64,000 nt of DNA from Pseudarthrobacter sp. PS3-L1 (GTDB lineage Bacteria > Actinomycetota > Actinomycetes > Actinomycetales > Micrococcaceae), in the NCBI RefSeq assembly GCF_030063285.1, contig NZ_JASISU010000005.1, positions 62,001 to 126,000 of the forward strand, given 5' to 3'. A program made the translations under genes and the position numbers. Of this stretch, positions 1 through 64,000 are shown one piece after another. A model generated the notes under the pieces. The model saw only the letters and a program-made list of their open reading frames with translations, made no database searches and was not told the origin of the DNA. Position 1 is the stretch's first letter, and each line of letters begins with the position of its first letter.

Positions 1-337
1 CTACGCAGATACGCCATTCGCCCTGCCGGCGGAAAATTTGGGCGCTTTCACCTGTGGCATCGCGCAGTTGCATAAGTACGGGGCCAGCGGAGGCAATCAG
101 CCGGTCTTCGCCAGCGGCTGAGGCAAGTTCAACCAGGCGGCTACCCAAAACAAAACGGCCCTGGATGTCCCGGCTCACCAGCCGGTGGTGAACCAACGCC
201 AGAGCCAGCCGGTGCACGGTGGGCCGGGCAAGTCCGGTGGCAGCAACAAGCTGCGCCAGGGTGGTGGGTCCGGCTTCAAGAGCGTCCAGCACGTGTGCTG
301 CTTTATCGATGACGCCAACGCCGCTAGAATTGTCCAT
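1..337 (-). CDS. IclR-family transcriptional regulator (NdgR/LtbR-like), 3' end beyond the window
   Basis: The reverse strand is open from an ATG at 337 to the window edge (about 112 codons, no stop). The translation begins MDNSSGVGVIDKAAHVLDAL, followed by an N-terminal winged helix (TTLAQLVAATGLARPTVHRL) and the wing LVSRDIQGRFVLGSRL. This is the typical IclR DNA-binding domain; the effector domain lies outside the window. Divergent placement just upstream of leuCD is the conserved arrangement of the actinobacterial IclR regulators NdgR and LtbR, which control leucine and other amino-acid genes (family knowledge). Control of leuCD and of itself from the shared 338-448 region is an inference, helped by an inverted repeat there. 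Confidence 0.88.
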   Translation of the reverse strand, partial: MDNSSGVGVIDKAAHVLDALEAGPTTLAQLVAATGLARPTVHRLALALVHHRLVSRDIQGRFVLGSRLVELASAAGEDRLIASAGPVLMQLRDATGESAQIFRRQGEWRICV

Positions 338-352
338 GTGATGATATTGCCG

Positions 353-367
353 TCTCATTATCTGAGA
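353..367. promoter_or_regulatory. Inverted repeat in the regulator/leuC divergent region, candidate operator
   Basis: TCTCA-TTATC-TGAGA is a perfect 5-bp inverted repeat with a 5-bp spacer. It lies 16 bp upstream of the regulator ATG and 82 bp upstream of leuC. The position suits an operator for the divergent IclR-type regulator; binding is inferred only. Confidence 0.4.
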
Positions 368-448
368 TGCAAATCTGTTGGCTGGCATATTACGTTGCTC
401 TGCTGATTCAGTTGAAGGACAACACCACAGTATTGAAGGGAGAAGGCC

Positions 449-1900
449 ATGGCGAACACATTGGCCGAGAAGGTTTGGGACGCGCACGTGGTGCGCAAAG
501 GCGACGGCGAAGGTGCCAATGCTCAGCCTGACCTTCTCTTCATCGACCTTCATTTGGTCCACGAGGTAACGTCCCCGCAGGCCTTTGAAGGACTGCGCTT
601 GGCTGGCCGCGGGCTCCGGCGCGTTGACCTCACTATTGCCACCGAAGATCACAACACGCCCACGTTGGACATCGACAAGCCTATTGCCGACCTCACCAGC
701 CGTACCCAAATCCAGACGCTGCGCAATAACTGTGCAGAGTTTGGCGTCCGGCTGCACTCCCTGGGCGATGCCGAACAGGGCATTGTCCACGTAGTGGGTC
801 CCCAGTTGGGCCTCACGCAGCCGGGAATGACAGTTGTATGCGGCGACTCCCACACCTCAACGCACGGTGCCTTCGGTGCACTGGCCATGGGCATTGGAAC
901 CTCTGAGGTGGAACACGTCATGGCGACGCAAACGCTGTCGCTCAAGCCTTTCAAGACCATGGCCATCAACGTCGAAGGTTCCCTGCGTCCGGGCGTAACG
1001 GCCAAGGACATCATCCTGGCCGTCATTGCCAAGATTGGTACCGGCGGTGGCCAGGGCTATGTCCTGGAATACCGTGGCTCGGCAATCCGCGCCCTGTCCA
1101 TGGACGCCCGGATGACCATCTGCAACATGTCCATTGAGGCGGGTGCCCGTGCAGGGCTGGTTGCACCGGACGAAACTACCTACGCGTACATGAAGGGACG
1201 TCCGCATGCTCCAGAAGGAGCAGAGTGGGACGCCGCCGTTGAATACTGGAACACCCTTGTGACGGACCAGGACGCAATTTTTGACGCTGAAGTGGATCTG
1301 GACGCAGACACGTTGGAGCCGTTTGTCACCTGGGGCACCAACCCCGGCCAGGGGGTCTCGCTGTCCGCCAATGTTCCTTCCCCGGAGGACTTTGGTGACG
1401 AAAACGCCAAAGCCGCCGCCGAGCGTGCGCTGGCGTACATGGACCTCAAGGCCGGAACGCCCATGAAAGAAATCCGGGTAGATACCGTCTTCCTGGGCTC
1501 CTGTACCAACTCCCGCATTGAAGATCTGCGGATTGCGGCTGACATTATCCGTGGACGCGAGAAGGATCCGCAGATCAGGATGCTGGTGGTTCCCGGTTCT
1601 GCCCGTGTCCGCCTCGAAGCAGAAGCTGAGGGCCTGGACCAGGTCTTCAAGGACTTCGGCGCTGAGTGGCGTTTTGCCGGCTGTTCCATGTGCCTAGGCA
1701 TGAATCCTGACCAGCTGGAACCGGGGGAGCGGTGCGCCTCAACCTCCAACCGTAACTTCGAGGGACGCCAGGGCAAGGGTGGCAGGACCCACCTGGTATC
1801 GCCTGTTGTTGCAGCTGCTACAGCAATCCGCGGAACCCTGAGTTCGCCGTCGGACCTTGACCCGGCCCCTTCCTCTGCCATCCGCGTCGACGCTGCCTAG
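449..1900 (+). CDS. leuC: 3-isopropylmalate dehydratase large subunit
   Basis: LeuC (483 aa) is the aconitase-fold large subunit that, with LeuD, isomerises 2-isopropylmalate to 3-isopropylmalate in leucine synthesis. The active-site block [20 protein letters not shown] is present. The three [4Fe-4S] ligands are visible as Cys352 (GSCTNSR) and Cys412/Cys415 (AGCSMCLG). Length is normal for the family. The ATG at 449 follows a purine-rich ribosome-binding site (GAAGGGAGAAGG). leuD follows 12 bp after the stop, so the two form one operon. Regulation by the divergent IclR-type gene is likely by analogy with NdgR/LtbR. Confidence 0.98.
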
Positions 1901-1912
1901 GAGTAGGACACC

Positions 1913-2515
1913 ATGGAAAAATTCATCAAGCACACGGGAATCGGCGTTCCGCTGAGGCAAAGCAATGTCGACACCGATCAGATTATTCCGGCAGTCTTCC
2001 TGAAAAGGATCACGAGGACCGGGTTTGAGGACGCGTTGTTCTCCGCCTGGCGCAAAGATCCGGAATTCATCCTGAACAAGGAGCCGTTTTCTTCCGGATC
2101 GGTGTTGGTTGCCGGTCCTGACTTTGGGACTGGTTCCTCACGGGAGCATGCCGTGTGGGCGCTCAAGGACTACGGCTTCAAGGCAGTACTGGCTTCCCGG
2201 TTTGCGGATATCTTCCGCGGCAACTCCGGTAAGCAGGGGCTGCTGGCCGCTGAGGTTGCCCAGGATGACATTGAGCTGATCTGGAAAGAGCTGGAAACGC
2301 ATCCCGGCACGGAGATCGCGGTGGACCTTGAGTCCAAGACCGTGATGTGCGGGAACATTGTTGCGCCGTTCGAGATTGACGACTACACCCGCTGGCGCCT
2401 GCTGGAGGGCCTCGATGACATCAGCCTGACGCTGCAGCATGAAGAAGACATCACTGCCTTCGAATCAACGAGGCCATCCTTCAAGCCGAAGACCCTGCCT
2501 GCCAAGCTCTCCTGA
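1913..2515 (+). CDS. leuD: 3-isopropylmalate dehydratase small subunit
   Basis: LeuD (200 aa) is the swivel-domain subunit partnering LeuC. The N-terminal [20 protein letters not shown] and the loop [20 protein letters not shown] are diagnostic. GTGSSREH forms part of the substrate-binding site in this family. The start at 1913 follows the AGGAG of CTAGGAGTAGGACACC and lies 12 bp after leuC, so the genes are co-transcribed. A strong hairpin directly downstream ends the operon. Confidence 0.98.
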
Positions 2516-2535
2516 GCCAATTCAACCGCACAGGC

Positions 2536-2573
2536 AACAGTGCCGCCGTCGAACTTTCGACGGCGGCACTGTT
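2536..2573. terminator. Hairpin terminator after leuCD
   Basis: Perfect 17-bp stem (2536-2552 pairs with 2557-2573) with loop ACTT, 20 bp past the leuD stop. Only a short T-rich stretch follows, as is usual for high-GC actinobacterial terminators. Confidence 0.8.
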
Positions 2574-2637
2574 GATTTCTGGCTTCTGCCTCATGGACGC
2601 TGCGGGCAGGCGCGCGGCGCGGCCCAAGGCCCGGTGT

Positions 2638-2666
2638 TTCGGTTCAGTAACGCAATCTCCTATGCT
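2638..2666 (+). promoter_or_regulatory. Candidate promoter of murA
   Basis: TTCGGT (2638-2643) and TATGCT (2661-2666) are separated by 17 bp and lie 55 bp upstream of the murA ATG. They fit a sigma70-type promoter placed after the leuD terminator. Assigned by eye. Confidence 0.4.
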
Positions 2667-2720
2667 GGGTGAAGGCCTTTTTAAGGATCTGGGGGCTAGC
2701 AATCGTAAGGAAACCGGTAA

Positions 2721-4061
2721 ATGAGTAGTGTTCTGACAATCCGCGGCGGAGTACCGCTGACGGGACGCGTCAGCGTCCGCGGGGCGAAGAACCTCGTTCC
2801 AAAGGCGATGGTCGCGGCCCTGCTTGGTAACGAGCCCTCCATCCTGCGCAACGTGCCTGAAATCAAGGATGTTGAGGTTGTCACGTCACTGCTTCAGCTG
2901 CACGGCGTGACAGTTGTGAAGGACGCCGTGACAGGGGATCTGACGCTCGATCCGAAAGCTGCGAAGACCGCTTCCAGCGCAGCTATTGATGCCCACGCTG
3001 GTGACTCCCGGATTCCGATCCTGCTCTGCGGACCCCTGATCCACGCGATCGGCGAGGCGTTCATTCCGGACCTTGGTGGCTGCAAAATTGGCGACCGCCC
3101 CATCGACTACCACCTGAACGTCCTCCGCCAGTTTGGCGCTGTCGTGGAGAAGCGCCCGGGCGGCATCCACATCTCCGCTCCCAAGGGCTTGCAGGGCGCC
3201 AAGATCACCCTGCCCTACCCGTCGGTTGGCGCCACCGAGCAGGTCCTGCTCAGTGCGACCCGCGCTGAGGGCATTACGGAGCTGATCGGCGCGGCTACCG
3301 AACCTGAAATCGTTGACCTGATCGCCGTCCTGCAGAAGATGGGCGCCATCATCAACATCCAGACGGACAGGACCATCCGTATTGAAGGTGTCCGCGAACT
3401 GGGCGGGTACAACCACAAGGCACTTTCGGACCGCAATGAAGCCGCCTCGTGGGCATCCGCTGCACTGGTGACCAAGGGCGACATCTTCGTTGAAGGTGCT
3501 TCGCAGCGCGACATGATGACGTTCCTGAACACCTATCGAAAGATCGGTGGCGGGATGGACATCCAAGAAGACGGTATCCGCTTCTTCCATCCCGGCGGGA
3601 AACTGAATCCGTTGGTCCTTGAGACGGATGTACACCCCGGGTTCATGACGGACTGGCAGCAGCCCCTGGTGGTCGCGCTGACCCAGGCGGAAGGTGTGTC
3701 CATTGTGCACGAAACCGTGTACGAGAACCGTTTTGGTTTCACCGAAGCGCTGATCCGCATGGGCGCCAACATCCAGGTCCACCGCGAATGCCTGGGCAGT
3801 ATCCCGTGCCGTTTTGGCCAGCGAAACTTCCTGCACTCCGCAGTGATCTCCGGACCTGCCCAACTGACCGGCGCAGACATCGACGTGCCTGACCTGCGCG
3901 GTGGCTTCAGCCACCTCATTGCTGCCCTTGCCGCGACAGGGACATCCCGCGTCACAGGCATCGACATCATCAACCGTGGCTACGAGCGTTTCACCGACAA
4001 GTTGGCCGGGCTTGGCGCGGATTTTGATTTCACCACCGACGACGCATCGGTCAGCGCGTGA
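2721..4061 (+). CDS. murA: UDP-N-acetylglucosamine 1-carboxyvinyltransferase
   Basis: MurA (446 aa) transfers enolpyruvate from PEP to UDP-GlcNAc, the first committed step of peptidoglycan synthesis, in the cytosol. The N-terminal GGVPLTGRVSVRGAKNLVPK is the substrate-binding block (KN motif). The catalytic loop reads GGCKIGDRPIDYHL, with Cys121 at the position of E. coli Cys115. Mycobacterial MurA has Asp there and is intrinsically fosfomycin resistant, so Cys predicts a fosfomycin-sensitive enzyme type (inference). The C-terminal RGGFSHLIAALAATG is also typical. The stop overlaps the GTG of the next gene by 4 bp, so murA leads an operon with the acyltransferase, gpsA and ddl. Confidence 0.97.
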   Translation: MSSVLTIRGGVPLTGRVSVRGAKNLVPKAMVAALLGNEPSILRNVPEIKDVEVVTSLLQLHGVTVVKDAVTGDLTLDPKAAKTASSAAIDAHAGDSRIPILLCGPLIHAIGEAFIPDLGGCKIGDRPIDYHLNVLRQFGAVVEKRPGGIHISAPKGLQGAKITLPYPSVGATEQVLLSATRAEGITELIGAATEPEIVDLIAVLQKMGAIINIQTDRTIRIEGVRELGGYNHKALSDRNEAASWASAALVTKGDIFVEGASQRDMMTFLNTYRKIGGGMDIQEDGIRFFHPGGKLNPLVLETDVHPGFMTDWQQPLVVALTQAEGVSIVHETVYENRFGFTEALIRMGANIQVHRECLGSIPCRFGQRNFLHSAVISGPAQLTGADIDVPDLRGGFSHLIAALAATGTSRVTGIDIINRGYERFTDKLAGLGADFDFTTDDASVSA

Positions 4062-4825
4062 AGGAAACTGCCAAGAGCAGGGCAACCTTTGTTGTGATTG
4101 CCGGCATTGTCCGCACTGCGCTCAATGCGATGATGAGCAAAAAGTGGTCAGGCGTGGAAAACCTTCCCGCAGGCGGATTCATTGCCGTCCCCAACCACTG
4201 CACCGAGATAGACCCCCTAGTGGTAGGGCACATGCTCTACAACCAGGGACGCATGCCGCACTTCCTCGCCAAAGGATCCCTTTTTAAGGTTCCTGTGGTT
4301 GGCTGGGTGCTGACTGCCACCAAACAGATTCCCGTGGAACGCTCGACGGCGGGAGCCAACCGCTCCCTGAAGCTCGCCCAGGAGGTTGTGGCGGAGGGTG
4401 GATCAATCATCATCTATCCGGAGGGGACACTCACCCGTGACCCAAACCTGTGGCCCATGAAGGGACACACCGGAGCAGCGAGGCTGGCACTGGAAAGCGG
4501 TCTGCCTGTTGTGCCCATGGCGCACTGGGGAGCCCATGAACTGTTCCCGCGTTACTCCAAGCGCTTCCACGTCTTTCCACGCAAGACGTCCAGGATGCTG
4601 GTTGGTGCGCCGGTGGATCTGAGCGCGTACCTGGGCAAGCCGTTGGATAAGGCAACACTCAAGGCCGCCACCGAGGCCATCATGGATGACATCACGGGCC
4701 TGTTGGAAGAACTCCGTGGCGAACAGGCTCCCGCCGAGCGCTGGGATCCGAGCAAAAAAGGCCAGAGCGCCCATGGCCGATTCGAAGACCGCGACACAAC
4801 GGAAAATGGGGACAAGCACCAGTGA
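4058..4825 (+). CDS. 1-acyl-sn-glycerol-3-phosphate acyltransferase (PlsC family)
   Basis: This 255-aa protein belongs to the LPLAT/PlsC family. The catalytic NHX4D motif is NHCTEID (His47 to Asp52) and the phosphate-binding motif is PEGT (Glu122). It should acylate lysophosphatidate to phosphatidate at the membrane. A short hydrophobic N-terminal stretch (FVVIAGIVRTAL) may anchor it. GTG starts inside the murA stop (GTGA overlap), and its own stop overlaps the gpsA GTG in the same way, showing translational coupling. Pairing with gpsA, which makes glycerol-3-phosphate, supports a phospholipid role. The Lys/Asp-rich tail after about residue 225 is variable. Confidence 0.92.
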   Translation: MKETAKSRATFVVIAGIVRTALNAMMSKKWSGVENLPAGGFIAVPNHCTEIDPLVVGHMLYNQGRMPHFLAKGSLFKVPVVGWVLTATKQIPVERSTAGANRSLKLAQEVVAEGGSIIIYPEGTLTRDPNLWPMKGHTGAARLALESGLPVVPMAHWGAHELFPRYSKRFHVFPRKTSRMLVGAPVDLSAYLGKPLDKATLKAATEAIMDDITGLLEELRGEQAPAERWDPSKKGQSAHGRFEDRDTTENGDKHQ

Positions 4826-5868
4826 ATATCGATTGGGCAGATTCGGCCCGGTCAGTCGCCGTCCTGGGAGCGGGATCGTGGGGAACCACATTCGCCAAGG
4901 TACTGGCCGACGCCGGCACTGCGGCCGGTGTGGACCGTGGCATCCGCATCTGGGGGCGCCGCCCCGAGGTCGTTGCGCAGATCAACGAGCGGAACCTGAA
5001 CAGTCAGTACCTCAAGGAGACAATCCTTCCCCCAGCAATCACTGCGTCCACTGACGTGGCGGAGGTCCTCTCCGGGGCCGATCTGGTGATCCTTGCTGTT
5101 CCTGCGCAGACGCTCCGTCTCCAGCTCCGGGAATGGAAAGACCTGGTGCCGGAGGATGCAGTGGTTGTCTCCCTGATGAAAGGGCTGGAGCTTGGCACTG
5201 ACTCACGTATGAGTGAGGTTGTTGCAGCTGAGCTCAGTATGTCTGCGGACCGCATTGCCGTGGTTTCCGGCCCCAACCTGGCCATGGAGATTGCCCGGGA
5301 AGAGCCCACTGCCTCAGTGGTGGCATGCTCTGATTCGGCAGTAGCCGGCTGGATTGCAAGGAGCTGTACTGCACCCTACTTCCGCCCGTACACAACGTCC
5401 GACGTGACCGGGGTGGAAATTGGCGGAATCGTCAAGAACATCATTGCCCTGGCTGTGGGGATCTGCGAGGGAAAGCGGATGGGTGACAACACCAAGGCAT
5501 CTGTGATTACGCGTGGACTGGCTGAAACATCCCGCCTTGCGCTGGCCCTCGGCGGTGAAGCACAAACCATGGCCGGGCTGGCAGGGCTGGGTGACTTGGT
5601 GGCAACGTGCTCCTCGCCGCTGTCACGCAACCACACCGCTGGCCGCCTGCTGGGAACGGGCATGAGCCTGGACCAGGTCACTGCAGAGATGCGGCAGACG
5701 GCCGAGGGCATAAAATCCAGCCAGGCTGTCCACGAACTGGCCCAGAAAGTCGGCGTCGACATGCCCATCACTGCAGCCGTGGTGGCAGTCCTTGCTGGCA
5801 AGCTGTCCGTAGACCAACTGGGACCGCTCCTGCTGTCCCGGGACCTGAAACCCGAAGGCGATCACTAG
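4822..5868 (+). CDS. gpsA: Glycerol-3-phosphate dehydrogenase [NAD(P)+]
   Basis: GpsA (348 aa) reduces dihydroxyacetone phosphate to sn-glycerol-3-phosphate for phospholipid synthesis. The Rossmann fingerprint VAVLGAGSWGTTFAKVLADA begins at residue 12. The C-terminal catalytic block contains EIGGIVKNIIALAVGICEG and GDNTKASVITRGL, and the GLGDLVATCSSPLSRNH segment is conserved. The GTG start overlaps the acyltransferase stop by 4 bp, and ddl begins one base after the stop. The protein is complete and normal in length. Confidence 0.97.
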   Translation: MNIDWADSARSVAVLGAGSWGTTFAKVLADAGTAAGVDRGIRIWGRRPEVVAQINERNLNSQYLKETILPPAITASTDVAEVLSGADLVILAVPAQTLRLQLREWKDLVPEDAVVVSLMKGLELGTDSRMSEVVAAELSMSADRIAVVSGPNLAMEIAREEPTASVVACSDSAVAGWIARSCTAPYFRPYTTSDVTGVEIGGIVKNIIALAVGICEGKRMGDNTKASVITRGLAETSRLALALGGEAQTMAGLAGLGDLVATCSSPLSRNHTAGRLLGTGMSLDQVTAEMRQTAEGIKSSQAVHELAQKVGVDMPITAAVVAVLAGKLSVDQLGPLLLSRDLKPEGDH

Positions 5869-5869
5869 T

Positions 5870-7033
5870 ATGTCCCACTTCGACGTGACCCACCCCGACG
5901 TGACCCCCGCCGCCGTGGCAGCGCCGACCAGACCTCGCGTCGCAGTCCTTTTTGGTGGACGCTCCAGCGAACATGCCGTCAGTTGCGTCACTGCCGCCGG
6001 TGTCCTCGGCGCTATCGACCAGGAAAAATACGAGGTGATTCCCATCGGGATTGCCAAATCGGGGCAGTGGGTCCTGCCAACGGCGGATATCGAGCAGTGG
6101 TCCCTGACGGCCGAATCCCTACCAGAGGTGGTGGCATCCGCCAAGACAGTAACTCTTGCTGAGATCGGTGGCGCCCACCAACTGATTGTTGCCGCACCCA
6201 ATGCTGTGCCCCAGGAACTGGGAACTGTCGACGTCGTCTTTCCCCTCCTCCATGGACCGTTCGGTGAGGACGGCACCATCCAGGGCCTCCTGGAACTCTC
6301 AGATACGCGGTACGTGGGTGCTGGCGTTTCCGCTTCTGCCATGGGCATGGACAAACACTTCATGAAAGTCGTGTTTGAGTCCGCTGGCCTCACTGTCGGT
6401 CCGTATGTGACAGTGACGGACAGGCAGTGGCTCAACGATCCCGAGCTGGTACGCCAGCGCGTGGAAAAGCTCGGATTTCCCGTTTTCGTCAAGCCTGCCC
6501 GGGCAGGTTCCTCCATGGGGATTTCCAAAGTAGATTCCCTGATGACCCTGGACGCCGCGATTGCGGAGGCCAGGCTCCATGATCCCAAGCTTGTGATTGA
6601 AGCCGGAATCATCGGCCGTGAAATTGAATGCGCCGTCCTGGAAGGCCGGGGGACAACAGCTCCCAGGACCTCCATGCCCGGTGAAATTGCCGTTACCCAG
6701 GGCGATCACGAGTTTTATGACTTCAACGCCAAATACGTTGAGGACAATGCCGCTTCACTGAGCTGCCCTGCGGACATTCCTGAAAGTGCTATAGCCCGCG
6801 TGCGGGAGCTCTCTGCGGTGGCGTTCGACGCGGTTGGTGCGGAAGGACTCAGCAGGGTCGATTTTTTCTACACGGCCGAGGGCGAGCTCATCATCAACGA
6901 GATCAACACCATGCCCGGGTTCACGCCCAAGAGCATGTACCCACAGATGTGGGCCGCTTCAGGGATGGATTACGCAACGCTGATTGACGAGCTGATCCAC
7001 TTGGCACTGAACCGCAAGACAGGATTGCGGTAG
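5870..7033 (+). CDS. ddl: D-alanine--D-alanine ligase
   Basis: Ddl (387 aa) joins two D-Ala residues for the peptidoglycan stem peptide. The N-terminal VAVLFGGRSSEHAVSCVTA, the ATP-grasp segment FVKPARAGSSMGISKV and the C-terminal metal site INEINTMPGFTPKSMYP are diagnostic. The omega-loop segment EFYDFNAKYVEDNA carries Tyr and Lys typical of D-Ala-D-Ala rather than D-Ala-D-Lac ligases (family knowledge). The first 20 residues or so (MSHFDVTHPDV...) are a non-conserved extension, so a later start is conceivable. It ends the murA operon and faces the convergent DUF3515 gene 23 bp away. Confidence 0.97.
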   Translation: MSHFDVTHPDVTPAAVAAPTRPRVAVLFGGRSSEHAVSCVTAAGVLGAIDQEKYEVIPIGIAKSGQWVLPTADIEQWSLTAESLPEVVASAKTVTLAEIGGAHQLIVAAPNAVPQELGTVDVVFPLLHGPFGEDGTIQGLLELSDTRYVGAGVSASAMGMDKHFMKVVFESAGLTVGPYVTVTDRQWLNDPELVRQRVEKLGFPVFVKPARAGSSMGISKVDSLMTLDAAIAEARLHDPKLVIEAGIIGREIECAVLEGRGTTAPRTSMPGEIAVTQGDHEFYDFNAKYVEDNAASLSCPADIPESAIARVRELSAVAFDAVGAEGLSRVDFFYTAEGELIINEINTMPGFTPKSMYPQMWAASGMDYATLIDELIHLALNRKTGLR

Positions 7034-7056
7034 GCCAGCAGCGCAGTCTTGCCGCT

Positions 7057-7569
7057 CTACTGGGGGCTTGTGGGAAGGTTCTGAAGGTCTTCCTGGCCCA
7101 CGCAGTTCCGGGCAGCTGAAATTTTGCCGGCTGCGCTCGAAAGGTCTGCCAGTACAGTGGCCGAGCTGATTTTGTCCGGATCAATCAGTATTTCCGTGGC
7201 GGGATTCCGGCCGAAGGTGGTCAGCGTCCACACCGGGTCGCCTTCCTTGATGACCCAGTCGACGTCGTTGACCGTGACGCACCGATCGGTGGTGGGACCA
7301 GGGACGTTGACGCCGCACCGGAGAATTACCAGCGAAGGATCGCCCCAGGCCGCCGTTGCCTGCGCGTTGGTCTGGCGGAGCTTTGCGTCCCCAATAGCAT
7401 CCGGCAGCGCCACCATCATGGGAGCGCAGGCAGGGTTGGCTGCATCCTCGGCGGGCTTCACATCCACGGTAGGAGCACACCCTGCAAGTGCGAGGACTAC
7501 AAGTCCGGCGGCAGTAAAGGCCGCCACTCGGGGAGGGTGTTTCAACATGGTGGATGAAGAGAAGAACAT
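7057..7569 (-). CDS. DUF3515-family lipoprotein
   Basis: The 170-aa product has a lipoprotein signal peptide: basic LKHPPRV, hydrophobic AAFTAAGLVVLAL and lipobox LAGC with the lipidated Cys near residue 31. The mature part, with CAPMMVALPDAIGDAKLR, AAWGDPSLVILRCGV and DWVIKEGDPVWTLTTFGR, matches actinobacterial DUF3515, which is commonly encoded beside ddl and thiL. Its function is unknown. The start at 7569 is supported by a TAGGCT -10 box 6 nt upstream, which would make the mRNA leaderless; ATG at 7545 is an alternative. It converges on ddl. Confidence 0.85.
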   Translation of the reverse strand: MFFSSSTMLKHPPRVAAFTAAGLVVLALAGCAPTVDVKPAEDAANPACAPMMVALPDAIGDAKLRQTNAQATAAWGDPSLVILRCGVNVPGPTTDRCVTVNDVDWVIKEGDPVWTLTTFGRNPATEILIDPDKISSATVLADLSSAAGKISAARNCVGQEDLQNLPTSPQ

Positions 7570-7575
7570 GAGTCC

Positions 7576-7581
7576 AGCCTA
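7576..7581 (-). promoter_or_regulatory. -10 box of a leaderless promoter for the DUF3515 gene
   Basis: On the reverse strand TAGGCT is followed by six bases (GGACTC) and then the ATG at 7569. This TANNNT-N6-start spacing is characteristic of leaderless actinobacterial mRNAs. No clear -35 or Shine-Dalgarno sequence is present. Confidence 0.5.
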
Positions 7582-7744
7582 ACGGTGGTGGGGGCATGCC
7601 ACCGTAGGGGGCCAACCGGGCCAATCTCCTTGTGTATTGGTGTGGAGTATAATGAGAAACTGTGCGTATCATCGGCCAGACTTTGGCTTGGCGCAAGTCT
7701 CAGGGGAACTATCAATCGTACTTAGCGTGGGGGAGGAACCGACC

Positions 7745-8416
7745 ATGATTGCTTGTGGCTGGAAACAAGCGTCAGCGAGGTTTGCGCTCGGCGGCCTCTT
7801 GGCGTTGAGTCTCACCGCAGGACCAGTGACTGCAGCGCTTGCAGTTGATACAACAACGACAACTCCCCCCGAAAGCCCTAGACCAAGCGAGCCGGTTACG
7901 CCATCTGAGGTGCCGACAATTACGCCTACCGTAGCTCCGACAATTGAACCGCAACCTGAGCCAGCTTTGCCTCCGGCAGCGGAGGCACCTCCCGAAGCCC
8001 CCCCGGCTGAGGAGCCCGCAGAAGTCATCCCGCAGCCTGCCCCCGCTGAGATGTTCGTTCCGGCGCCCCAGTATTTCGAGGCGCCTGTGGCGCCGGAAGT
8101 TCCTTATGTGCCAGAGGAAGAACCAACTCCCGTGGACGTTCCTTCAGAGGAGCCCAAGGAATCTGCACCGCCAGAGACAAGACCAGCTCCAACACCCAGA
8201 CCGGTAGTCTCTGAGACAGGTGCCGCTGCTGTTCCAAGCAGTTCACCCACTAGGTCCCCCGAACCGAAAAAACCGGAATCGGTTGCTGCTTCTGCAACGG
8301 TCAGTGCTCTGCCGTTGCAGGCCGGCGTCGTTGTGCTTCTTCTCGGCCTAGGGTTCCTCTACTTCCGGTTTCTGGGACCTCAAAAAAATACCCTCCCTCG
8401 GACTGGCAAGTCCTGA
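7745..8416 (+). CDS. Secreted Pro/Glu/Thr-rich single-pass membrane protein with C-terminal LPRTG
   Basis: Not a recognised family. From the ATG at 7745 (Shine-Dalgarno GGGAGGA 8 nt upstream) the 223-aa protein has a signal peptide (FALGGLLALSLTAGPVTAALA, residues about 13-33). About 130 residues of Pro/Glu/Thr/Ala low complexity follow, then a hydrophobic segment (GVVVLLLGLGFLYFRFL) near the C-terminus. After it comes QKNTLPRTGKS and the stop. The extended region could span the cell wall. The sortase-like LPRTG lies after, not before, the hydrophobic segment, so canonical sortase sorting is not expected. The open frame continues upstream to 7637 but that part has no ribosome-binding site. 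It opens the surface-polysaccharide locus. Confidence 0.75.
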   Translation: MIACGWKQASARFALGGLLALSLTAGPVTAALAVDTTTTTPPESPRPSEPVTPSEVPTITPTVAPTIEPQPEPALPPAAEAPPEAPPAEEPAEVIPQPAPAEMFVPAPQYFEAPVAPEVPYVPEEEPTPVDVPSEEPKESAPPETRPAPTPRPVVSETGAAAVPSSSPTRSPEPKKPESVAASATVSALPLQAGVVVLLLGLGFLYFRFLGPQKNTLPRTGKS

Positions 8417-8458
8417 CGCGTGGTTGACCAAGTATCGAGTGACGACCGCGAGGAGCTG

Positions 8459-9676
8459 ATGTCTGAGGACAAGCTCCGGATAACGCTCATCACACATTCC
8501 TACTGGCCAGAACACAGTCCGCCGCAAAGACGGTGGAGCGCCATGATCAAAGCGTTCAGCGCCGCTGGCTGGCAGGTGGACGTGGTTACGCCGATTGCAC
8601 ACTACCCTTTCGGCAAGCGGCATTTGCCCCGTACTGAAGCGGGGTGGCCGTTCATGACCCGGAAGGGACAGTATTCCGAACGGATCATGCCCGTTCCCTA
8701 CCTTCGGCATGGGACGTCCAGGTTTGCACGGCTCCTGGATCAATCCTTTTCTGCGTTGTTTTCCATCCCCGCTGGCCTGATGGTCAAGAAGCCGGACGTT
8801 GTCATAGTCACCGCACCCAGCCTTCCATCCCTGGCGGCAGGCTTCGTGCTGTCCAAGCTGCGTAGGGTTCCCCTGATCGTAGAGATGCGCGACGCATGGC
8901 CCGATCTTGCGCGGGACGCCCGGCTGGTACAGGGCAGCGTAAAGAGCCTCATTGAGCACGTTGTGGAGTTCGTTCAGCGCCGGGCAGACCTCGTCGTCAC
9001 CGTAACGGACGGCTTTGCGGCAACATTGCGTTCACGGGGTGTGCGTAACGTTGCCACCGTGAGCAACGGCGTCTACCTTGACCGCATCCCTGTACTGAGC
9101 CCGCCCCCGCTGGAAAAGTCAGTCTTCGAGGCCCTGTACCTCGGCAACCACGGTGAAAGCCAGCGCCTAGATGTGGCCATAAGGGCCAGTGCGCTAGTGG
9201 GCGAAGAAATGCATCTTCACCTAGTAGGACATGGGACGCAGCGTCAACAGCTGGAAGAACTTGCTCTAAGCCTTGGCGCTCCCGTGACATTCCACGCTCC
9301 CTTAAGTGGCCACGCGATGATTGAAAGGTATGCCTCTGCAGATACATGCCTGGTGTCGCTCCGTGATGACTGGAAGTCATTTGAGACCACGGTCCCTTCC
9401 AAAACTTACGAAGTTCTTGCCTTGGGCCGCCACGTGACCGCAGTGGTGCGTGGAGAGGCAGCGCGAATAATTGTCGATGCTGATGCTGGCGACATAACTC
9501 CAAGTAGCCCTGAAGCGCTGGCTACTCTGTGGCGCGAACTTGCCCGCAACCGGGGACGTCTTATACGAACAGATCAAAGTAGGCAATGGGTCAAAACCCA
9601 TGCAGATTACAACCTGTTGGCCGATAAATACATGGACATCATCTCCGATCTCCTGGTCCGGAAGAGAACTCGGTGA
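8459..9676 (+). CDS. GT4-family glycosyltransferase (WcaI/WbuB-like)
   Basis: A GT-B fold glycosyltransferase of 405 aa. The N-terminal half starts LRITLITHSYWPEHSPPQRR and includes the acceptor-side strand PDVVIVTAPSLPSLAAGF. The donor half contains ALYLGNHGESQRLDVAIRA and ends in the nucleotide-sugar motif PSKTYEVLALGRHVTAVV with a conserved Glu. It resembles transferases that add a deoxy- or acetamido-sugar to a surface glycan; donor and acceptor cannot be read from sequence. The ATG at 8459 follows GAGGAG; an upstream GTG at 8420 lacks a ribosome-binding site. Its stop overlaps the GTG of the next gene by 4 bp. Confidence 0.85.
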   Translation: MSEDKLRITLITHSYWPEHSPPQRRWSAMIKAFSAAGWQVDVVTPIAHYPFGKRHLPRTEAGWPFMTRKGQYSERIMPVPYLRHGTSRFARLLDQSFSALFSIPAGLMVKKPDVVIVTAPSLPSLAAGFVLSKLRRVPLIVEMRDAWPDLARDARLVQGSVKSLIEHVVEFVQRRADLVVTVTDGFAATLRSRGVRNVATVSNGVYLDRIPVLSPPPLEKSVFEALYLGNHGESQRLDVAIRASALVGEEMHLHLVGHGTQRQQLEELALSLGAPVTFHAPLSGHAMIERYASADTCLVSLRDDWKSFETTVPSKTYEVLALGRHVTAVVRGEAARIIVDADAGDITPSSPEALATLWRELARNRGRLIRTDQSRQWVKTHADYNLLADKYMDIISDLLVRKRTR

Positions 9677-11415
9677 ACTACGTCTTGCGCAATTTTCGGT
9701 TAGGGCTCAGAACCGCAGTCCAGCACCTGACGGATGACCCGATACTCCTTGCCTTACAAATTTCACGACGTCTTCCTGATTCAATTGTCGGGCCTTTTGC
9801 AAAATCAATCCGTGCAGTGAGCGGTGGCGAAACAGTACTCGCCCCATCGCTGGTGAGCTTCATGCACCTTGGTGAGCACGAAGAGGTAGAAAGGCGTATC
9901 GAACTTGCTCTGGAGCGTGGCATGTCTCCTGTTCAGGCTGCCCGGCTTGCGGATTTCGCCGTTTGTATCAACAGGCTCGACCTGGCGGACCGCGCTTTGG
10001 AGCTCTGTGATAGTAGCGATGCCGCATCTGCGGCGAAGGCGCGGCGGCTCTGGCATGCGGGCGACCTAACGGCAGCGGTAGCCGCCATCTCCGGACAGAG
10101 CAGACGCCAGCGCAACCTAAGGACTAGATTAGGCGGAGAGCTGGCTGTGCTCAAGGGTGCGGTTCCGTCGCTGCCCAGGCAATCATTTTCTCCGCTACCC
10201 AACAAAGTGCTTCACCTCATCACCAATTCGTTGCCGCACACTGGCAGCGGCTATGCACAGCGAACTCACTCCATGTTGCTTGCACAACGCGACCAGGGGT
10301 GGGAGGTTCATGCCGTGACCCGGCTGGGCTACCCGGTCCAGGTGGGGAAATTCTTCGCAAAACCTCAGGATGTGGTGGATGGCATCACATATCAGCGTCT
10401 CATCCCATCAGTGCTTGGATCCAGTCTGGCCGAGCGTCTCCAGCAGCAAGCAGAAGAGCTACTCAGGATTGCGATGGCGTTCCGCCCCAGTGTTCTCCAC
10501 ACAACCACCCACTTCGTCAATGGCATTGTGGTCAAGGCTGTCGCGGAGGCTCTTGGCATCCCCTGGGTCTATGAAGTTCGCGGGCAGCTCGCTGACACGT
10601 GGGCGTCCACACGTAGTTCTTCCGCCTTGGCGAGTGAAAAGTACCAACTTTTTAAACGAGCGGAAGCCATGGTGATGCTGAGTGCAGACGTGGTGGTAAC
10701 TCTCGGCCAGGAGATGAGGTCCAAAATCGTGGCGGAAGGAGTTTCGGCTCGACGCGTAATCATTGCGCCTAACGCGGTTGGAGGAGACTATGAGCGCGTT
10801 CCAATGGGAATGGCGCAGGCGCGTCTAGAACTTGGTCTCGACACTGAGGCGTTCTTCGTCGGAACTGTCAGCAGCCTTGTGGACTATGAAGGTATCGACG
10901 ATCTGATCAGGGCGTTTGATTTGCTCGCCGCGGACCATCCCGCGCTTCATCTCCTCATTGTTGGGGACGGAGTGTCTCTACCTGGACTTCGTGCTCAGGC
11001 TCTGCGGAGCCCTTGGAATACACGAATCGTTTTTACGGGCAGAGTGCAGCGAAGCCGGGCTATAAGATACCACCAGGCACTGGATGTTTTTGTGGTTCCC
11101 AGAAAAAACATGGCTGTCACCAGATCGGTGACACCACTCAAACCTGTGGAAGCCATGGCATCTTCGAAACCGGTGCTTGCGAGTAGGCTGCCTGCGCTGG
11201 AGGAAATTCTCGAGGATCAAAAAAGTGGTTTATTGTTCGAAGCCAGCGATATTCATGACTTGGCAAGTAAATTAGAAATCCTAATCAGGAGCTCTGGTTT
11301 AAGAAATGAAATCGGAGTGGAAGCCAGAACGAGAGTTTTGGCCACGCGAACTTGGAAAAAGAATGCGAACGTTATTGGTGACGCTTACGCAATGATCTCG
11401 GAGAAAATTAAGTGA
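9673..11415 (+). CDS. GT4-family glycosyltransferase with helical N-terminal domain
   Basis: A 580-aa protein in two parts. Residues 1 to about 170 are Ala/Leu/Arg-rich and helical, with TPR-like spacing (EEVERRIELALERG, LADRALELCD). Residues about 175-580 are a GT-B transferase: KVLHLITNSLPHTGSGYAQR, the acceptor element IPWVYEVRGQLADTWAS, the linker strand FFVGTVSSLVDYEGIDDLI, and the donor-site motif TPLKPVEAMASSKPVLAS. The transferase half clearly resembles residues 237-640 of the 1466-aa protein at 16402 (both have [YF]VYEVRG and PLKP[VL]EAMAS). GTG start with 4-bp overlap to the previous stop; its own stop overlaps the permease start. Sugar specificity is unknown. Confidence 0.85.
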   Translation: MNYVLRNFRLGLRTAVQHLTDDPILLALQISRRLPDSIVGPFAKSIRAVSGGETVLAPSLVSFMHLGEHEEVERRIELALERGMSPVQAARLADFAVCINRLDLADRALELCDSSDAASAAKARRLWHAGDLTAAVAAISGQSRRQRNLRTRLGGELAVLKGAVPSLPRQSFSPLPNKVLHLITNSLPHTGSGYAQRTHSMLLAQRDQGWEVHAVTRLGYPVQVGKFFAKPQDVVDGITYQRLIPSVLGSSLAERLQQQAEELLRIAMAFRPSVLHTTTHFVNGIVVKAVAEALGIPWVYEVRGQLADTWASTRSSSALASEKYQLFKRAEAMVMLSADVVVTLGQEMRSKIVAEGVSARRVIIAPNAVGGDYERVPMGMAQARLELGLDTEAFFVGTVSSLVDYEGIDDLIRAFDLLAADHPALHLLIVGDGVSLPGLRAQALRSPWNTRIVFTGRVQRSRAIRYHQALDVFVVPRKNMAVTRSVTPLKPVEAMASSKPVLASRLPALEEILEDQKSGLLFEASDIHDLASKLEILIRSSGLRNEIGVEARTRVLATRTWKKNANVIGDAYAMISEKIK

Positions 11416-12308
11416 CTACCGTCAGTGGCCCTCCTGTTGGGGGAAATAAGGCTGAATTCGTTTCGACATCTGTAAATCTTCGTGGATTACGAAGAGTGGG
11501 CGCGAGACCCCCTTTTCTAGAATACTTGGTGTCACTTTGGAATTACCGTCATTTCGTTGTCTATGATGCGCAAGCGAGAATTCAGACCGGAAATGAGCAG
11601 GATAAGTTAGGGAGGGCCTGGCTCGTTTTGGGTCCCCTACTTAATGGACTGATGTTCTACCTCATCATGGGAGTGCTATTGCAGTCGGGGCGTGGAATCG
11701 AGAATTTCATCGCGTTCTTGATCATTGGCGTTTTCCTATTCCAGATGACAAGTAGAGCCGTAAGCAAGTCTTCTTCAGTTATAAGATCAAACAAAAATGT
11801 CATACAGGCATTCCACTTCCCTCGAGCGAGCCTTGTTTTAGCGGCAAATATTCGTGAAGTACTTTCCAATATACCGGTACTAATAACCATGCTCATACTT
11901 GTCGTAATCTTACCTCCTTTTGAGTCAATAACTTTTCGCTGGTTTTTGATTATTCCTATTGTCATTCTGCAATTTATATTCAACCTTGGAGTCGGACTGA
12001 TACTAGCTCGAGTGGTATCTAACTTTAACGATGCAAGTCGGCTCATTGGTTACGCAATGCGATTGTGGATGTACGGATCGTGTATGTTTTTCTCGATCGA
12101 TAGGTTCGATAAATTCCCAACAGCTAGAGCAATCATGGAGTTTAATCCTCTGTACATTGTGCTAGACCTAGCTCGACAAAATATCATCTACCAGAATGTT
12201 GGTGATCTTCGAGCTTGGCTAATTCTAACTCTTTGGTCACTGTTGGCGATAACTGTTGGTCTTTTCTATTTCTGGAAGGGTGAGGAAACATATGGACGCC
12301 AAATCTGA
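11412..12308 (+). CDS. Polysaccharide ABC transporter, permease subunit (Wzm/TagG-like)
   Basis: An ABC-2 type permease of 298 aa with about six hydrophobic segments, starting with WLVLGPLLNGLMFYLIMGVL and FIAFLIIGVFLFQMTS. It exports lipid-linked polysaccharide across the membrane with the ATPase encoded next. The segment NFNDASRLIGYAMRLWMYGSCMFF and the C-terminal LEFNPLY-like motif (MEFNPLYIVLDLARQNII) are typical of Wzm/TagG proteins. Its 3' end overlaps the ATPase start by 17 bp. The gene is clearly AT-richer than the flanking housekeeping genes. No Wzx or Wzy is present nearby, so export is ABC-dependent. Confidence 0.92.
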   Translation: MTTVSGPPVGGNKAEFVSTSVNLRGLRRVGARPPFLEYLVSLWNYRHFVVYDAQARIQTGNEQDKLGRAWLVLGPLLNGLMFYLIMGVLLQSGRGIENFIAFLIIGVFLFQMTSRAVSKSSSVIRSNKNVIQAFHFPRASLVLAANIREVLSNIPVLITMLILVVILPPFESITFRWFLIIPIVILQFIFNLGVGLILARVVSNFNDASRLIGYAMRLWMYGSCMFFSIDRFDKFPTARAIMEFNPLYIVLDLARQNIIYQNVGDLRAWLILTLWSLLAITVGLFYFWKGEETYGRQI

Positions 12309-13179
12309 TCTGGACTACATTCCGGGAACTCCGGCAGTCGTTATAGACAAAGTTTCGATGACTTACCAGACAACAAGTAGACCTCGTGAAACCGAATCTG
12401 AACCTAAGCCAGAAGGACACTCCGGCGGAAGCAAAATGCGATCGCGTAACGTTGAGATCCTTGCCCTTAAGCCGACATCGCTAGTTGTGGAACACGGCGA
12501 ATCAATAGGGATCATCGGACGCAACGGTTCTGGCAAAAGTACTTTACTGAAATTGGTGGGTGGACAGATACCACCGACCAGCGGCGCTGTATATGCGACC
12601 TCTACGCCTGTCATGCTGGGTGTCAATGCCGCATTGATACCTGGTCTTTCCGGAGATCAGAATATAGTCCTAGGCTGTTTGGCAATGGGGATGACACACC
12701 AAGAAATCAACAAGCGATATTCCGAGATCGTAGAACTTTCAGGACTTGAGGATGCAGTCCACATGCCGATGAAATCGTACTCGGCGGGTATGGGGTCTAG
12801 ACTTCGCTTCGCGATTGCGGCGGCTATCGATCCAGAGATTCTCATTATCGATGAGGCGCTGAATACTGGCGATGCTCAGTTCAAGGACCGCACTAGGACA
12901 AAGATGTTGGAACTACTTGACCAGGCGGGAACTGTTTTTTTAGTCAGTCACAGCATGCCTACCATTGCTGATCTGTGTAATCGGGTGATCTGGTTGGACA
13001 AAGGTGAACTCATTGCAGATGGTGAACCTGCAATTGTAATAAAGTCCTATCGGATGTTCGCCAAGAAGCTTGCTGCGAAGGACCGTGCCGGTGCGATGGC
13101 GTTCAGACGTCGAATGGTTCGAAACCTTAAGATTGCTGACGTGACTGACCGAAGTCAGCTGAGGAGGTCAAAGCAATGA
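12292..13179 (+). CDS. Polysaccharide ABC transporter, ATP-binding subunit (Wzt/TagH-like)
   Basis: A 295-aa ABC ATPase partnering the permease. Walker A is GRNGSGKST (about residues 76-84), the signature is YSAGMGSRLRFAIA, Walker B is ILIIDEAL and the switch His is in FLVSHSM. A polar insert of about 30 residues (PRETESEPKPEGHSGGSK) sits between the first strand and Walker A, where Wzt/TagH proteins usually have a polar loop. The protein stops shortly after the nucleotide-binding domain, so the C-terminal glycan-binding domain of O9a-type Wzt is absent. ATG at 12292 follows GGGTGAGGAAACAT; the frame extends upstream to 12256. The stop overlaps the next gene by 4 bp. Confidence 0.92.
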   Translation: MDAKSDLDYIPGTPAVVIDKVSMTYQTTSRPRETESEPKPEGHSGGSKMRSRNVEILALKPTSLVVEHGESIGIIGRNGSGKSTLLKLVGGQIPPTSGAVYATSTPVMLGVNAALIPGLSGDQNIVLGCLAMGMTHQEINKRYSEIVELSGLEDAVHMPMKSYSAGMGSRLRFAIAAAIDPEILIIDEALNTGDAQFKDRTRTKMLELLDQAGTVFLVSHSMPTIADLCNRVIWLDKGELIADGEPAIVIKSYRMFAKKLAAKDRAGAMAFRRRMVRNLKIADVTDRSQLRRSKQ

Positions 13180-15089
13180 AATTTCGACTTTCATCTACTA
13201 GGAAGCTGCTCTGGCATTTTAGAGCAGGCGGTGCCAAACAGGTCAAGGTGTGGCTAGAACGAGAAAGTCACCAGGCTGGATTTCGGAAGATAGAAACACT
13301 CAGGGGGGCTGAAGGCGCTTGGGTTGGACGCGGTAAGAATAAGCAACTTACTTTTAGGCCTATGAATTTAGATGCCATTGAACTTATCGGTGGAGGCAAG
13401 CCAAGTGTAGGTGTAATTCTCGATGAATTTTCACTGATTGGTTTCTCCTTTGAATGGAACTGCATTCCACTTTCGCCTGCTAATTGGCGGCAAGAATTGG
13501 ATTCTCAGGCTGTAGATTTCGTTTTTGTCGAATCAGCATGGAGAGGAAGCGAGGGTCGTTGGGCCGGGAAGATTGCCAGAACTTCGAATCCCATGATCCT
13601 TTCCGAGCTGACCAAATGGTGCAGGCGACATGAAATTCCAACTATTTTTTGGAATAAGGAAGATCCACCTCACTATGAAGATTTTCTTCCAGCTGCGCGT
13701 CTTTTTGACTACGTATATACAAGTGATGCCAATAAGCTACCTGACTATCAGCGGGATCTTGGTCATAACAATGTAGACGTCCTAGCTTTTGCAGCACAGC
13801 CATTAGTTCACAACCCGATTCGGCCTGCCGCAGGGTGGCACGAACGCGACGTTGCGTTTGGAGGCATGTACTTTACTGAAAAATATCCAGAACGCCAAGA
13901 CCAAATGGACCTGCTCTTGGGCGCAGCCACTAAGGCTTCAAGAGCGATGGACACCGGTCTGGAGATTTTTTCTCGGCAGCGTTCCGACGATCCGCGATAT
14001 TCTTTCCCTCCAGCACTGGAGGAGAGAGTCGTTGGGTCCCTGACATACCCTCAGATGCTTACGGCTTACAAGGCGTACAAGACGTTTCTGAACGTGAACT
14101 CCGTTGTCGATTCGCCGACCATGTGTTCCAGGAGAGTTTTCGAGATTATTGCGGCCGGCTCTGTCGTAGTCACGACCGCCAGCCGCGCCATTGAAACGTA
14201 TTTCAAACCGGATGAGATATTTGAAGTCTCGAGTTCTGGCGAGGCGGATTCCTTGCTGCGTGCTCTTCACCGGAATCAGGATATTGGCGACCGTCAACTC
14301 CACCGTGGACAACGTAAAATCTGGCAAGAACACACGTATGCACTGCGTAGTGAACAGATTATTAAAGCCGCTGTACCCAAATTTCATCGAGAAGCAACTC
14401 GGCGTGCGTCCATCTCGGCTCTCGTTCCAACCATACGACCTTGGCAGCTAGAGCATGTCTTTAGGACGATTGCGAGCCAACGTAATGTCAATGTTGAACT
14501 AGTTCTACTGACTCACGGATTCTCTGTCAAAACTAAAAAAATCGATGAATTAAAAGCAATGTTTGGTTTAGCAAAAGTGTCAGTTATCAAAGCAGAAAAG
14601 CATATTTCTCTTGGGGAATGCTTGAACCTTTGCATTGAGGCTGCCGAGGGCGAAGTTTTGGCAAAGATGGATGATGACGATTTCTACGCTCCCGACTATC
14701 TAAGTGATCAGCTTTATTCTTTAGAGTACTCGCGGGCTGACATTGTGGGTAAGCAAGCCCACTACATGCATCTTGAGTCCCGTAATACGACAATCCTTCG
14801 ATTTCCTTCGTGGGAACACCGGTACACTCGAACCGTCATGGGGCCGACGTTGATGGGCTATAGCAGTGTGTTCACAAGTAGTGGGTTCGCACCTATTGGC
14901 TCTGGCGAAGACACACGCTTCCTCAAGGATGTGTCCGAGCAAGGCGGAGTGATTTACGCGGCTGATCGGTTTAACTACTGTCAGCAGCGCAACTCTCAAG
15001 GGCACACGTGGAAGATCAGCGACGATGAGCTGCTGGCCACTGGAGATTTCAAATTAATTGGAGACTACCGGGACCACGTCTCGGTCTAA
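13176..15089 (+). CDS. Two-domain glycosyltransferase: CgeB-like GT-B plus GT-A (GT2)
   Basis: This 637-aa protein combines two transferase modules. Residues about 65-400 are a CgeB/YkvP-like GT-B domain (VFVESAWRGSEGRW, IPTIFWNKEDPPHYEDFLP, the donor half with NSVVDSPTMCSRRVFEI). Residues about 410-637 are a GT2-type GT-A domain (ISALVPTIRPWQLEHVFRTI, then AKMDDDDFYAPDYL). The acidic metal/donor site is Asp499-Asp502. Domain order matches residues about 656-1135 of the 1466-aa protein at 16402, implying duplication. The gene starts in the ABC ATPase stop and ends 13 bp before wecC. Likely role: adding two sugars to the exported glycan; substrates unknown. Confidence 0.82.
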   Translation: MKFRLSSTRKLLWHFRAGGAKQVKVWLERESHQAGFRKIETLRGAEGAWVGRGKNKQLTFRPMNLDAIELIGGGKPSVGVILDEFSLIGFSFEWNCIPLSPANWRQELDSQAVDFVFVESAWRGSEGRWAGKIARTSNPMILSELTKWCRRHEIPTIFWNKEDPPHYEDFLPAARLFDYVYTSDANKLPDYQRDLGHNNVDVLAFAAQPLVHNPIRPAAGWHERDVAFGGMYFTEKYPERQDQMDLLLGAATKASRAMDTGLEIFSRQRSDDPRYSFPPALEERVVGSLTYPQMLTAYKAYKTFLNVNSVVDSPTMCSRRVFEIIAAGSVVVTTASRAIETYFKPDEIFEVSSSGEADSLLRALHRNQDIGDRQLHRGQRKIWQEHTYALRSEQIIKAAVPKFHREATRRASISALVPTIRPWQLEHVFRTIASQRNVNVELVLLTHGFSVKTKKIDELKAMFGLAKVSVIKAEKHISLGECLNLCIEAAEGEVLAKMDDDDFYAPDYLSDQLYSLEYSRADIVGKQAHYMHLESRNTTILRFPSWEHRYTRTVMGPTLMGYSSVFTSSGFAPIGSGEDTRFLKDVSEQGGVIYAADRFNYCQQRNSQGHTWKISDDELLATGDFKLIGDYRDHVSV

Positions 15090-15102
15090 ATAGGGGTTTT
15101 AT

Positions 15103-16350
15103 ATGAATACGATCGAAAATGTAGCTGTTATTGGGTTGGGGTACATCGGTCTGCCCACTGCTGCCATTCTGGCGGCCAACGGTATAACTGTGACGGGAGT
15201 TGATGTCAACGATCGTACGATCGAAGCGGTTAACCGCGGCGAGGTTCCGTTTGTTGAGCCTGACTTGTCTTCGTACGTTGCAGGGGCCGTGAGTCAGAAC
15301 AAGCTCTCTGCCTCGAAGGACACTCCCGAAGCACAGGCGTACATCGTGGCGGTGCCAACGCCCTTTAACCCTGACTACACAGTCGATGTTAAATACATCA
15401 AGGCAGCCGCAACGAACATAGCGCCAAAGCTGTCCGGTGGAGAGCTAGTGATTCTTGAGTCGACCTCTCCTCCTGGAACGACCCAGTTGATGGGTGATTT
15501 CTTGATAGCGCTACGTCCTGACCTGAGCCTTGACGGTGCTGATGGAAAACCTGCAATTCATGTTGCCCACTGCCCCGAACGTGTTCTGCCGGGTCGAGTC
15601 ATGATCGAGCTAGTGACAAACGACCGCATCGTTGGCGGGTTGACGGAGGAAGCTGCCCAACTTGCAAAGCACTTGTATGCCGTGTTCTGCCAAGGCGAAA
15701 TCCTCATCACGGACGCTGCAACTGCCGAGATGGCGAAGCTTGTCGAGAATTCGTACCGCGACGTCAACATCGCATTTGCCAATGAGCTTTCGGTCATCAG
15801 CGACAAACTCGGTATCAACGTGTGGGAGCTCATTCGTTTGGCGAATCACCACCCACGCGTCAATATCCTCCAGCCGGGACCTGGCGTCGGTGGGCACTGT
15901 ATCGCTGTCGATCCGTGGTTTATTGTTGCTGCAGCTCCAGAAGAATCGCAGTTGATTAAGCAGGCCCGAATAACAAATGATCAGAAGCCTGACTGGGTTG
16001 TTGACCGAACGATGCGCGCGGTAGAGGGCATTGATAGCCCAGTCATAGCGGTCCTTGGCCTGGCCTTCAAAGCCAATATTGATGATCTCCGGGAGTCGCC
16101 TGCCGTTGCGATCGTGGAGAAGCTGAGTCGGAAGCTCAGCACCGCAGATCTAAGCGTCGTCGAACCCCATGTTAAGGAACTCCCGAAGCAGCTGGTCGAC
16201 CTGCAAAATGTGTCTCTCGCTGAGCTGGAGTCATCAATATCCTCGGCTGACGCCGTGCTCCTCCTTGTGGATCACGATGATTTCAAAGAGTTTGATCGAA
16301 CTCTGCTCGAGGGTAAACATATTATCGACACTCGCGGTGTCTGGCAGTAG
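15103..16350 (+). CDS. wecC: UDP-N-acetyl-D-mannosamine dehydrogenase
   Basis: A 415-aa UDP-sugar dehydrogenase that oxidises UDP-ManNAc twice to UDP-ManNAcA using NAD+. The Rossmann motif VAVIGLGYIGLPTAAILA is at residue 8. The middle block has EMAKLVENSYRDVNIAFANE. The catalytic Cys266 lies in GPGVGGHCIAVDPWF, and the C-terminal GLAFKANIDDLRESPA is typical. The WecC rather than Ugd assignment is supported by wecB in the facing arm of the same locus. ATG follows AGGGG (ATAGGGGTTTTAT). A ManNAcA-containing surface polysaccharide is the natural inference. Confidence 0.92.
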   Translation: MNTIENVAVIGLGYIGLPTAAILAANGITVTGVDVNDRTIEAVNRGEVPFVEPDLSSYVAGAVSQNKLSASKDTPEAQAYIVAVPTPFNPDYTVDVKYIKAAATNIAPKLSGGELVILESTSPPGTTQLMGDFLIALRPDLSLDGADGKPAIHVAHCPERVLPGRVMIELVTNDRIVGGLTEEAAQLAKHLYAVFCQGEILITDAATAEMAKLVENSYRDVNIAFANELSVISDKLGINVWELIRLANHHPRVNILQPGPGVGGHCIAVDPWFIVAAAPEESQLIKQARITNDQKPDWVVDRTMRAVEGIDSPVIAVLGLAFKANIDDLRESPAVAIVEKLSRKLSTADLSVVEPHVKELPKQLVDLQNVSLAELESSISSADAVLLLVDHDDFKEFDRTLLEGKHIIDTRGVWQ

Positions 16351-16401
16351 ATCCAAAAGATACCGCTGTAGTCATACCATGAGCTTGGTTAGGGATTTCT
16401 T

Positions 16402-19400
16402 ATGAAGCATCCGGATGAAATAGTTCAAACCTCCGCAGTCCAATTGGCTAAACGTCGACAGTATGCACAGGATATCGACGCATTGATAGCTGATTATGAG
16501 CGGCTCCTTATCGAAGAGAAGTCCCTAACCGAAGCCTCAGCCCGGCTCACCAGTGAACTTGCACGAATGAGACGGGGACGTGATACCTATAAATCGGCTG
16601 AAATAGCTCTTGCGGCGGAAAATCGGACACTGAAGGAAAAGCTCAGATCTCTGCGTGGATCTAAGACCATGAAGATTGGCCGGTTGGTCACCGCTCCGAT
16701 ATCCAAAATCCGGACATTGCCCCATATTGCCCAATCCTTAGTTGTTTCCAATAGCGGTGAGTCGTCCACGCTCAAAAAAGGCAACACGGCACAAGTCGAA
16801 AATATTACGCCGGTCAAAAGGGAAACAAAGCCAGATTCTACATCGTCTATTTCGATCGATGATCTAGAGGCTGAATTCAGCAAGAATCCCTCCAGGGGAA
16901 GCCTGTTCCGGCTCATATCATATGAGTATTTTACCCTCGGACGCGTACTTTCCCCGGCCGACAAAATTAGTCTCAATTCCGAACTTCTTGAGAATAGTTC
17001 GAAAAAAGAATCTCTTGTTATTCAAAACATAATTGGCCAAAGTCTCCTGCTTCGGCGTAAACCGTTTCTTCCTCCGCGGCAATCCAACTACGGATTTTTA
17101 CCGGAACGCGGACGCATTATGTATTGCGCCCATAGTACTGCAAGTTATAACAGCAATGGATATTCAACGAGAACCGCCGGACTAGTTACCGGACTAACTG
17201 CGAATGGAGAGGATGTCTTTGTCGCTGCGCGTCCAGGATATCCTTGGGACGCAAGGACTGATAAGCCCGCGCTCAAAGACAGGCGTTTTGAAGAGTCAAT
17301 AGGCGGCGTTACTCATGTTTTCAATCCAGGACCGAGTTGGACGGGTGACAGGCTCGATTATTATTTGGCTGAGTCGGTGGACGTTTATGTTAGGGAAGCC
17401 CAGAGAAACCGTGCCTCTATCATTCATGCCGCGTCGAACTTCATAACAGCTTTGCCTGCTCTTATTGCAGCACGTAGATTGGGGATTCCATTTGTCTACG
17501 AGGTTCGGGGTCTATGGGAAATTACGGACCTCTCTTCAAGGCCAGATTGGTTCTCATCTGACAGGTTCAGGTTATCTGCGGAATTGGAATCGTTTGTCGC
17601 TCAGGAAGCAGACTCGGTACTAGCAATTACAAGCCAAGTAAAAAATGAACTTGTTCGACGTGGAGTTCCAGAAAGCAGCATAGAACTACTGCCCAATTCC
17701 GTCGATACAGATATTTTTACGTCCATGCCGTCATTGCCAGGCTTAAAGACGGCCTTGAAGATTGACGAAGAGGCTGTTGTTATAGGCTACTCAGGAAGCC
17801 TTGTAGCCTATGAGGGTTTGGACGATCTTCTAGTAGCCGTGAGTCTCATGGTCAAAGATTCCGAAAATATCCATCTGGTGATTGTTGGAGATGGAAAGCA
17901 TCTCGCTGGACTAAAGGCGTCGGTTGCTGAACTTGGAATTAGTGACTTTGTCACGTTCACTGGACGCGTTAGTGCTTCAGCTGTTCCCAATTACATCAGC
18001 ATATTCGACATAATGCCCTGTCCACGGACATCCCTTCCCGTGACAGAAATGGTTTCTCCTCTTAAACCGCTTGAGGCTATGGCGAGTGGGAAGGCAGTTG
18101 TTCTTACGGATCTGGCGCCACTCCGTGATCTGGCTGGAATTGGGCAAGAACGGGCTTTGCTATGTGAACCAAGCAATCCCGCGTCATTGGCTAAGGCCAT
18201 CCGAACTTTAGTTGACTCTCAAGAGCTTCGCCTTTCTATGGGCCGGCGAGCAAGACTATGGACTATTCAAGAACGCACATGGAAGAAAACCGGTCGGATA
18301 GCTTCAATTTGTCACGAACGATTACAAACTGATCGTGCATTCATAGACTACCGAACCCTGCTGAGCCCAAAGAACCTTCGGATAGGCATCATTTCTGATG
18401 ACTTCACTATGGCCGGTCTGAGACCAGAAGCTGACTTCGTGGTTCTAGATCCTGACACCTGGAGGCAACAGATTGAAGAATCTCCGATTAGTGCGCTATT
18501 TGTAGAGTCTGCGTGGGAAGGGGCCAATGGTGCTTGGAGAGGTAAAGTTGGTTTTTATGGGGATAGCGAATTCGAAGTGCTTCGGTCTTTACTGCGCTAC
18601 TGCAATAAACTATCCATTCCTACACTTTTCTGGAATAAAGAGGATCCTGTTCACTTTAACCGGTTTAGAGTTACGGCAAAATACTTCGATCATGTTTTTA
18701 CTACAGATTCTGACTGCATCAGGCCGTACTGGAAAAACGCTGGTGGCCTACTAAAGACAGTCGCCTCACTTCCTTTTTATGCGCAGCCTTTCTTGCACAA
18801 CATCCTCCCTTCCGAGAGGCAATATGAACATTCGGTCAGTTTTGCAGGTTCATTTTATGGAAAAAAGTATGCAAAACGATCATCCGAATTGGTGACAATT
18901 CTAGATTCTGCTAAGAGTCATGGACTTGTTATATACGACCGACAACACCTAAATTCGGAAAGCCCGTATCGCTTTCCCGAATCTCTATCGTCCTATGTGC
19001 GGGGTGGACTGGACTATATGGAAATGGTGCAGGCTTACAAAGCGCACCCGGTTCACATTAATGTAAATTCTGTTTACAATTCTCCGACAATGTTTTCACG
19101 CAGGGTTATGGAACTGGCAGCATCTGGAGCAGGAACGATAAGTGGAGCCGGAAGGGGTGTCGAGGAAATTTTTGGGGGCCTTGTGCCCGTGGTCGAAAAC
19201 GGTAAAGATGCAAAACTCCTCGTCGATGAATGGATGTCCAACGAGACCGTACGAATGCGTGACGCCTGGATGGCGTACCGGCTTGTTCACAGATCGCACA
19301 CTGCAGCGCATCGAATTACTTATGCGTTGAGGACAGCTGGATTTAGTGTTGCCGCACCAGAACGGCATCGCTATGCAGTGTACTTGGACAAGCTTTCGGC

Positions 19401-20802
19401 AACAGATGTTGAGGATCTGTGCAGACAAACGGTGAGGCCCGTTTCGATATATTCCTGTGATCCCGATGTAGAAAAAGTGGAGTCGACTATTCCTCTCGTA
19501 TTTGCAACGAGTATGGAAGATGCTTTGGCTAAAGCTCGATTTATAAACGTTGAATTCGTCGGAACTTGGGCGCCTGGACTTGATGATAGGACTGTCTTCG
19601 AGGATCTGCTTAGTGCGGCATCTTTTGGTGATTGGATGAGCCTTGGCTATTCGGAGGAAAATCTTGCAGTAAGAGGATTAGGCCTCGCTCAGCTTGCCAC
19701 ACATGATTCGACATTGCCGTTTCTGAAATCGGTACGACTCATTACGGGTGGGAAGGATCTAGTTCTCCGGCGACATCTTCGTCGACGCGAGAAGGCTTCA
19801 AGTATTCTGCATAAATGTCGACCTTCCAAAGCGATTCTAATTGCAGGACATGATTTAAAATTCGCACAGGATCTCATTGTGGGCTTGGAATCGGTGGGAA
19901 ATACTGTTCTGATCGACGAATGGCTAGATCATAACAAACATGATGAAGTCAAAAGTAGGGTTCTCCTAGGCCAAGCTGATGTGATCTTCTGCGAGTGGGC
20001 TCTAGGTAATGCTGTTTGGTTCTCTCACAATAAATCCCCAAATCAGCGTCTAGTGATAAGACTTCATTTGCAGGAGATAACTCTCCCGTTTCTCGAGCGT
20101 ATCAATTTTGCTTCTGTTGACGAGATAATATTTGTAGGTCAGCATATTCTCGATATTGCCGTACGTGATCACAATGTACCGTTATCCATATGCCGCGTAG
20201 TCGGCAACTCAGTGAAAACCAAGGACCTTGACCTTGCTAAGAAGGTAGATTCAAGATTCAATATCGGATTTGTTGGGATGGTTCCAGCTCGTAAAAGGCT
20301 GGACCTAGCCCTCGAGGTTTTGAAGGAGCTTCGTCGAGTTGACGATCGGTACAAGCTATTTGTGAAGGGAAAAAGACCGGAAGAATTTGCTTGGATGACA
20401 AAGCGGCCCGACGAGATGGCCTATTATCAGAATGAGTATGAGCGGATAGCGAGTGATTCGCTGTTGATAGGCTCTGTTACATTTGATGCCCAGGGATCTG
20501 ATATGGAGGAGTGGTATTCGAAGATCGGCCATGTGATTTCTACAAGCGATTTCGAGTCTTTCCATCTGACGATTGCCGATGGTGCAGCGTCTGGTGCCGT
20601 ACCTGCAAGTCTTGCTTGGCGGGGTGCTGATCAAATATATCCGTCGAGTTGGCTCCACGCGTCAGCCACAGAAGTAGCAGAGTCAATTATTGCCGCGAAT
20701 AGAAGCTGGGCCCAGAATTCTGAATCTGCCAAGAATTTCGTAAAGTTGAATTATGGTTCGGACATCATAATTCCGAGTCTCATCCGGTCAATCGTGAGTT
20801 AG
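16402..20802 (+). CDS. Giant multidomain glycosyltransferase (coiled coil, GT4, CgeB-like, degenerate GT-A, GT4-like)
   Basis: A single 1466-codon frame. Residues about 20-90 form a coiled coil (LIADYERLLIEEKSLTEA, AAENRTLKEKLRSL). Residues about 237-645 are a GT4 domain (PFVYEVRGLWEITDL, SPLKPLEAMASGKAVV) like that of the 9673 gene. Residues about 656-990 are a CgeB-like GT-B (LFVESAWEGANGAWRG, TLFWNKEDPVHFNRF) like that of the 13176 gene. Residues about 990-1135 sit where 13176 has its GT-A domain but lack a DDDD-type metal site (WAPGLDD instead). Residues about 1133-1466 are another GT-B-like domain (FNIGFVGMVPARKRLDLALE, STSDFESFHLTIADGAASG). It may add several sugars processively. Composition is AT-rich, and the start at 16402 is preceded only by a weak ribosome-binding site (TTAGGGA). 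Confidence 0.85.
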   Translation: MKHPDEIVQTSAVQLAKRRQYAQDIDALIADYERLLIEEKSLTEASARLTSELARMRRGRDTYKSAEIALAAENRTLKEKLRSLRGSKTMKIGRLVTAPISKIRTLPHIAQSLVVSNSGESSTLKKGNTAQVENITPVKRETKPDSTSSISIDDLEAEFSKNPSRGSLFRLISYEYFTLGRVLSPADKISLNSELLENSSKKESLVIQNIIGQSLLLRRKPFLPPRQSNYGFLPERGRIMYCAHSTASYNSNGYSTRTAGLVTGLTANGEDVFVAARPGYPWDARTDKPALKDRRFEESIGGVTHVFNPGPSWTGDRLDYYLAESVDVYVREAQRNRASIIHAASNFITALPALIAARRLGIPFVYEVRGLWEITDLSSRPDWFSSDRFRLSAELESFVAQEADSVLAITSQVKNELVRRGVPESSIELLPNSVDTDIFTSMPSLPGLKTALKIDEEAVVIGYSGSLVAYEGLDDLLVAVSLMVKDSENIHLVIVGDGKHLAGLKASVAELGISDFVTFTGRVSASAVPNYISIFDIMPCPRTSLPVTEMVSPLKPLEAMASGKAVVLTDLAPLRDLAGIGQERALLCEPSNPASLAKAIRTLVDSQELRLSMGRRARLWTIQERTWKKTGRIASICHERLQTDRAFIDYRTLLSPKNLRIGIISDDFTMAGLRPEADFVVLDPDTWRQQIEESPISALFVESAWEGANGAWRGKVGFYGDSEFEVLRSLLRYCNKLSIPTLFWNKEDPVHFNRFRVTAKYFDHVFTTDSDCIRPYWKNAGGLLKTVASLPFYAQPFLHNILPSERQYEHSVSFAGSFYGKKYAKRSSELVTILDSAKSHGLVIYDRQHLNSESPYRFPESLSSYVRGGLDYMEMVQAYKAHPVHINVNSVYNSPTMFSRRVMELAASGAGTISGAGRGVEEIFGGLVPVVENGKDAKLLVDEWMSNETVRMRDAWMAYRLVHRSHTAAHRITYALRTAGFSVAAPERHRYAVYLDKLSATDVEDLCRQTVRPVSIYSCDPDVEKVESTIPLVFATSMEDALAKARFINVEFVGTWAPGLDDRTVFEDLLSAASFGDWMSLGYSEENLAVRGLGLAQLATHDSTLPFLKSVRLITGGKDLVLRRHLRRREKASSILHKCRPSKAILIAGHDLKFAQDLIVGLESVGNTVLIDEWLDHNKHDEVKSRVLLGQADVIFCEWALGNAVWFSHNKSPNQRLVIRLHLQEITLPFLERINFASVDEIIFVGQHILDIAVRDHNVPLSICRVVGNSVKTKDLDLAKKVDSRFNIGFVGMVPARKRLDLALEVLKELRRVDDRYKLFVKGKRPEEFAWMTKRPDEMAYYQNEYERIASDSLLIGSVTFDAQGSDMEEWYSKIGHVISTSDFESFHLTIADGAASGAVPASLAWRGADQIYPSSWLHASATEVAESIIAANRSWAQNSESAKNFVKLNYGSDIIIPSLIRSIVS

Positions 20803-21067
20803 GTGGATTGTACGGTGCCTAATTCGAAGAAACTAGGTATGCGCCGAAGCTAATTCTCTCTAATTCGGGTGTATCTTCAACTTTGCGCATCAGCATAATT
20901 TGATATGGCTTGGAATTATTTTAGGCTTCTGTTCTATTTCTATCCCCAATGTTCTGTCAGCTTGTGAAACTAGCGAGGTACTTCGTACGCTGGGGCTTCG
21001 TCAAGGTTGGGTGCCCACTGAGGGCCAGGCCTTGGAGTCACGGACCGAGAGGTGTGCTTCGGAACGG
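20803..21067. other. AT-rich intergenic stretch, no gene seen
   Basis: This 265-bp gap between the giant transferase and the DUF6270-like gene holds no credible coding frame on either strand. The short forward frame at 20949-21179 runs into the next gene in a different frame and has no codon-use support. The only recognisable element is the -10 box at its right end. Confidence 0.5.
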
Positions 21068-21073
21068 TAGAAT
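21068..21073 (+). promoter_or_regulatory. -10 box of a leaderless promoter for the DUF6270-like gene
   Basis: TAGAAT, then six bases (AGCTGT), then the ATG at 21080. It is a near-consensus -10 with leaderless spacing and no Shine-Dalgarno sequence, so the gene probably has its own promoter separate from the upstream operon. Confidence 0.55.
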
Positions 21074-21079
21074 AGCTGT

Positions 21080-21790
21080 ATGGGAAACATCTTCATCTAC
21101 GGTGGCTGCGTTACGCGTGACACTTATGAGCACTTGGTTGGCCACACTCTCCTTGAGTATGTGGCCAGGCAGTCTCTGATAAGCGCCAATTCTCCTGCTA
21201 CTAAAATGTTAGGAGCAGGAGAGCTTGCTTCCCCATTTCAAAGTCGATCTCTAAATGGGGATGTCGACTCGGTATTATTCTCAAAAGTTAGGAGTCGGTC
21301 ATCTGAGGTCGATCTGGTCCTTGTCGATCTTTTGAGTGAGAGACTTGGTGTCTTTGCACTTCCAGACAAAACCTATATAACTCATTCAGTTGAGTTGAAA
21401 AAGAGCGGGCGTTTGGGAGATTTAAAACCACCTTTGGTAAAGTTTGGTACGGATAAACATTTTCACTTGTGGAGACGTGGGATGCTCAAATTTGCGAGAG
21501 TTCTAGAGTCCCGGGGGCTTCTTGAAAAGACTCTCGTATTTGACACTCCGTGGGCAGAGTTTACTGATTCAGGTGAAGAAGTCCCCCTATTCAGGAACAT
21601 ATCGGCAGTCGAGGCAGGATTGCTGTATGTTCGTTACTATTCTTTTATTGAAGAATTGGGTATACGTGTCGTGAGACTCCCAGTTGAGCTTGCAATTTCA
21701 ACTGAATCTCATAAGTGGGGCGTCGCGCCCTATCACTATATTGAATCTGCATATCTTTGGATGAGGGACCGAGTGTACGAAAATGTCTAA
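21080..21790 (+). CDS. DUF6270-like protein
   Basis: A 236-aa cytosolic protein (no signal peptide or membrane segment) that looks like DUF6270, a family of unknown function seen in actinobacterial and other glycan loci; the family name is recalled, not searched. It opens IFIYGGCVTRDTYEHL and ends HKWGVAPYHYIESAYLWM. These N-terminal G-G-C and C-terminal H-W-G-x-A-P blocks are placed like the first and last motifs of SGNH hydrolases (speculative). It is clearly homologous to residues 1 to about 235 of the 945-aa protein at 22844: shared RQSLISA, [KR]FGT..HF.[LI]W, and H.WG.APY. It closes the rightward arm of the polysaccharide locus. Confidence 0.75.
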   Translation: MGNIFIYGGCVTRDTYEHLVGHTLLEYVARQSLISANSPATKMLGAGELASPFQSRSLNGDVDSVLFSKVRSRSSEVDLVLVDLLSERLGVFALPDKTYITHSVELKKSGRLGDLKPPLVKFGTDKHFHLWRRGMLKFARVLESRGLLEKTLVFDTPWAEFTDSGEEVPLFRNISAVEAGLLYVRYYSFIEELGIRVVRLPVELAISTESHKWGVAPYHYIESAYLWMRDRVYENV

Positions 21791-21818
21791 AGTGTTTTCG
21801 TTTGTAATGCTCGAGAGC

Positions 21819-22779
21819 TTCTAGGAACGGTTGTTGTGATTCATGAATGTTGAGGATCGCTTCGATGAGGCATTTGTGAACGTTTATATCTGATCCTAGG
21901 TTCGAGCGTTTCCTCGGAGTTAGTTGATGCTATCTGGCACTCCACTTGATGCATGAAGTCATCCGAAGAGTTGACGTTTGCCGATGCTCTTCGATCCTGG
22001 CATCGAAAGTCTTTGTATAGGTGGGGGATATCAGCCTTTTACCAAGTGTATTCGCTATCAATTACGGCTTACCAGAAAGTATGCAGGACCCCTACTAAAA
22101 GTGAATATGGTTTGGGGTGTTTTTCCACTGACTGCAGTGGTTCACCTATGGACGGTCTTGAAGTTAACCAGCTTTTCGTCTCGGGAGTACAGCGTCAGCC
22201 ACTACGGTGATCTTTCGGTGGCGATTTCGTTTCGTCTAAGGGGGGCTTCGTACTATATCCTCCACGGTTTAGGGTCCGCCGCAATGGCGACGTGCGCCTG
22301 GAGCGGATTTTACGCTTCGTCTTGAGTACGCGCTGATCGTTCCCTTTGCAGGCCTGGGCTATTTCCTGAGTTTCGTAGCAAATCGCTGGCCGTTGTCCTT
22401 GAGAGCTAGTTCTCGGGACCTATCTGGTGAAGGCATCACTCAGAGATGAAGGCCCACCATTGGTGCATATGATGAGCCATGGTGCGTCGGCGGCCAGACT
22501 GCATGGACTTCCATCTGGGCTGGCCCGTAAAGCGACACACGCCGGTGCCAGTCTGGGTTCTGAGATGAGAATGGTTGTTCGGGACCAGAACCCAAGAAGT
22601 AGCTCATCGCGGCCTAGGCGCGTTCATGACCAGGTCCCGTTAGACCACGCCACGGAGAGAGCTTGCGGAGCTAGTAGAGGCTGTGCCACTGAACTCAGTG
22701 CCAGCATGTTGACTTGCATTCTGCAGCCCAAGGGAGGAGTGGGATAGCGTTGGTACGCCGATAACTATTTCTAGGAACG
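21819..22779. repeat. 11-bp direct repeat flanking the gene-less region
   Basis: TTCTAGGAACG occurs at 21819-21829 and 22769-22779, in the same orientation, 950 bp apart. Each copy lies just past the 3' end of one of the two convergent DUF6270-containing genes. It could be a target-site duplication, a recombination scar, or chance. Confidence 0.4.
21960..22450 (+). pseudogene. Possible decayed membrane-protein gene
   Basis: Hydrophobic, membrane-helix-like translations occur in different forward frames: VNMVWGVFPLTAVVHLWTVL (around 22100-22160) and LEYALIVPFAGLGYFLSFVA (from 22321). They are separated by stops and frame changes. This is what a frameshifted membrane-protein gene would look like, for example an acyltransferase or polymerase of the polysaccharide locus. 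No family is recognised, so the call is tentative. Confidence 0.22.
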
Positions 22780-22843
22780 CACTTTAGGGCGTAACAGGAT
22801 TCATCACATAATTAGCGTGGACAAAACAAGCGCCGATGCCCCG

Positions 22844-25681
22844 CTAGGACACGTCCTTGGATTTTGCCCTTGAAACAACGACTCCATTTCTACGCACCAT
22901 TGCTCGGACAGTAAGACCTCTTTTTTGAGTCTTGAACTCGACCACATCAGAATGGCTATACCATTTCGTTTCGAGTTGAGTTGATCCCCTCAGCAAGACG
23001 TAGGCAATCTTGTGTGAATCATCATAAACTCGAGAAAAGTTACTGCTGACCCTTACTGACTGCAGGTCAATCCTTCGAAGATTGACAACAAAAACTCGGG
23101 AAAGCGGCTTGGACGTATACGCTTTTGATATCGACTTAGAAAGGTCCTTCTCAATAAGGGTCCTAAGTAAAGCAGCTTCGCCCTCTGCTGCGAAACCTTC
23201 GTATCTCTTATCAATTGAATGATCTTTTGACTGTCCAGATAGATTTGACTGGCGTCGCATATATGCGAATGTTGGCTGATTATCTCTTATGAGGTTGAGG
23301 CGTATACGTCTTCGTGAGAATCTTTCGACCGATTCCTCATCAATCCGTTCGGGAATCGACCAAGGGCTAAATTGAGAAATCTCATCTATACTTTGACTAG
23401 GGATAATAAAAAACTTATTGCCTGGAATTACGCGACGAAAATCAACAAATTCTGCTGTGGCCCGGTCTGGGTTGCTACTAACAATGTAGGACCTGTAGAG
23501 ACCGGCAGCGCTCACTTGTTCTGGATTCTGGAGGTAGAGCTGGTCAGCAATAGCCTTTACTTGATTTAAGTGGTTTGGAAGGAAGAAATCGTCATCGTCC
23601 ATCGAGATGCGTATTACGTAGTCATACTTTTCGAACGAAAATCCAAGGCTAGCATCCTCAAACAAGAGTTCACGTCGCCCAGGTTGTTTGTTTGGGTTAA
23701 CCCTTAGATCGGGGTGTGAGCTCGCCAGTTCCCCGTACCCTTCAACCGGATGATCATAGAAGTGGATCTGACTCTTCCATCGCTCCAATTTCGGAAGTTG
23801 AGCCATAATCTCATTAATAGCCTCGATAAATTGCTTTTTGTCTCTAGACAAGTGCACTGTAAAAATGACATCGGTTTTATTGATATCTTTTTGCGCTGAT
23901 AGACCAGCAACGGATGTCCTGAACCTATCGATGTAGCTGCTGACAATTCTATTGTCGGTTTCAGCATCGCATATTATGACATCGAGCCATATCATTGAGA
24001 CAGGAGCCTTTTCCGGTCCAATTTCAGTGACGGCGGGTTCTTCGGAGATACCAAGTGTGGCGGCAGGCGGAATGACTATTTCACTAAGGTTTTGCCCCCA
24101 GCTTTCTAGTGCAGAGTCAATAAAAGGGTTCATCACGAGCCGGTAAGGCATGTTGTGTCCGCTTGCGAAGTGGTCAACCACTATACGAGTATTTCCGTCT
24201 TTGGAATTACCCGAAACCGGGGCTAGTCCAAGCGGCTTGATGTAAGGGGTCAGATGTCGTTGGATATGGTGTGGATCATCATCATTTTGTACAATGATCG
24301 CTTGACGAGTGTGATCGTTCGCTAGGTGCCCAGTAATTTTTACTCGTGCGCCCAGTGTTTCGAGAGCCTGGAGGGAACTTGTCTCTGGATAGAGAGCATG
24401 CCTATATGATTCAACTGCACTCCGCCAATACCGTAAAATATCAGTTTGCGGATTAAAAGCAAGGGCCCTGCTGTTGGGTACCAATGATGATAGGCGGAGG
24501 GATGCGAAACCTCCACCTGATCCTCCGACGAAAAGGAGCTTCTTAATGTGGAGTTTATTGACAGTGTTTTCAATAAGGCGAGAGTAGCGGAGCGTAAGAT
24601 CATCTGACTCTGTGCCCGTGAACCAGGCGAGGTTTAGTTTATCGTCGATCTCCAGTGCAGTATCCGCGAGAAACATAATATTTTCCTCGCGTTCACGAAG
24701 CGTTGCAAACGATTCAAATCGTGGAATAACGTGTTTTGGTCTCGTTTGCGCACCATGACTCACTACGACCAGGGTGTCTGAAGGATTTGTTATTAGAAGA
24801 AATTCAAGTGAAAGCGACTCATCGGGCGACTTTGGTCTGATTATGTTGTGAGTGCGAGTCTTCGGTAAAAAGCTCGTGTCTTCTATTGAGTTCCAGTATT
24901 GAATCGGCGAATCATATCTGAAATCCCAAGACGCAAACTTTGGCGAATTTGATTTCTGTACTTGCAACACGTTGAAGAATTTTTGTCCTAGAACTTTGTA
25001 CACTGATTCGTGAAAGTTGTAGGGCGCTCGACCCCAGGGATGATCTGATGCAGCAAGCGTTTCGGAGAGTTTTATCCTCTTTATTCCAAGTGAACAAATA
25101 TAGTCTGTGTATTTCTTGAAGTTTCTATTTGCGGTATCCGAGGAATCGCCAAAGGCAAGTTCGACACTTTTCGCATTTTCGTCTTCCGAGGCCCAAGAAA
25201 CATCTAAAAGGATCGTTAAATCGAGTAAGCTACTTTTTTCCAGTTCATTTATGAACCATCTCGCCGCCGTTTTCCATATCTCAAAATGTGCAGCGGTTCC
25301 AAACTTAAGGGTGCGCTGTACTTCAACATTTGTATCAATCTGTTGGAGGCGTTCTGGAGTTCTCGTGATGTATCCACCAGTGGTAAGAAGATCGACCCCG
25401 AACCGCTCGTCAAACAGGTCAAAAAGAAGATAATCTGTTTTGCTCCGAATTTCGGAAATTGATTTCTTGAGGGAGCCGGTAATGTCCCCAAATAGATTCC
25501 GAGAAGCGGCCCCGCTGGAATTTCTGATCAGATCTTGCTGCACTGAAGCAACACCAGACATTGCACTAATGAGAGACTGCCGCTCAACGGATCCAACTGA
25601 CTTGAGTCTCAGGTCTGGATAATTGGCTGCTAATTGCTTCGCCGGGCCGCTTCCGTAGGTAAAGACATTGATTGAGTCCAT
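22844..25681 (-). CDS. Trimodular protein: DUF6270-like, alpha/beta-hydrolase-like, GT-A glycosyltransferase
   Basis: A 945-aa protein with three parts. Residues 1 to about 235 are DUF6270-like and homologous to the 21080 product. Residues about 280-530 look like an alpha/beta-hydrolase (DTLVVVSHGAQTRPKHVIPR, then the nucleophile elbow KLLFVGGSGGGFASLRL with Ser388). Residues about 570-900 are a GT-A-type domain (WLDVIICDAETDNRIVSSYI, YVIRISMDDDDFFLPNHL) with acidic site Asp695-Asp698, resembling rhamnosyltransferase-like families. No signal peptide or membrane segment was seen, so it should act in the cytosol. The ATG lies two bases after the wecB stop, so it is co-translated with wecB. It may both add and modify glycan residues; this is inferred. 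The family-level calls for the first two domains are tentative. Confidence 0.8.
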   Translation of the reverse strand: MDSINVFTYGSGPAKQLAANYPDLRLKSVGSVERQSLISAMSGVASVQQDLIRNSSGAASRNLFGDITGSLKKSISEIRSKTDYLLFDLFDERFGVDLLTTGGYITRTPERLQQIDTNVEVQRTLKFGTAAHFEIWKTAARWFINELEKSSLLDLTILLDVSWASEDENAKSVELAFGDSSDTANRNFKKYTDYICSLGIKRIKLSETLAASDHPWGRAPYNFHESVYKVLGQKFFNVLQVQKSNSPKFASWDFRYDSPIQYWNSIEDTSFLPKTRTHNIIRPKSPDESLSLEFLLITNPSDTLVVVSHGAQTRPKHVIPRFESFATLREREENIMFLADTALEIDDKLNLAWFTGTESDDLTLRYSRLIENTVNKLHIKKLLFVGGSGGGFASLRLSSLVPNSRALAFNPQTDILRYWRSAVESYRHALYPETSSLQALETLGARVKITGHLANDHTRQAIIVQNDDDPHHIQRHLTPYIKPLGLAPVSGNSKDGNTRIVVDHFASGHNMPYRLVMNPFIDSALESWGQNLSEIVIPPAATLGISEEPAVTEIGPEKAPVSMIWLDVIICDAETDNRIVSSYIDRFRTSVAGLSAQKDINKTDVIFTVHLSRDKKQFIEAINEIMAQLPKLERWKSQIHFYDHPVEGYGELASSHPDLRVNPNKQPGRRELLFEDASLGFSFEKYDYVIRISMDDDDFFLPNHLNQVKAIADQLYLQNPEQVSAAGLYRSYIVSSNPDRATAEFVDFRRVIPGNKFFIIPSQSIDEISQFSPWSIPERIDEESVERFSRRRIRLNLIRDNQPTFAYMRRQSNLSGQSKDHSIDKRYEGFAAEGEAALLRTLIEKDLSKSISKAYTSKPLSRVFVVNLRRIDLQSVRVSSNFSRVYDDSHKIAYVLLRGSTQLETKWYSHSDVVEFKTQKRGLTVRAMVRRNGVVVSRAKSKDVS

Positions 25682-25683
25682 TA

Positions 25684-26853
25684 TCAGGAAGTGAAAACTT
25701 TCTCATTGGATGCTAAACCGAATTCACCAATTCGTTTTCCCGTTCCCAGCAACTCAGCGATGGCTGCCACGGTTCGTTCTGCAGCCCTGCCATCGCCGTA
25801 GGGGTTGACGGCGTTGGCCATGGTGTCAAAATGATCTTGATCATTGAGGAGACGTTGAACTTCGGTGACTATGCGGTGCTCATCAGTACCAATGAGGGTG
25901 ACTGTTCCTGCATCGACAGCCTCGGGACGCTCGGTGTTATCGCGCATGACCAGAACCGGCTTTCCAAGGCTGGGAGCCTCCTCCTGAACTCCACCGGAGT
26001 CAGTCAACACAATGTGGGCCAGTGAGAGCATACGGGTGAATTCACCGTACGCAAGAGGTTCGGTCACGATCACGTTGGGCTTGCCCTCAATGGCCGGGAG
26101 CACTGCTTCGCGGACGATCGGATTTTTGTGGGCGGGGAGGACGATGACCAGTTCCGGGTCCGCATCGGCAATACGCGCAAGGGCACGGCCCACTCCACGC
26201 ATTGCATCGCCTTGGTTCTCGCGGCGGTGTGTTGTGACCAAAAGGATGCGCCGGCCACTTGCTGCCAGCTCCTCGAGCTGAGGATCAGAAAAGGGGATTT
26301 CTTTGCCAACGGTAGTCAGGAGCGCATCGATTACTGAGTTGCCACTGACCACGACGTCTTCCTCCCGGACGCCTTCTGCCAGCAGGTTGCCCTTGCTGAC
26401 GCTGGTAGGAGCAAGGTGCAGGCTGGCGATCTGGCTGGTGATCTTGCGGTTCGCTTCTTCGGGGAACGGAGAAAAGAGATCCCCACTGCGAAGTCCGGCC
26501 TCAACGTGTACTACTGGGATGCCGTGATAGAAGGCTGCAATAGCACCGGCCGTGGAGGTGGTGGTGTCGCCCTGCACGATAACGGCATCGGGCTTAGTGG
26601 TTGCAAAGAGCTTGTCCAGTCCATCAATGGTGCGCGTCATGATCGCCGAGAGCGACTGACCTGGCTGGAGAATGTTCAGATCGTGGTCAGGAACGATGCC
26701 GAAGAGATCATTGACCTGGTCCAACATCTCGCGGTGTTGGCCGGTTACAGTGACAAAACAGTCAAAATCTGGGGATTCCTGCAGGGCGATGACGATGGGA
26801 GCCATTTTTATGGCTTCCGGACGTGTTCCGAAGATAGGCATGATGACAGGCAT
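25684..26853 (-). CDS. wecB: UDP-N-acetylglucosamine 2-epimerase (non-hydrolysing)
   Basis: WecB (389 aa) interconverts UDP-GlcNAc and UDP-ManNAc in the cytosol. The family blocks are all present: FGTRPEAIKMAPIV, VTGQHREMLDQV, VVHVEAGLRSGDLFSPFPEE, and LTDSGGVQEEAPSLGKPVLV followed by MRDNTERPEAV. A GGGGGA ribosome-binding site precedes the ATG at 26853. Together with wecC in the facing arm it gives a complete UDP-GlcNAc to UDP-ManNAcA route. It is the first gene of the leftward arm. Confidence 0.96.
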   Translation of the reverse strand: MPVIMPIFGTRPEAIKMAPIVIALQESPDFDCFVTVTGQHREMLDQVNDLFGIVPDHDLNILQPGQSLSAIMTRTIDGLDKLFATTKPDAVIVQGDTTTSTAGAIAAFYHGIPVVHVEAGLRSGDLFSPFPEEANRKITSQIASLHLAPTSVSKGNLLAEGVREEDVVVSGNSVIDALLTTVGKEIPFSDPQLEELAASGRRILLVTTHRRENQGDAMRGVGRALARIADADPELVIVLPAHKNPIVREAVLPAIEGKPNVIVTEPLAYGEFTRMLSLAHIVLTDSGGVQEEAPSLGKPVLVMRDNTERPEAVDAGTVTLIGTDEHRIVTEVQRLLNDQDHFDTMANAVNPYGDGRAAERTVAAIAELLGTGKRIGEFGLASNEKVFTS

Positions 26854-26896
26854 AGGTGTCCCCCGAAAGTGGCGAGTAAGTGATGCAACCCAACGA

Positions 26897-26902
26897 ACTT
26901 TA
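26897..26902 (-). promoter_or_regulatory. Candidate -10 box for the wecB arm
   Basis: Reverse-strand TAAAGT lies about 44 bp upstream of the wecB ATG, with a 10-bp palindrome GTAACGTTAC just upstream of it (around 26908-26917). Weak evidence by eye; no clear -35. Confidence 0.25.
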
Positions 26903-26946
26903 CGCGAGTAACGTTACGAACCCCCAAAATCGCGCCTTGTGCATCC

Positions 26947-27318
26947 TTAGGACAGCAGGATGACCGCGATAAGGAGTACTGGGATAGACACGCATGCAGC
27001 GATCAACAAGGACAGTGCCACCCGAAGTTTTACCGTCTGAGCGTCGGGCCGCTCCCGCTCACTGGTCTTGGAACGTTTAGATTTTCTTGCGCTTTGCGCT
27101 GGCTCAGAACCGGCGTCCTGGGCTGGGTTTTGACGCTTCCCGTTTAGCTGGGATACCGGAGCGCCCTCAACAGCCTCAAAGTGAATTTTTGCCGCGTAGT
27201 GGGCAGAAAAAGCGTTGCTGTCCACCGGGTGGAAGAGCCCCGCGGATTTGAGGTGGCGTGGCGCGGCAGGCAATGTCTGCTCTTCGCTGTCCATCACACG
27301 CTCCTTCGGTTCCGACAT
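26947..27318 (-). CDS. Small single-pass membrane protein, unknown function
   Basis: Not a recognised family. The 123-aa product from ATG at 27318 is polar and disordered-looking for about 95 residues (KSKRSKTSERERPD before the membrane segment). It ends in one hydrophobic helix (LRVALSLLIAACVSIPVLLI), suggesting a tail-anchored protein with a cytosolic N-terminus. AGGA lies 5 nt before this ATG; an in-frame GTG at 27333 is an alternative without a ribosome-binding site. A TAGAAT -10 candidate lies about 55 bp upstream. It may be co-directional with the DUF218 gene upstream. Confidence 0.6.
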   Translation of the reverse strand: MSEPKERVMDSEEQTLPAAPRHLKSAGLFHPVDSNAFSAHYAAKIHFEAVEGAPVSQLNGKRQNPAQDAGSEPAQSARKSKRSKTSERERPDAQTVKLRVALSLLIAACVSIPVLLIAVILLS

Positions 27319-27454
27319 AACGTCCTGTTCCACCCCAAGCCCTGCGTTTGCGGGCCTTTGGCGATTCTAGCGGCGCGAGCGCCCAGCCCACCATTCCAGT
27401 CCATGGACAAGACGCAGAGAAGACTCAGCGAAGACGCAGACACAAGATAGTGAT

Positions 27455-28036
27455 TCAGCGCCGAGGCCCGTCGCACTCGGGCCGCATCGATGCATCGAGC
27501 AACCCACCGGTCTCCACCACAAAACGCCACAACCAGTCGCCCGGTCCCATGGACGCTGGCGCTGGCACCATCTGTACCTCCGCCGTCGTACACTGCCTGA
27601 TCAGCCGCCCGGCGCGCGTGACGTGATAGTTGGAGGTGACCACCGAGACTGACCTCCAGCCATTAAGCTCGATCATCCGGGAGATAGCCAGCGCCTCACC
27701 ACGCGTATTCCTGGGGGCCGGCCGGAAACAGAGAAGGTCATCATCCGGGCGCTGCAGTGAGCCGCAGACGGAGTCTGCTGACACGTTGCCCTTGAGTCCC
27801 GTGGTGGCGAGCACCAGGACCGGAACATCGAATTCGGCCTGCAAAGCGCGCGCGGCAGGAAGCCGCTCCTCGGAATCCCCACCAAGCATGATCACCGCAT
27901 CTGTCCTATCCACCGCCAACGGCTCCACATTCACGAACAGTTGGACCGCCAGCAGCAACCACAGCGCAAAGCCACACAGCGCCACAATGAAGGCACGCTT
28001 GAGGGCGGTCTGGACCGCGCGGGGGGAAAGATGCAC
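27455..28036 (-). CDS. YdcF/SanA-like DUF218 membrane-anchored protein
   Basis: From GTG at 28036 the 193-aa product has an N-terminal membrane anchor (AFIVALCGFALWLLLAVQLF) and a DUF218 domain. The domain begins DAVIMLGGDSEERLPAARAL and continues RNTRGEALAISRMI and VSVVTSNYHVTRAGRLIRQC. DUF218 proteins act in the envelope, some in cell-wall precursor or vancomycin-related phenotypes, but the reaction is not established. The frame stays open upstream to 28435, but that part is antisense to thiL and not coding. Start choice rests on the anchor position and on an AAGACT -10-like box 7 nt upstream; it is uncertain. Confidence 0.75.
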   Translation of the reverse strand: MHLSPRAVQTALKRAFIVALCGFALWLLLAVQLFVNVEPLAVDRTDAVIMLGGDSEERLPAARALQAEFDVPVLVLATTGLKGNVSADSVCGSLQRPDDDLLCFRPAPRNTRGEALAISRMIELNGWRSVSVVTSNYHVTRAGRLIRQCTTAEVQMVPAPASMGPGDWLWRFVVETGGLLDASMRPECDGPRR

Positions 28037-28131
28037 GCCGTTGAGTCTTTCACGCTGCGTTTGCACGGCGAAACCATACCGCTTGTGCACACCGGGCCGC
28101 GGGCCCCTGCCAAACTGTCCCACCCCCGCGG

Positions 28132-28137
28132 TACCGT
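28132..28137 (+). promoter_or_regulatory. -10 box of a leaderless promoter for thiL
   Basis: TACCGT is followed by seven bases and then GTG at 28145. This supports GTG 28145 as the thiL start and a leaderless mRNA. The divergent DUF218 gene begins 108 bp away. Confidence 0.4.
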
Positions 28138-28144
28138 GGTTTTC

Positions 28145-29197
28145 GTGACTGACACCCAACCCTCCACCACGGCGCACCAGACACGGGACATGACTGTCTC
28201 TGACCTCACGGAGGGCCAGCTCCTGGCCCGGATCTTCCCACGGCTGGAACTGCCCGCCCACCACCACTCCGCCACGCTGCTGGGCCCGGGCGACGACGCT
28301 GCCGTGGTCACTGCACCGGATGGCCGGACTGTCATCAGCATTGACACCCAGGTCCAGGACCAGGACTTCCGCCTCCTGTGGCCCAACGGGTACCAGAGCT
28401 CGGGCACCGACGTCGGCTGGAAAGCCGCCGCCCAAAACCTCTCTGACATCAACGCCATGGGCGCCACCGCCACCTCCCTGGTGGTCAGCCTCACCCTGAC
28501 GCCCAGCACACCGGTGGACTGGGTGGAAGACTTCGCAGACGGCATCAACCTGGCCCTGCGTGAGCTGGGTGCCACCCAGTGTTCGGTAGCTGGCGGGGAT
28601 TTGGGCCGCGGTACGGAAATTTCCGTTACCGTCGCCGTCCTGGGAACGCTCGACGGCGTGGCCCCGGTCCTGCGCTCCGGCGCCAAGGTGGGGGACACCG
28701 TGGCCGTGGCCGGCACCCTGGGCCGCTCAGCTGCCGGACTGGCCCTGCTGGAGTCCAATCTTCCCGTTGCGGCGCTGAGTGCCGAACAGCTTTCCCTGGC
28801 AAGGAATCAGAGCAGGCCACGGCCCCCGTTGGATGCCGGCCCGTTGGCCGCCACAGCCGGGGCAACGGCCATGATGGACATCTCCGACGGGCTGGTCAGG
28901 GACGGAGAACGCCTGGCCAACGCCAGTGGCGTGCAGCTGAACCTTGCAGCGGGAGTCCTGCAAGAATTTGCCGCCTACCTGGCCCCTGCTGCCGATGCAT
29001 TGGGGGCTGACCCCATGGCATGGGTCCTCGGCGGGGGAGAGGACCACGGAATCCTCGCTACGTTCCCAGCGAACGCTCCGCTGCCACAAGGGTTCACTGT
29101 TATAGGCTCGGTAGCGGCGCTTGCGCCGGAAAGTACGGGCGTCGCTGTTGGGGGACTGCCCGCCAACTCTGTGGGATGGGATCACTTTGCACACTAA
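28145..29197 (+). CDS. thiL: Thiamine-monophosphate kinase
   Basis: ThiL (350 aa from GTG 28145) phosphorylates thiamine monophosphate to the diphosphate cofactor using ATP. Family blocks: GDDAAVVTAPDG, the Mg/substrate region DVGWKAAAQNLSDINAMGA, AGGDLGRGTEISVTVAVLG, and MDISDGLVRDGERLA. The first 15 residues (TDTQPSTTAHQTRD) are not conserved, so ATG at 28190 is an alternative start. The 28145 start is favoured by a TACCGT box with leaderless spacing. The DAK-type gene begins within about 25 bp of the stop. Confidence 0.93.
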   Translation: MTDTQPSTTAHQTRDMTVSDLTEGQLLARIFPRLELPAHHHSATLLGPGDDAAVVTAPDGRTVISIDTQVQDQDFRLLWPNGYQSSGTDVGWKAAAQNLSDINAMGATATSLVVSLTLTPSTPVDWVEDFADGINLALRELGATQCSVAGGDLGRGTEISVTVAVLGTLDGVAPVLRSGAKVGDTVAVAGTLGRSAAGLALLESNLPVAALSAEQLSLARNQSRPRPPLDAGPLAATAGATAMMDISDGLVRDGERLANASGVQLNLAAGVLQEFAAYLAPAADALGADPMAWVLGGGEDHGILATFPANAPLPQGFTVIGSVAALAPESTGVAVGGLPANSVGWDHFAH

Positions 29198-29219
29198 AAT
29201 TGCCGCAAATGCGCAGGCG

Positions 29220-30287
29220 ATGAGGCGGTGGCTCAGCAAAGCGGAGACGGCGTTGGGAAATCACAGCGACAGGCTGAACGCGATCAACATCTTTCCCGTT
29301 GCCGACGGTGACACCGGGACCAACCTTTACCTGACTGTCCGCTCAGCCGCAGAAGCGCTGGATACCCTGGACGCCGCCGTGACGGACGTTGGGGAAGTCC
29401 TGGCACATGCGGGCCAGGCCGCTATGGAAAAGGCGCGCGGAAACTCCGGCACGCTCTTCTCCGTGTTCCTCTGCGCCGCCGCAGAACCCATGCGCGGACA
29501 CCAGCGTCTGAGCGCCAACCTGCTGGCCACTGCACTACACCGTGCCCAGATCCGCGCCTGGACAGCGCTCAGCGACCCCGTACCAGGAACCATGCTCTCC
29601 ATCATGGAAGCCGCAGCCGTCGCCGCAGCAGAAATCGACTCCCTGCACCCGGGCGATGACAGCAACCATGCCCTGGGCGTCACCCTCGACGCTGCGGTAG
29701 CCGCAGCGCTTGCGGCCGTGGTGGATACCGAAGCCCAGCTGGATGCCCTGCAGGCCGCCAGCGTGGTGGACGCCGGCGGCGTAGGGATGCTGCTGATTTT
29801 CGACTGCCTGCGTTCCGTGGTCCTCGGGGAGGAGCTCCAGGGTGAACTCCTGGACGGCCTCAGCGGTTACGACGTCCAGTCCCCGCACATCCACACGGCA
29901 ATGCCCGTGGATGACGGCGTCGAGGTCATGTGCACCATCAGCCTCTCGCCCCTAGATGCCGCCACGCTGCGCCAGCACCTGGATGAGATGGGCGATTCAG
30001 TGATCATGAGCCAGGTAGGCGGCGGCGAAGCACCCGACGGTACCTACCGATGGCGGGTCCACGTCCACGTCCCCACGCCAGGACCAGCCGTGGAGCTCAT
30101 CCGGTCCCTGGGTACGCCCACGGAGATCTCCATCAGCGCGCTCGCGGAAGCCACGGACCCCAATGCCCCCAGCGGGTCAGGGACTGCCGGCGACGTATCC
30201 GCCGGACCCGGGACCGCGCACCAGCTGGGCCAGGACCACGCCACGGACCTGGTGGACACCATGGACTTCGGCGGGCATGAACGCTGA
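29220..30287 (+). CDS. DAK2/DhaL-domain protein (FakA/YloV-like)
   Basis: The N-terminal half has the DhaL nucleotide/metal site INIFPVADGDTGTNLYLTV and ARGNSGTLFSVFL. The middle contains ASVVDAGGVGMLLI, a hallmark of DAK2 proteins of the FakA (fatty acid kinase) / YloV group. The C-terminal part carries an EVMCTISLSPLDAATL region and ends in a Gly/Ser-rich tail. At 355 aa it is shorter than Firmicute FakA (about 550 aa), so a fatty-acid kinase role is not assured. ATG at 29220 is chosen; an in-frame TTG at 29187 overlapping thiL is possible. Its stop overlaps the recG ATG by 11 bp. Confidence 0.82.
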   Translation: MRRWLSKAETALGNHSDRLNAINIFPVADGDTGTNLYLTVRSAAEALDTLDAAVTDVGEVLAHAGQAAMEKARGNSGTLFSVFLCAAAEPMRGHQRLSANLLATALHRAQIRAWTALSDPVPGTMLSIMEAAAVAAAEIDSLHPGDDSNHALGVTLDAAVAAALAAVVDTEAQLDALQAASVVDAGGVGMLLIFDCLRSVVLGEELQGELLDGLSGYDVQSPHIHTAMPVDDGVEVMCTISLSPLDAATLRQHLDEMGDSVIMSQVGGGEAPDGTYRWRVHVHVPTPGPAVELIRSLGTPTEISISALAEATDPNAPSGSGTAGDVSAGPGTAHQLGQDHATDLVDTMDFGGHER

Positions 30288-32532
30288 GTTTGACCTTGGT
30301 CTGGAGCGGCGGATCGGAAAGCGTTCTGCGGCCGTCATTGAAAAACACCTGGGCATAACCACCGTAGGCGGCCTGCTGAACCACGTGCCCCGGCGCTACC
30401 TGGACCGCGGTGAGTTGACCCCCATTGCGGACCTGCCCATGGATGAGGACGTAACCCTGATAGCCAGGGTCCTGTCCACCAACTCGCGCAGCATCGCCAA
30501 AACCCAGGCCCGGCGTGCCCTGCAGGTGACCGACGTCGTCATTTCCGACGAATCCGGGGGCACCTCGAGCAGTTCCCCGCACATGGTTGCGAGCACCCTG
30601 AAGGTGACGTTCTTCAACGGCTTCCGCGCCAAGGCAGAGTTGCTGCCCGGGCGCCGTGCCATGTTTTCCGGCAAGGTCACCCGTTTTGGCGGGGCGCTGG
30701 GCCTGACCAATCCGGACTTCCAGCTCTTTGACGATGATCCCGAGATGACGGGAAAAACCCCAGAAGAACTCGCCGCCATGCCCGTTCCGGTGTACCCGGC
30801 CACGGCCAAACTCAGCAGCTGGTCCATCCAGAAAGTCGTTGCAACGCTGCTTGAGACGGTGGACCTTGAGACCCTAACCGATCCGCTGCCCCGGGACATT
30901 ACGGCGCGGGAGAAATTCCTGTCCCTTCCCGAGGCATACCGGTTGATCCACACTCCCGAGACATCCGCCGACTGGCCGCGGGCACAGAAGCGGTTTCGCT
31001 ACCAGGAAGCGCTGGTGCTGCAGACTGCCCTGGCCAGGCGCAGGGCAGAACACGCAGGCCAGGAAGCCACAGCTCGCAAACCCACAGGCAACGGGATTCT
31101 GGCCGCCTTTGACCAGCGGCTGCCCTTCACACTCACGGCCGGGCAACTCTCAGTGGGCAAGACCCTGGCTGCGGAACTTGCCCGCCACCACCCCATGAAC
31201 CGGCTCCTGCAGGGGGAGGTGGGCTCCGGAAAAACCATTGTGGCGCTGCGGGCGATGCTCCAGGTGGTGGACGCTGGGGGACAGTCCGCCCTCCTTGCAC
31301 CCACGGAAGTCCTCGCCGCGCAACACGCCATCTCCATCCGCCGGACCCTGGGCACCCTGGCACGTGACGGGATGCTGGGCGGCCTCAGCGAGGACGGAGT
31401 CCACCTCACGCTGCTGACCGGATCCATGAGTACCGCCGCGAAGAAGCAGGCGCTGCTTGATGCCGCGTCCGGGACAGCGGGCATTGTCATTGGCACCCAC
31501 GCGCTGCTCAGTGAGCACGTCAGCTTCTATGACCTGGGCCTGATTGTGGTGGACGAACAGCACCGGTTCGGTGTGGAGCAGCGTGATGCCCTCCGTGCCA
31601 AGGCCAGCCAGCCCCCGCATTTGCTGGTCATGACCGCTACACCCATCCCGCGCACAGTGGCCATGACCGTTTTTGGTGACCTGGAGACCTCCGTCCTTGA
31701 CGAGCTCCCCGCTGGCCGGGCACCCATCACCACCCATGTGGTGGGCCTGACCGAGCACCCCGCCTGGTGGGACCGGATCTGGACCCGCGCCAAAGAGGAG
31801 ATCACCGCAGGTCACCAGGTCTATGTGGTGTGCCCCAGGATTGGGGAGGACGACGACGGCGACTTTAGCCCCGGAGAAGCCGCGCCACCGCCAGAGGGCG
31901 GCAGCACTGGGGCCCGGGAACTTGCCTCCGTGACCGCCGTCGTGGAGGCCCTCGCGCTGGAACCCGCCCTGGCCGGAGTCCGGGTGGCTGCCCTGCACGG
32001 CAAGCAGGACCCTGCCCTGAAGGCCGAGACCATGGCCGACTTCGCAGCCAACAAGATCAACCTGCTGGTCTCCACCACCGTCATTGAGGTGGGGGTGGAC
32101 GTTCCCAATGCCACCATGATGGTGCTCCTGGACTCTGACCGTTTCGGCATCTCACAACTGCACCAGCTGCGTGGCCGCGTGGGCCGTGGGGGACTGCCCG
32201 GAACCTGCCTGCTGGTCACCACGCTGGAACAGGGGCATCCCAGCCGGCAACGCCTGGACGCCGTGGCAGCCACCACCGATGGCTTCGAACTGTCCCGCAG
32301 GGACCTCGAAATGCGACGGGAGGGGGACATCCTGGGTGCCTCGCAGTCAGGTGGCCGCTCCACCCTGAACCTGCTGAGGGTCCTCAAGCACGAATCGATC
32401 ATTGCCGATGCCAGGGAGGACGCGCAGCGCATCATTGGCGCTGACCCAAACCTGAGTGGTCACCCGGCCCTGGCGGAAGCCATCAACGAATATCTGAATC
32501 CAGAGAAAGAGGCCTTCCTTGAACGCGGCTAG
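30277..32532 (+). CDS. recG: ATP-dependent DNA helicase RecG
   Basis: RecG (751 aa) remodels stalled forks and Holliday junctions. The N-terminal wedge/OB region includes VGGLLNHVPRRYLDRGEL. Helicase motifs follow: Walker A QGEVGSGKTIVALRA, the DEQH box VVDEQHRFGVEQR, motif III VMTATPIPRTVAMT, and motif VI LHQLRGRVGRGG. The C-terminal signature region is present. ATG at 30277 lies inside the end of the upstream gene and gives a normal N-terminus (MNAEFDLGLERRIGKR). rsmD follows 30 bp after the stop. Confidence 0.97.
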   Translation: MNAEFDLGLERRIGKRSAAVIEKHLGITTVGGLLNHVPRRYLDRGELTPIADLPMDEDVTLIARVLSTNSRSIAKTQARRALQVTDVVISDESGGTSSSSPHMVASTLKVTFFNGFRAKAELLPGRRAMFSGKVTRFGGALGLTNPDFQLFDDDPEMTGKTPEELAAMPVPVYPATAKLSSWSIQKVVATLLETVDLETLTDPLPRDITAREKFLSLPEAYRLIHTPETSADWPRAQKRFRYQEALVLQTALARRRAEHAGQEATARKPTGNGILAAFDQRLPFTLTAGQLSVGKTLAAELARHHPMNRLLQGEVGSGKTIVALRAMLQVVDAGGQSALLAPTEVLAAQHAISIRRTLGTLARDGMLGGLSEDGVHLTLLTGSMSTAAKKQALLDAASGTAGIVIGTHALLSEHVSFYDLGLIVVDEQHRFGVEQRDALRAKASQPPHLLVMTATPIPRTVAMTVFGDLETSVLDELPAGRAPITTHVVGLTEHPAWWDRIWTRAKEEITAGHQVYVVCPRIGEDDDGDFSPGEAAPPPEGGSTGARELASVTAVVEALALEPALAGVRVAALHGKQDPALKAETMADFAANKINLLVSTTVIEVGVDVPNATMMVLLDSDRFGISQLHQLRGRVGRGGLPGTCLLVTTLEQGHPSRQRLDAVAATTDGFELSRRDLEMRREGDILGASQSGGRSTLNLLRVLKHESIIADAREDAQRIIGADPNLSGHPALAEAINEYLNPEKEAFLERG

Positions 32533-32562
32533 CTTTTTGTCCACCAGCGCAGGACACCCGGC

Positions 32563-33168
32563 GTGAGCCGGATCATTTCCGGTGCTGCAGGCGGAACCCC
32601 ACTGACAAGTGTTCCCGGAACCATGACTCGGCCCACCACGGACCGCGTCAAGGAAGCCCTGTTCTCCCGGCTGGACGCCTTTGACATCATTGCCGATGCC
32701 CGGGTCCTTGACCTGTACTCCGGCTCCGGATCCCTGGGGGTGGAGAGTGGCAGCCGGGGAGCGGCCACCGTGGACCTGGTGGAATTTGATGGCAAGGCCA
32801 GTGCCGTGTGCCAGCTCAACGCAGCGATCATCGACAAGGTCCTGGGCCGCAGGATTGTGCGCGTGCACCGGGCCAAGGTGGAGCAATTCCTGGAGCGCGC
32901 CGCCCCGGAGACCACCTGGGACCTGGTCTTCATGGACCCGCCCTACCCGGTAGACCAACTCACGCTGGCCGACGTCCTGGAACGCCTGGCGCCGCACCTT
33001 GCCCAGGGCGCCGTGGTGGTGGTGGAACGCTCAGCACGCACAGCGGAGCCACAGTGGCCCACGGCGATGGAACGGTTTGCCGAGAAAAAGTACGGCGAGA
33101 CGCGGCTGTGGTTCGCGGAGCCAGTGACTGCCGAGGCTACCGAAGGCCAAGCTCCAGCAGGTGACTAA
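32563..33168 (+). CDS. rsmD: 16S rRNA (guanine(966)-N(2))-methyltransferase RsmD
   Basis: RsmD (201 aa) methylates G966 of 16S rRNA using SAM. N-terminal SRIISGAAGGTPLTSVPG and RPTTDRVKEALFSRL are family marks. Motif I is VLDLYSGSGSLGVES and the catalytic N-MTase motif is FMDPPYP. GTG start at 32563. The stop codon overlaps the stop of the convergent spermidine-synthase-like gene by 4 bp (33165-33168). recG-rsmD-coaD is a common actinobacterial neighbourhood, here interrupted by two leftward genes. Confidence 0.95.
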   Translation: MSRIISGAAGGTPLTSVPGTMTRPTTDRVKEALFSRLDAFDIIADARVLDLYSGSGSLGVESGSRGAATVDLVEFDGKASAVCQLNAAIIDKVLGRRIVRVHRAKVEQFLERAAPETTWDLVFMDPPYPVDQLTLADVLERLAPHLAQGAVVVVERSARTAEPQWPTAMERFAEKKYGETRLWFAEPVTAEATEGQAPAGD

Positions 33169-34010
33169 CCCGCCGCGAGCCTGTCCAACCCTGCTCCCGT
33201 GAGGACGGTGGCCGGGTGCGGGCCGCGCGCCGTCAGCGCCGCAGTCCACCGTTCCGGCCACGGCCCCTGGGTGCCGGTGAGGATGATGTTGCCTGGGTAG
33301 CGTCCGGCGAACATGCCCGTTTCGGCAAACGCAGCAACATCTTGAACTGCCCCGCGCAGGGCAGTGATCTGGCTGCGGACCAGGCTCAGCTCTGGCTCGT
33401 CGCCAACGTTGACAATCAACACGCCCCGTTCACTCAACGTTGCTGCCACCTCCTGGTAGAACTCGGTGCAGGCAAGGTGCTCCGGTGCTTCCGGCCCAGA
33501 GAAGATATCCAGGATCACCACATCGAAGCGCTGGCCGGTGGGCAGGTCGGCGAGAGTGGCCCGGGCGTCTCCCACCACCGTGTGCAGGACAGTGGCCTCC
33601 GGCAGCGGCAGGTACTCCAGCACAAAGTCCAGCAGTTCACCTGAGAGGTCCACAGCCCACTGGTGTGAACCGGGCCTTGTTGCCTGGATGTACCTGGCGA
33701 GCGTCAGAGCGCCGGCCCCCAGGTGCAGGGCGCTGATAGGTTCACCCCACGGTGCCGCCAGATCCACCACATGGCCAATGCGACGCAGGTACTCATAAAA
33801 AATATCTGCCGGGTCCGCCAGATCAACATGGGACTGCTCGGCACCGTCAATACTGAGCACAAACCCACCGTCGGTGAACTCATCGGCCTCAAGCGCCGCG
33901 TCCTGGCCGGTGCTCTCCAGGAAGATCCGCTGCACAGGGGATGCTTGTGGTGGGGATGACTGCGTTGCGTCCGCCGTTGTGGGTTCGCCGGGGTGCTGAG
34001 GTGCGGCCAT
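33165..34010 (-). CDS. Spermidine-synthase-like (class I SAM-fold) protein
   Basis: The 281-aa protein has a Rossmann-like SAM/dcSAM fold. The first motif is ALHLGAGALTLARYIQATRP, followed by WAVDLSGELLDFVLEYLPLP, VVGDARATLADLP and the acidic motif FDVVILDIFSGPEAPEHLA. These align with spermidine synthase and the soluble half of fused MFS/spermidine-synthase proteins. Polyamine synthesis is not assured, because many actinobacterial members lack a known substrate. The first 25 residues are low complexity. The start touches the stop of the aminotransferase gene, so the two are co-transcribed. Confidence 0.82.
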   Translation of the reverse strand: MAAPQHPGEPTTADATQSSPPQASPVQRIFLESTGQDAALEADEFTDGGFVLSIDGAEQSHVDLADPADIFYEYLRRIGHVVDLAAPWGEPISALHLGAGALTLARYIQATRPGSHQWAVDLSGELLDFVLEYLPLPEATVLHTVVGDARATLADLPTGQRFDVVILDIFSGPEAPEHLACTEFYQEVAATLSERGVLIVNVGDEPELSLVRSQITALRGAVQDVAAFAETGMFAGRYPGNIILTGTQGPWPERWTAALTARGPHPATVLTGAGLDRLAAG

Positions 34011-35299
34011 CAGAGCTTGTCCTTCAGGGTAGCGAGCCGGTGTGCGGCTTCCTTGAGCAGGTCAACCTTCTTGCAGAACGCGAAGCGCAGGAGGCTGCGC
34101 GTTCGCTCGGCTCCTTCGGGGTGACAAAACACAGGAATGGGGACGGCTGCCACCCCCACAAGTTGCGGTAATCGCCTGGCGAGAGTGACGGCGTCGTCAA
34201 TCCCTAACGGCGCGGTATCCACGGTGATGAAGTACGTGCCCTGCGAATCGAACACGTCAAAGCCGGCTGCCTTCAATCCGGCGCCCAGAATGTCCTTCTT
34301 GGCCGCCAGTGTGTTTGCGGCGCGGGTGAAAAACTCGTCCGGCAAGCCCAGGCCCAACGCCACAGCACCCTGGAACGGGGTCCCGGAACTGTAGGTGGTG
34401 AACTGCTTGACGGTCCGCACTGCGGCAACCAGTGCCGGTGGACCACTCAGCCAGCCAATTTTCCAGCCGGTGAAAGAGAACGTCTTCCCCGCCGAGGAAA
34501 TGGTCAGGGTCCGGTCCAGCGCACCGGGCAGGGTGGCCACGGGGATGTGCGGGACACCAAAAGTGAGGTGCTCATAGACCTCATCGGTGAGAATCACGAC
34601 GTCGTGGAGTTCAGCCAGGCGCACCACCTCGGCCAGGATATGACGCGGAAAGACAGTCCCGGTGGGGTTGTGGGGATTATTGACCAGGATGATTTTGGTA
34701 CGGTCCGTGAACGCCGCAGCCAGCGCTCCAAGGTCCGGCAGGAAATCCGGAACAAGCAGTGGAACGGTGACGTGGGTGGCGCCGGTTAGGGAGATCATGG
34801 CGCCGTAGGAGTCATAGAAAGGTTCGAACGTGATGACCTCGTCACCCGGGCCAGTGAATGCCAGCAGCGCCGCGGCTATGGCCTCCGTGGCGCCAGTGGT
34901 GACGATCACGCCTTCCTCGGGATCCGGGGTGAGCCCATAAAACCGCTCCTGGTGTGCGGCGATTGCCTGACGCAGCACTGGAAGGCCCTTGCCCGGCGCG
35001 TATTGGTTGGCGCCGTCATTGATGGCAGCCTGGGCTGCATCCTTCATGACCTGTGGGCCGTCCTGGTCCGGGAAACCCTGCCCCAGGTTGATTGCGCCGG
35101 TACTGAGTGCCAGGGTGGTCATTTCCTCAAAAATGGTGACTGCCAGGGTTCCGTCTCCACCGAGGAGGTTGGCGCCCCTGGCCGCGTGCTGCCACGGTTC
35201 ATCCCTGCTTTCCGGCGGGGTCTGCGCTGCCGGATCCGGGTGTTGGTGGGCATCCTGCTGGGAGGCTCTGGTTAGGTCAGGAGTATCGGCCGGCTGCAT
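34010..35299 (-). CDS. PLP-dependent class I/II aminotransferase (DapC/YbdL-like)
   Basis: A fold-type I aminotransferase of 429 aa. The pyridoxal Lys is in SSAGKTFSFTGWKIGWLSGP. Other blocks are NLGQGFPDQDGPQVMKDAA, VTTGATEAIAAALLAF and VNNPHNPTGTVFPRHIL. Family relatives include N-succinyldiaminopimelate aminotransferase and kynurenine/methionine aminotransferases; the substrate cannot be decided. The first 45 residues are Gln/Pro/Ala-rich and poorly conserved. The ATG at 35299 is nevertheless supported by a TACGAT -10 box six bases upstream. Confidence 0.88.
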   Translation of the reverse strand: MQPADTPDLTRASQQDAHQHPDPAAQTPPESRDEPWQHAARGANLLGGDGTLAVTIFEEMTTLALSTGAINLGQGFPDQDGPQVMKDAAQAAINDGANQYAPGKGLPVLRQAIAAHQERFYGLTPDPEEGVIVTTGATEAIAAALLAFTGPGDEVITFEPFYDSYGAMISLTGATHVTVPLLVPDFLPDLGALAAAFTDRTKIILVNNPHNPTGTVFPRHILAEVVRLAELHDVVILTDEVYEHLTFGVPHIPVATLPGALDRTLTISSAGKTFSFTGWKIGWLSGPPALVAAVRTVKQFTTYSSGTPFQGAVALGLGLPDEFFTRAANTLAAKKDILGAGLKAAGFDVFDSQGTYFITVDTAPLGIDDAVTLARRLPQLVGVAAVPIPVFCHPEGAERTRSLLRFAFCKKVDLLKEAAHRLATLKDKL

Positions 35300-35305
35300 C
35301 CAGTC

Positions 35306-35311
35306 ATCGTA
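35306..35311 (-). promoter_or_regulatory. -10 box of a leaderless promoter for the aminotransferase gene
   Basis: Reverse-strand TACGAT, six bases (GACTGG), then ATG at 35299. Leaderless spacing; no Shine-Dalgarno sequence. Confidence 0.5.
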
Positions 35312-35333
35312 GCCTGCGGGGGTGGGGCCACGG

Positions 35334-35345
35334 CTGAAGCTTCAG
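35334..35345. promoter_or_regulatory. 12-bp palindrome in the aminotransferase/coaD divergent region
   Basis: CTGAAGCTTCAG is a perfect palindrome upstream of the leftward -10 box. Its core TGAAGCTTCA recurs in the 16-bp palindrome at 62997-63012 upstream of the VOC gene. Confidence 0.3.
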
Positions 35346-35433
35346 GGATGCATGCAGGCGATTTCCTGATGGCGCAGCCCGCGGATGACGGCCGCAGAAC
35401 CATTCCCCGCAGACACCCCGTTGCTGATTCCCA

Positions 35434-35439
35434 TACGGT
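35434..35439 (+). promoter_or_regulatory. -10 box of a leaderless promoter for coaD
   Basis: TACGGT, six bases (AAATTC), then ATG at 35446. It supports 35446 over the in-frame ATG at 35452. Confidence 0.5.
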
Positions 35440-35445
35440 AAATTC

Positions 35446-35952
35446 ATGACTATGCGACGCGCAGTATGCCCAGGCTCCTTTGATCCCATCCACCACGGCC
35501 ACCTTGAGGTTATTGCGCGCGCCTCCGGCCTGTTCGATGAAGTGATTGTGGCTGTATCCACCAATCCCGCCAAGAAGTACAGATTTTCCCTGGCGGAACG
35601 CATCAGCATGGCCCAGGAAACGTTGGCTTCGCTCCGGGGGATCGTGGTGGAGCCTGCCAGTGACGGCCTGCTCGCCGAATATTGCCGCGCGCGGGGCGCA
35701 TCGGCAATCGTCAAAGGGCTGCGCTCGTCCTCGGACTTTGACTATGAACTGCCGATGGCAACCATGAACCGTCAGTTGAGTGGTGTTGAAACGGTCTTCC
35801 TGCCTGCCGAATCTCGCTATCTGCACCTGTCCTCCACCTTGATCAAGGAAGTTGCCGGACTGGGCGGAGACGTCTCCGACTATGTACCCCGCTCCGTCTT
35901 GAAGAGGCTCCTTGCGGGCGAGCCGTCCCCGCAACCGCAGCCCGACCTGTAG
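35446..35952 (+). CDS. coaD: Phosphopantetheine adenylyltransferase
   Basis: CoaD (168 aa) makes dephospho-CoA from 4'-phosphopantetheine and ATP. The nucleotidyltransferase motif is CPGSFDPIHHGHLEVIARA, Lys is in NPAKKYRFSLAER, and the C-terminal motif LSSTLIKEVAGLGG is the ISSTxxR-type block. It is a hexameric cytosolic enzyme by family knowledge. Two ATGs lie at 35446 and 35452; the first fits a leaderless promoter. DUF177-rpmF-rnc-mutM follow, as in related genomes. Confidence 0.96.
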   Translation: MTMRRAVCPGSFDPIHHGHLEVIARASGLFDEVIVAVSTNPAKKYRFSLAERISMAQETLASLRGIVVEPASDGLLAEYCRARGASAIVKGLRSSSDFDYELPMATMNRQLSGVETVFLPAESRYLHLSSTLIKEVAGLGGDVSDYVPRSVLKRLLAGEPSPQPQPDL

Positions 35953-36032
35953 GGTTGACCGGTACCTGCAGGCCTGATGGCCGCAAGGACCAGGCTGGAA
36001 AGTAGCGGATCCGTCCGCTGGCACCTCCCGGT

Positions 36033-36062
36033 TTGAGTCCTTCCGGGTGTTCGGGCTAAGAT
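36033..36062 (+). promoter_or_regulatory. Candidate promoter of the DUF177-rpmF-rnc-mutM operon
   Basis: TTGAGT (36033-36038) and TAAGAT (36057-36062) are separated by 18 bp. This places transcription start near 36069, about 27 bp before the proposed ATT start. Confidence 0.5.
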
Positions 36063-36095
36063 GATACGTCGGTCATATGTTCAACAGGAGTTCTC

Positions 36096-36644
36096 ATTAA
36101 ACGGAATGCAAGTTCGCCCTTGGTAATTGATGTCAAGGACCTTGGACGCAGTCCGGGTAGCATGCGAGTTCTTGAAGAGCACGTTGCTGCGCCGAGTGAT
36201 CTTGGTGTCGCGCTGATTGGTGTTCAGGAAGGCTCGGATGTCGAGCTCGCCCTGAGGCTTGAGGCCGTATACGAAGGAATTTTGGTATCGGGAACCGCTG
36301 CCGTCGACGTTGTTGGCGAATGTGGCCGATGCCTGGATCCCCTTGGCTACGACCTTGAGGTTGATATACAGGAACTTTTCTTCTACGAGGGCAATGTGCC
36401 CAAGGCGGAGGAAGGCGAAGAAGAGCAATATCGCGTTGATCACGATCTTATCGATCTTGAACCGGTGTTGCGGGACGCAGTTGTAACAATGCTGCCGTTC
36501 CAGCCGGTGTGCCGGGAAGACTGCCAAGGCTTGTGCTCCGAATGTGGAGCCCGCCTGGAAGACGAGCCGGGGCACCACCACGAGGTCTTGGATCCTCGCT
36601 GGGCTGCCCTAGCTGATATGGCTAAGCCTGACCGGCAAAACTGA
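36096..36644 (+). CDS. DUF177 (YceD-like) protein, proposed ATT start
   Basis: A YceD/DUF177 protein, a family linked to 23S rRNA accumulation and usually encoded just upstream of rpmF, as here. The conserved core contains VIDVKDLGRSPGSM, VSGTAAVDVVGECGRCLDPL, and a C-terminal Cys cluster (CREDCQGLCSECGA) that may bind Zn. No ATG or GTG lies in frame near the core. TTG at 36120 has no ribosome-binding site, whereas AGGAG at 36086-36090 sits five bases before an in-frame ATT at 36096. That start would give 182 aa beginning (I)KRNASSPLVIDVKD. If the TTG is used the protein is 174 aa. Confidence 0.88.
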   Translation: MKRNASSPLVIDVKDLGRSPGSMRVLEEHVAAPSDLGVALIGVQEGSDVELALRLEAVYEGILVSGTAAVDVVGECGRCLDPLGYDLEVDIQELFFYEGNVPKAEEGEEEQYRVDHDLIDLEPVLRDAVVTMLPFQPVCREDCQGLCSECGARLEDEPGHHHEVLDPRWAALADMAKPDRQN

Positions 36645-36680
36645 TTTGTACGTGTTGATCTAGAGAGAAATGAGTTAGCC

Positions 36681-36884
36681 GTGGCTGTCCCGAAGCGGAA
36701 AATGTCTCGCTCGAATACCCGCGCCCGTCGCTCCCAGTGGAAGGCAACTGCCCCCCACCTGGTGAAGACCGTAGAGAACGGCCAGGTTACTTACAGCCTG
36801 CCGCACCAGGCAAAGGTCGTCACCGACTCTGCTGGTACTGCGCTGTTCCTTGAGTACAAGGGCCGCAAGGTCGCAGACGTCTAA
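36681..36884 (+). CDS. rpmF: 50S ribosomal protein L32
   Basis: L32 (67 aa). The N-terminal [20 protein letters not shown] is the invariant signature. The protein has no Cys, so it is the zinc-independent form. GTG start after GAGAGAAA. It lies between DUF177 and rnc, the usual order, 36 bp after the former and 15 bp before the latter. Confidence 0.98.
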
Positions 36885-36899
36885 TCGGCCACACGGCTG

Positions 36900-37676
36900 A
36901 TGACGTCTTCAACTGAAGAGCTTCTGAAGCGTCTCGGTGTCTCCATTGACGCCGGGACGCTTCGTCTTGCTCTGACACACCGTTCCTACGCATACGAAAA
37001 CGGCGGGATCCCCACCAACGAACGCCTGGAATTCCTGGGCGATTCAATTCTGGGTTTCTCCGTGACCGATGCGCTCTACAGGGATAACCCGACCCTGCCC
37101 GAGGGAGAACTGGCCAAACGCCGCTCTTCAGTTGTCAGTACCCGCGCACTTGCCGGTATTGGCCGCAGCCTGGGCATTGGCGAGTTCATCTACCTGGGCC
37201 AGGGTGAGATCATCACCGACGGCAAAAACAAGGCCTCGATCCTTGCAGACACCATGGAGGCGCTGATTGGCGCCACCTACGTCTCCAATGGGATTGAGAT
37301 CGCCCGGCAGCTTGTCATGCGCCTGGTGGGAGACCTGCTGAACGACGCCGCGTCCCTGGGCGCCGGTACTGACTGGAAGACGAACGTCCAGGAGCTTGCA
37401 GCAAACCGTCACCTGGGTGCCATCCAGTACGTAGTGGAGGGCTCCGGCCCGGACCACGCGCGGATCTTCAACGCGGTTCTGAATGTCGGCGGAGTTCCGT
37501 ACGGAAAAGGCGCTGGCCACTCCAAAAAAGAAGCCGAGCAGGAAGCTGCGGCTGATGCCTGGCAGGTCCTCTCCGCTGCGAAGGCCGTACCCAAAAAGGC
37601 GACGACCAACGGTGCCGCTCTTCCGACGTCGGACCCAACCGGAGCCGTCCCGTCAGTGTCCCCACTCTCCACGTGA
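36900..37676 (+). CDS. rnc: Ribonuclease III
   Basis: RNase III (258 aa) cleaves double-stranded RNA in rRNA and mRNA processing. The signature NERLEFLGDSILGF carries the catalytic acids, and the second acidic site is DTMEALIGATYVSNG. The dsRNA-binding domain follows from about residue 160 (WKTNVQELAANRHLGAIQYV, GKGAGHSKKEAEQEAAADAW). The tail of about 25 residues is Pro/Ser-rich and not conserved. mutM begins 6 bp after the stop. Confidence 0.97.
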   Translation: MTSSTEELLKRLGVSIDAGTLRLALTHRSYAYENGGIPTNERLEFLGDSILGFSVTDALYRDNPTLPEGELAKRRSSVVSTRALAGIGRSLGIGEFIYLGQGEIITDGKNKASILADTMEALIGATYVSNGIEIARQLVMRLVGDLLNDAASLGAGTDWKTNVQELAANRHLGAIQYVVEGSGPDHARIFNAVLNVGGVPYGKGAGHSKKEAEQEAAADAWQVLSAAKAVPKKATTNGAALPTSDPTGAVPSVSPLST

Positions 37677-37682
37677 GCCTCC

Positions 37683-38633
37683 GTGCCTGAACTGCCTGAA
37701 GTTGAGGTGGTCCGCCGCGGCCTGGTGAGCTGGGCGCTGGGGCGCACCATCACCGCTGTCGATGTCCTGGACCAGCGGTCTATCCGACGCCACGCACTGG
37801 GAGTCCATGATTTCCGCGGCAATCTTGAGGGTACTGTCATTCGCGACGTTGTGCGCCGCGGCAAGTTCCTCTGGCTGCCGCTCGCTGAGCCCGGTGCAGC
37901 TCCCGATTCCATTCCCACCGTGGCTTTGATGGCGCATCTGGGGATGAGCGGCCAGCTCCTCATGCAGGGCAACAGCGTGCAGGACGAGAAGCACCTCAAG
38001 GTCCGGCTGCGGCTTAGTGGTGAGGCAGAGAAGCCGGAGCAGTTGAGGTTTGTGGACCAGCGGATCTTCGGTGGGCTGTTTGTCACAACACTGATTCCCA
38101 CGAACGACGGCGGCCCTGGCGGGCTCTCCGAGACGCCGCTGCCGGTGATTGCCGCTGAGGCTGCCCACATTGCCCGCGATCCGCTGGACCCAGCGTTCTC
38201 CTTCGAGGCTTTTTATGCGCGGCTGCGGCAACGTAAGACAGGTCTCAAGCGCGCACTGCTTGATCAGGGCCTCGTTTCTGGAATCGGCAACATCTACGCT
38301 GATGAATCGCTGTGGCGGGCCAAGCTGCATTACGCGCGCCCGACCGAAACGCTGCGTCGCGCCGATGCCCTGCGCGTGCTGGACACGGCGCGTGATGTCA
38401 TGGGTGACGCACTGGCTGCGGGCGGGACCAGTTTTGACGCTTTGTACGTCAACGTCAACGGTGCCTCCGGCTACTTCGACAGATCGCTCAACGCCTACGG
38501 GCAGGAAAACAAGCCGTGCCCCCGGTGTGCTGCTGTTGGCCTGACCTCGCTGATCAAACGTGAGCAATTCATGAACAGGTCCTCGTTCACCTGCCCCGTC
38601 TGCCAGCCCAAGCCACGGAACGGGCATTGGTAG
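37683..38633 (+). CDS. mutM: Formamidopyrimidine-DNA glycosylase
   Basis: MutM/Fpg (316 aa) excises 8-oxoguanine and formamidopyrimidines. After fMet the PELPEVEVVRRGL start supplies the catalytic Pro and Glu. Other marks are MAHLGMSGQLLMQ, the H2TH region GLVSGIGNIYADESLWRAKL, and the C-terminal zinc finger with CPRC and CPVC pairs. The four Cys are intact, so it is Fpg rather than a zincless Nei. GTG start, translationally close to rnc. Confidence 0.96.
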   Translation: MPELPEVEVVRRGLVSWALGRTITAVDVLDQRSIRRHALGVHDFRGNLEGTVIRDVVRRGKFLWLPLAEPGAAPDSIPTVALMAHLGMSGQLLMQGNSVQDEKHLKVRLRLSGEAEKPEQLRFVDQRIFGGLFVTTLIPTNDGGPGGLSETPLPVIAAEAAHIARDPLDPAFSFEAFYARLRQRKTGLKRALLDQGLVSGIGNIYADESLWRAKLHYARPTETLRRADALRVLDTARDVMGDALAAGGTSFDALYVNVNGASGYFDRSLNAYGQENKPCPRCAAVGLTSLIKREQFMNRSSFTCPVCQPKPRNGHW

Positions 38634-38777
38634 GCAGACACGCTCACACGCGGTGCTTCTGCGACATCACCGTCTGCCCACTACTGACGGGCTCATGTGG
38701 AAACCCCCGGGAAAGTCAGCGGAAAAGATGTGGGAAAACGGCATGCGTTCCGGCATCCGCGGTGCCACACTGAAGCC

Positions 38778-39503
38778 ATGTTGATGAAAAGACTCGCCCT
38801 GGTTGGGGCCGGCGTGGCCATCGTCCTGGCCGGCGGGGCACTTGTCCTGGACGGTCTCAGCAACGGGTCCGCGGACGTAGTAGCCGGAGCGAAACCCGGG
38901 GTCTCCGCTGAAGCCAGCCCGACGGCGTCGTCCGTCCCTGGAACTTCCACCCCCAGCGGCAGTCCCACCAGCACGCCCCGTGGTTCCGACGAAGCTGCTT
39001 CGTCACCAACGGGCCCGGCAGCCACCACCCCCGCTGGCCCGCAAGCCGACGCAGCAGCGCCCCGGGTCCTCGAAGTACCCCAGCCGGTCAGCTCGGGGCC
39101 AGTTAGCCTTCCTGCACCGGAACCGCTGAAGGCGCTGGTCAGCAGTCCGCTGCCGGACGTGGCAGTAAGCCAGGGAAAGATTGTGGACGGATTTCCCACC
39201 GACGTGGTGGTGTTGCCAGTAGGGACCACAGTCATTACAACAGGCGTGGCCAGCTCCGACGGAGTGCTGCAGGCAACTGCCGACGGAATCGTAGCCGTGA
39301 CGCCCGAGCAGTTGCTGGCACACTTCCAGCAGTCCCTGCTGCCCCTTGGGTTTGTCTCGACAACAGCGCCGTCAGGCCAAGAACAGCAGGCGCTGGCCCT
39401 GACACGTGGGAACGACTCCGTCAACGTCACCACCTCCGTGACAGGCACCGGCAGCACCCGCTTCACGCTGCTCGCAAACCTCCACACCGAGCCGGAAGCC
39501 TGA
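38778..39503 (+). CDS. Secreted or membrane-anchored protein, unknown function
   Basis: Not a recognised family. From ATG 38778 (or 38784) the 241-aa product has an N-terminal hydrophobic helix (LALVGAGVAIVLAGGALVL), either an uncleaved anchor or a signal peptide. A Ser/Thr/Pro/Ala-rich stretch follows to about residue 95. The globular C-terminal part includes GFPTDVVVLPVGTTVITTGV and LLAHFQQSLLPLGFVSTTA. The linker is typical of proteins crossing the cell wall. The MFS gene starts 3 bp after the stop, so they share an operon. Confidence 0.65.
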   Translation: MLMKRLALVGAGVAIVLAGGALVLDGLSNGSADVVAGAKPGVSAEASPTASSVPGTSTPSGSPTSTPRGSDEAASSPTGPAATTPAGPQADAAAPRVLEVPQPVSSGPVSLPAPEPLKALVSSPLPDVAVSQGKIVDGFPTDVVVLPVGTTVITTGVASSDGVLQATADGIVAVTPEQLLAHFQQSLLPLGFVSTTAPSGQEQQALALTRGNDSVNVTTSVTGTGSTRFTLLANLHTEPEA

Positions 39504-39506
39504 TTC

Positions 39507-40928
39507 GTGTACCTCTCCATGGCCGACCGAAAGGGCGGCGCAACTGACGAGCCCGTCGAGGAGTCCGCCGGGACCGGGATCCAGGCGCCTGTCCCCGTCA
39601 AGGCGACCACCCGCCGTTCCCTTCGGCCCTTCAGACTCTCCCCGGTGATCTTGTCCCTGGGGGTGGTGAGCATGCTCACCGATGTGTCTTCCGAATCCGT
39701 AGCTGCGATCCTTCCGCTCTATCTCACCGGATTCCTGGGACTGTCCACCATTGCCTTCGGCATCATTGATGGAATCAACCAAGGTGCCAGTGCGCTGGTT
39801 CGCATTGCGGCAGGCTGGGCCTCGGACCGGATGGGACACCCCAAGCGCATTGCTATTGCCGGATACGGGCTCTCGATGCTCGCGCGGGTGGGCTTCCTCT
39901 TCGCCGGTGGATTCTGGTCCATTGCCGGGCTGATCGCTGGCGACCGAATTGGCAAAGGAATCCGCACTGCACCGCGCGATGCCCTGATCACCATGTCAGC
40001 ACAGCCTGAGCACCTGGCCAGGCATTTTGGAATCCACCGGATGCTTGACAACATTGGCGCGGCACTTGGGCCGTTGCTCGCGTTCTTCATCCTGATGCTC
40101 ATCCCCAACGGTTACGCAACAGTGTTTGTTGTGTCCCTGGCTTTCGCCGTGATCGGAGTGGTTGCCCTGGTGCTGCTGGTTCCCGACCTGCGACCGGGGA
40201 CCTGGGCCGGAAGGAACGCTGGGCGACAGCGTGCCGAGGTGGCTGCGGACATGCCCAGTGGTGCTGCGGTGGCTGCGGACATGCCCAGTGGTGCCGCAGC
40301 GCAGCGTGCTGAGAAAGCGACCCGACCGGCACTCCTGGTGTTCCGGTGGTCCCTTTTCCGCGAACCTGGGCTGGGTAGGCTCCTGGTGGCGGCAGGACTT
40401 CTGGGATTGCTGACAGTGGGCGACGGGTTCATTTACCTGGTTCTCCAGGATCGGGATGCTTTTGCCGTCCAGTGGTTCCCGCTGCTGTACGTCGGAACCA
40501 ATGTGGCGTTCCTGCTTTTTGCGATTCCCATGGGTCGGCTGGCGGACAGGTGGGGGCGGGGCAGGGTATTTGTTGCCGGACACGCTGCCCTCCTGGTGTG
40601 CTATCTGCTCGCTGCGGCACCGCTCACGGGGTTGGGTCCCACGCTGGCCTGCCTGGCCCTGCTCGGAATCTTCTACGCGGCTACTGACGGGGTGCTGGCC
40701 GCGCTGGCCAGCCGCCTGGCTCCAGCGCACCTGCTGGCCACCGGAATCGGGGCCGCCCAGACCGTTGTGGCGCTGAGCCGAATGGCAGCATCCGCACTGT
40801 TCGGCGTCCTCTGGTTCGCCGTCGGGCCCTCCACTGCCATGGTGATTGTGAGCAGTGCCCTGGCGGTGGCGGTTGCGGTATCAGCCGTGATCCTGCGTGG
40901 CGCCACAAAGCAGGAAGCTGCTGCGTGA
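39507..40928 (+). CDS. MFS transporter
   Basis: A major-facilitator protein of 473 aa with about 12 membrane helices. The first helix starts VILSLGVVSMLTDVSSESVA. The loop 2-3 motif is GWASDRMGHPKRIAIAGYGL, followed by GDRIGKGIRTAPRDALI. A long hydrophilic central loop (about residues 230-270) carries a 30-bp tandem duplication. It resembles YfkF/Bcr-type putative exporters, but the substrate is unknown. GTG at 39507 or ATG at 39519 could start it. The stop overlaps the next GTG by 4 bp. Confidence 0.85.
   Translation: MYLSMADRKGGATDEPVEESAGTGIQAPVPVKATTRRSLRPFRLSPVILSLGVVSMLTDVSSESVAAILPLYLTGFLGLSTIAFGIIDGINQGASALVRIAAGWASDRMGHPKRIAIAGYGLSMLARVGFLFAGGFWSIAGLIAGDRIGKGIRTAPRDALITMSAQPEHLARHFGIHRMLDNIGAALGPLLAFFILMLIPNGYATVFVVSLAFAVIGVVALVLLVPDLRPGTWAGRNAGRQRAEVAADMPSGAAVAADMPSGAAAQRAEKATRPALLVFRWSLFREPGLGRLLVAAGLLGLLTVGDGFIYLVLQDRDAFAVQWFPLLYVGTNVAFLLFAIPMGRLADRWGRGRVFVAGHAALLVCYLLAAAPLTGLGPTLACLALLGIFYAATDGVLAALASRLAPAHLLATGIGAAQTVVALSRMAASALFGVLWFAVGPSTAMVIVSSALAVAVAVSAVILRGATKQEAAA
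40238..40297 (+). repeat. 30-bp tandem duplication inside the MFS gene
   Basis: Two consecutive 30-bp units (40238-40267 and 40268-40297) differ at one base (T/C). They encode two copies of an ADMPSGAAV-like segment in the central cytosolic loop, in frame. Confidence 0.9.
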
Positions 40929-41971
40929 GCCCGGAACTTTCGACGCCGGTCACTGCCCGAACACGCTGGATCATCCTGCTGGTAATAACCGGGGTGGTGC
41001 TCGCTGGTGCGGGGGTATATGCAGTGAGTGCTTTCCAGCGTTTCCAGCAGGGCCAGCTGGCCGGATCGAGCGTCAAGGTAGCAAGCGGCGACACTGCCCT
41101 GCCAGTGGAACCGTTTGTCCTCTTCCGAAATACTGCTGCAGGTCAGGGCTACGGGAAGGCTGCGACGGTGCCGCTTGATGACGTTCAGGGCGCGCGGTCC
41201 GTGAGCGGTGTGGCTTGCGACAGGGTCTACGGCAACCACCAATCGATGGTGTGCCTGCGGACAAACCGCGGACTCGTGACCAGTTTCGAAGCGGCTGTCT
41301 ATAACGCCGACTACCAGCAGGGGAGCAGCGAAGCCGTACCCGGTGTTCCCAGCCGGGCCCGGATTGACCCTACCGGCACCATGATGTCCTCCACCGTCTT
41401 TGTTACAGGACACTCTTACGCGGGGAGCGGTTTCTCCACTGAGACAGTTATCCGCCCACTTGCCGGCGGGGATAGCCCCGGGAACCTGGAAAAATTCACG
41501 TTTATTGTCAACGGTGAAACCGTGACCGCCACTGACCGCAACATGTGGGGTGTGACGTTTGTACCCGGTGACCCGGACTCCTTCTACGCCACGACGTCGT
41601 CCTCCGGGCGATTGTGGTTGGTGCGTGGCAGCATTTCCGCACGGACGCTGACCGCGGTTCACGACGGTGTGGAGTGCCCCTCCATTTCGCCGGATGGAAC
41701 CCGGATAGGATTCAAGAAAAACACGGGAACCCAGGTGGCGCCGCACTGGAAGATCGCCGTACTCGACCTTGGATCGGGTATGGAAACGGTGCTTGCCGAA
41801 ACCGCATCCGTGGACGACCAAGTGGAATGGCTGGACAACGACTTCCTGCTCTACGGCCTGCCGCGGGCAGATCAGCCAGGCGATTCCGACATCTGGAAGA
41901 TCCCTGCAGTCCAGGATTCAGCGCCAGAGCTGTTTATTGAGCACGCCTGGTCCCCATCGGTGGTCCACTAG
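40925..41971 (+). CDS. TolB-like beta-propeller protein with N-terminal membrane anchor
   Basis: A 348-aa protein with one N-terminal hydrophobic helix (WIILLVITGVVLAGAGVYAV) and an extracytoplasmic domain of repeated beta-rich segments. The typical propeller blade VECPSISPDGTRIGFKK, then WKIAVLDLGSGMETVLAE and VEWLDNDFLLYGLPR, resembles WD40-like/TolB (PD40) repeats. Function is unknown. It overlaps the MFS stop by 4 bp and completes the three-gene operon. It converges on the DUF4082 gene. Confidence 0.75.
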   Translation: MSPELSTPVTARTRWIILLVITGVVLAGAGVYAVSAFQRFQQGQLAGSSVKVASGDTALPVEPFVLFRNTAAGQGYGKAATVPLDDVQGARSVSGVACDRVYGNHQSMVCLRTNRGLVTSFEAAVYNADYQQGSSEAVPGVPSRARIDPTGTMMSSTVFVTGHSYAGSGFSTETVIRPLAGGDSPGNLEKFTFIVNGETVTATDRNMWGVTFVPGDPDSFYATTSSSGRLWLVRGSISARTLTAVHDGVECPSISPDGTRIGFKKNTGTQVAPHWKIAVLDLGSGMETVLAETASVDDQVEWLDNDFLLYGLPRADQPGDSDIWKIPAVQDSAPELFIEHAWSPSVVH

Positions 41972-42226
41972 GGCGCTGTTGGGCTTGAACTGCCCACGCC
42001 GCAGGAGTTGGGCCGGTCAAGACCGCGCATGCGGATTCCGGCAATTCCAACAGGTGCGGTCAAAGGGAACATACCTGGTGCTGGCCCGCTACCTCCAGAA
42101 GCTCATCGAGATGCGGTATGGGCACCTTACCGAGGATCCCACTCGCAGATAGTTCGTCTGAGTAGTGAGAGTGAAACGGTCAGTCCATGGCTAGTGCTCG
42201 AACGCGGGGGACCGCACCCCACTGCA

Positions 42227-42242
42227 GGTCACTTTTGTGACC
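42227..42242. terminator. Short hairpin between convergent genes
   Basis: GGTCAC-TTTT-GTGACC lies 17 bp past the stop of the leftward DUF4082 gene. The rest of the 41972-42258 gap shows no gene. No T-run follows, so terminator function is weakly supported. Confidence 0.35.
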
Positions 42243-42258
42243 ACCTTTGCGTGGAACC

Positions 42259-45200
42259 TCACTTGAGCGGGCTGAACACCACATCGACAAAGTAGTTTGT
42301 AGAAAGCGATGACTGGGTTGGCACCGTAGTTCCTGCGCCGAAGCGGTAAAGGCCATTTTGGCCCGACGGCGCTGTAAGGTTTCCGCTTGTCAACGTGGTG
42401 AGGAAGAACCCCGTGGTGTAGGAGAAACGTCCTACGGGCGCCGTGTAGGACACGACGTATTTTGCGCCGGGCGTCAGTTGCACAGGGGTCGAAAGAGCAG
42501 CTGTCTGCCAGCCGCTGGCGGTTTCGTTGCTGAATGTCACCTGTGCCAGACGGGTTCCAGTCGCATTCCACAGGGACCCCACATGAACCCCCGTGTTTCG
42601 GGTGCCCTTATAGAAGCGGATCCCCGTAACGGAGCCGGCTACCGATGCAGAGAACGATACGCCCAGCTCAGAAACGCGTGTCTCGATTGAGTTGGCAACA
42701 GCAGGTAAGCGGTTCGCCAGAAGGGTCTGATTAGGAGGATTTGCTGTGGTGAATTTCCAGGTCGTGGCGGCCAGGGCTGCCCCTGCGCTTGAGACAACAT
42801 TTGATGCCGTCACTGTCACCACCGTATTGGCCGGTAACCATTGCGCTGGCGTGACAACCAGGGTTTTTGCATCCGCTGACAGCGCCGTGGTTGCGGAGAC
42901 AGCTGCGGACCCGGCCAACAACGTCAGAGATCCACCGGGGGCCAGGGCTTCCGACACGGTGAGGCTGGGTTTGACGTCCCGCGATACAGCTGTGGCGTTC
43001 GGGGCTGGCGACTGCGATACGACGGAGACGGGTGGCGCCGCTGGAATCGTCGGCGTCGGCGTCGGTGTGGGTGTCGGTGTCGGTGTGGGTGTTGGTGGTG
43101 CCGTCGGGGTTGGTGTCGCTGTTGGGGTCCCTGCTGTAGCAAAGACCACGTCCACCAGGTAACTGGCACGTGATGTGGCGCCCGGGAACGGTCCAGGGTA
43201 GGCGAAGGCGCCTGAACTCTCCGCTGTCCGCAGCGGCCCACTGGTGAACCCGGTATCGAAACCGCCCGCAGTATAGGAGTAGGTGCCGGTGGGTGTTGTA
43301 TAGGCCGCTATGTACTCCGTGTCCGCAGCCACCGTAATGGGCTGGTCGAATGTGGCGCTCTGCCAGCCGGCCGTGGACTCATTGGCAAAAGTCACGGTGC
43401 CCAGTTGCTGGCCACCGACGGTGAAGAGGTATCCCGTGTGGGTCCCGGTGTTGCCTGCAGATTTGTAGTAGCGGATACCGGTGATGGTGCCGGCGGAACT
43501 GCTCGCGAACCGAACGCCCAAGGTCAGTGCGGTGCCGTCGGCAACCTCCGCGGTGGTGGGTGTGACGGTGTCCTGGTAGAGCGTACACGGGCACGTTCCC
43601 TCGACTCGCGGCTCGGGAACTGTGCTGAAAGTCCATGTTGCACCAGCGCTCACTTGCTGTCCTGACGTGGAGATTGCAGCCAGGGTGGCAGTGAACGTTC
43701 CGGCCGGCGGCAACGCGGCGTCAGGAGTGAAAGTCACCTTCCTGCTCACGGTGTCGTAGGCAGTGGTTCCCGGGATGGTTGCGCCAGCGGCCGTTTTGAG
43801 GCCCAACGTCACTGAACCTGCGGTGGCAGGGGCAGACAGCGTGGCGGAGACGATGCTGGTGAGGGCCGCACTGGATGATCCGCCGAGGGGCGATTGGTTG
43901 CCAGCACTAAAAGGTTGCTGCGGGTACTGGACCATGACGTCCACCAGGTAGCTGGCGGATGATCGACTCCCAGGATAGTCGGCGGAGTAGGAATAGCTGC
44001 CAGCGTCCGAGTTTGCCCGGAGATTGCCCACACTGAGTCCGGGACCGAAACCATTGACTGTTGCCGAGTATGTTCCGGTGCTCGACTTATAGGCCACCAC
44101 GTATTCTGTGTTGGCGCTCATGCTGACGGGTTGGCCGAATGTGGCGCTCTGCCACCCCTGACTGCTCTCGTTGGCGAAGGTTACGGTGGCCAACTGCTGT
44201 CCGGTCCCGGAGAACAGGTATCCGGTGTGGGAGCCGGTGTTGGCCGCTGTCTTGTAGAAACGCAGACCGGTCACAGTCCCATCGGCGACGCTGGCGAAAC
44301 GCACTCCCAGCGACAGCGCGGTCCCATCCTTGATTTCCTGGATTCCGGGAACTGTGGCATCCGAGAACAGTCCGCAGGGGCATACGCCCGCCACGGGCGC
44401 TGCCTGCACAGTGGTAAACGACCAATTCCCGCCTGCCGTGATGGCTCCGCCGGTGGTGTCCGACGCCGAGAGTGTAGCCGAGTAGGTTGTTGCAGTTCCG
44501 AGCGGCCCAACGGGCGTGAAGACTGCCTTGCGGGTGGCCGCATCGTAGGTGGTGCTGCCGGCGACTGTGGCGCCGTCTGAGCTCTTCAGTGTCAGAACGA
44601 CGCTTGCTGTGTTGATCGGCTTGGACAGTGTGGCACCCACGGTGGTGTCCTGGGGGACCGATGATGAACCGGGAAGCGGGAATTGAGTCGTCGCCGACAG
44701 AGGTGTGTTGTCCGTGGTCTCGAAGAGAGCGTCAACGAAATAGTTGCCGCCACCAAAATTCGACGTTGGCAGTGTTCCGGGCTGACCGTAGACTCCGGCT
44801 GGCTGGGCACCGAAACCGCCGGCAACAGTCAAAGGAGGCTGCGCTGATCCGAAGCTCGCCCATTGATAGGACTGAACTGCGTAGCGGCCCACGGGTGCTG
44901 TGTAGGAAATGGTGTATTTCTGCCCGGCGGTGACGGGGACCGAAGCGGGAAACTTTACCTTCTGCCAACCGGATGCCGTCTCGGCAGTGAAGGTTGCTGT
45001 GGCCAGGCGTTCGCCCGCCGCATTCCACAGGGACCCTGTGTGCGTTCCGGTGTTGGCAGCGCTCTTGAAGAACCTCGCCCCGCTGATGAAGCCATCGACG
45101 CTGGGGGTGACCTGCAGGCCCAACTCATACGAGCCGCCGTCACCGGAATCGGCCACGGTGGGCACTTGATTTCCGAAAACGGAGTACGGGCCGGTCAGGA

Positions 45201-47151
45201 GCAGATTGCGCGTGGCGACGGTACCAATATTGGCGCTGTCATCTGTTGCCCGAACCTTGATGGTGGCTGTCGCCAGGCCTTTCTGGAGGTAGTTGTAGGT
45301 CCAGTTCTGTTTTCCCTCGGCTGCGCGCCAGGTGGTACCACCGTCCGTGGATACCTCCACGCCGGCCACCTGGCCGCCCACGTCGGTGGCAGTCCCGGTG
45401 ACAGTAACGCTGGTGCCGTGGGCTGCCGTGGTGCCTTCTGCAGGTGAAGTAATGGCCGACGTCGGACCTGTAGCGTCAGTGCTCGCTGTGGTTTGCGTCA
45501 AGGAAGGATCAAGGGTTCGCGCCTGTGCGCCCATGTCAGCGAAGAGGTTGACCTGTGCCTGCTGCATGCGGGAGTCCGCGGGTGCGCCATCGCCGTCGTG
45601 GAACTGGTCCAGGCCCCATGTCCATTGGACGGTCCCGGCTCCGAAGACAAGTGCACCACTGGCGGCTCGATAAAGGGTGACGTTGTGCGTGGTGGTACCG
45701 GCCTGGACCACGTTGCCGAAGTCCTGGAGGTATTGCGGGGTGGGACCGGTGCTGGTGGAAAGCCTGATCAGGCCAGCGGGGCGGAAGCCGTTGTCCAGGT
45801 CCTCGTCCGATTCATAGCCGATGGTGTGCGGCGCAAGAGCCTGGGAGGTTCCTGCCGCCAGGTTTGCCAGCGGCGTGTTGCGCCAGAGCCGCGTCTTGCC
45901 TTCCTCGGAGTTCACTGTGATGGGAAGGTCGGTGAAGTTGGAGACGTAGGCTGTCCCCGTTAATGCGTTTTCGGGCTTGCCGCCGCCATTGGCGGGCGCA
46001 GCGAAGCGCGGATCCCGCCATGTCCCGGTCCATCCCGGACTTGGATCAATCTTGGCGTTGGCCCAGGTTTCCTTATAGGACGTGATGGTTCGATGCGCGG
46101 AACCGTCAGTCGGTGAGGCGTCGAAGCTGGTGCGCCAGTAGACCTCGTTGCCGGACAGGAACTGCAGGTGTACGCCAGCATCACGTGCTGCCTCAACATT
46201 GGCCCGTTGCGCCCCTGACCAGTACTCGTCATGGCCCACGGACAGGAAGACCTTGTGGTTCAGGAGCTTTGCCCCGCTTCGGTCAGTGTCAGCGCTCGCG
46301 ATGTAGCTGACGTCGTAGCCGTTCTTCTCCATGAACCGGACCAACGGATATTCGGCGCCGAAGTAGAAGTCCCGGCCCGCGGACTCTCCACGGGTGGCAA
46401 AGGGCCTGTTGTAACTGATCTTGTAGGCCCGGCCATTGGCGGCACCCTGGTAAAAGTCTGATCCGCCATAGGTGTTATATGCCTGCCAGGATGCATCGGA
46501 GGTCTGGAAGACGACGTCGGACTGGCTGGCGTCGTTACGGACCACAAAGGTGATGTGGCTCTTGCCGCCGGTATCAGCTCGCGTGAGAAGGGCCACGTAC
46601 ACTCCCGAAACGGCAGTTGCCGGGACCTGCCAGGTGGCCGAGACACCCCAGGTTCCGCAGTCGTAGAGTTCGGTGGTCACATCAGTGAGGCACTGTGGCT
46701 GGACCTGCTTCAGCACTGTAGGGGCGACGTCCGCCACCTTGCGGGCCCCCAGGCCCTGATACCAACCGGTGCGGAAGATAGCGATGGAGTAGTTCGCTGC
46801 ACTGGTATCGATCTTAAAATCCACAGAATTGCCTGCATTGGTGCTCATCTGGGTGGCAAAGCCCTGGATCGCGGGATCACCAGCACCGTCGATGTCCCAG
46901 TCGGCCACAGGTGTCCCCGGCTTGGAATTCTCGCATGCAATGGCGTTGACTACTGGAGCGCACGGATCTGCCGCATTCGCTGCCGAGACCATGCCAAGGG
47001 GAAACTGCAGGAGTCCAGCTACGACCGCCAGGACGGTGATCATCACGCACCTGGCCAAGTACCTGGCCAGGAAGGGGCCGCGTTGCAGGCCCTGCCCGCG
47101 TCCGCCCCGGTATCTGTTGTTCAGGGGTGGGGGCTCGAACGGGACAGACAT
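42259..47151 (-). CDS. Giant secreted DUF4082 / Ig-like repeat protein with dimethylformamidase-like domain
   Basis: From ATG 47151 (GGAG ribosome-binding site) the product is 1630 aa. A signal peptide lies around residues 34-62 (MITVLAVVAGLLQFPLGMVS). Residues about 65-545 resemble the C-terminal domain of the N,N-dimethylformamidase large subunit (SVGHDEYWSGAQRANVEAA, AGTVQWTWGLDQF). An Ig-like domain follows, then four DUF4082 repeats (about 660-807, 919-1075, 1184-1333, 1472-1628). Each has a version of GxRFYK.xxNTGxHxGxLW. SbsA-type Ig-like (Big_5) domains alternate with them. A Thr-Pro linker lies near 1345-1370. The layout suggests an exported carbohydrate-active or adhesive protein; catalysis is unproven. 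There is no visible wall anchor. Confidence 0.88.
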   Translation of the reverse strand: MSVPFEPPPLNNRYRGGRGQGLQRGPFLARYLARCVMITVLAVVAGLLQFPLGMVSAANAADPCAPVVNAIACENSKPGTPVADWDIDGAGDPAIQGFATQMSTNAGNSVDFKIDTSAANYSIAIFRTGWYQGLGARKVADVAPTVLKQVQPQCLTDVTTELYDCGTWGVSATWQVPATAVSGVYVALLTRADTGGKSHITFVVRNDASQSDVVFQTSDASWQAYNTYGGSDFYQGAANGRAYKISYNRPFATRGESAGRDFYFGAEYPLVRFMEKNGYDVSYIASADTDRSGAKLLNHKVFLSVGHDEYWSGAQRANVEAARDAGVHLQFLSGNEVYWRTSFDASPTDGSAHRTITSYKETWANAKIDPSPGWTGTWRDPRFAAPANGGGKPENALTGTAYVSNFTDLPITVNSEEGKTRLWRNTPLANLAAGTSQALAPHTIGYESDEDLDNGFRPAGLIRLSTSTGPTPQYLQDFGNVVQAGTTTHNVTLYRAASGALVFGAGTVQWTWGLDQFHDGDGAPADSRMQQAQVNLFADMGAQARTLDPSLTQTTASTDATGPTSAITSPAEGTTAAHGTSVTVTGTATDVGGQVAGVEVSTDGGTTWRAAEGKQNWTYNYLQKGLATATIKVRATDDSANIGTVATRNLLLTGPYSVFGNQVPTVADSGDGGSYELGLQVTPSVDGFISGARFFKSAANTGTHTGSLWNAAGERLATATFTAETASGWQKVKFPASVPVTAGQKYTISYTAPVGRYAVQSYQWASFGSAQPPLTVAGGFGAQPAGVYGQPGTLPTSNFGGGNYFVDALFETTDNTPLSATTQFPLPGSSSVPQDTTVGATLSKPINTASVVLTLKSSDGATVAGSTTYDAATRKAVFTPVGPLGTATTYSATLSASDTTGGAITAGGNWSFTTVQAAPVAGVCPCGLFSDATVPGIQEIKDGTALSLGVRFASVADGTVTGLRFYKTAANTGSHTGYLFSGTGQQLATVTFANESSQGWQSATFGQPVSMSANTEYVVAYKSSTGTYSATVNGFGPGLSVGNLRANSDAGSYSYSADYPGSRSSASYLVDVMVQYPQQPFSAGNQSPLGGSSSAALTSIVSATLSAPATAGSVTLGLKTAAGATIPGTTAYDTVSRKVTFTPDAALPPAGTFTATLAAISTSGQQVSAGATWTFSTVPEPRVEGTCPCTLYQDTVTPTTAEVADGTALTLGVRFASSSAGTITGIRYYKSAGNTGTHTGYLFTVGGQQLGTVTFANESTAGWQSATFDQPITVAADTEYIAAYTTPTGTYSYTAGGFDTGFTSGPLRTAESSGAFAYPGPFPGATSRASYLVDVVFATAGTPTATPTPTAPPTPTPTPTPTPTPTPTIPAAPPVSVVSQSPAPNATAVSRDVKPSLTVSEALAPGGSLTLLAGSAAVSATTALSADAKTLVVTPAQWLPANTVVTVTASNVVSSAGAALAATTWKFTTANPPNQTLLANRLPAVANSIETRVSELGVSFSASVAGSVTGIRFYKGTRNTGVHVGSLWNATGTRLAQVTFSNETASGWQTAALSTPVQLTPGAKYVVSYTAPVGRFSYTTGFFLTTLTSGNLTAPSGQNGLYRFGAGTTVPTQSSLSTNYFVDVVFSPLK
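43049..43129. repeat. Thr-Pro-coding low-complexity repeat
   Basis: Reverse-strand ACC/ACN-CCN hexamers encode an uninterrupted run of Thr-Pro dipeptides forming a linker between the third DUF4082 domain and the last Ig-like domain. This sort of tract is prone to length change. Confidence 0.8.
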
Positions 47152-47476
47152 GAGGGCTCCTGGATCACTAGCGCGGTGGGTGAGGACGTTTCCAACAGGA
47201 AGTTCCAGGGCCGCTGCAGGTGCCCGTGGCATGATGGGGGTATCGCTGGGCGATACCAGAACATGCTGCGTGGCACCTGGTGCTCTGACTCTAGGTTCCC
47301 TCAAAAACCGCTGCAAGCGCAGATGTGGACTTAGTGCATAATCCGCAAAAGTGTGTGGATGTCCACATAGGGGCACAAATCCAAGGAACAGTCGGAGCTC
47401 GGCAGTAGATTTGATGTGCGGTACCCGCCGTGGCTGGAATTACCGGCACCCGCAATCCCAGGAGAAGCGAAGTACT
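47152..47476. other. Divergent intergenic region between the DUF4082 gene and smc
   Basis: These 325 bp hold no gene. They contain the start regions of both flanking genes and a cluster of TGTGGA half-sites at 47323-47368. The smc side has an AGGAGAAG ribosome-binding site at 47460-47467. Confidence 0.6.
47323..47368. promoter_or_regulatory. Clustered TGTGGA inverted half-sites, candidate operator
   Basis: ATGTGGAC (47323-47330) and GTCCACAT (47361-47368) form an 8-bp inverted repeat 30 bp apart. The second copy itself belongs to TGTGGA-TG-TCCACA. Three half-sites in 46 bp between divergent genes suggest a regulator-binding site. Confidence 0.4.
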
Positions 47477-50400
47477 TTGCACCTAAAGAGCCTCACCGTC
47501 AGGGGATTCAAGTCTTTTGCGTCAGCAACGACCTTCGACTTTGAACCAGGTGTCACTGCAGTGGTGGGACCTAACGGCTCAGGCAAATCCAACGTTGTTG
47601 ATGCTCTTGCCTGGGTGATGGGCGAGCAGGGCGCCAAGACCCTTCGCGGCGGAAAAATGGAGGATGTCATTTTCGCCGGGACATCCGGACGGCCGCCCCT
47701 GGGCCGCGCACATGTATCACTGACCATCGATAATGCCGACGGCGCCTTGCCCATTGAATACAGCGAGGTCACGATCTCCCGGACCCTGTTCCGGAGCGGC
47801 GGCTCGGAGTACGCGATCAACGGTGCAGGGTGCCGCCTGCTGGATATCCAGGAGCTCCTCTCTGATTCGGGTCTGGGCAGGGAAATGCATGTCATTGTGG
47901 GCCAGGGGCAGCTGGACAAGGTCCTCCACGCCACCCCGGAGGAACGCCGTGGTTTTATTGAGGAAGCTGCTGGAATCCTCAAACACCGGCGGCGCAAAGA
48001 AAAAACGGTACGCAAGCTCGAAGCCATGCAGGCAAACCTGCAGCGTCTGAGCGACTTGACCGCAGAACTCCGCCGGCAGCTCACGCCCCTGGGAAAACAG
48101 GCTGAGGTGGCACGGCGGGCACAGACTGTTCAGTCAGATGTCCGTGACGCCCGGGCCCGGCTCCTGGCTGATGACCTGGTCTCGCTCCAGGAAGCACTTC
48201 GCCAAGATGTTGCCGATGAATCAGCCATGAAGGCGCGGCGGCTCAGCGTGGAACAGGACCTCGAAACCGGCCGCCGTCGCCAGGCTGAGCTGGAGCAGCT
48301 GGCAGCAGAAGCCACGCCCCGGCTCAATGCGGACCGCGATACCTGGTATCAGCTCACAGCGGTCCGCGAAAGATTCCGCTCCCTGGGAGCCTTGGCCCAG
48401 GATCGCAGCCGTCTGCTGGGTGCCGCGGATCCTGTCCCAGACACCGGCCGCGACCCCGATCAGCTGGACCGCCAGGCAGAACGGGTCCGGACGGACCATG
48501 CCGGGCTTGTTCGTGCCGTGGATGGCCACAGGGCTGCGCTGGCAAAGGCATCCCGGGTGAAGGGCGAAGCGGAAAGCGAAGCTGCCGCTGAAGACCGCCG
48601 TCTCACGGCTGTGCTCCGCGCTGCCGCGGACCGACGCGAAGGACTTGCCATGCTCGCCGGGAAGGTTGGTTCTGTCCGCTCCCGGGTGGAATCCGCCCAG
48701 GCCGAGGTAGGCAGGCTTCGGACATCGGTGGCCTCCGGCGCTGAGCGGACCCGTGCCGCCCAGGAAGAATTCACAGCCCTAGAATCCCAGGTTGCCAGTG
48801 TCGAAGATGGCGAGGAATCGCTGGATGCCGACTACGAGTCGGCCAGCGAAGCCCTCGATCAGATCACGGCGCACATTGCTGAGCTCACGGCTGCGGAGTC
48901 TGCCGCAAGCCGGGAACGCGACACCCTGACGGCACGCCGCGATGCCCTGCAGGTTGGCCTGGTCCGTAAGGATGGCGCCGCGCACCTGCAGGCCCTGGAT
49001 CTGCCGGGAATTCACGGGCCGCTCTCCGAAGACCTGTCCATCGAGCCCGGATTCGAAACAGCCATCAGCGCAGCTCTGGGGTCAGCCAGTTCTGCCCTGC
49101 TGGTTGAGGATGCAGACTCGGCTGCCGCCGCTGTCCAGGTTCTGAAGGACGACGACGCCGGGCGGGCTGACCTGCTGTTGCCGGGGACCGCAGCAGCAAA
49201 GGCCGCCGCAGCCGAGACGTCAAAAGCCGAACCAGAGGTGTCTCGTTCTGGGCCGAGAACCGTGGACCTGCCGGCACATACACACTGGGCGCTGGACGTG
49301 ATTCACGGCACCGCCAGGCTCCGTGAGGCAGTTGCACCACTGCTGGCGGGTGTTGTCATCGTTTCCTCCCTGACCGACTCACCTGACCTGCTGCAACGCC
49401 ACCCTGAGCTGACACTGGTGACCAGGGAGGGTGACGTTCGCACCTCCGCCCTGTTGTCGGGCGGTTCCGCCACTGCTCCATCACTGCTTGAAGTCCAGGC
49501 GGCCGTCGATGACGCAGAGGCTCGGCTCAAGGATCTCACTGCGGACCTGGAGCGTAGCCGGTTTGCACTTTCCGCAGCGCGCTCGCAGCTCAAGGACGCC
49601 CAGATCCGTGCCGATACTGCCCTGGCCAAACTCCATGATTCGGACGCCCGGCTGGCTGCGGTTGCCGAGCGTCTGGGGCATCTGAACTCCGTGGTGCGCA
49701 GTGCTGCGGGCGAGAGCAAGCGACTCACGGACTCACTGGCAGCTGCCGAGACCAATGTGCAGGCCGAACAAGCAGCCCTGTCAGTAATTGCCGCACGGTT
49801 GGCGGCGGCGCAGGAAGCACCTGCCGAGGAAGAACCGTCCACAGAACACCGCGACGCGCTTGCGCTTGCGGCGCAGGCGGCCCGCGCGGCGGAAATGGAC
49901 GCCAGGCTTGCCCTCCGCAGTGGCGAAGAGCAGCTCACAGCTACGGCCAACCGCGCCGAATCACTGGCCCGAGCGGCGGCCACAGAACGTAGGGCCCGCG
50001 AAGAAGCAGCGCATAGGGCCCGTCGGCGCCAAGCCCAGGCCAAACGCGCGGCAGCAGTGTCCGCTGCCGTTGAGATTGTTGCCGCACGGACAGATGTCTC
50101 GGTCCAGGCAGCCAAGGATGCCCTTGACGCTGCGGAGCACCAGCGCACGGTCCGTGACGCAGAACTGCAACAGGTCCGCAGCAGTACCGCAGAGCTGGCA
50201 CGGGAGCTAACCGACCTGACCGATTCAGTTCACCGGGATGAGCTGGCGCGGGCCCAGCAGCAACTGCGCATTGAGGCGCTGGAAGCCCGGTCCATCGAGG
50301 AGCTTGGCTTGACTCCTGATGTGCTGGCCAGGGAGTTTGGCCCTTCTGTTCCCGTCCCCTTCGCCGCAGATGAGGCAGACAAGTGGGCAGCGCTTCGCGT

Positions 50401-51103
50401 CGAAGTGGATGAATCAGGTGCACCCGTGCCGGTGGGGAAACCCTTTGTGCGCGCGGAACAGGAAAAACGCCTCAAAAAAGCCCAGCGGGATCTTTCTGCG
50501 CTGGGAAAGGTCAACCCCTTGGCGTTGGAGGAGTTTGCCGCCCTCGAAGAACGCCACCAGTACCTCAGTTCGCAGCTCGAAGACCTACAGTCCAGTCGAA
50601 GGGATTTGCTCTCCATCATCAAGGAAGTTGATGACAGGGTACAAAAGGTCTTTGCCGAAGCTTTCGAGGATACCGCAGCCCAGTTCGTCGGCGTCTTCGG
50701 CAGGCTGTTCCCCGGCGGCGAGGGGAAGCTGGTCCTTACTGACCCGACAGACATGCTGACCACCGGAATCGACGTCGAAGCCAGGCCGGCTGGCAAGAAA
50801 ATCAAGCGCCTTTCGCTACTCTCGGGCGGCGAGAGGTCATTGACCGCCGTCGCGCTGCTCGTGGCGATCTTCAAAGCCCGGCCTTCCCCGTTCTACGTGA
50901 TGGATGAGGTCGAGGCCGCCCTGGACGACACCAACCTGGGTAGGCTGATCACCATTTTTGAGGAGCTACGGCAGTCCAGCCAGCTGATCGTCATCACGCA
51001 CCAGAAACGCACCATGGAAGTAGCCGACGCCCTGTACGGAGTCACCATGCGCGGGGACGGCGTTTCTACAGTCATCAGTCAACGCCTGGACCCGGTTCCC
51101 TGA
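47477..51103 (+). CDS. smc: Chromosome segregation protein SMC
   Basis: SMC (1208 aa) is the condensin ATPase. The TTG at 47477 is chosen because the protein then starts HLKSLTVRGFKSFASATTFD, as homologues do, after AGGAGAAG. Walker A is GPNGSGKSN (residues 31-39). Long coiled coils flank a hinge around residues 510-700 (LDLPGIHGPLSEDLSIEPGF). The ABC signature is LSLLSGGERSLTAVALL and Walker B is FYVMDEVEAALDD. The open frame extends upstream to 47351, but that stretch is not conserved-looking. ftsY follows after 70 bp. Confidence 0.97.
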   Translation: MHLKSLTVRGFKSFASATTFDFEPGVTAVVGPNGSGKSNVVDALAWVMGEQGAKTLRGGKMEDVIFAGTSGRPPLGRAHVSLTIDNADGALPIEYSEVTISRTLFRSGGSEYAINGAGCRLLDIQELLSDSGLGREMHVIVGQGQLDKVLHATPEERRGFIEEAAGILKHRRRKEKTVRKLEAMQANLQRLSDLTAELRRQLTPLGKQAEVARRAQTVQSDVRDARARLLADDLVSLQEALRQDVADESAMKARRLSVEQDLETGRRRQAELEQLAAEATPRLNADRDTWYQLTAVRERFRSLGALAQDRSRLLGAADPVPDTGRDPDQLDRQAERVRTDHAGLVRAVDGHRAALAKASRVKGEAESEAAAEDRRLTAVLRAAADRREGLAMLAGKVGSVRSRVESAQAEVGRLRTSVASGAERTRAAQEEFTALESQVASVEDGEESLDADYESASEALDQITAHIAELTAAESAASRERDTLTARRDALQVGLVRKDGAAHLQALDLPGIHGPLSEDLSIEPGFETAISAALGSASSALLVEDADSAAAAVQVLKDDDAGRADLLLPGTAAAKAAAAETSKAEPEVSRSGPRTVDLPAHTHWALDVIHGTARLREAVAPLLAGVVIVSSLTDSPDLLQRHPELTLVTREGDVRTSALLSGGSATAPSLLEVQAAVDDAEARLKDLTADLERSRFALSAARSQLKDAQIRADTALAKLHDSDARLAAVAERLGHLNSVVRSAAGESKRLTDSLAAAETNVQAEQAALSVIAARLAAAQEAPAEEEPSTEHRDALALAAQAARAAEMDARLALRSGEEQLTATANRAESLARAAATERRAREEAAHRARRRQAQAKRAAAVSAAVEIVAARTDVSVQAAKDALDAAEHQRTVRDAELQQVRSSTAELARELTDLTDSVHRDELARAQQQLRIEALEARSIEELGLTPDVLAREFGPSVPVPFAADEADKWAALRVEVDESGAPVPVGKPFVRAEQEKRLKKAQRDLSALGKVNPLALEEFAALEERHQYLSSQLEDLQSSRRDLLSIIKEVDDRVQKVFAEAFEDTAAQFVGVFGRLFPGGEGKLVLTDPTDMLTTGIDVEARPAGKKIKRLSLLSGGERSLTAVALLVAIFKARPSPFYVMDEVEAALDDTNLGRLITIFEELRQSSQLIVITHQKRTMEVADALYGVTMRGDGVSTVISQRLDPVP

Positions 51104-51173
51104 CAGCGTTCCGCCTGCCCAGCAGTGGATTTGGCCCGCCAGCCGTCATGGATGACTGTGAGAAGCTAGGGGA

Positions 51174-52376
51174 GTGAATGACTTTCTCCCTTTAATCCTG
51201 TCCATTGTTGCTGCCCTTGCAGTGGTTGGCGCCCTGATTCCGGTCCTCATGAAGACCCGGCGCAATATCAAGCAGTACCCGGGAACCCGGGATGCCAACG
51301 ACCCTGAAATTCCAGCTGGGCAGCCCGGCGGAACGCTCCTTGACGAACCGCCAACAGGACCAGGGACCGCAGCTGGCCCGACCGAGACATTTTCCGGCGT
51401 CGACGTTCCGGACGACGCGGCTGGCCTGGAAAAGATCACCACAGATACGCCACTTCCCGTTGCTGGACGCCTGGTCCGCCTGCGGGAACGCCTGAGCCGT
51501 TCGAACAATGCACTGGGCAAGGGCCTGCTGACGCTTCTTTCCGGCGACCGCATCGATGAAAATGTCTGGGACGAGGTTGAAGAGACCCTCCTGATGGCAG
51601 ACCTGGGCACCGAACCAACGCTGCAGCTGATGGACGCACTGCGTGCACGCGTCAAAGTATTGGGGACCCGGAGTCCGGACCAGGTGCGCGAGTTGCTGCG
51701 TGAGGAACTGGTGAAACTGGTGGACCCTACGATGGACCGCACGCTCGCCACGGACAGGCATGATGGCAAACCCGCTGTGATGATGGTGGTTGGTGTTAAC
51801 GGCGTGGGTAAAACAACAACCGTGGGCAAACTGGCACGGGTCCTGGTGGCCGAGGACAAGGACGTCCTCCTTGGAGCAGCTGACACCTTTCGCGCGGCTG
51901 CGGCCGAGCAACTGGCTACGTGGGGACAGCGCGTGGGCGTCCCGACAGTGAAGTCCGACGTCGACGGTGCCGATCCAGCATCGGTTGCCTATGAGGCAGT
52001 CAAGGCAGGCATTGACCAGGAGGTCGACGTTGTCATGATTGATACGGCCGGCCGGCTGCAGAACAAAACTGGCCTGATGGATGAGCTGGGCAAGGTCAAG
52101 CGTGTGGTGGAAAAGCTGGCTACCGTGGATGAAGTCCTTCTGGTCCTGGATGCGACCACCGGTCAGAACGGCCTCAACCAGGCGCGGGTCTTCTCCGAAG
52201 TTGTGCAGGTCACGGGCATTGTGCTGACCAAGCTCGATGGCACTGCAAAGGGCGGCATTGTGGTCGCCATCCAAAAGTCGCTGGGCGTCCCGGTGAAGCT
52301 CATTGGCCTCGGTGAGGGAGCCGATGACCTGGCGCCCTTCGACGCCGAGTCCTTCGTGGATGCGCTGCTGAACTAG
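51174..52376 (+). CDS. ftsY: Signal recognition particle receptor FtsY
   Basis: FtsY (400 aa) is the SRP receptor GTPase. An N-terminal membrane helix (LPLILSIVAALAVVGALIPV) anchors it, unlike E. coli FtsY but usual in actinobacteria. A short acidic/Pro-rich linker leads to the NG domain: G1 GVNGVGKTTTVGKLARV, DTFRAAAAEQLATW, G3 DTAGRLQNKTGLMDELGKV, and G4 TKLDGTAKGG. GTG start after GGGGA. A strong hairpin follows the stop. Together with ffh at 59167 it completes the protein part of SRP targeting. Confidence 0.97.
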   Translation: MNDFLPLILSIVAALAVVGALIPVLMKTRRNIKQYPGTRDANDPEIPAGQPGGTLLDEPPTGPGTAAGPTETFSGVDVPDDAAGLEKITTDTPLPVAGRLVRLRERLSRSNNALGKGLLTLLSGDRIDENVWDEVEETLLMADLGTEPTLQLMDALRARVKVLGTRSPDQVRELLREELVKLVDPTMDRTLATDRHDGKPAVMMVVGVNGVGKTTTVGKLARVLVAEDKDVLLGAADTFRAAAAEQLATWGQRVGVPTVKSDVDGADPASVAYEAVKAGIDQEVDVVMIDTAGRLQNKTGLMDELGKVKRVVEKLATVDEVLLVLDATTGQNGLNQARVFSEVVQVTGIVLTKLDGTAKGGIVVAIQKSLGVPVKLIGLGEGADDLAPFDAESFVDALLN

Positions 52377-52420
52377 ATCCCGTACTGATCACAATGCCGC
52401 ACAATGCGGCGTTAAAGGCC

Positions 52421-52457
52421 AAGGCCCCACTTCCCAGAGAGCAGGAGGTGGGGCCTT
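52421..52457. terminator. Bidirectional hairpin terminator between ftsY and the GH79-like gene
   Basis: A 14-bp stem with one G-T wobble (52421-52434 with 52444-52457) and a 9-base loop, lying between two convergent stops. Confidence 0.75.
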
Positions 52458-52479
52458 AGCTGTCAGAACTTCTGACGGA

Positions 52480-54174
52480 TCAGTATGTGAAGTTGAGAAC
52501 CGTCACTGTTCCGGGAGTGATCTTGATGTCCTGTTTGGCGGACCCGTAGGCGAAACCGGGGACAGTGGGGCGTTCGGCGACAGGGACGGGACGGGCATCC
52601 GTGGCATCAATGGCTGTCGCATCCTGGGCATCGTAGCTGGGACCTGTCATCTGGCTCATGGTTCCAGTGAGTGCGCGGTCGGGAAGCGTGATGGTGATTT
52701 CTGACTGCGCCGAGACAGTGGGGTCGTTCTCATTGACAATCACCACCGAGGTGCTGCCATCGTCATTCTGGAGGGCGTAGGTGAAGCTGAGCCCACCCCC
52801 TTTTTGCTCAAGGTCCAGGTATTTTCCGCCCGCGAGGCCCGAGAGAATCGACATGCCGAAGAAGTTGGCACGGCCGGACATGACACCATTGCCCTGGGGA
52901 TACGGCCCTGCGCTGCAGAGGACCGACATGGGAGGTCCGCCCTTGCAGGTCAACATGGAGCTGTGGAAGCCCATCTTTGTGATGCCAAGGCGTGCGGCAT
53001 TCAGGGCGTAGTCAGCAGTCCAGAGGGCCGAGGCATGGGTCTTGGAGGTTTCGTTGGAACCCGGGCATGCAGCGATGCCCGTTTCTGGAAGCCATGTTTC
53101 GAGGCCAGCAGCTTTTCCAGCTTCCAGGGCAGCGGTTTGGTAGTCGTTGCCCCGTGCGTGCATCTGTTCAGTCATGAGGTTTGCGAGCGTGGGGGAGGCT
53201 TTGGGGTCGCCCGCATCGCAGCTGTACAGCGGGTAGTTGTGGAACGTGAAGATCTTTTTCTGGGGAATGTCGGCATCGATGAACGGTTGCCACCATTTCT
53301 GGTCATAGGCGCCTGGGCCAGCGATGGGAAGATCGGGGGCAACCTCATGGATGGCGGTTGCATAGGCCTTCAGTTCGGTGACGTACTGCTCGATGCTGTA
53401 CCCATCGGTCCGAACATCGTTGAACACGTAACCGTTGGGCTCGTTGCCGATCGTCACGGCAAGCAACTTATCGCCGAAGATGGCCGTGGCGTTCTTCATG
53501 AAGTCAGCGGCCCGGGCGGGATCGTAGTGCCCCAGGTCAACTGTCAGGCTGATTTTGGCGCCCGTTGCATCCAGGAGGGTATTGACTCGCTGCAGGTCAG
53601 CGGGCCCAACTGCACGTGCAGGATGGGTTTTGTCACCGGAGTACTGAACCGCCTCACCTGTGGATGTCCAGAGAAACCGACGGTCGACGGCGTTTCCGCC
53701 AAAGCGAAGGACTGGCTTGTCCAGGTCGTTCAGGAGTTTGACCATGGTGGGGCTGGTCGCGCTGAGATCCTCGTCAGCAAGATCAGTGGCTTCAAGGGAG
53801 ATTCCTGTCAAACCTGTGGGAAGCGTGGTGCCGGTGAGCTCTTTGGACACTTTCACGCTCATGGGCTCGACAGGGGTCAGCGGAGAACCTGCCGGTGTAC
53901 CGATCTGGTCGTAGTAGGCCACCTCGGGTGCTGGGGGCAACTCTTTGGTGGGTGTCACCGTTGGCGTGGGTGTCGCAGTAGGGCTGGCCGGGGTGGACTC
54001 TGTGGCCGCCGGGGTGCCGCCATTCTGCAGCAGCGGAGTGAGGAAAAGTACAAGGGCAACCACCACTACAGCGGCGATCAGCGCAAGCGGCCACCACTTC
54101 TTGGCACCGGTGGGCCGCTGCGTTCTGGTGCGCCCGGGTGGCGCGTCGGATGGCAAGGGGTCAGGGGTTGTCAT
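52480..54174 (-). CDS. GH79-like (heparanase/beta-glucuronidase family) surface glycosidase
   Basis: The 564-aa protein from ATG 54174 has an N-terminal cytosolic stretch and a membrane helix (WPLALIAAVVVVALVLFLTP). A Thr/Pro linker precedes a TIM-barrel domain. The barrel contains LRFGGNAVDRRFLW, KISLTVDLGHYDP, and TIGNEPNGYVF with Glu245 as the likely acid/base. WLPETGIAACPG has Glu364 as the likely nucleophile. A C-terminal beta domain follows (VVIVNENDPTVSAQSEITIT). This pattern fits GH79 enzymes that cleave glucuronides, but GH79 versus a related clan-A family cannot be settled by eye. ATG follows GGAGAA. It could act on plant or self glycans outside the cell. Confidence 0.75.
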   Translation of the reverse strand: MTTPDPLPSDAPPGRTRTQRPTGAKKWWPLALIAAVVVVALVLFLTPLLQNGGTPAATESTPASPTATPTPTVTPTKELPPAPEVAYYDQIGTPAGSPLTPVEPMSVKVSKELTGTTLPTGLTGISLEATDLADEDLSATSPTMVKLLNDLDKPVLRFGGNAVDRRFLWTSTGEAVQYSGDKTHPARAVGPADLQRVNTLLDATGAKISLTVDLGHYDPARAADFMKNATAIFGDKLLAVTIGNEPNGYVFNDVRTDGYSIEQYVTELKAYATAIHEVAPDLPIAGPGAYDQKWWQPFIDADIPQKKIFTFHNYPLYSCDAGDPKASPTLANLMTEQMHARGNDYQTAALEAGKAAGLETWLPETGIAACPGSNETSKTHASALWTADYALNAARLGITKMGFHSSMLTCKGGPPMSVLCSAGPYPQGNGVMSGRANFFGMSILSGLAGGKYLDLEQKGGGLSFTYALQNDDGSTSVVIVNENDPTVSAQSEITITLPDRALTGTMSQMTGPSYDAQDATAIDATDARPVPVAERPTVPGFAYGSAKQDIKITPGTVTVLNFTY

Positions 54175-54287
54175 GCGCAGGTTTCTCCAACGTTTAGGTG
54201 GTGTTGCCTCCAGCCTAACCAATGCACGGTGCGGACCGTGCTCCGAGGGTTGCTGCTGCGTCCGGGCACAAGGCTAGCGACGTACCC

Positions 54288-55526
54288 TCAGGCCGAGACC
54301 TGGCGCGGTTCTTTCACCAGGGACCAGCACAGGGCGCCGAGGAGCAGGACTCCACCGGTGATGCCGAAGGCCCAGCCATATCCCAGCTGAACCGCAACAA
54401 TTCCGGTGAGGATGGGGCCAACAATGGCTCCAATGTCCGAGGTCATCTGGAAAGCTGCCAAGGCCCTTCCGCCGGAACGGTCCTGGCCGATGATGTCCGC
54501 GGTGGCCGCCTGCTGCGCCGGTCCCAACATCCCCGCGCCGACTCCGGCCAGGATTGAGGCTGCAAGGAACCAGGGCAGGGTGTGGGTCAGGCCGATTGAT
54601 CCCGTTGCCAGCCCGGTGACGACCAGCCCGGCTAGGATCAGCGGTTTGCGCCCGATCGAGTCGGTAAGGCGACCCGAGAACGTGAGGGCAACAGCATTTC
54701 CCGCCGCAAAAACTGCCAGGGCCAGGCCAGCTGCCCCTGCCCCTGCCCCCAGGGCTGCGGTGGCGAAGAGGGGCACAGTTGCCATCCGGACTCCGAATGT
54801 TGCCCAGCCGTTGGCGAAACTTGAGGCGAGAACCGCCCGGTACGGTCCCAGCTGCAGGGCTTCAGTGAAGGTAAGTTCCGGCAGCTTGCCGTCCTTGGAG
54901 CGCTGGCCGGCCGGTACGTGGCTGAGCCGGGTCTGGACGACGACGGCGGCCACTACCAGGGCTGCTGCGTAGGCAAGGAACGGGACGCGGAGTCCGAATC
55001 CCGCCAGAAGCCCACCCAGGACAGGCCCGCAGACGTTGCCGATCAGGAAGGCGCCCGCATAAGCCCCGGAGACCCTTCCTCGGCTCTTTGGTGGAGCCAG
55101 CCGGATCACCAGCGCCATGGATGCCACGGTGAACATGACCGAGCCAACTCCACCGAGGCCTCGAAAAATGAGCAGCTGCCAGTAGTCCTGTGCAAACGCG
55201 CAGGCCGCGGTGGAAGCCGCCACAATGAGCAGCCCGGCCACGTAGATGGGCCGTTCACCCAGGCGTCCGATCAGAAGGCCCCCCACTGGTGCGAAGACGA
55301 GCCGCATGAAGGCAAAAATACTGACGATCACGGCAGCTGCAGTGGCGTCGACACCAAACGTGGTGGCGAATTGGGGAAGTACCGGAGCTACAAGGCCAAA
55401 TCCTAGAGCGATGAGGAACGCGGCAACGAGCATCACCCTGATGTCACTGGGAAGCGGTTCACCGCTGCGACGGAATATACCGGGAATGCGCGGTTTTTTG
55501 CCCTCTGCGGGGGTATGGGCGGTCAT
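54288..55526 (-). CDS. MFS transporter (multidrug-efflux type)
   Basis: A 412-aa, 12-helix MFS protein from ATG 55526. The first helix is MLVAAFLIALGFGLVAPVLP, typical of DHA1 drug:H+ antiporters. The loop motif is GGLLIGRLGERPIYVAGLLI, and helix 5 carries the SGAYAGAFLIGNVCGPVLGG antiporter motif. The substrate is unknown. The frame stays open upstream to 55673 but that part is not membrane-like. It diverges from amt; a possible GlnR-type box lies between them. Confidence 0.87.
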   Translation of the reverse strand: MTAHTPAEGKKPRIPGIFRRSGEPLPSDIRVMLVAAFLIALGFGLVAPVLPQFATTFGVDATAAAVIVSIFAFMRLVFAPVGGLLIGRLGERPIYVAGLLIVAASTAACAFAQDYWQLLIFRGLGGVGSVMFTVASMALVIRLAPPKSRGRVSGAYAGAFLIGNVCGPVLGGLLAGFGLRVPFLAYAAALVVAAVVVQTRLSHVPAGQRSKDGKLPELTFTEALQLGPYRAVLASSFANGWATFGVRMATVPLFATAALGAGAGAAGLALAVFAAGNAVALTFSGRLTDSIGRKPLILAGLVVTGLATGSIGLTHTLPWFLAASILAGVGAGMLGPAQQAATADIIGQDRSGGRALAAFQMTSDIGAIVGPILTGIVAVQLGYGWAFGITGGVLLLGALCWSLVKEPRQVSA

Positions 55527-55574
55527 GGAAAGCGGGTCCTGGAGATCGAATCGAAAGTAGCGGGAAACATAACC

Positions 55575-55612
55575 GTAACAAGCCTGAGACGCACCATTTA
55601 CTTCGAAGAGGT
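55575..55612 (+). promoter_or_regulatory. Candidate GlnR-type box upstream of amt
   Basis: GTAAC-N6-GAGAC-N6-TTTAC-N6-GAGGT follows the spacing of the actinobacterial GlnR consensus gTnAc-n6-GaAAc-n6-gTnAc-n6-GaAAc, with a good first half and a weak second. It lies about 145-180 bp before the amt ATG, a known GlnR target in other genera. Binding is inferred. Confidence 0.35.
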
Positions 55613-55755
55613 TGATGTAACACGTTGGCAATGCAATTCCTCCGCAGGTGAAACACGGTGCGAACAGAATCAAACCTAGAAACGCAGACAGGCGTTTGTC
55701 CGCGGATCTCTCCGCAGCATCGAATTAGGCATTCACAACAGGGAGGACGTGCACC

Positions 55756-57099
55756 ATGGAACTTACCGCAGGTCACGTATGGGTCATGGTGTCTGCAGCG
55801 CTTGTGCTGCTGATGACACCGGGCTTGGCATTTTTCTACGGCGGCATGACACGCGCCAAGGCAGCGTTGAACATGATGATGATGAGTTTCATCTCCATCG
55901 GCATGGTCGGAGTCATCTGGATCCTCTGGGGGTACTCAATGTCCTCCGGTGAGGGATTCCTGGAGATCGTGGGCAGCCCGTTTGCGGCCTTCGGACTTGA
56001 AGGCATCGATACCCCAGATGGGCTGATCAAGGTTGGCTACGGTGCCACGTTCGCCATCATTACCGTTGCGCTGATCAGTGGTGCTATCGCTGACCGGGCC
56101 AAGTTCGGCGCCTGGACTGTTTTTGTCCCAGTCTGGGTGACCCTGGTGTACTGCCCCCTCGCCTACATGGTGTGGGGTGGCGGCCTGTTCGGACCCGAAG
56201 GTGCGCTGGGCAAAGCCCTGGGCCCGGCCATTGACTTCGCCGGTGGAACAGTTGTCCACATCAACGCTGGCGTTGCAGCATTGATTCTTGTGTTCATCGT
56301 CGGCAACCGCAGGGGCTTCGGCAAGGATCCAAACCACCGCCCGCACAACATTCCGTTTGTCATGCTTGGTGCAGCACTGCTGTGGTTTGGCTGGTTCGGC
56401 TTCAACGGCGGCGCAGCCACTACTGCTGAGCAGGGCGGCCTCATCTGGATCAATACCCTCGCAGCCCCGGCAGCAGCGATGCTGGCATGGCTCCTCACCG
56501 AACGAATCCGTGATGGCCACCCCACCTCCCTGGGCGCCGCGTCCGGCGTCGTCGCTGGCCTGGTCGCTATTACCCCGGCCTGTGCAAACGTCAGCCCCAT
56601 TGGTGCGTTGGGGCTCGGCGTCGTGGCAGGTGTCGCGTCGGCGCTGGCAGTGGGACTCAAATTCCGCTGGGGCTTCGATGACTCGCTTGACGTGGTGGGA
56701 GTCCACCTGGTGTCCGGCATCATCGGTACTGTTGCCCTGGGCTTCATCGCTGTCCCCACAGATGGTGTTGGCGGCGGACTGTTCTACGGTGGCGGCATGA
56801 CACAGATGTGGGCGCAGCTTGCAGCAGCAGGCATCGCTATCGCCTTCTCCGCCATCATGACGACGATCATTGCCCTGGCGATCCACAAGACCATGGGCTT
56901 CCGGGTCTCCCAGGAACAGGAAACAGTGGGCGTGGACCTCAGCCTGCACGCCGAGACAGCCTACGAATTCGGTGTTGGCGGCCACGGTGGGAGCTTCCAG
57001 CCGCTTCATGAACTGATCACGGGCAAGCCAAAGGTCGAAGCAGAAGCAACACCGGGCAAGAAGACCTCAGCAACAAGCACGGAGAGCGTAGACGCATGA
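55756..57099 (+). CDS. amt: Ammonium transporter
   Basis: AmtB-type channel (447 aa, about 11 helices). N-terminal VWVMVSAALVLLMTPGLAFF and the conserved YGGMTRAKAALNMMMMSF are diagnostic. The pore region includes DFAGGTVVHINAGVAALIL with the first pore His, and VVGVHLVSGIIGTVALGF with the second His. A charged C-terminal tail is where P-II binds. The start follows GGGAGGA. The stop overlaps the glnB ATG by 4 bp, the classic amtB-glnK arrangement for nitrogen-controlled ammonium uptake. Confidence 0.97.
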   Translation: MELTAGHVWVMVSAALVLLMTPGLAFFYGGMTRAKAALNMMMMSFISIGMVGVIWILWGYSMSSGEGFLEIVGSPFAAFGLEGIDTPDGLIKVGYGATFAIITVALISGAIADRAKFGAWTVFVPVWVTLVYCPLAYMVWGGGLFGPEGALGKALGPAIDFAGGTVVHINAGVAALILVFIVGNRRGFGKDPNHRPHNIPFVMLGAALLWFGWFGFNGGAATTAEQGGLIWINTLAAPAAAMLAWLLTERIRDGHPTSLGAASGVVAGLVAITPACANVSPIGALGLGVVAGVASALAVGLKFRWGFDDSLDVVGVHLVSGIIGTVALGFIAVPTDGVGGGLFYGGGMTQMWAQLAAAGIAIAFSAIMTTIIALAIHKTMGFRVSQEQETVGVDLSLHAETAYEFGVGGHGGSFQPLHELITGKPKVEAEATPGKKTSATSTESVDA

Positions 57100-57434
57100 A
57101 ACTCATCACCGCAATTGTCCGGCCTGAAAAACTTGACACCATCCGTGAAGGACTCGAGTCCTATGGAGTCCAGGGACTGACAGTCAGCGCAGCCAGCGGC
57201 TATGGCCGGCAGCGCGGTTACACAGAGGTGTATCGCGGTGCCGAGTATAACGTCGACCTGCTGCCCAAGATTCGGGTAGAAGTCCTGGCTACGGACGAAC
57301 AGGCAGACGACATCCTTGATGTCATCATCGCAAGTTCGAACACCGGGCGTGCCGGTGACGGCAAGGTTTGGACAATGGATGTTTTTGAGGCAGTCCGAGT
57401 CCGTACCGGAGAGCGCGGCGTCGCAGCAATCTAG
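57096..57434 (+). CDS. glnB: Nitrogen regulatory protein P-II (GlnB/GlnK)
   Basis: A 112-aa P-II protein. It starts MKLITAIVRPEKLDTIREGL. The T-loop GYTEVYRGAEYNVDLLPKI carries Tyr51, the residue modified (adenylylated in many actinobacteria). The C-terminal GRAGDGKVWTMDVFEAVRVR is the second P-II signature. ATGA overlap with amt shows coupling; by position it could be named glnK. glnD, which often follows in actinobacteria, is absent here, replaced by a terminator and a convergent G6PD-like gene. Confidence 0.97.
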   Translation: MKLITAIVRPEKLDTIREGLESYGVQGLTVSAASGYGRQRGYTEVYRGAEYNVDLLPKIRVEVLATDEQADDILDVIIASSNTGRAGDGKVWTMDVFEAVRVRTGERGVAAI

Positions 57435-57459
57435 TCCAGCAGCTGGCGCCAGAGCGCCT

Positions 57460-57510
57460 GAATGCAGAAGAACCGGTGACCTAGTACAGGTCACCGGTTC
57501 TTCTGCATTC
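57460..57510. terminator. Perfect 23-bp hairpin terminator after glnB
   Basis: 57460-57482 pairs with 57488-57510 without mismatch around the loop AGTAC, 26 bp past the glnB stop and before the convergent G6PD-like gene. Probably bidirectional. Confidence 0.85.
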
Positions 57511-57578
57511 AGCGTGCCCTACCGCTGTGTGGCTTGGTTTCTTAGCCAGGAATCCGGGCCAGGATTGGGACCCCTGGC

Positions 57579-59018
57579 TCAGGAGGCCGAGCCTTGGGTG
57601 ACCGATGCCGTGGAGGGCTTGGCCGGTGGTGACGACAGCCACCCCTCCGGTCCGGCGCTGCCGGCCTGGTACTCGTCCATCGGGACTTCCCCAGCGGCCC
57701 AGGCCTTAAGGACTGGCTCAACAATCCGCCAGCAGTCCTCCGCTGTGTCGTTGCGAACCGACAGCAGCGGATCACCCGTAAGGACGCCTTCCAGGACTTC
57801 GCCGTACGGCAACAGGTCAGATGCGTGGAGCTGGGCGTTCAGGGTTGCCTTGTCGAGGGAGAAGATGTCACCGGGACCATTAACGTCAACATCGAGTTGC
57901 AGCGTGTCTGGGCCAAATCCGATCCGGAGTTGATTGGGGGAGTCCACTCCAGCGAATCCGCCGGGAAGGTGCGGTACCGGGTGGAAGGTGATGATCGCTT
58001 CCTTGCGTTTGGTTCCCAGCGCCTTACCGGAGCGGAGGATGAACGGCACGCCCTTCCACCGCCAGTTACAGATCTCCACCTGGACCTCCGCAAGGGTCTC
58101 CGTATTCCGTGCAGGGTCAACTCCATCCTCGTGCGCGTAGTCCGGAACGTCTTTTCCGCCGACTGTGCCCGCGGTGTACCGGCCGCGACGAGTCGAAGCA
58201 GTGAAGGGGGCCTTGATGCTGGAGGCACGGAGCAAGGTGGCGACTGCGTCGCGGAGATCGCGTTCGCCGATGGTTGCTGGCGGCTCGATGGCGACAAACG
58301 CCATAATCTGCAGCAGGTGGCTCTGGATCATGTCTCGCAGGGCACCTGCGTTGTCGTAGTAGCGGCTCCGGCCCTCAAGAGCCAGGTCCTCATCAAAAAT
58401 GATCTCAACGCGGGCAATGTGTTCGCGGTTCCAGACAGGTTCCAGGAAATTGTTCGCAAACCTCAACCCCAGGATATTCAGCACCGTCGCCTTACCCAGG
58501 AAGTGATCAACCCGATGAATGTGGTCCTCGGGTACCAGCGCTGCAAGAGTTTCGTTGAGGGAATGGGCTGAGGCGGCGCTGGACCCAAAGGGCTTCTCCA
58601 TCACCAGGCGGGTACCCGCCGGAACCTCTGACGGATCCAGCGTCTCGCAGGCCTTCTGGCTGATATGGGGCGGCAGGGCGAAATAGACGGCTACCGGCCC
58701 TTCAAGGGAGCCCAACAGTTCGGCGAGCGGGCCATCAGCGGTGACGTCGACCTGATGGTAGGTCGCTGCGTCGGCGACGCCGGCAAGCGCCTTCTTGCCG
58801 GCGTCGTCCGCCTTCTCCGAGGCGTCCGCGAAGCTGGAGCGAATGCGGTCCTGCCACTTCCCACGGGTCCAGTCATCCGAGCCGGCGCCCACCAGGGTGA
58901 GTCCGTTGGCTCGTCCGCTGGTCACCAGTCTGGCGAGTCCGGGGAGGAGGAGGCGGCCGGTGAGGTCACCGGATGCGCCGAGAATGAGCAAAGTTTTGAC
59001 AGAGGTTTGGCTGGTCAC
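57579..59018 (-). CDS. zwf: Glucose-6-phosphate dehydrogenase
   Basis: A G6PD-family enzyme of 479 aa oxidising glucose-6-phosphate to 6-phosphogluconolactone. The coenzyme motif is LLILGASGDLTGRLLLPGLA (GASGDL). The substrate block HIHRVDHFLGKATVLNIL has the conserved His and Lys. Further marks are EPVWNREHIARVEIIFDEDL, YYDNAGALRDMIQSHLLQ and WRWKGVPFILRSGKAL. The sequence is divergent from classical Zwf (for instance GDLTGR instead of GDLA[KR]R), and the gene stands alone without tal or opcA, so it may be a second paralogue. GTG at 59018 is used; the frame stays open far upstream, antisense to ffh, and that part is not coding. Confidence 0.92.
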   Translation of the reverse strand: MTSQTSVKTLLILGASGDLTGRLLLPGLARLVTSGRANGLTLVGAGSDDWTRGKWQDRIRSSFADASEKADDAGKKALAGVADAATYHQVDVTADGPLAELLGSLEGPVAVYFALPPHISQKACETLDPSEVPAGTRLVMEKPFGSSAASAHSLNETLAALVPEDHIHRVDHFLGKATVLNILGLRFANNFLEPVWNREHIARVEIIFDEDLALEGRSRYYDNAGALRDMIQSHLLQIMAFVAIEPPATIGERDLRDAVATLLRASSIKAPFTASTRRGRYTAGTVGGKDVPDYAHEDGVDPARNTETLAEVQVEICNWRWKGVPFILRSGKALGTKRKEAIITFHPVPHLPGGFAGVDSPNQLRIGFGPDTLQLDVDVNGPGDIFSLDKATLNAQLHASDLLPYGEVLEGVLTGDPLLSVRNDTAEDCWRIVEPVLKAWAAGEVPMDEYQAGSAGPEGWLSSPPAKPSTASVTQGSAS

Positions 59019-59166
59019 CCTGCCAGCATGCCATCTTGGAGGCCTGTCTTGATACCCTTGGTAGTCGAGTCCCGTTGTGGGAGGCGTTGGTCCCCGCCAA
59101 CAACCAAGACACTGGCGAGCCGAACCGGCCGTCAGTTGCAGATCCACTGAAAGAAGTGCACGGCGC

Positions 59167-60753
59167 GTGTTCAATTCACTCTCTGACCGGTTGACAGCAA
59201 CATTCAAGAACCTGCGTGGCAAGGGTCGGCTCACCGAGGCCGACGTTGATGCCACAGTGCGGGAGATCCGCCGTGCCCTGCTGGATGCGGATGTTGCTGT
59301 GTCCGTGGTCCGGGAGTTCACCGGCCGTGTGCGTGACCGCGCGCTCGGCGAAGAAGTAGCCGCGGCCCTTAACCCGAGCCAGCAGATCGTCAAGATCGTC
59401 AACGAGGAACTCAAGGAGATCCTTGGTGGTGAGACGCGCCGTCTCCGTCTCGCCAAGACGGGCCCCACCATCATCATGCTCGCGGGCCTCCAGGGTGCGG
59501 GCAAGACCACCCTGGCTGGCAAGCTTTCCAAGTACCTCAAGGCCCAGGGCCACAGCCCCATGCTCGTTGCCTGTGACCTGCAGCGCCCCAATGCCGTCAC
59601 CCAGCTCCAGGTGGTGGGCAAGCGGGCCAACGTTCCCGTTTTTGCCCCGCACCCCGGCGCGCAGGGAGACGAACTGGACCAGCCTGCAGGTGACCCTGTC
59701 GCCGTCGCCCGTGCTGGCGTGGAGGAAGCCCGCCAGAAACTGCACGACGTCGTCATCGTCGATACCGCAGGCCGTCTGGGCGTGGATACCGCCATGATGG
59801 AACAGGCCAGGCAGATCCGCCAGGCCATCATTCCCAACGAAGTCCTCTTTGTTATTGACTCCATGATTGGCCAGGACGCCGTCAACACGGCCATGGCCTT
59901 TGACGAAGGCGTCAACTTCACAGGTATTGTGCTCTCCAAGCTCGACGGCGACGCCCGCGGTGGTGCGGCGCTGTCCGTTGCCTCGGTGACAGGCAAGCCG
60001 GTCATGTTCGCGTCCACCGGTGAAGGCCTGGACGATTTTGAACTCTTCCACCCGGACCGGATGGCCTCCCGCATCCTGGACATGGGCGACGTCCTGACCC
60101 TCATTGAGCAGGCCGAGAAAAACTGGGACAAGGACGAAGCTGCCCGCATGGCGCAGAAGTTCGCTGACCAGGAAGATTTCACCCTGGACGACTTCCTCTC
60201 CCAGATGCAGCAGATCCGCAACATGGGTTCCATGAAGAAAATGCTGATGATGATGCCTGGTGCCCAGAATATGCGCCAGCAACTGGAGCAGTTTGACGAA
60301 CGCGAAATTGACCGCGTCGAGGCCATTGTCCGTTCCATGACCCCGCATGAGCGTGTTGCACCGAAGATCATTAACGGTTCACGCCGCGCCAGGATTGCGC
60401 GGGGTTCGGGCGTGCACGTCTCGGAGGTTAATGGTCTGCTGGAGCGCTTCGGCCAAGCCCAGAAGATGATGAAAAAAATGGCCCAGGGCGGAGGCATGCC
60501 GGGGATGCCCGGAATGCCCGGCATGCCGGGTCAGGGCGGTGGATCGCGAAAGAACGCCAAAAGTGCGCCCAAGAAGAAGGCAAAGTCCGGTAACCCGGCA
60601 AAGGCTGCACAGGAACTCAGGGATGCCGAGGCAAAGCGGGCAGCCGGACCCAAGTCCCTCCCCACAGGCGCATCTTTCGGCCAGCAGACCGGGGATTTCG
60701 ACCCGTCCAGCCTGAATTTGCCCAAGGGGTTTGACAAGTTCCTGGGAAAGTAA
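59167..60753 (+). CDS. ffh: Signal recognition particle protein Ffh
   Basis: Ffh (528 aa) is the SRP54 GTPase. The N domain starts FNSLSDRLTATFKNLRGKGR. G1 is GLQGAGKTTLAGKLSKYLK, then VACDLQRPNAVTQLQVVG, G3 DTAGRLGVDTAMMEQARQIR, and G4 SKLDGDARGGAAL. The Met-rich M domain contains MGSMKKMLMMMPGAQNMRQQ and SRRARIARGSGVHVSEVNGL, which bind 4.5S RNA and signal peptides. The tail is Gly-Met-Pro repeats and Lys-rich sequence. GTG at 59167 is chosen because it gives the family N-terminus; the frame is open upstream to 59077. Confidence 0.97.
   Translation: MFNSLSDRLTATFKNLRGKGRLTEADVDATVREIRRALLDADVAVSVVREFTGRVRDRALGEEVAAALNPSQQIVKIVNEELKEILGGETRRLRLAKTGPTIIMLAGLQGAGKTTLAGKLSKYLKAQGHSPMLVACDLQRPNAVTQLQVVGKRANVPVFAPHPGAQGDELDQPAGDPVAVARAGVEEARQKLHDVVIVDTAGRLGVDTAMMEQARQIRQAIIPNEVLFVIDSMIGQDAVNTAMAFDEGVNFTGIVLSKLDGDARGGAALSVASVTGKPVMFASTGEGLDDFELFHPDRMASRILDMGDVLTLIEQAEKNWDKDEAARMAQKFADQEDFTLDDFLSQMQQIRNMGSMKKMLMMMPGAQNMRQQLEQFDEREIDRVEAIVRSMTPHERVAPKIINGSRRARIARGSGVHVSEVNGLLERFGQAQKMMKKMAQGGGMPGMPGMPGMPGQGGGSRKNAKSAPKKKAKSGNPAKAAQELRDAEAKRAAGPKSLPTGASFGQQTGDFDPSSLNLPKGFDKFLGK
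60493..60528 (+). repeat. Four Gly-Met-Pro codon repeats in ffh
   Basis: Four near-identical 9-bp units encode Gly-Met-Pro at the end of the M domain. Such a Met-rich tail is common in actinobacterial Ffh. Confidence 0.8.
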
Positions 60754-60820
60754 GCCAACCGCACGTGCTCGCAAAGCTGAGAACGGGCCCGTCCCGGATG
60801 TGTTCTGCGAGTGCGTTGGC
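60754..60820 (+). terminator. Imperfect long hairpin after ffh
   Basis: GCCAAC-GCAC-TCGCA on the left (60754-60772, with bulges) pairs with TGCGAGTGCGTTGGC on the right (60806-60820), directly after the ffh stop. A GC-rich inner segment may pair further. Confidence 0.5.
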
Positions 60821-60849
60821 AGGGACGTCGAAGTGTCCTCCCCACGTCC

Positions 60850-60855
60850 TAAGCT
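60850..60855 (+). promoter_or_regulatory. -10 box of a leaderless promoter for the alpha/beta-hydrolase gene
   Basis: TAAGCT, six bases (GAGGTT), then ATG at 60862. The intervening GAGG is too close to the ATG for a normal ribosome-binding site. Confidence 0.45.
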
Positions 60856-60861
60856 GAGGTT

Positions 60862-61614
60862 ATGGTCAAGCAGAAGCTGGTTTTTGTTCACGGCATGGAG
60901 ACGTTCGGTGCTGCCGCATGGCCACAGCAGCACGGGATGGCACTCGGATATGACGCGCTGTTCCTGAGGCGGCACGGATATGACGCCGTGGCTGAGCCGG
61001 CTGCCTCCGATTTCACCCGCGACGCGGAGATCGTCCTAGAAGCGTTGGCCGGTGATGAACATAGCCGGGCCGGAGGGCATGTGGTGGCCCACGACCAAGG
61101 CGCCATTGCGGCCATGATGGCTGCTGTTGAACGCCCCGACCTTGTCTTTTCCCTCACTCTGGTGGAACCTGCATGTCTTTCCCTTACTTCTGAATTGCCC
61201 GCAACCGTCGGGCACCGGGCGGGGCTGGAGCCGCTGTTTGCAGCCCGGGCAGAGCTGACAGATGAGCAGTACCAGCGGGAATTTTCGCGCCGCGTGTATT
61301 CCAGCTCGATGCCGTTGCTGCACAGTGATGCAGACCGGCGTGCCGCGCACCGGCTCCGGCTCCAGGCTCCGCCCTGGGAAGCGCCGCTGGCCATTGTTCC
61401 GGGAGTCCCCACCCTGGTGATCACCGGAGGATGGGAGCCGCTTTATGAGGAAATTGCAGGCTACCTTGGAGAGACGGGTGCCCAGCATCTGGTGGTTCCA
61501 GGTGGTCACCGGCCGCAGGACTCTCCTGAGGGAAGCCAGGCAATCCGGACGTTTATCGCGTCCGTCGCCCAGGCCCAGGCCCAAGAGCAGGCTCAGCAGG
61601 AAGCCCTGGGCTAA
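60862..61614 (+). CDS. Alpha/beta-hydrolase with Asp at the nucleophile position
   Basis: A 250-aa alpha/beta-hydrolase fold protein. The strand/oxyanion region is KLVFVHGMETFG. The nucleophile elbow reads VVAHDQGAIAAM, so Asp78 occupies the position held by Ser in esterases. Asp there is typical of haloalkane dehalogenases and epoxide hydrolases. Later strands are VPTLVITGGWEPLYEEIAGY and HLVVPGGHRPQDSPEG, with His216 as the likely general base. The substrate is unknown. It could also be an inactive or differently acting member. The Ala/Gln-rich tail (AQAQAQEQAQQEALG) is variable. It is preceded by the ffh terminator and has its own promoter. Confidence 0.82.
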   Translation: MVKQKLVFVHGMETFGAAAWPQQHGMALGYDALFLRRHGYDAVAEPAASDFTRDAEIVLEALAGDEHSRAGGHVVAHDQGAIAAMMAAVERPDLVFSLTLVEPACLSLTSELPATVGHRAGLEPLFAARAELTDEQYQREFSRRVYSSSMPLLHSDADRRAAHRLRLQAPPWEAPLAIVPGVPTLVITGGWEPLYEEIAGYLGETGAQHLVVPGGHRPQDSPEGSQAIRTFIASVAQAQAQEQAQQEALG

Positions 61615-61725
61615 CTGTCCGCTGGCTGCTGTCCAGGGGCGAAAACAGCATTGCTCCCAATCTTCTGCCGGGGCAGGTCGCGGCGGTCTCGTCGGTCATG
61701 GAAGCGGTCTCCTGCGTGTCGGTGC

Positions 61726-61731
61726 TAGCCT
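61726..61731 (+). promoter_or_regulatory. -10 box of a leaderless promoter for the 53-codon ORF and amidohydrolase
   Basis: TAGCCT, six bases (GTGCGC), then GTG at 61738. Same geometry as the other leaderless starts in the window. Confidence 0.45.
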
Positions 61732-61737
61732 GTGCGC

Positions 61738-61899
61738 GTGACTACGAATACCTGTCTTGTCCCTGGGCGTCCGGCCGATGCCGCAGAACATGACGTGCTG
61801 ACTGCCCTGGAACCTGGAGTGGATGCACTGCCGATGCGGGCTTTGGGCCGGGATGTCGTCAATGATTGCACCGGCAGGGTATGGAGGCTCGAAGCATGA
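61738..61899 (+). CDS. Small 53-residue protein or leader peptide coupled to the amidohydrolase
   Basis: A GTG-initiated frame encodes 53 residues starting MTTNTCLVPGRPADAAEHDV and ending CTGRVWRLEA. Its TGA overlaps the ATG of the amidohydrolase (ATGA), the usual sign of translational coupling. The GTG sits exactly six bases after a TAGCCT -10 box, so it would be the first codon of a leaderless mRNA. No family is recognised and there is no membrane segment. It may be a regulatory leader ORF or a true small protein. Confidence 0.5.
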   Translation: MTTNTCLVPGRPADAAEHDVLTALEPGVDALPMRALGRDVVNDCTGRVWRLEA

Positions 61900-62978
61900 G
61901 TCACATCATCGAATTCGCCGGGCCCGTTTTGACCGGTCGCACCACGGAGCGTCGGGGACTGTGGGCAGAGGACGGCCGCCTGACTTTCGCCAGGCCGAAG
62001 CAGTCTCCGGACCGTGTCCTCCAGGGCTGGGTCCTGCCAGGCTTGGTGGATGCACACTGCCACATTGGGCTCGGTGCCGGGGGAGCAGTACCCCGCGACC
62101 AGGCGGTGGCGCAGGCGCACGCCGATCGCGAGGCCGGCACGCTCCTGGTCCGGGATGCGGGCTCACCCCTGGACACGCGCTGGCTGCAGGAGACGCTGGA
62201 CGCCCCACTAATCATCCGGGCAGGCCGGCATATTGCAAGGACACGGCGTTACCTTCGCGGTCTCGCAGTAGAGGTGGAACCAGAAAACCTGGTGGCTACC
62301 GTGCGGCAGCAGGCCCGTGACGGTGACGGCTGGGTCAAGCTGGTGGGCGACTGGATTGACAGGGGTATTGGCGACCTGGCGCCATCCTTCCCCGCCGCCG
62401 TCGTCAAGGATGCCATTTCGGCTGCACATGATGAAGGTGCCCGGGTAACGGCGCACTGTTTCGGAGAGCAGAGCCTTGATGATGTCCTCGATGCGGGTAT
62501 TGACTGCGTGGAACACGCAACGGGTCTCTTGCCCCGCCACGTTACGCGGCTGGTGGAACAGCACGTGCCGATTGTTCCCACGCTGATTAACATAGCCACG
62601 TTTCCGGACATTGCTGCGCAGGCCAAAGGCAAGTTCCCGGTCTACTCGGATCATATGAAAGCTCTCTGGGAGCGCCGTGCCGAACGGATCCGGGATGCTT
62701 TTGCTGCCGGAGTGCGGATCTATGCCGGAACGGACGCTGGGTCCGTCATCAGCCACGGCCGAATCGTCGATGAGATCACGGCTCTGCACGAGGCCGGCCT
62801 CCCCGCAGTCGATGCGCTCGATGCTGCATGCTGGGCCTCGCGCCAGTGGCTCGGGGTGGACGGAATCAGCGAAGGTGCCAGCGCTGATGTCGTGCTGTGT
62901 GCCAGCGATCCCCGGGAGAATGTGGCTACGCTCCGGACGCTGCGCCATATTGTTCTGCGCGGGCACGTGTTCAGATGA
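61896..62978 (+). CDS. Metal-dependent amidohydrolase
   Basis: An amidohydrolase-superfamily protein of 360 aa. It starts with a short beta-sandwich strand (HIIEFAGPVLTGRTTERRG). The first metal site is GLVDAHCHIGLGAGG (HxH). Lys is in GWVKLVGDWID. The metal His residues are in VTAHCFGEQSLDDVL and CVEHATGL, and the final Asp is in YAGTDAGSVISHGR. It groups with imidazolonepropionase/prolidase-like hydrolases of unknown substrate. ATG at 61896 overlaps the stop of the 53-codon ORF by 4 bp. An in-frame start at 61866 is less likely. Confidence 0.88.
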   Translation: MSHIIEFAGPVLTGRTTERRGLWAEDGRLTFARPKQSPDRVLQGWVLPGLVDAHCHIGLGAGGAVPRDQAVAQAHADREAGTLLVRDAGSPLDTRWLQETLDAPLIIRAGRHIARTRRYLRGLAVEVEPENLVATVRQQARDGDGWVKLVGDWIDRGIGDLAPSFPAAVVKDAISAAHDEGARVTAHCFGEQSLDDVLDAGIDCVEHATGLLPRHVTRLVEQHVPIVPTLINIATFPDIAAQAKGKFPVYSDHMKALWERRAERIRDAFAAGVRIYAGTDAGSVISHGRIVDEITALHEAGLPAVDALDAACWASRQWLGVDGISEGASADVVLCASDPRENVATLRTLRHIVLRGHVFR

Positions 62979-62987
62979 TGCGACCGA

Positions 62988-63017
62988 TTGGGAATAAGTT
63001 GAAGCTTCAACTAGTTT
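62988..63017 (+). promoter_or_regulatory. Promoter of the VOC gene
   Basis: TTGGGA (62988-62993), 18-bp spacer, TAGTTT (63012-63017), six bases, then GTG at 63024. A leaderless promoter with a palindrome occupying its spacer. Confidence 0.5.
62997..63012. promoter_or_regulatory. 16-bp perfect palindrome, candidate MarR-type operator
   Basis: AGTTGAAGCTTCAACT is a perfect palindrome lying between the -35 and -10 boxes of the VOC gene. Position and symmetry suit a repressor of the MarR type. The regulator gene is not in the window. Confidence 0.6.
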
Positions 63018-63023
63018 AGATGT

Positions 63024-63941
63024 GTGACGGCCAACGACAAGCAATGGCCACCCAGCCCGGGAGACCCCATGAGCAGCACCGACACCTCCGACCTCCTTCC
63101 TGCAGACCTGACCATGGGCACGCTGATGCTCAAAGTGGGGAACATGGCCGTCATGACCGACTATTACCAGCGGGCTCTGGGCCTGCAGGTGGTGGCCGAA
63201 CAGGATGCTGGCGTCTACCTTGGGCGCCTCGGCAAGCCGCTGGTCCACCTTGCCCCGGGCAAGGGGCTCACTCTGCCGGGTCGTGGAGAGGCTGGCCTGT
63301 TCCACACGGCCCTGTTGTTCGAGAACCAGGGGGCCTTGGCTGCGACGGTTGCCTCAGCTGCACGCTTTGATGCCTCGCTCTTCGCTGGCAGCGCTGACCA
63401 CCTGGTCAGTGAGGCCTTCTACTTCACCGATCCGGAGGGCAACGGTATTGAGCTCTACCGGGACCGCCCGCGTGACGAGTGGAACTGGCACGGTTCCGCC
63501 GTAGTGATGGATACGTTGGCGCTCTCGCCGCAGCGGTTCCTCGATGAACACCTCACCGAAGACGTCCTTGCCGAGCAGCTCGCCACAGCAGCAGAGATTG
63601 GACATGTCCATCTTCAGGTGGGCGACGTTGACTCCGCAGAAGACTTCTACGTCCGCACCCTCGGATTCGAAAAGACGGCGGGATTCCATGGCCAGGCCCT
63701 TTTTGTCTCTGCTGGCGGCTACCACCACCACATGGCCATGAACGTCTGGAACAGCAGTGGCGCTGGTCCCCGAAAGGACACGTTGGGCCTGGGTGAGGTG
63801 CTGCTGCACGTGCCTGGCACGGACGACGTCGGAGTGCTGGCCGATCGGCTCAGGGTTGCCGGAGTCGCCGCCCACCACACAGGTGCCGAGCTCCGGTTCG
63901 AGGATCCGTGGCGGAACAAGCTCCGCGTAGCGGTTCTGTAA
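63024..63941 (+). CDS. Two-domain VOC-family protein (glyoxalase / extradiol dioxygenase, CatE-like)
   Basis: A 305-aa protein with two vicinal-oxygen-chelate modules. The first (about residues 28-150) has LMLKVGNMAVMTDYYQRALG, GLFHTALLF and YFTDPEGNGIELYRDRP. The second (about 185-300) has IGHVHLQVGDVDSAEDFYVR, GGYHHHMAMNVW and RFEDPWRNKLRVAV. Candidate metal ligands are His and Glu in these blocks. It resembles Bacillus CatE/MhqO-type ring-cleavage dioxygenases that answer quinone or catechol stress. The GTG at 63024 fits a leaderless promoter with an operator-like palindrome, so it is probably inducible. Confidence 0.85.
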   Translation: MTANDKQWPPSPGDPMSSTDTSDLLPADLTMGTLMLKVGNMAVMTDYYQRALGLQVVAEQDAGVYLGRLGKPLVHLAPGKGLTLPGRGEAGLFHTALLFENQGALAATVASAARFDASLFAGSADHLVSEAFYFTDPEGNGIELYRDRPRDEWNWHGSAVVMDTLALSPQRFLDEHLTEDVLAEQLATAAEIGHVHLQVGDVDSAEDFYVRTLGFEKTAGFHGQALFVSAGGYHHHMAMNVWNSSGAGPRKDTLGLGEVLLHVPGTDDVGVLADRLRVAGVAAHHTGAELRFEDPWRNKLRVAVL

Positions 63942-63977
63942 CGAGGCGGATCGCATCTTCCGGGAATCAGGAGGATC

Positions 63978-64000
63978 TTGCCACTCGTATTCGTGGGAGC
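63978..64000 (+). CDS. Start of a gene cut by the right window edge
   Basis: AGGAGG at 63969-63974 is followed by TTG at 63978 and an open frame reading MPLVFVG to the edge. Only seven codons are visible, and the spacing to TTG (3 bases) is short, so both the gene and its start are provisional. Confidence 0.3.

Follow-up and report, generated by a model that had tools for sequence, protein, structure and literature searches.

A glycosyltransferase-like domain fused to a probable CsaC/Asp2-like O-acetyltransferase, encoded beside wecB in Pseudarthrobacter sp. PS3-L1

Directly after wecB, the window analysed here (the whole stretch of 64,000 nucleotides) encodes a 945-residue protein that joins a DUF6270 domain, a domain of alpha/beta-hydrolase fold and a domain bearing a DDDD motif. 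This raises the question of whether these parts belong together and, if so, what such a chain does. Our preferred answer, to which we assign a probability of roughly 65%, is that a glycosyltransferase is fused to a CsaC/Asp2-like O-acetyltransferase and that the protein acts in the cytosol on a ManNAc-type surface polysaccharide, with two steps carried out on one chain.

The fusion gene and the linkage of its modules

The gene is a single uninterrupted ORF of 945 codons with an ATG start, and its product has the module order N (DUF6270), M (alpha/beta-hydrolase fold), C (DDDD-bearing) and T (fibronectin-III-like). A preliminary description had called the protein trimodular, with DUF6270-like, alpha/beta-hydrolase and GT-A-like parts on one chain; the ORF and the three enzyme-type modules were confirmed, but the fourth module, the tail, had been missed. 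The locus contains the following features:

25684-26853, minus strand: wecB-like UDP-GlcNAc 2-epimerase, immediately preceding the fusion gene (TIGR00236, 464.9 bits, E 1.8e-139)
22844-25681, minus strand: N-M-C-T fusion protein, 945 aa (single ORF; 957-aa orthologue in genome G859)
24947-25681, minus strand: N module, residues 1-245, degenerate DUF6270 (PF19786; Pfam, 126.7 bits)
24092-24934, minus strand: M module, residues 250-530, alpha/beta-hydrolase fold, O-acetyltransferase-like (AlphaFold2, VIA-align, profiles)
23093-24001, minus strand: C module, residues 561-863, domain of an unnamed family resembling GT-A glycosyltransferases (Foldseek, low TM-scores)
22856-23092, minus strand: T module, residues 864-942, fibronectin-III-like beta-domain (VIA-align; recurs in related proteins)
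15103-16350, plus strand: UDP-ManNAc dehydrogenase (NF008286, 562.3 bits, cut-off 459)
16402-20802, plus strand: multi-glycosyltransferase, 1466 aa (Pfam)
21080-21790, plus strand: stand-alone DUF6270 protein with an intact CVTRD (192.6 bits; motif)

The end of wecB (25684) and the ATG of the fusion gene are separated by 2 nt, and the fusion gene or its counterpart directly follows wecB in all four close loci (the window, G859, Arthrobacter sp. Edens01, and A. koreensis), which upholds the coupling to wecB proposed earlier. The 1466-aa multi-glycosyltransferase is conserved in A. koreensis and Edens01, at 49% identity along almost the entire protein. An Rfam scan of positions 20000-28000 gave no matches, and promoter and terminator patterns were no more frequent than in shuffled sequences.

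Genome G859, from a second species of the genus, encodes a 957-aa orthologue with identical module order, also beside wecB, that shares 42-47% identity with the 945-aa protein in N, M, and C; the N-M-C-T combination is not unique to the window. Since this orthologue has the same module order and the same neighbour, the fusion did not arise from faulty assembly, and the ORF as a product of chance or artefact was rejected. We also rejected the idea that M and C are separated by a frameshift or an overlooked stop, since no stop codon is present and G859 has the same joint; in Edens01, N-M and C-T (390 aa) are two adjacent genes. That the modules were joined by chance or assembly error and are functionally unlinked might be argued from this separate C-T gene and from A. 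koreensis, in whose genome C was not found, so that M does not everywhere need C. However, this reading is already largely refuted by the same chain in a second species, and C was fused to M or directly adjacent to it in all eight genomes where C was found; we give it a negligible chance.

Single-sequence searches for C in 297 genomes of the order and 396 of the phylum returned the window's own copy only, as did a six-row C profile run against 396 genomes of the order. C was present in 2 of 206 genomes of the genus (own copy included), in 5 of 27 genomes of the genus of Kocuria dechangensis, and in 4 of 10 genomes reached through loci picked for carrying M, and no relatives of C were found among viral contigs.

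The alpha/beta-hydrolase-fold module and its predicted active site

The AlphaFold2 model of M had a pLDDT mostly above 90. When it was compared with solved structures by VIA-align, ranks 1-4 were taken by CsaC, the capsule O-acetyltransferase of Neisseria meningitidis serogroup A (6yuo, 6yuq, 6yus, 6yuv), which shares the alpha/beta-hydrolase fold over 234-237 residues (Z 20.0-20.6, rmsd 3.1). Rank 5 was Gap2, of the Asp2 type (Z 19.4, 328 residues spanning N and M), and the rows below it were esterases (Z <= 18.3, many at Z 16-18), only ~2 Z units under CsaC. Foldseek's own order placed CsaC only at rank 21, with many other hydrolases above it. The sequence identity of M to CsaC is ~10%. The best PDB matches of a 48-row M profile were Asp2 (6lnw, E 2.8e-4) and CsaC (E 0.01), the E-values for CsaC (0.01-0.016) not being significant by themselves, and a 14-row M profile ranked several lipases above CsaC.

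Asp2/Gap2 (6lnw, 6oyc), the best profile match, is a GlcNAc O-acetyltransferase of the accessory Sec system that modifies serine-rich-repeat adhesins. Gap2 (6oyc_B) aligned over residues 1-529 of the model, i.e., N and M, at an rmsd of 12.7, so that the two domains do not superpose as one rigid body; the alignment may hint at an Asp2/Gap2-like two-domain layout for N-M, with an N domain followed by an alpha/beta-hydrolase. No SecA2/SecY2-type genes for an Asp2-like role were detected by Pfam among the 18 window ORFs scanned, and the fusion protein matched no NCBIfam family, including TIGR03712 (Asp2/Gap2), at E <= 1. Two of 14 M relatives matched TIGR03712 weakly (best E 4.9e-4), and three of 14 weakly matched the XcbB/CpsF capsular polysaccharide biosynthesis family (NF033892, best E 2.5e-4), which matched neither the fusion protein nor its M part.

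Five residues make up the predicted active site:

24518-24520, minus strand: Ser388, predicted nucleophile, in GGSGGG (S in 47 of 48 rows; aligned to CsaC S114)
24446-24448, minus strand: Gln412, predicted triad extension (Q in 45 of 48 rows; aligned to CsaC Q138)
24275-24277, minus strand: Asp469, predicted triad acid, equivalent to CsaC D198 (D in 44 of 48 rows; order and spacing)
24266-24268, minus strand: His472, predicted partner of Gln412, equivalent to CsaC H201 (H in 42 of 48 rows)
24155-24157, minus strand: His509, predicted triad base, equivalent to CsaC H228 (H in 47 of 48 rows)

According to the CsaC paper, S114 and Q138 are 24 residues apart, D198 and H201 are 3 apart, and a Q138A substitution removed 96.8% of activity (PMC7501274). 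The spacings in the fusion protein are equal to these (Ser388 to Gln412, 24; Asp469 to His472, 3), CsaC S114 and Q138 fall on the family Ser and Gln in the 48-row alignment, and the triad has the canonical order S388, D469, H509; M and CsaC thus share a Ser-His-Asp triad extended by a Gln (+24) and a His (+3 after the Asp). The central alpha/beta-hydrolase fold with Ser388 in a GGSGGG elbow, as first described, was recovered in the model, and its Ser has a matching His and Asp. Across the family, the Gln and His of the extension are both present in 42 of the 48 aligned rows. Three rows without the Gln also have no His472 equivalent (one is the copy without the Ser), and three retain the Gln with Asp in the His472 column. 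Spacing is variable, with S-to-Q differing from 24 in 14 of 45 rows and D-to-H being 2 instead of 3 in 16 of 42.

M also differs from CsaC. The solved CsaC chain, of 255 residues, consists of the acetyltransferase and nothing else; M shares its chain with N, C, and T. CsaC Y79 was aligned with Trp353, so that contact differs, and the acceptor residue R148 corresponds, by spacing from the Gln, to Ala422. Since this acceptor-positioning Arg is not kept, M was not classed as a CsaC orthologue, and acetyl-CoA as donor and the acceptor would be assigned to M by analogy with CsaC. The missing Arg could favour a reading in which M transfers another acyl group, uses a non-CoA donor, or is a non-enzymatic docking domain, as could the bifunctionality of Asp2 in export and modification (PMC5578698) and one row (L080 7914-8750) in which Ser and His are lost. 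However, Ser, Asp, and His are otherwise near-invariant, which a purely docking role leaves unexplained, and we consider this reading improbable.

In the fusion protein, no 19-mer exceeded a hydrophobicity of 1.21 (a permease of the same window reached 2.50) and the first 40 residues remained at or below 0.12. This hydrophobic 19-mer scan gave no evident signal peptide or membrane segment, consistent with the use of cytosolic acetyl-CoA. The finding also bears on whether M could be a carbohydrate esterase that takes acyl groups, acetyl or other, off the glycan, such that the chain would first build and then trim it. An esterase would fit the fold and the complete triad, which is common in alpha/beta-hydrolases, as well as the many esterases in the structural alignment, and CsaC itself shows measurable hydrolase activity when no acceptor is supplied (PMC7501274). 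Nevertheless, acetyltransferases were the best structural matches, most rows have the full Gln/His extension, which in CsaC is tied to how the acetyl-enzyme is positioned, no export signal is evident, and glycosyltransferases, UDP-GlcNAc epimerases, and pyruvyltransferases are among the scanned neighbours of M-family members. We therefore regard an esterase as improbable. Considering that the preliminary description left acylation, deacylation, and trimming side by side, the CsaC-type structures, the active-site extension, and the lack of an evident export signal favour the first of these; M is probably misnamed as a "hydrolase", and a CsaC/Asp2-like O-acetyltransferase is favoured.

The glycosyltransferase-like, fibronectin-III-like and DUF6270 modules

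One motif of C stands out as a candidate for ligand binding:

23588-23599, minus strand: DDDD, residues 695-698, candidate metal/nucleotide-sugar motif (in all eight family members found)

Foldseek with the C model returned eight chains at E <= 0.001, all of them glycosyltransferases (best E 1.1e-4, TM-scores 0.16-0.34), on a model with a mean pLDDT of 61 that falls below 50 at model residues 212-306. XXYLT1, COLGALT1, PcManGT, the chondroitin polymerase K4CP, TarP, and GnT-I, which we take to be GT-A folds, match the core fold of C and share the acidic motif, but they have no sequence match to C and low TM-scores, the C-terminal half of C is poorly predicted, and the tail (T) is of another fold. 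No Pfam family scored above cut-off for C in any of six members, sequence searches (Pfam, PHROGs, and PDB for C, NCBIfam for the full-length protein) produced no match that passed a cut-off or was convincing, and they revealed no link to any known glycosyltransferase. C belongs to a rare unnamed family, and its low-confidence model resembles GT-A glycosyltransferases; the DDDD at 695-698 reported at the outset is present, and the GT-A fold reported with it would stand as a match at this level of confidence.

Given the missing sequence match to any glycosyltransferase family and the low model confidence and TM-scores, C might not be an active glycosyltransferase but a binding domain of GT-A-like form or some other enzyme that uses nucleotide sugars. 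We think this unlikely, since the positions of DDDD, NK, GNK, PW..PE, and NLS are identical in all six aligned members, as expected of an active site, and since the top Foldseek chains are glycosyltransferases throughout. The two members found later still keep DDDD and NLS, with GNR for GNK in one (L118) and VW for PW in the other (L119).

The VIA-align table for the C model was filled by T and is uninformative on the catalytic part. T, which reached Z values up to 9.9 over 84 residues and was found in 19 ORFs (18 distinct), is probably a beta-type accessory domain.

The DUF6270 match of N (residues 26-221) is well above the Pfam cut-off of 27.5 bits, in agreement with the earlier assignment. 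However, that assignment overlooked the loss of a motif, [GS]CxxRD near the N terminus, which is our own observation and not part of the published family definition. It is kept in 30 of 35 DUF6270 domains and lost in the fusion protein and four others; N has GSGPAKQ where most relatives have GSCVSRD. Because this candidate motif is lost, a catalytic SGNH-like role is unsupported in the fusion protein, and N probably serves, without catalysis, as a scaffold or to present the glycan. A GSC start would, we presume, point to a WcbI-type CoA-binding protein. This candidate was rejected, as it found no sequence support and the DUF6270 profile matched no such PDB chain; WcbI is described as having 310 residues and a mainly helical fold (PMC4104973). 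No mention of DUF6270 was found among CC-licensed PubMed Central papers. Among 36 genome loci retrieved with an M query, 11 have N and M in one ORF, with either domain first, which gives DUF6270 a functional lead.

Proposed function and significance

We observed directly the module order, the residue conservation, the fold matches, and the recurrent linkage of M to C and to N. In the proposed mechanism, C would be a GT-A-type glycosyltransferase whose DDDD binds metal and nucleotide sugar, and it would add a sugar to a surface polysaccharide with precursors that include UDP-ManNAc, from the coupled wecB, and probably UDP-ManNAcA. M would work like CsaC, with Ser388 attacking acetyl-CoA, assisted by His509 and Asp469, to give an acetyl-enzyme. 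His472 and probably Trp353 would hold Gln412, which would place the acetyl-Ser such that a sugar hydroxyl, and not water, takes the acetyl. Here we infer the acetyl as acyl group, CoA as its donor, the sugars, and all catalysis. The CsaC pathway likewise includes a UDP-GlcNAc 2-epimerase (CsaA), together with a polymerase (CsaB; PMC7501274), a likeness to the wecB-coupled locus of the fusion gene. The earlier suggestion that the protein builds and modifies the same glycan thus survives in part, with building dependent on a low-confidence GT-A-like match and modification now seen as acylation in preference to deacylation or trimming.

More tentatively, and at somewhat less than even odds, M may represent a large, as yet unnamed family: O-acetyltransferases of alpha/beta-hydrolase fold with the extra Gln, combined in various ways with modules of glycosyltransferase, methyltransferase, hexapeptide-acyltransferase, heparinase-like, and DUF6270 type. 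C would then be a glycosyltransferase family new to science and linked to M, and in the fusion protein extension and O-acetylation would occur jointly on each repeat unit. M-family records come from Actinobacteria, Proteobacteria, Desulfovibrio, and Methanobrevibacter. A heparinase-like part was confirmed by Pfam in four M proteins (L028 12924-15815, L029, L069, and L072); the match in another, L028 4377-7604, was under the Pfam cut-off, and Pfam gave no heparinase match in the similar-sized L079 3867-6671 and L084 1007-3817. Nothing relevant on fused glycosyltransferase/O-acetyltransferase enzymes was found among CC-licensed PubMed Central papers.

The CsaC paper notes uncharacterised proteins that share the extra Gln and closes by asking whether this residue is a general route from esterase to transferase in alpha/beta-hydrolases (PMC7501274). 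The M alignment comprises 48 domains, of which 42 carry the Gln together with its His, and bears on that question. Some M domains share a chain with a glycosyltransferase-like domain and are encoded beside the sugar-forming epimerase, which allows the enzyme to be studied jointly with its likely acceptor pathway. The fusion would therefore offer a natural test of how such acetyltransferases evolved from ordinary esterases, and C, as a new glycosyltransferase-like family, merits structure determination.

The fusion gene and its locus

ORF reading of the window gave a stop-free ORF of 945 codons at the place where the preliminary description had put a multi-module chain, and that observation holds, since a genome of another species of the same genus (G859) encodes the same order of four modules, N, M, C and T. 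We interpret the product, P0001, as a probable acetyltransferase that shares a chain with a domain of a new GT-A-like family; the acetyltransferase part resembles CsaC, the capsule O-acetyltransferase of Neisseria meningitidis serogroup A, and Asp2, the O-acetyltransferase of the accessory Sec system.

22844-25681, minus strand: gene of P0001, 945 aa
Residues 1-245: N, DUF6270 (PF19786)
Residues 250-530: M, alpha/beta-hydrolase-fold domain without a Pfam family above cut-off
Residues 561-863: C, DDDD-bearing domain without a Pfam family above cut-off
Residues 864-942: T, fibronectin-III-like beta-domain, VIA-align Z reaching 9.9 across 84 residues

The whole chain was modelled with AlphaFold2 from a 50-row alignment in which the ends of N-only rows were in part wrongly aligned (mean pLDDT 74.6). 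Confidence was mostly >90 in M, mostly 70-96 in N and about 45-80 in C, where it was lower past residue 720; between M and C it dips at 546-559, marking their joint.

wecB, on the same strand, stops 2 nt short of the ATG of P0001. Its similarity to the wecB of Arthrobacter sp. Edens01 begins at 26868, 15 nt ahead of the ATG of the listed ORF at 26853, and judging from this alignment translation may in fact begin further upstream. G+C was 0.454 for the P0001 gene, 0.474 for the adjoining 1466-aa glycosyltransferase gene, 0.654 for recG and 0.587 for the whole window. Positions 10000-26000 are a G+C-poor island, at about 0.46-0.52 against about 0.58-0.66 on either side, which suggests an exchangeable polysaccharide locus. 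Besides wecB, this region (~10-26 kb) encodes glycosyltransferases, an ABC-2 exporter and the ATPase belonging to it, a UDP-ManNAc dehydrogenase, the 1466-aa multi-glycosyltransferase and a stand-alone DUF6270 protein, and our reading is that it directs synthesis of a surface polysaccharide from ManNAc/ManNAcA precursors. The DUF6270 and fusion genes converge on a gap of ~1 kb (21791-22843) that lacks any ORF of at least 120 aa; searching the window at E 1e-3 revealed no remnant of the 478/501-aa gene of the sister strains, A. koreensis and Edens01.

The M module and the active site of CsaC

M had been described as a hydrolase. The alpha/beta-hydrolase fold stands, while the activity label is replaced, M being a probable CsaC/Asp2-like O-acetyltransferase rather than a hydrolase. 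When the Foldseek list, in which CsaC was only rank 21 by E-value, was re-examined by VIA-align, four CsaC entries came out on top (Z 20.0-20.6, 234-237 residues, rmsd 3.1), followed by Gap2 (Z 19.4, 328 residues across N and M, rmsd 12.7) and by esterases (Z 18.3 and lower). The profile of 48 distinct M domains searched against PDB sequences matched Asp2 best (6lnw, E 2.8e-4), with CsaC at E 0.01; an earlier 14-row profile had placed CsaC at E 0.016 with some lipases above it. Among 14 M relatives, NCBIfam models for XcbB/CpsF and Asp2 were matched by three and two, respectively, all weakly, and the M part of P0001 itself matched no NCBIfam model.

CsaC reportedly relies on Ser114-His228-Asp198, extended by His201 and Gln138; activity falls by 96.8% in Q138A and by over 70% when H201 is exchanged, and R148 positions the acceptor (PMC7501274). 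In our profile alignment, S114 and Q138 sit on the family Ser and Gln, and the Asp and His equivalents were assigned from order and spacing. Ser388 and Gln412 of P0001 are 24 residues apart and Asp469 and His472 are 3 apart, both as in CsaC, and His509 completes the set. Over the 48 rows, Ser was conserved in 47, Gln in 45, Asp in 44, His472 in 42, His509 in 47 and Trp353, which aligns with CsaC Tyr79, in all 48. Ser-to-Gln spacing in 45 rows was 24 in 31, 25 in 12, and 23 and 26 in one each; Asp-to-His472 spacing in 42 rows was 3 in 26 and 2 in 16. Wherever Gln is missing (three rows, one of them a copy without Ser too), His472 is missing as well, as expected if both residues touch; three further rows keep Gln with Asp at the His472 column. 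Since R148 by spacing corresponds to Ala422 of P0001, the acceptor should differ from that of CsaC, and M is therefore not classed as a CsaC orthologue. No signal or membrane segment was evident in P0001 (hydropathy over 19 residues at most 1.21, and at most 0.12 within the first 40 residues, against 2.50 in a permease control), which fits the use of cytosolic acetyl-CoA and speaks against extracellular trimming.

The C module and its association with M

A model of C alone, built from three rows, had a mean pLDDT of 61.3, and blocks within the first 90 residues ranged from 70 to 87. At E <= 0.001, all eight Foldseek chains were glycosyltransferases, with low TM-scores (0.16-0.34): XXYLT1 (four chains), COLGALT1 and its LH3 complex, PcManGT and chondroitin polymerase. 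TarP and GnT-I came next, and lower matches were mixed with fibronectin-III domains matching T. We take these glycosyltransferases to be GT-A folds. DDDD is kept in 8/8 members. Since no sequence search with C backed a glycosyltransferase assignment, we infer a GT-A-like module at the level of fold.

Eight genomes carry C: our own, G859, Edens01 and 5 of 27 from the genus of Kocuria dechangensis. It is rare elsewhere, in 2/206 genomes of the genus (own counted) and 1/396 of the order (the own one). The G859 chain (957 aa, 3 nt after wecB) is 41.7% identical to P0001 in N, 47.0% in M, 44.4% in C and 34.1% in T, with 2/15 in the linker. In Edens01, wecB is followed by an N-M gene (591 aa) and, after 16 nt, by a separate C-T gene (390 aa) whose C is 43.6% identical; A. 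koreensis has wecB and N-M, and C was not found in its genome. In the five Kocuria-type genomes, C ends a heparinase-like protein (three cases, by Pfam: L108, L109 and L118) or forms its own ORF (two), and an M gene comes directly after. Thus, C is joined to or beside M in 8/8 genomes. In Kocuria-type locus L119, the heparinase-like protein preceding M ends in T only; in L108 a pyruvyltransferase gene adjoins M. A parallel for coupling between acetylation and glycosyl transfer is Asp2, for which GlcNAc O-acetylation blocks glucosylation at the same C6 position (PMC7948813).

The N module and other architectures

The [GS]CxxRD start was kept in 30 of 35 distinct DUF6270 domains of the fetched loci. 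The five without it (P0001, G859, Edens01, A. koreensis and Arcanobacterium L091) are all in N-M order, and the Edens01 and A. koreensis domains also lack HxWGxxPxH; L027, whose M match is partial (E 9.9e-6), and L073, also counted as N-M, retain the start. N and M share one ORF, in both orders, in 11/36 genome loci fetched by M query. Motif loss and shared ORFs together indicate that N is tied to M and probably not catalytic here. The fetched loci include 19 ORFs with T (18 distinct, one gene having been retrieved twice), and several of these also contain M, N, C or heparinase-like parts.

A further M-profile protein in A. koreensis (L059:9031-10536) and Edens01 (L060:10153-11589) lies between the genes for the 1469-aa glycosyltransferase and for N-M, at the place of our stand-alone DUF6270 gene; with GTSKGG and the Gln of APQ exactly 24 residues past its Ser, it would be a second CsaC-like active site of that locus. 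Corynebacterium marambiense (L080) has M proteins in tandem, of which the second (8772-9638) retains the active-site residues and the first (7887-8753), with Ser and His gone, looks catalytically dead. Related M domains are plasmid-borne in Paracoccus, Cereibacter, Gemmobacter and Citrobacter (6 records), and others occur in Methanobrevibacter, Desulfovibrio and Bordetella records.

M is found alone and with heparinase-like domains, a hexapeptide-repeat acyltransferase or a glycosyltransferase domain (L068). A second M of our genome, on the same contig outside the window (L023:14225-15856, 543 aa), is joined to a hexapeptide-repeat acyltransferase, two unrelated acyltransferase folds in a single chain. 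A Ramlibacter MAG encodes a 915-aa N(DUF6270)-M-T-methyltransferase chain (L073:7113-9860), and N is joined to a sulfotransferase in L039. Those partners of M and N that have names point to glycan modification.
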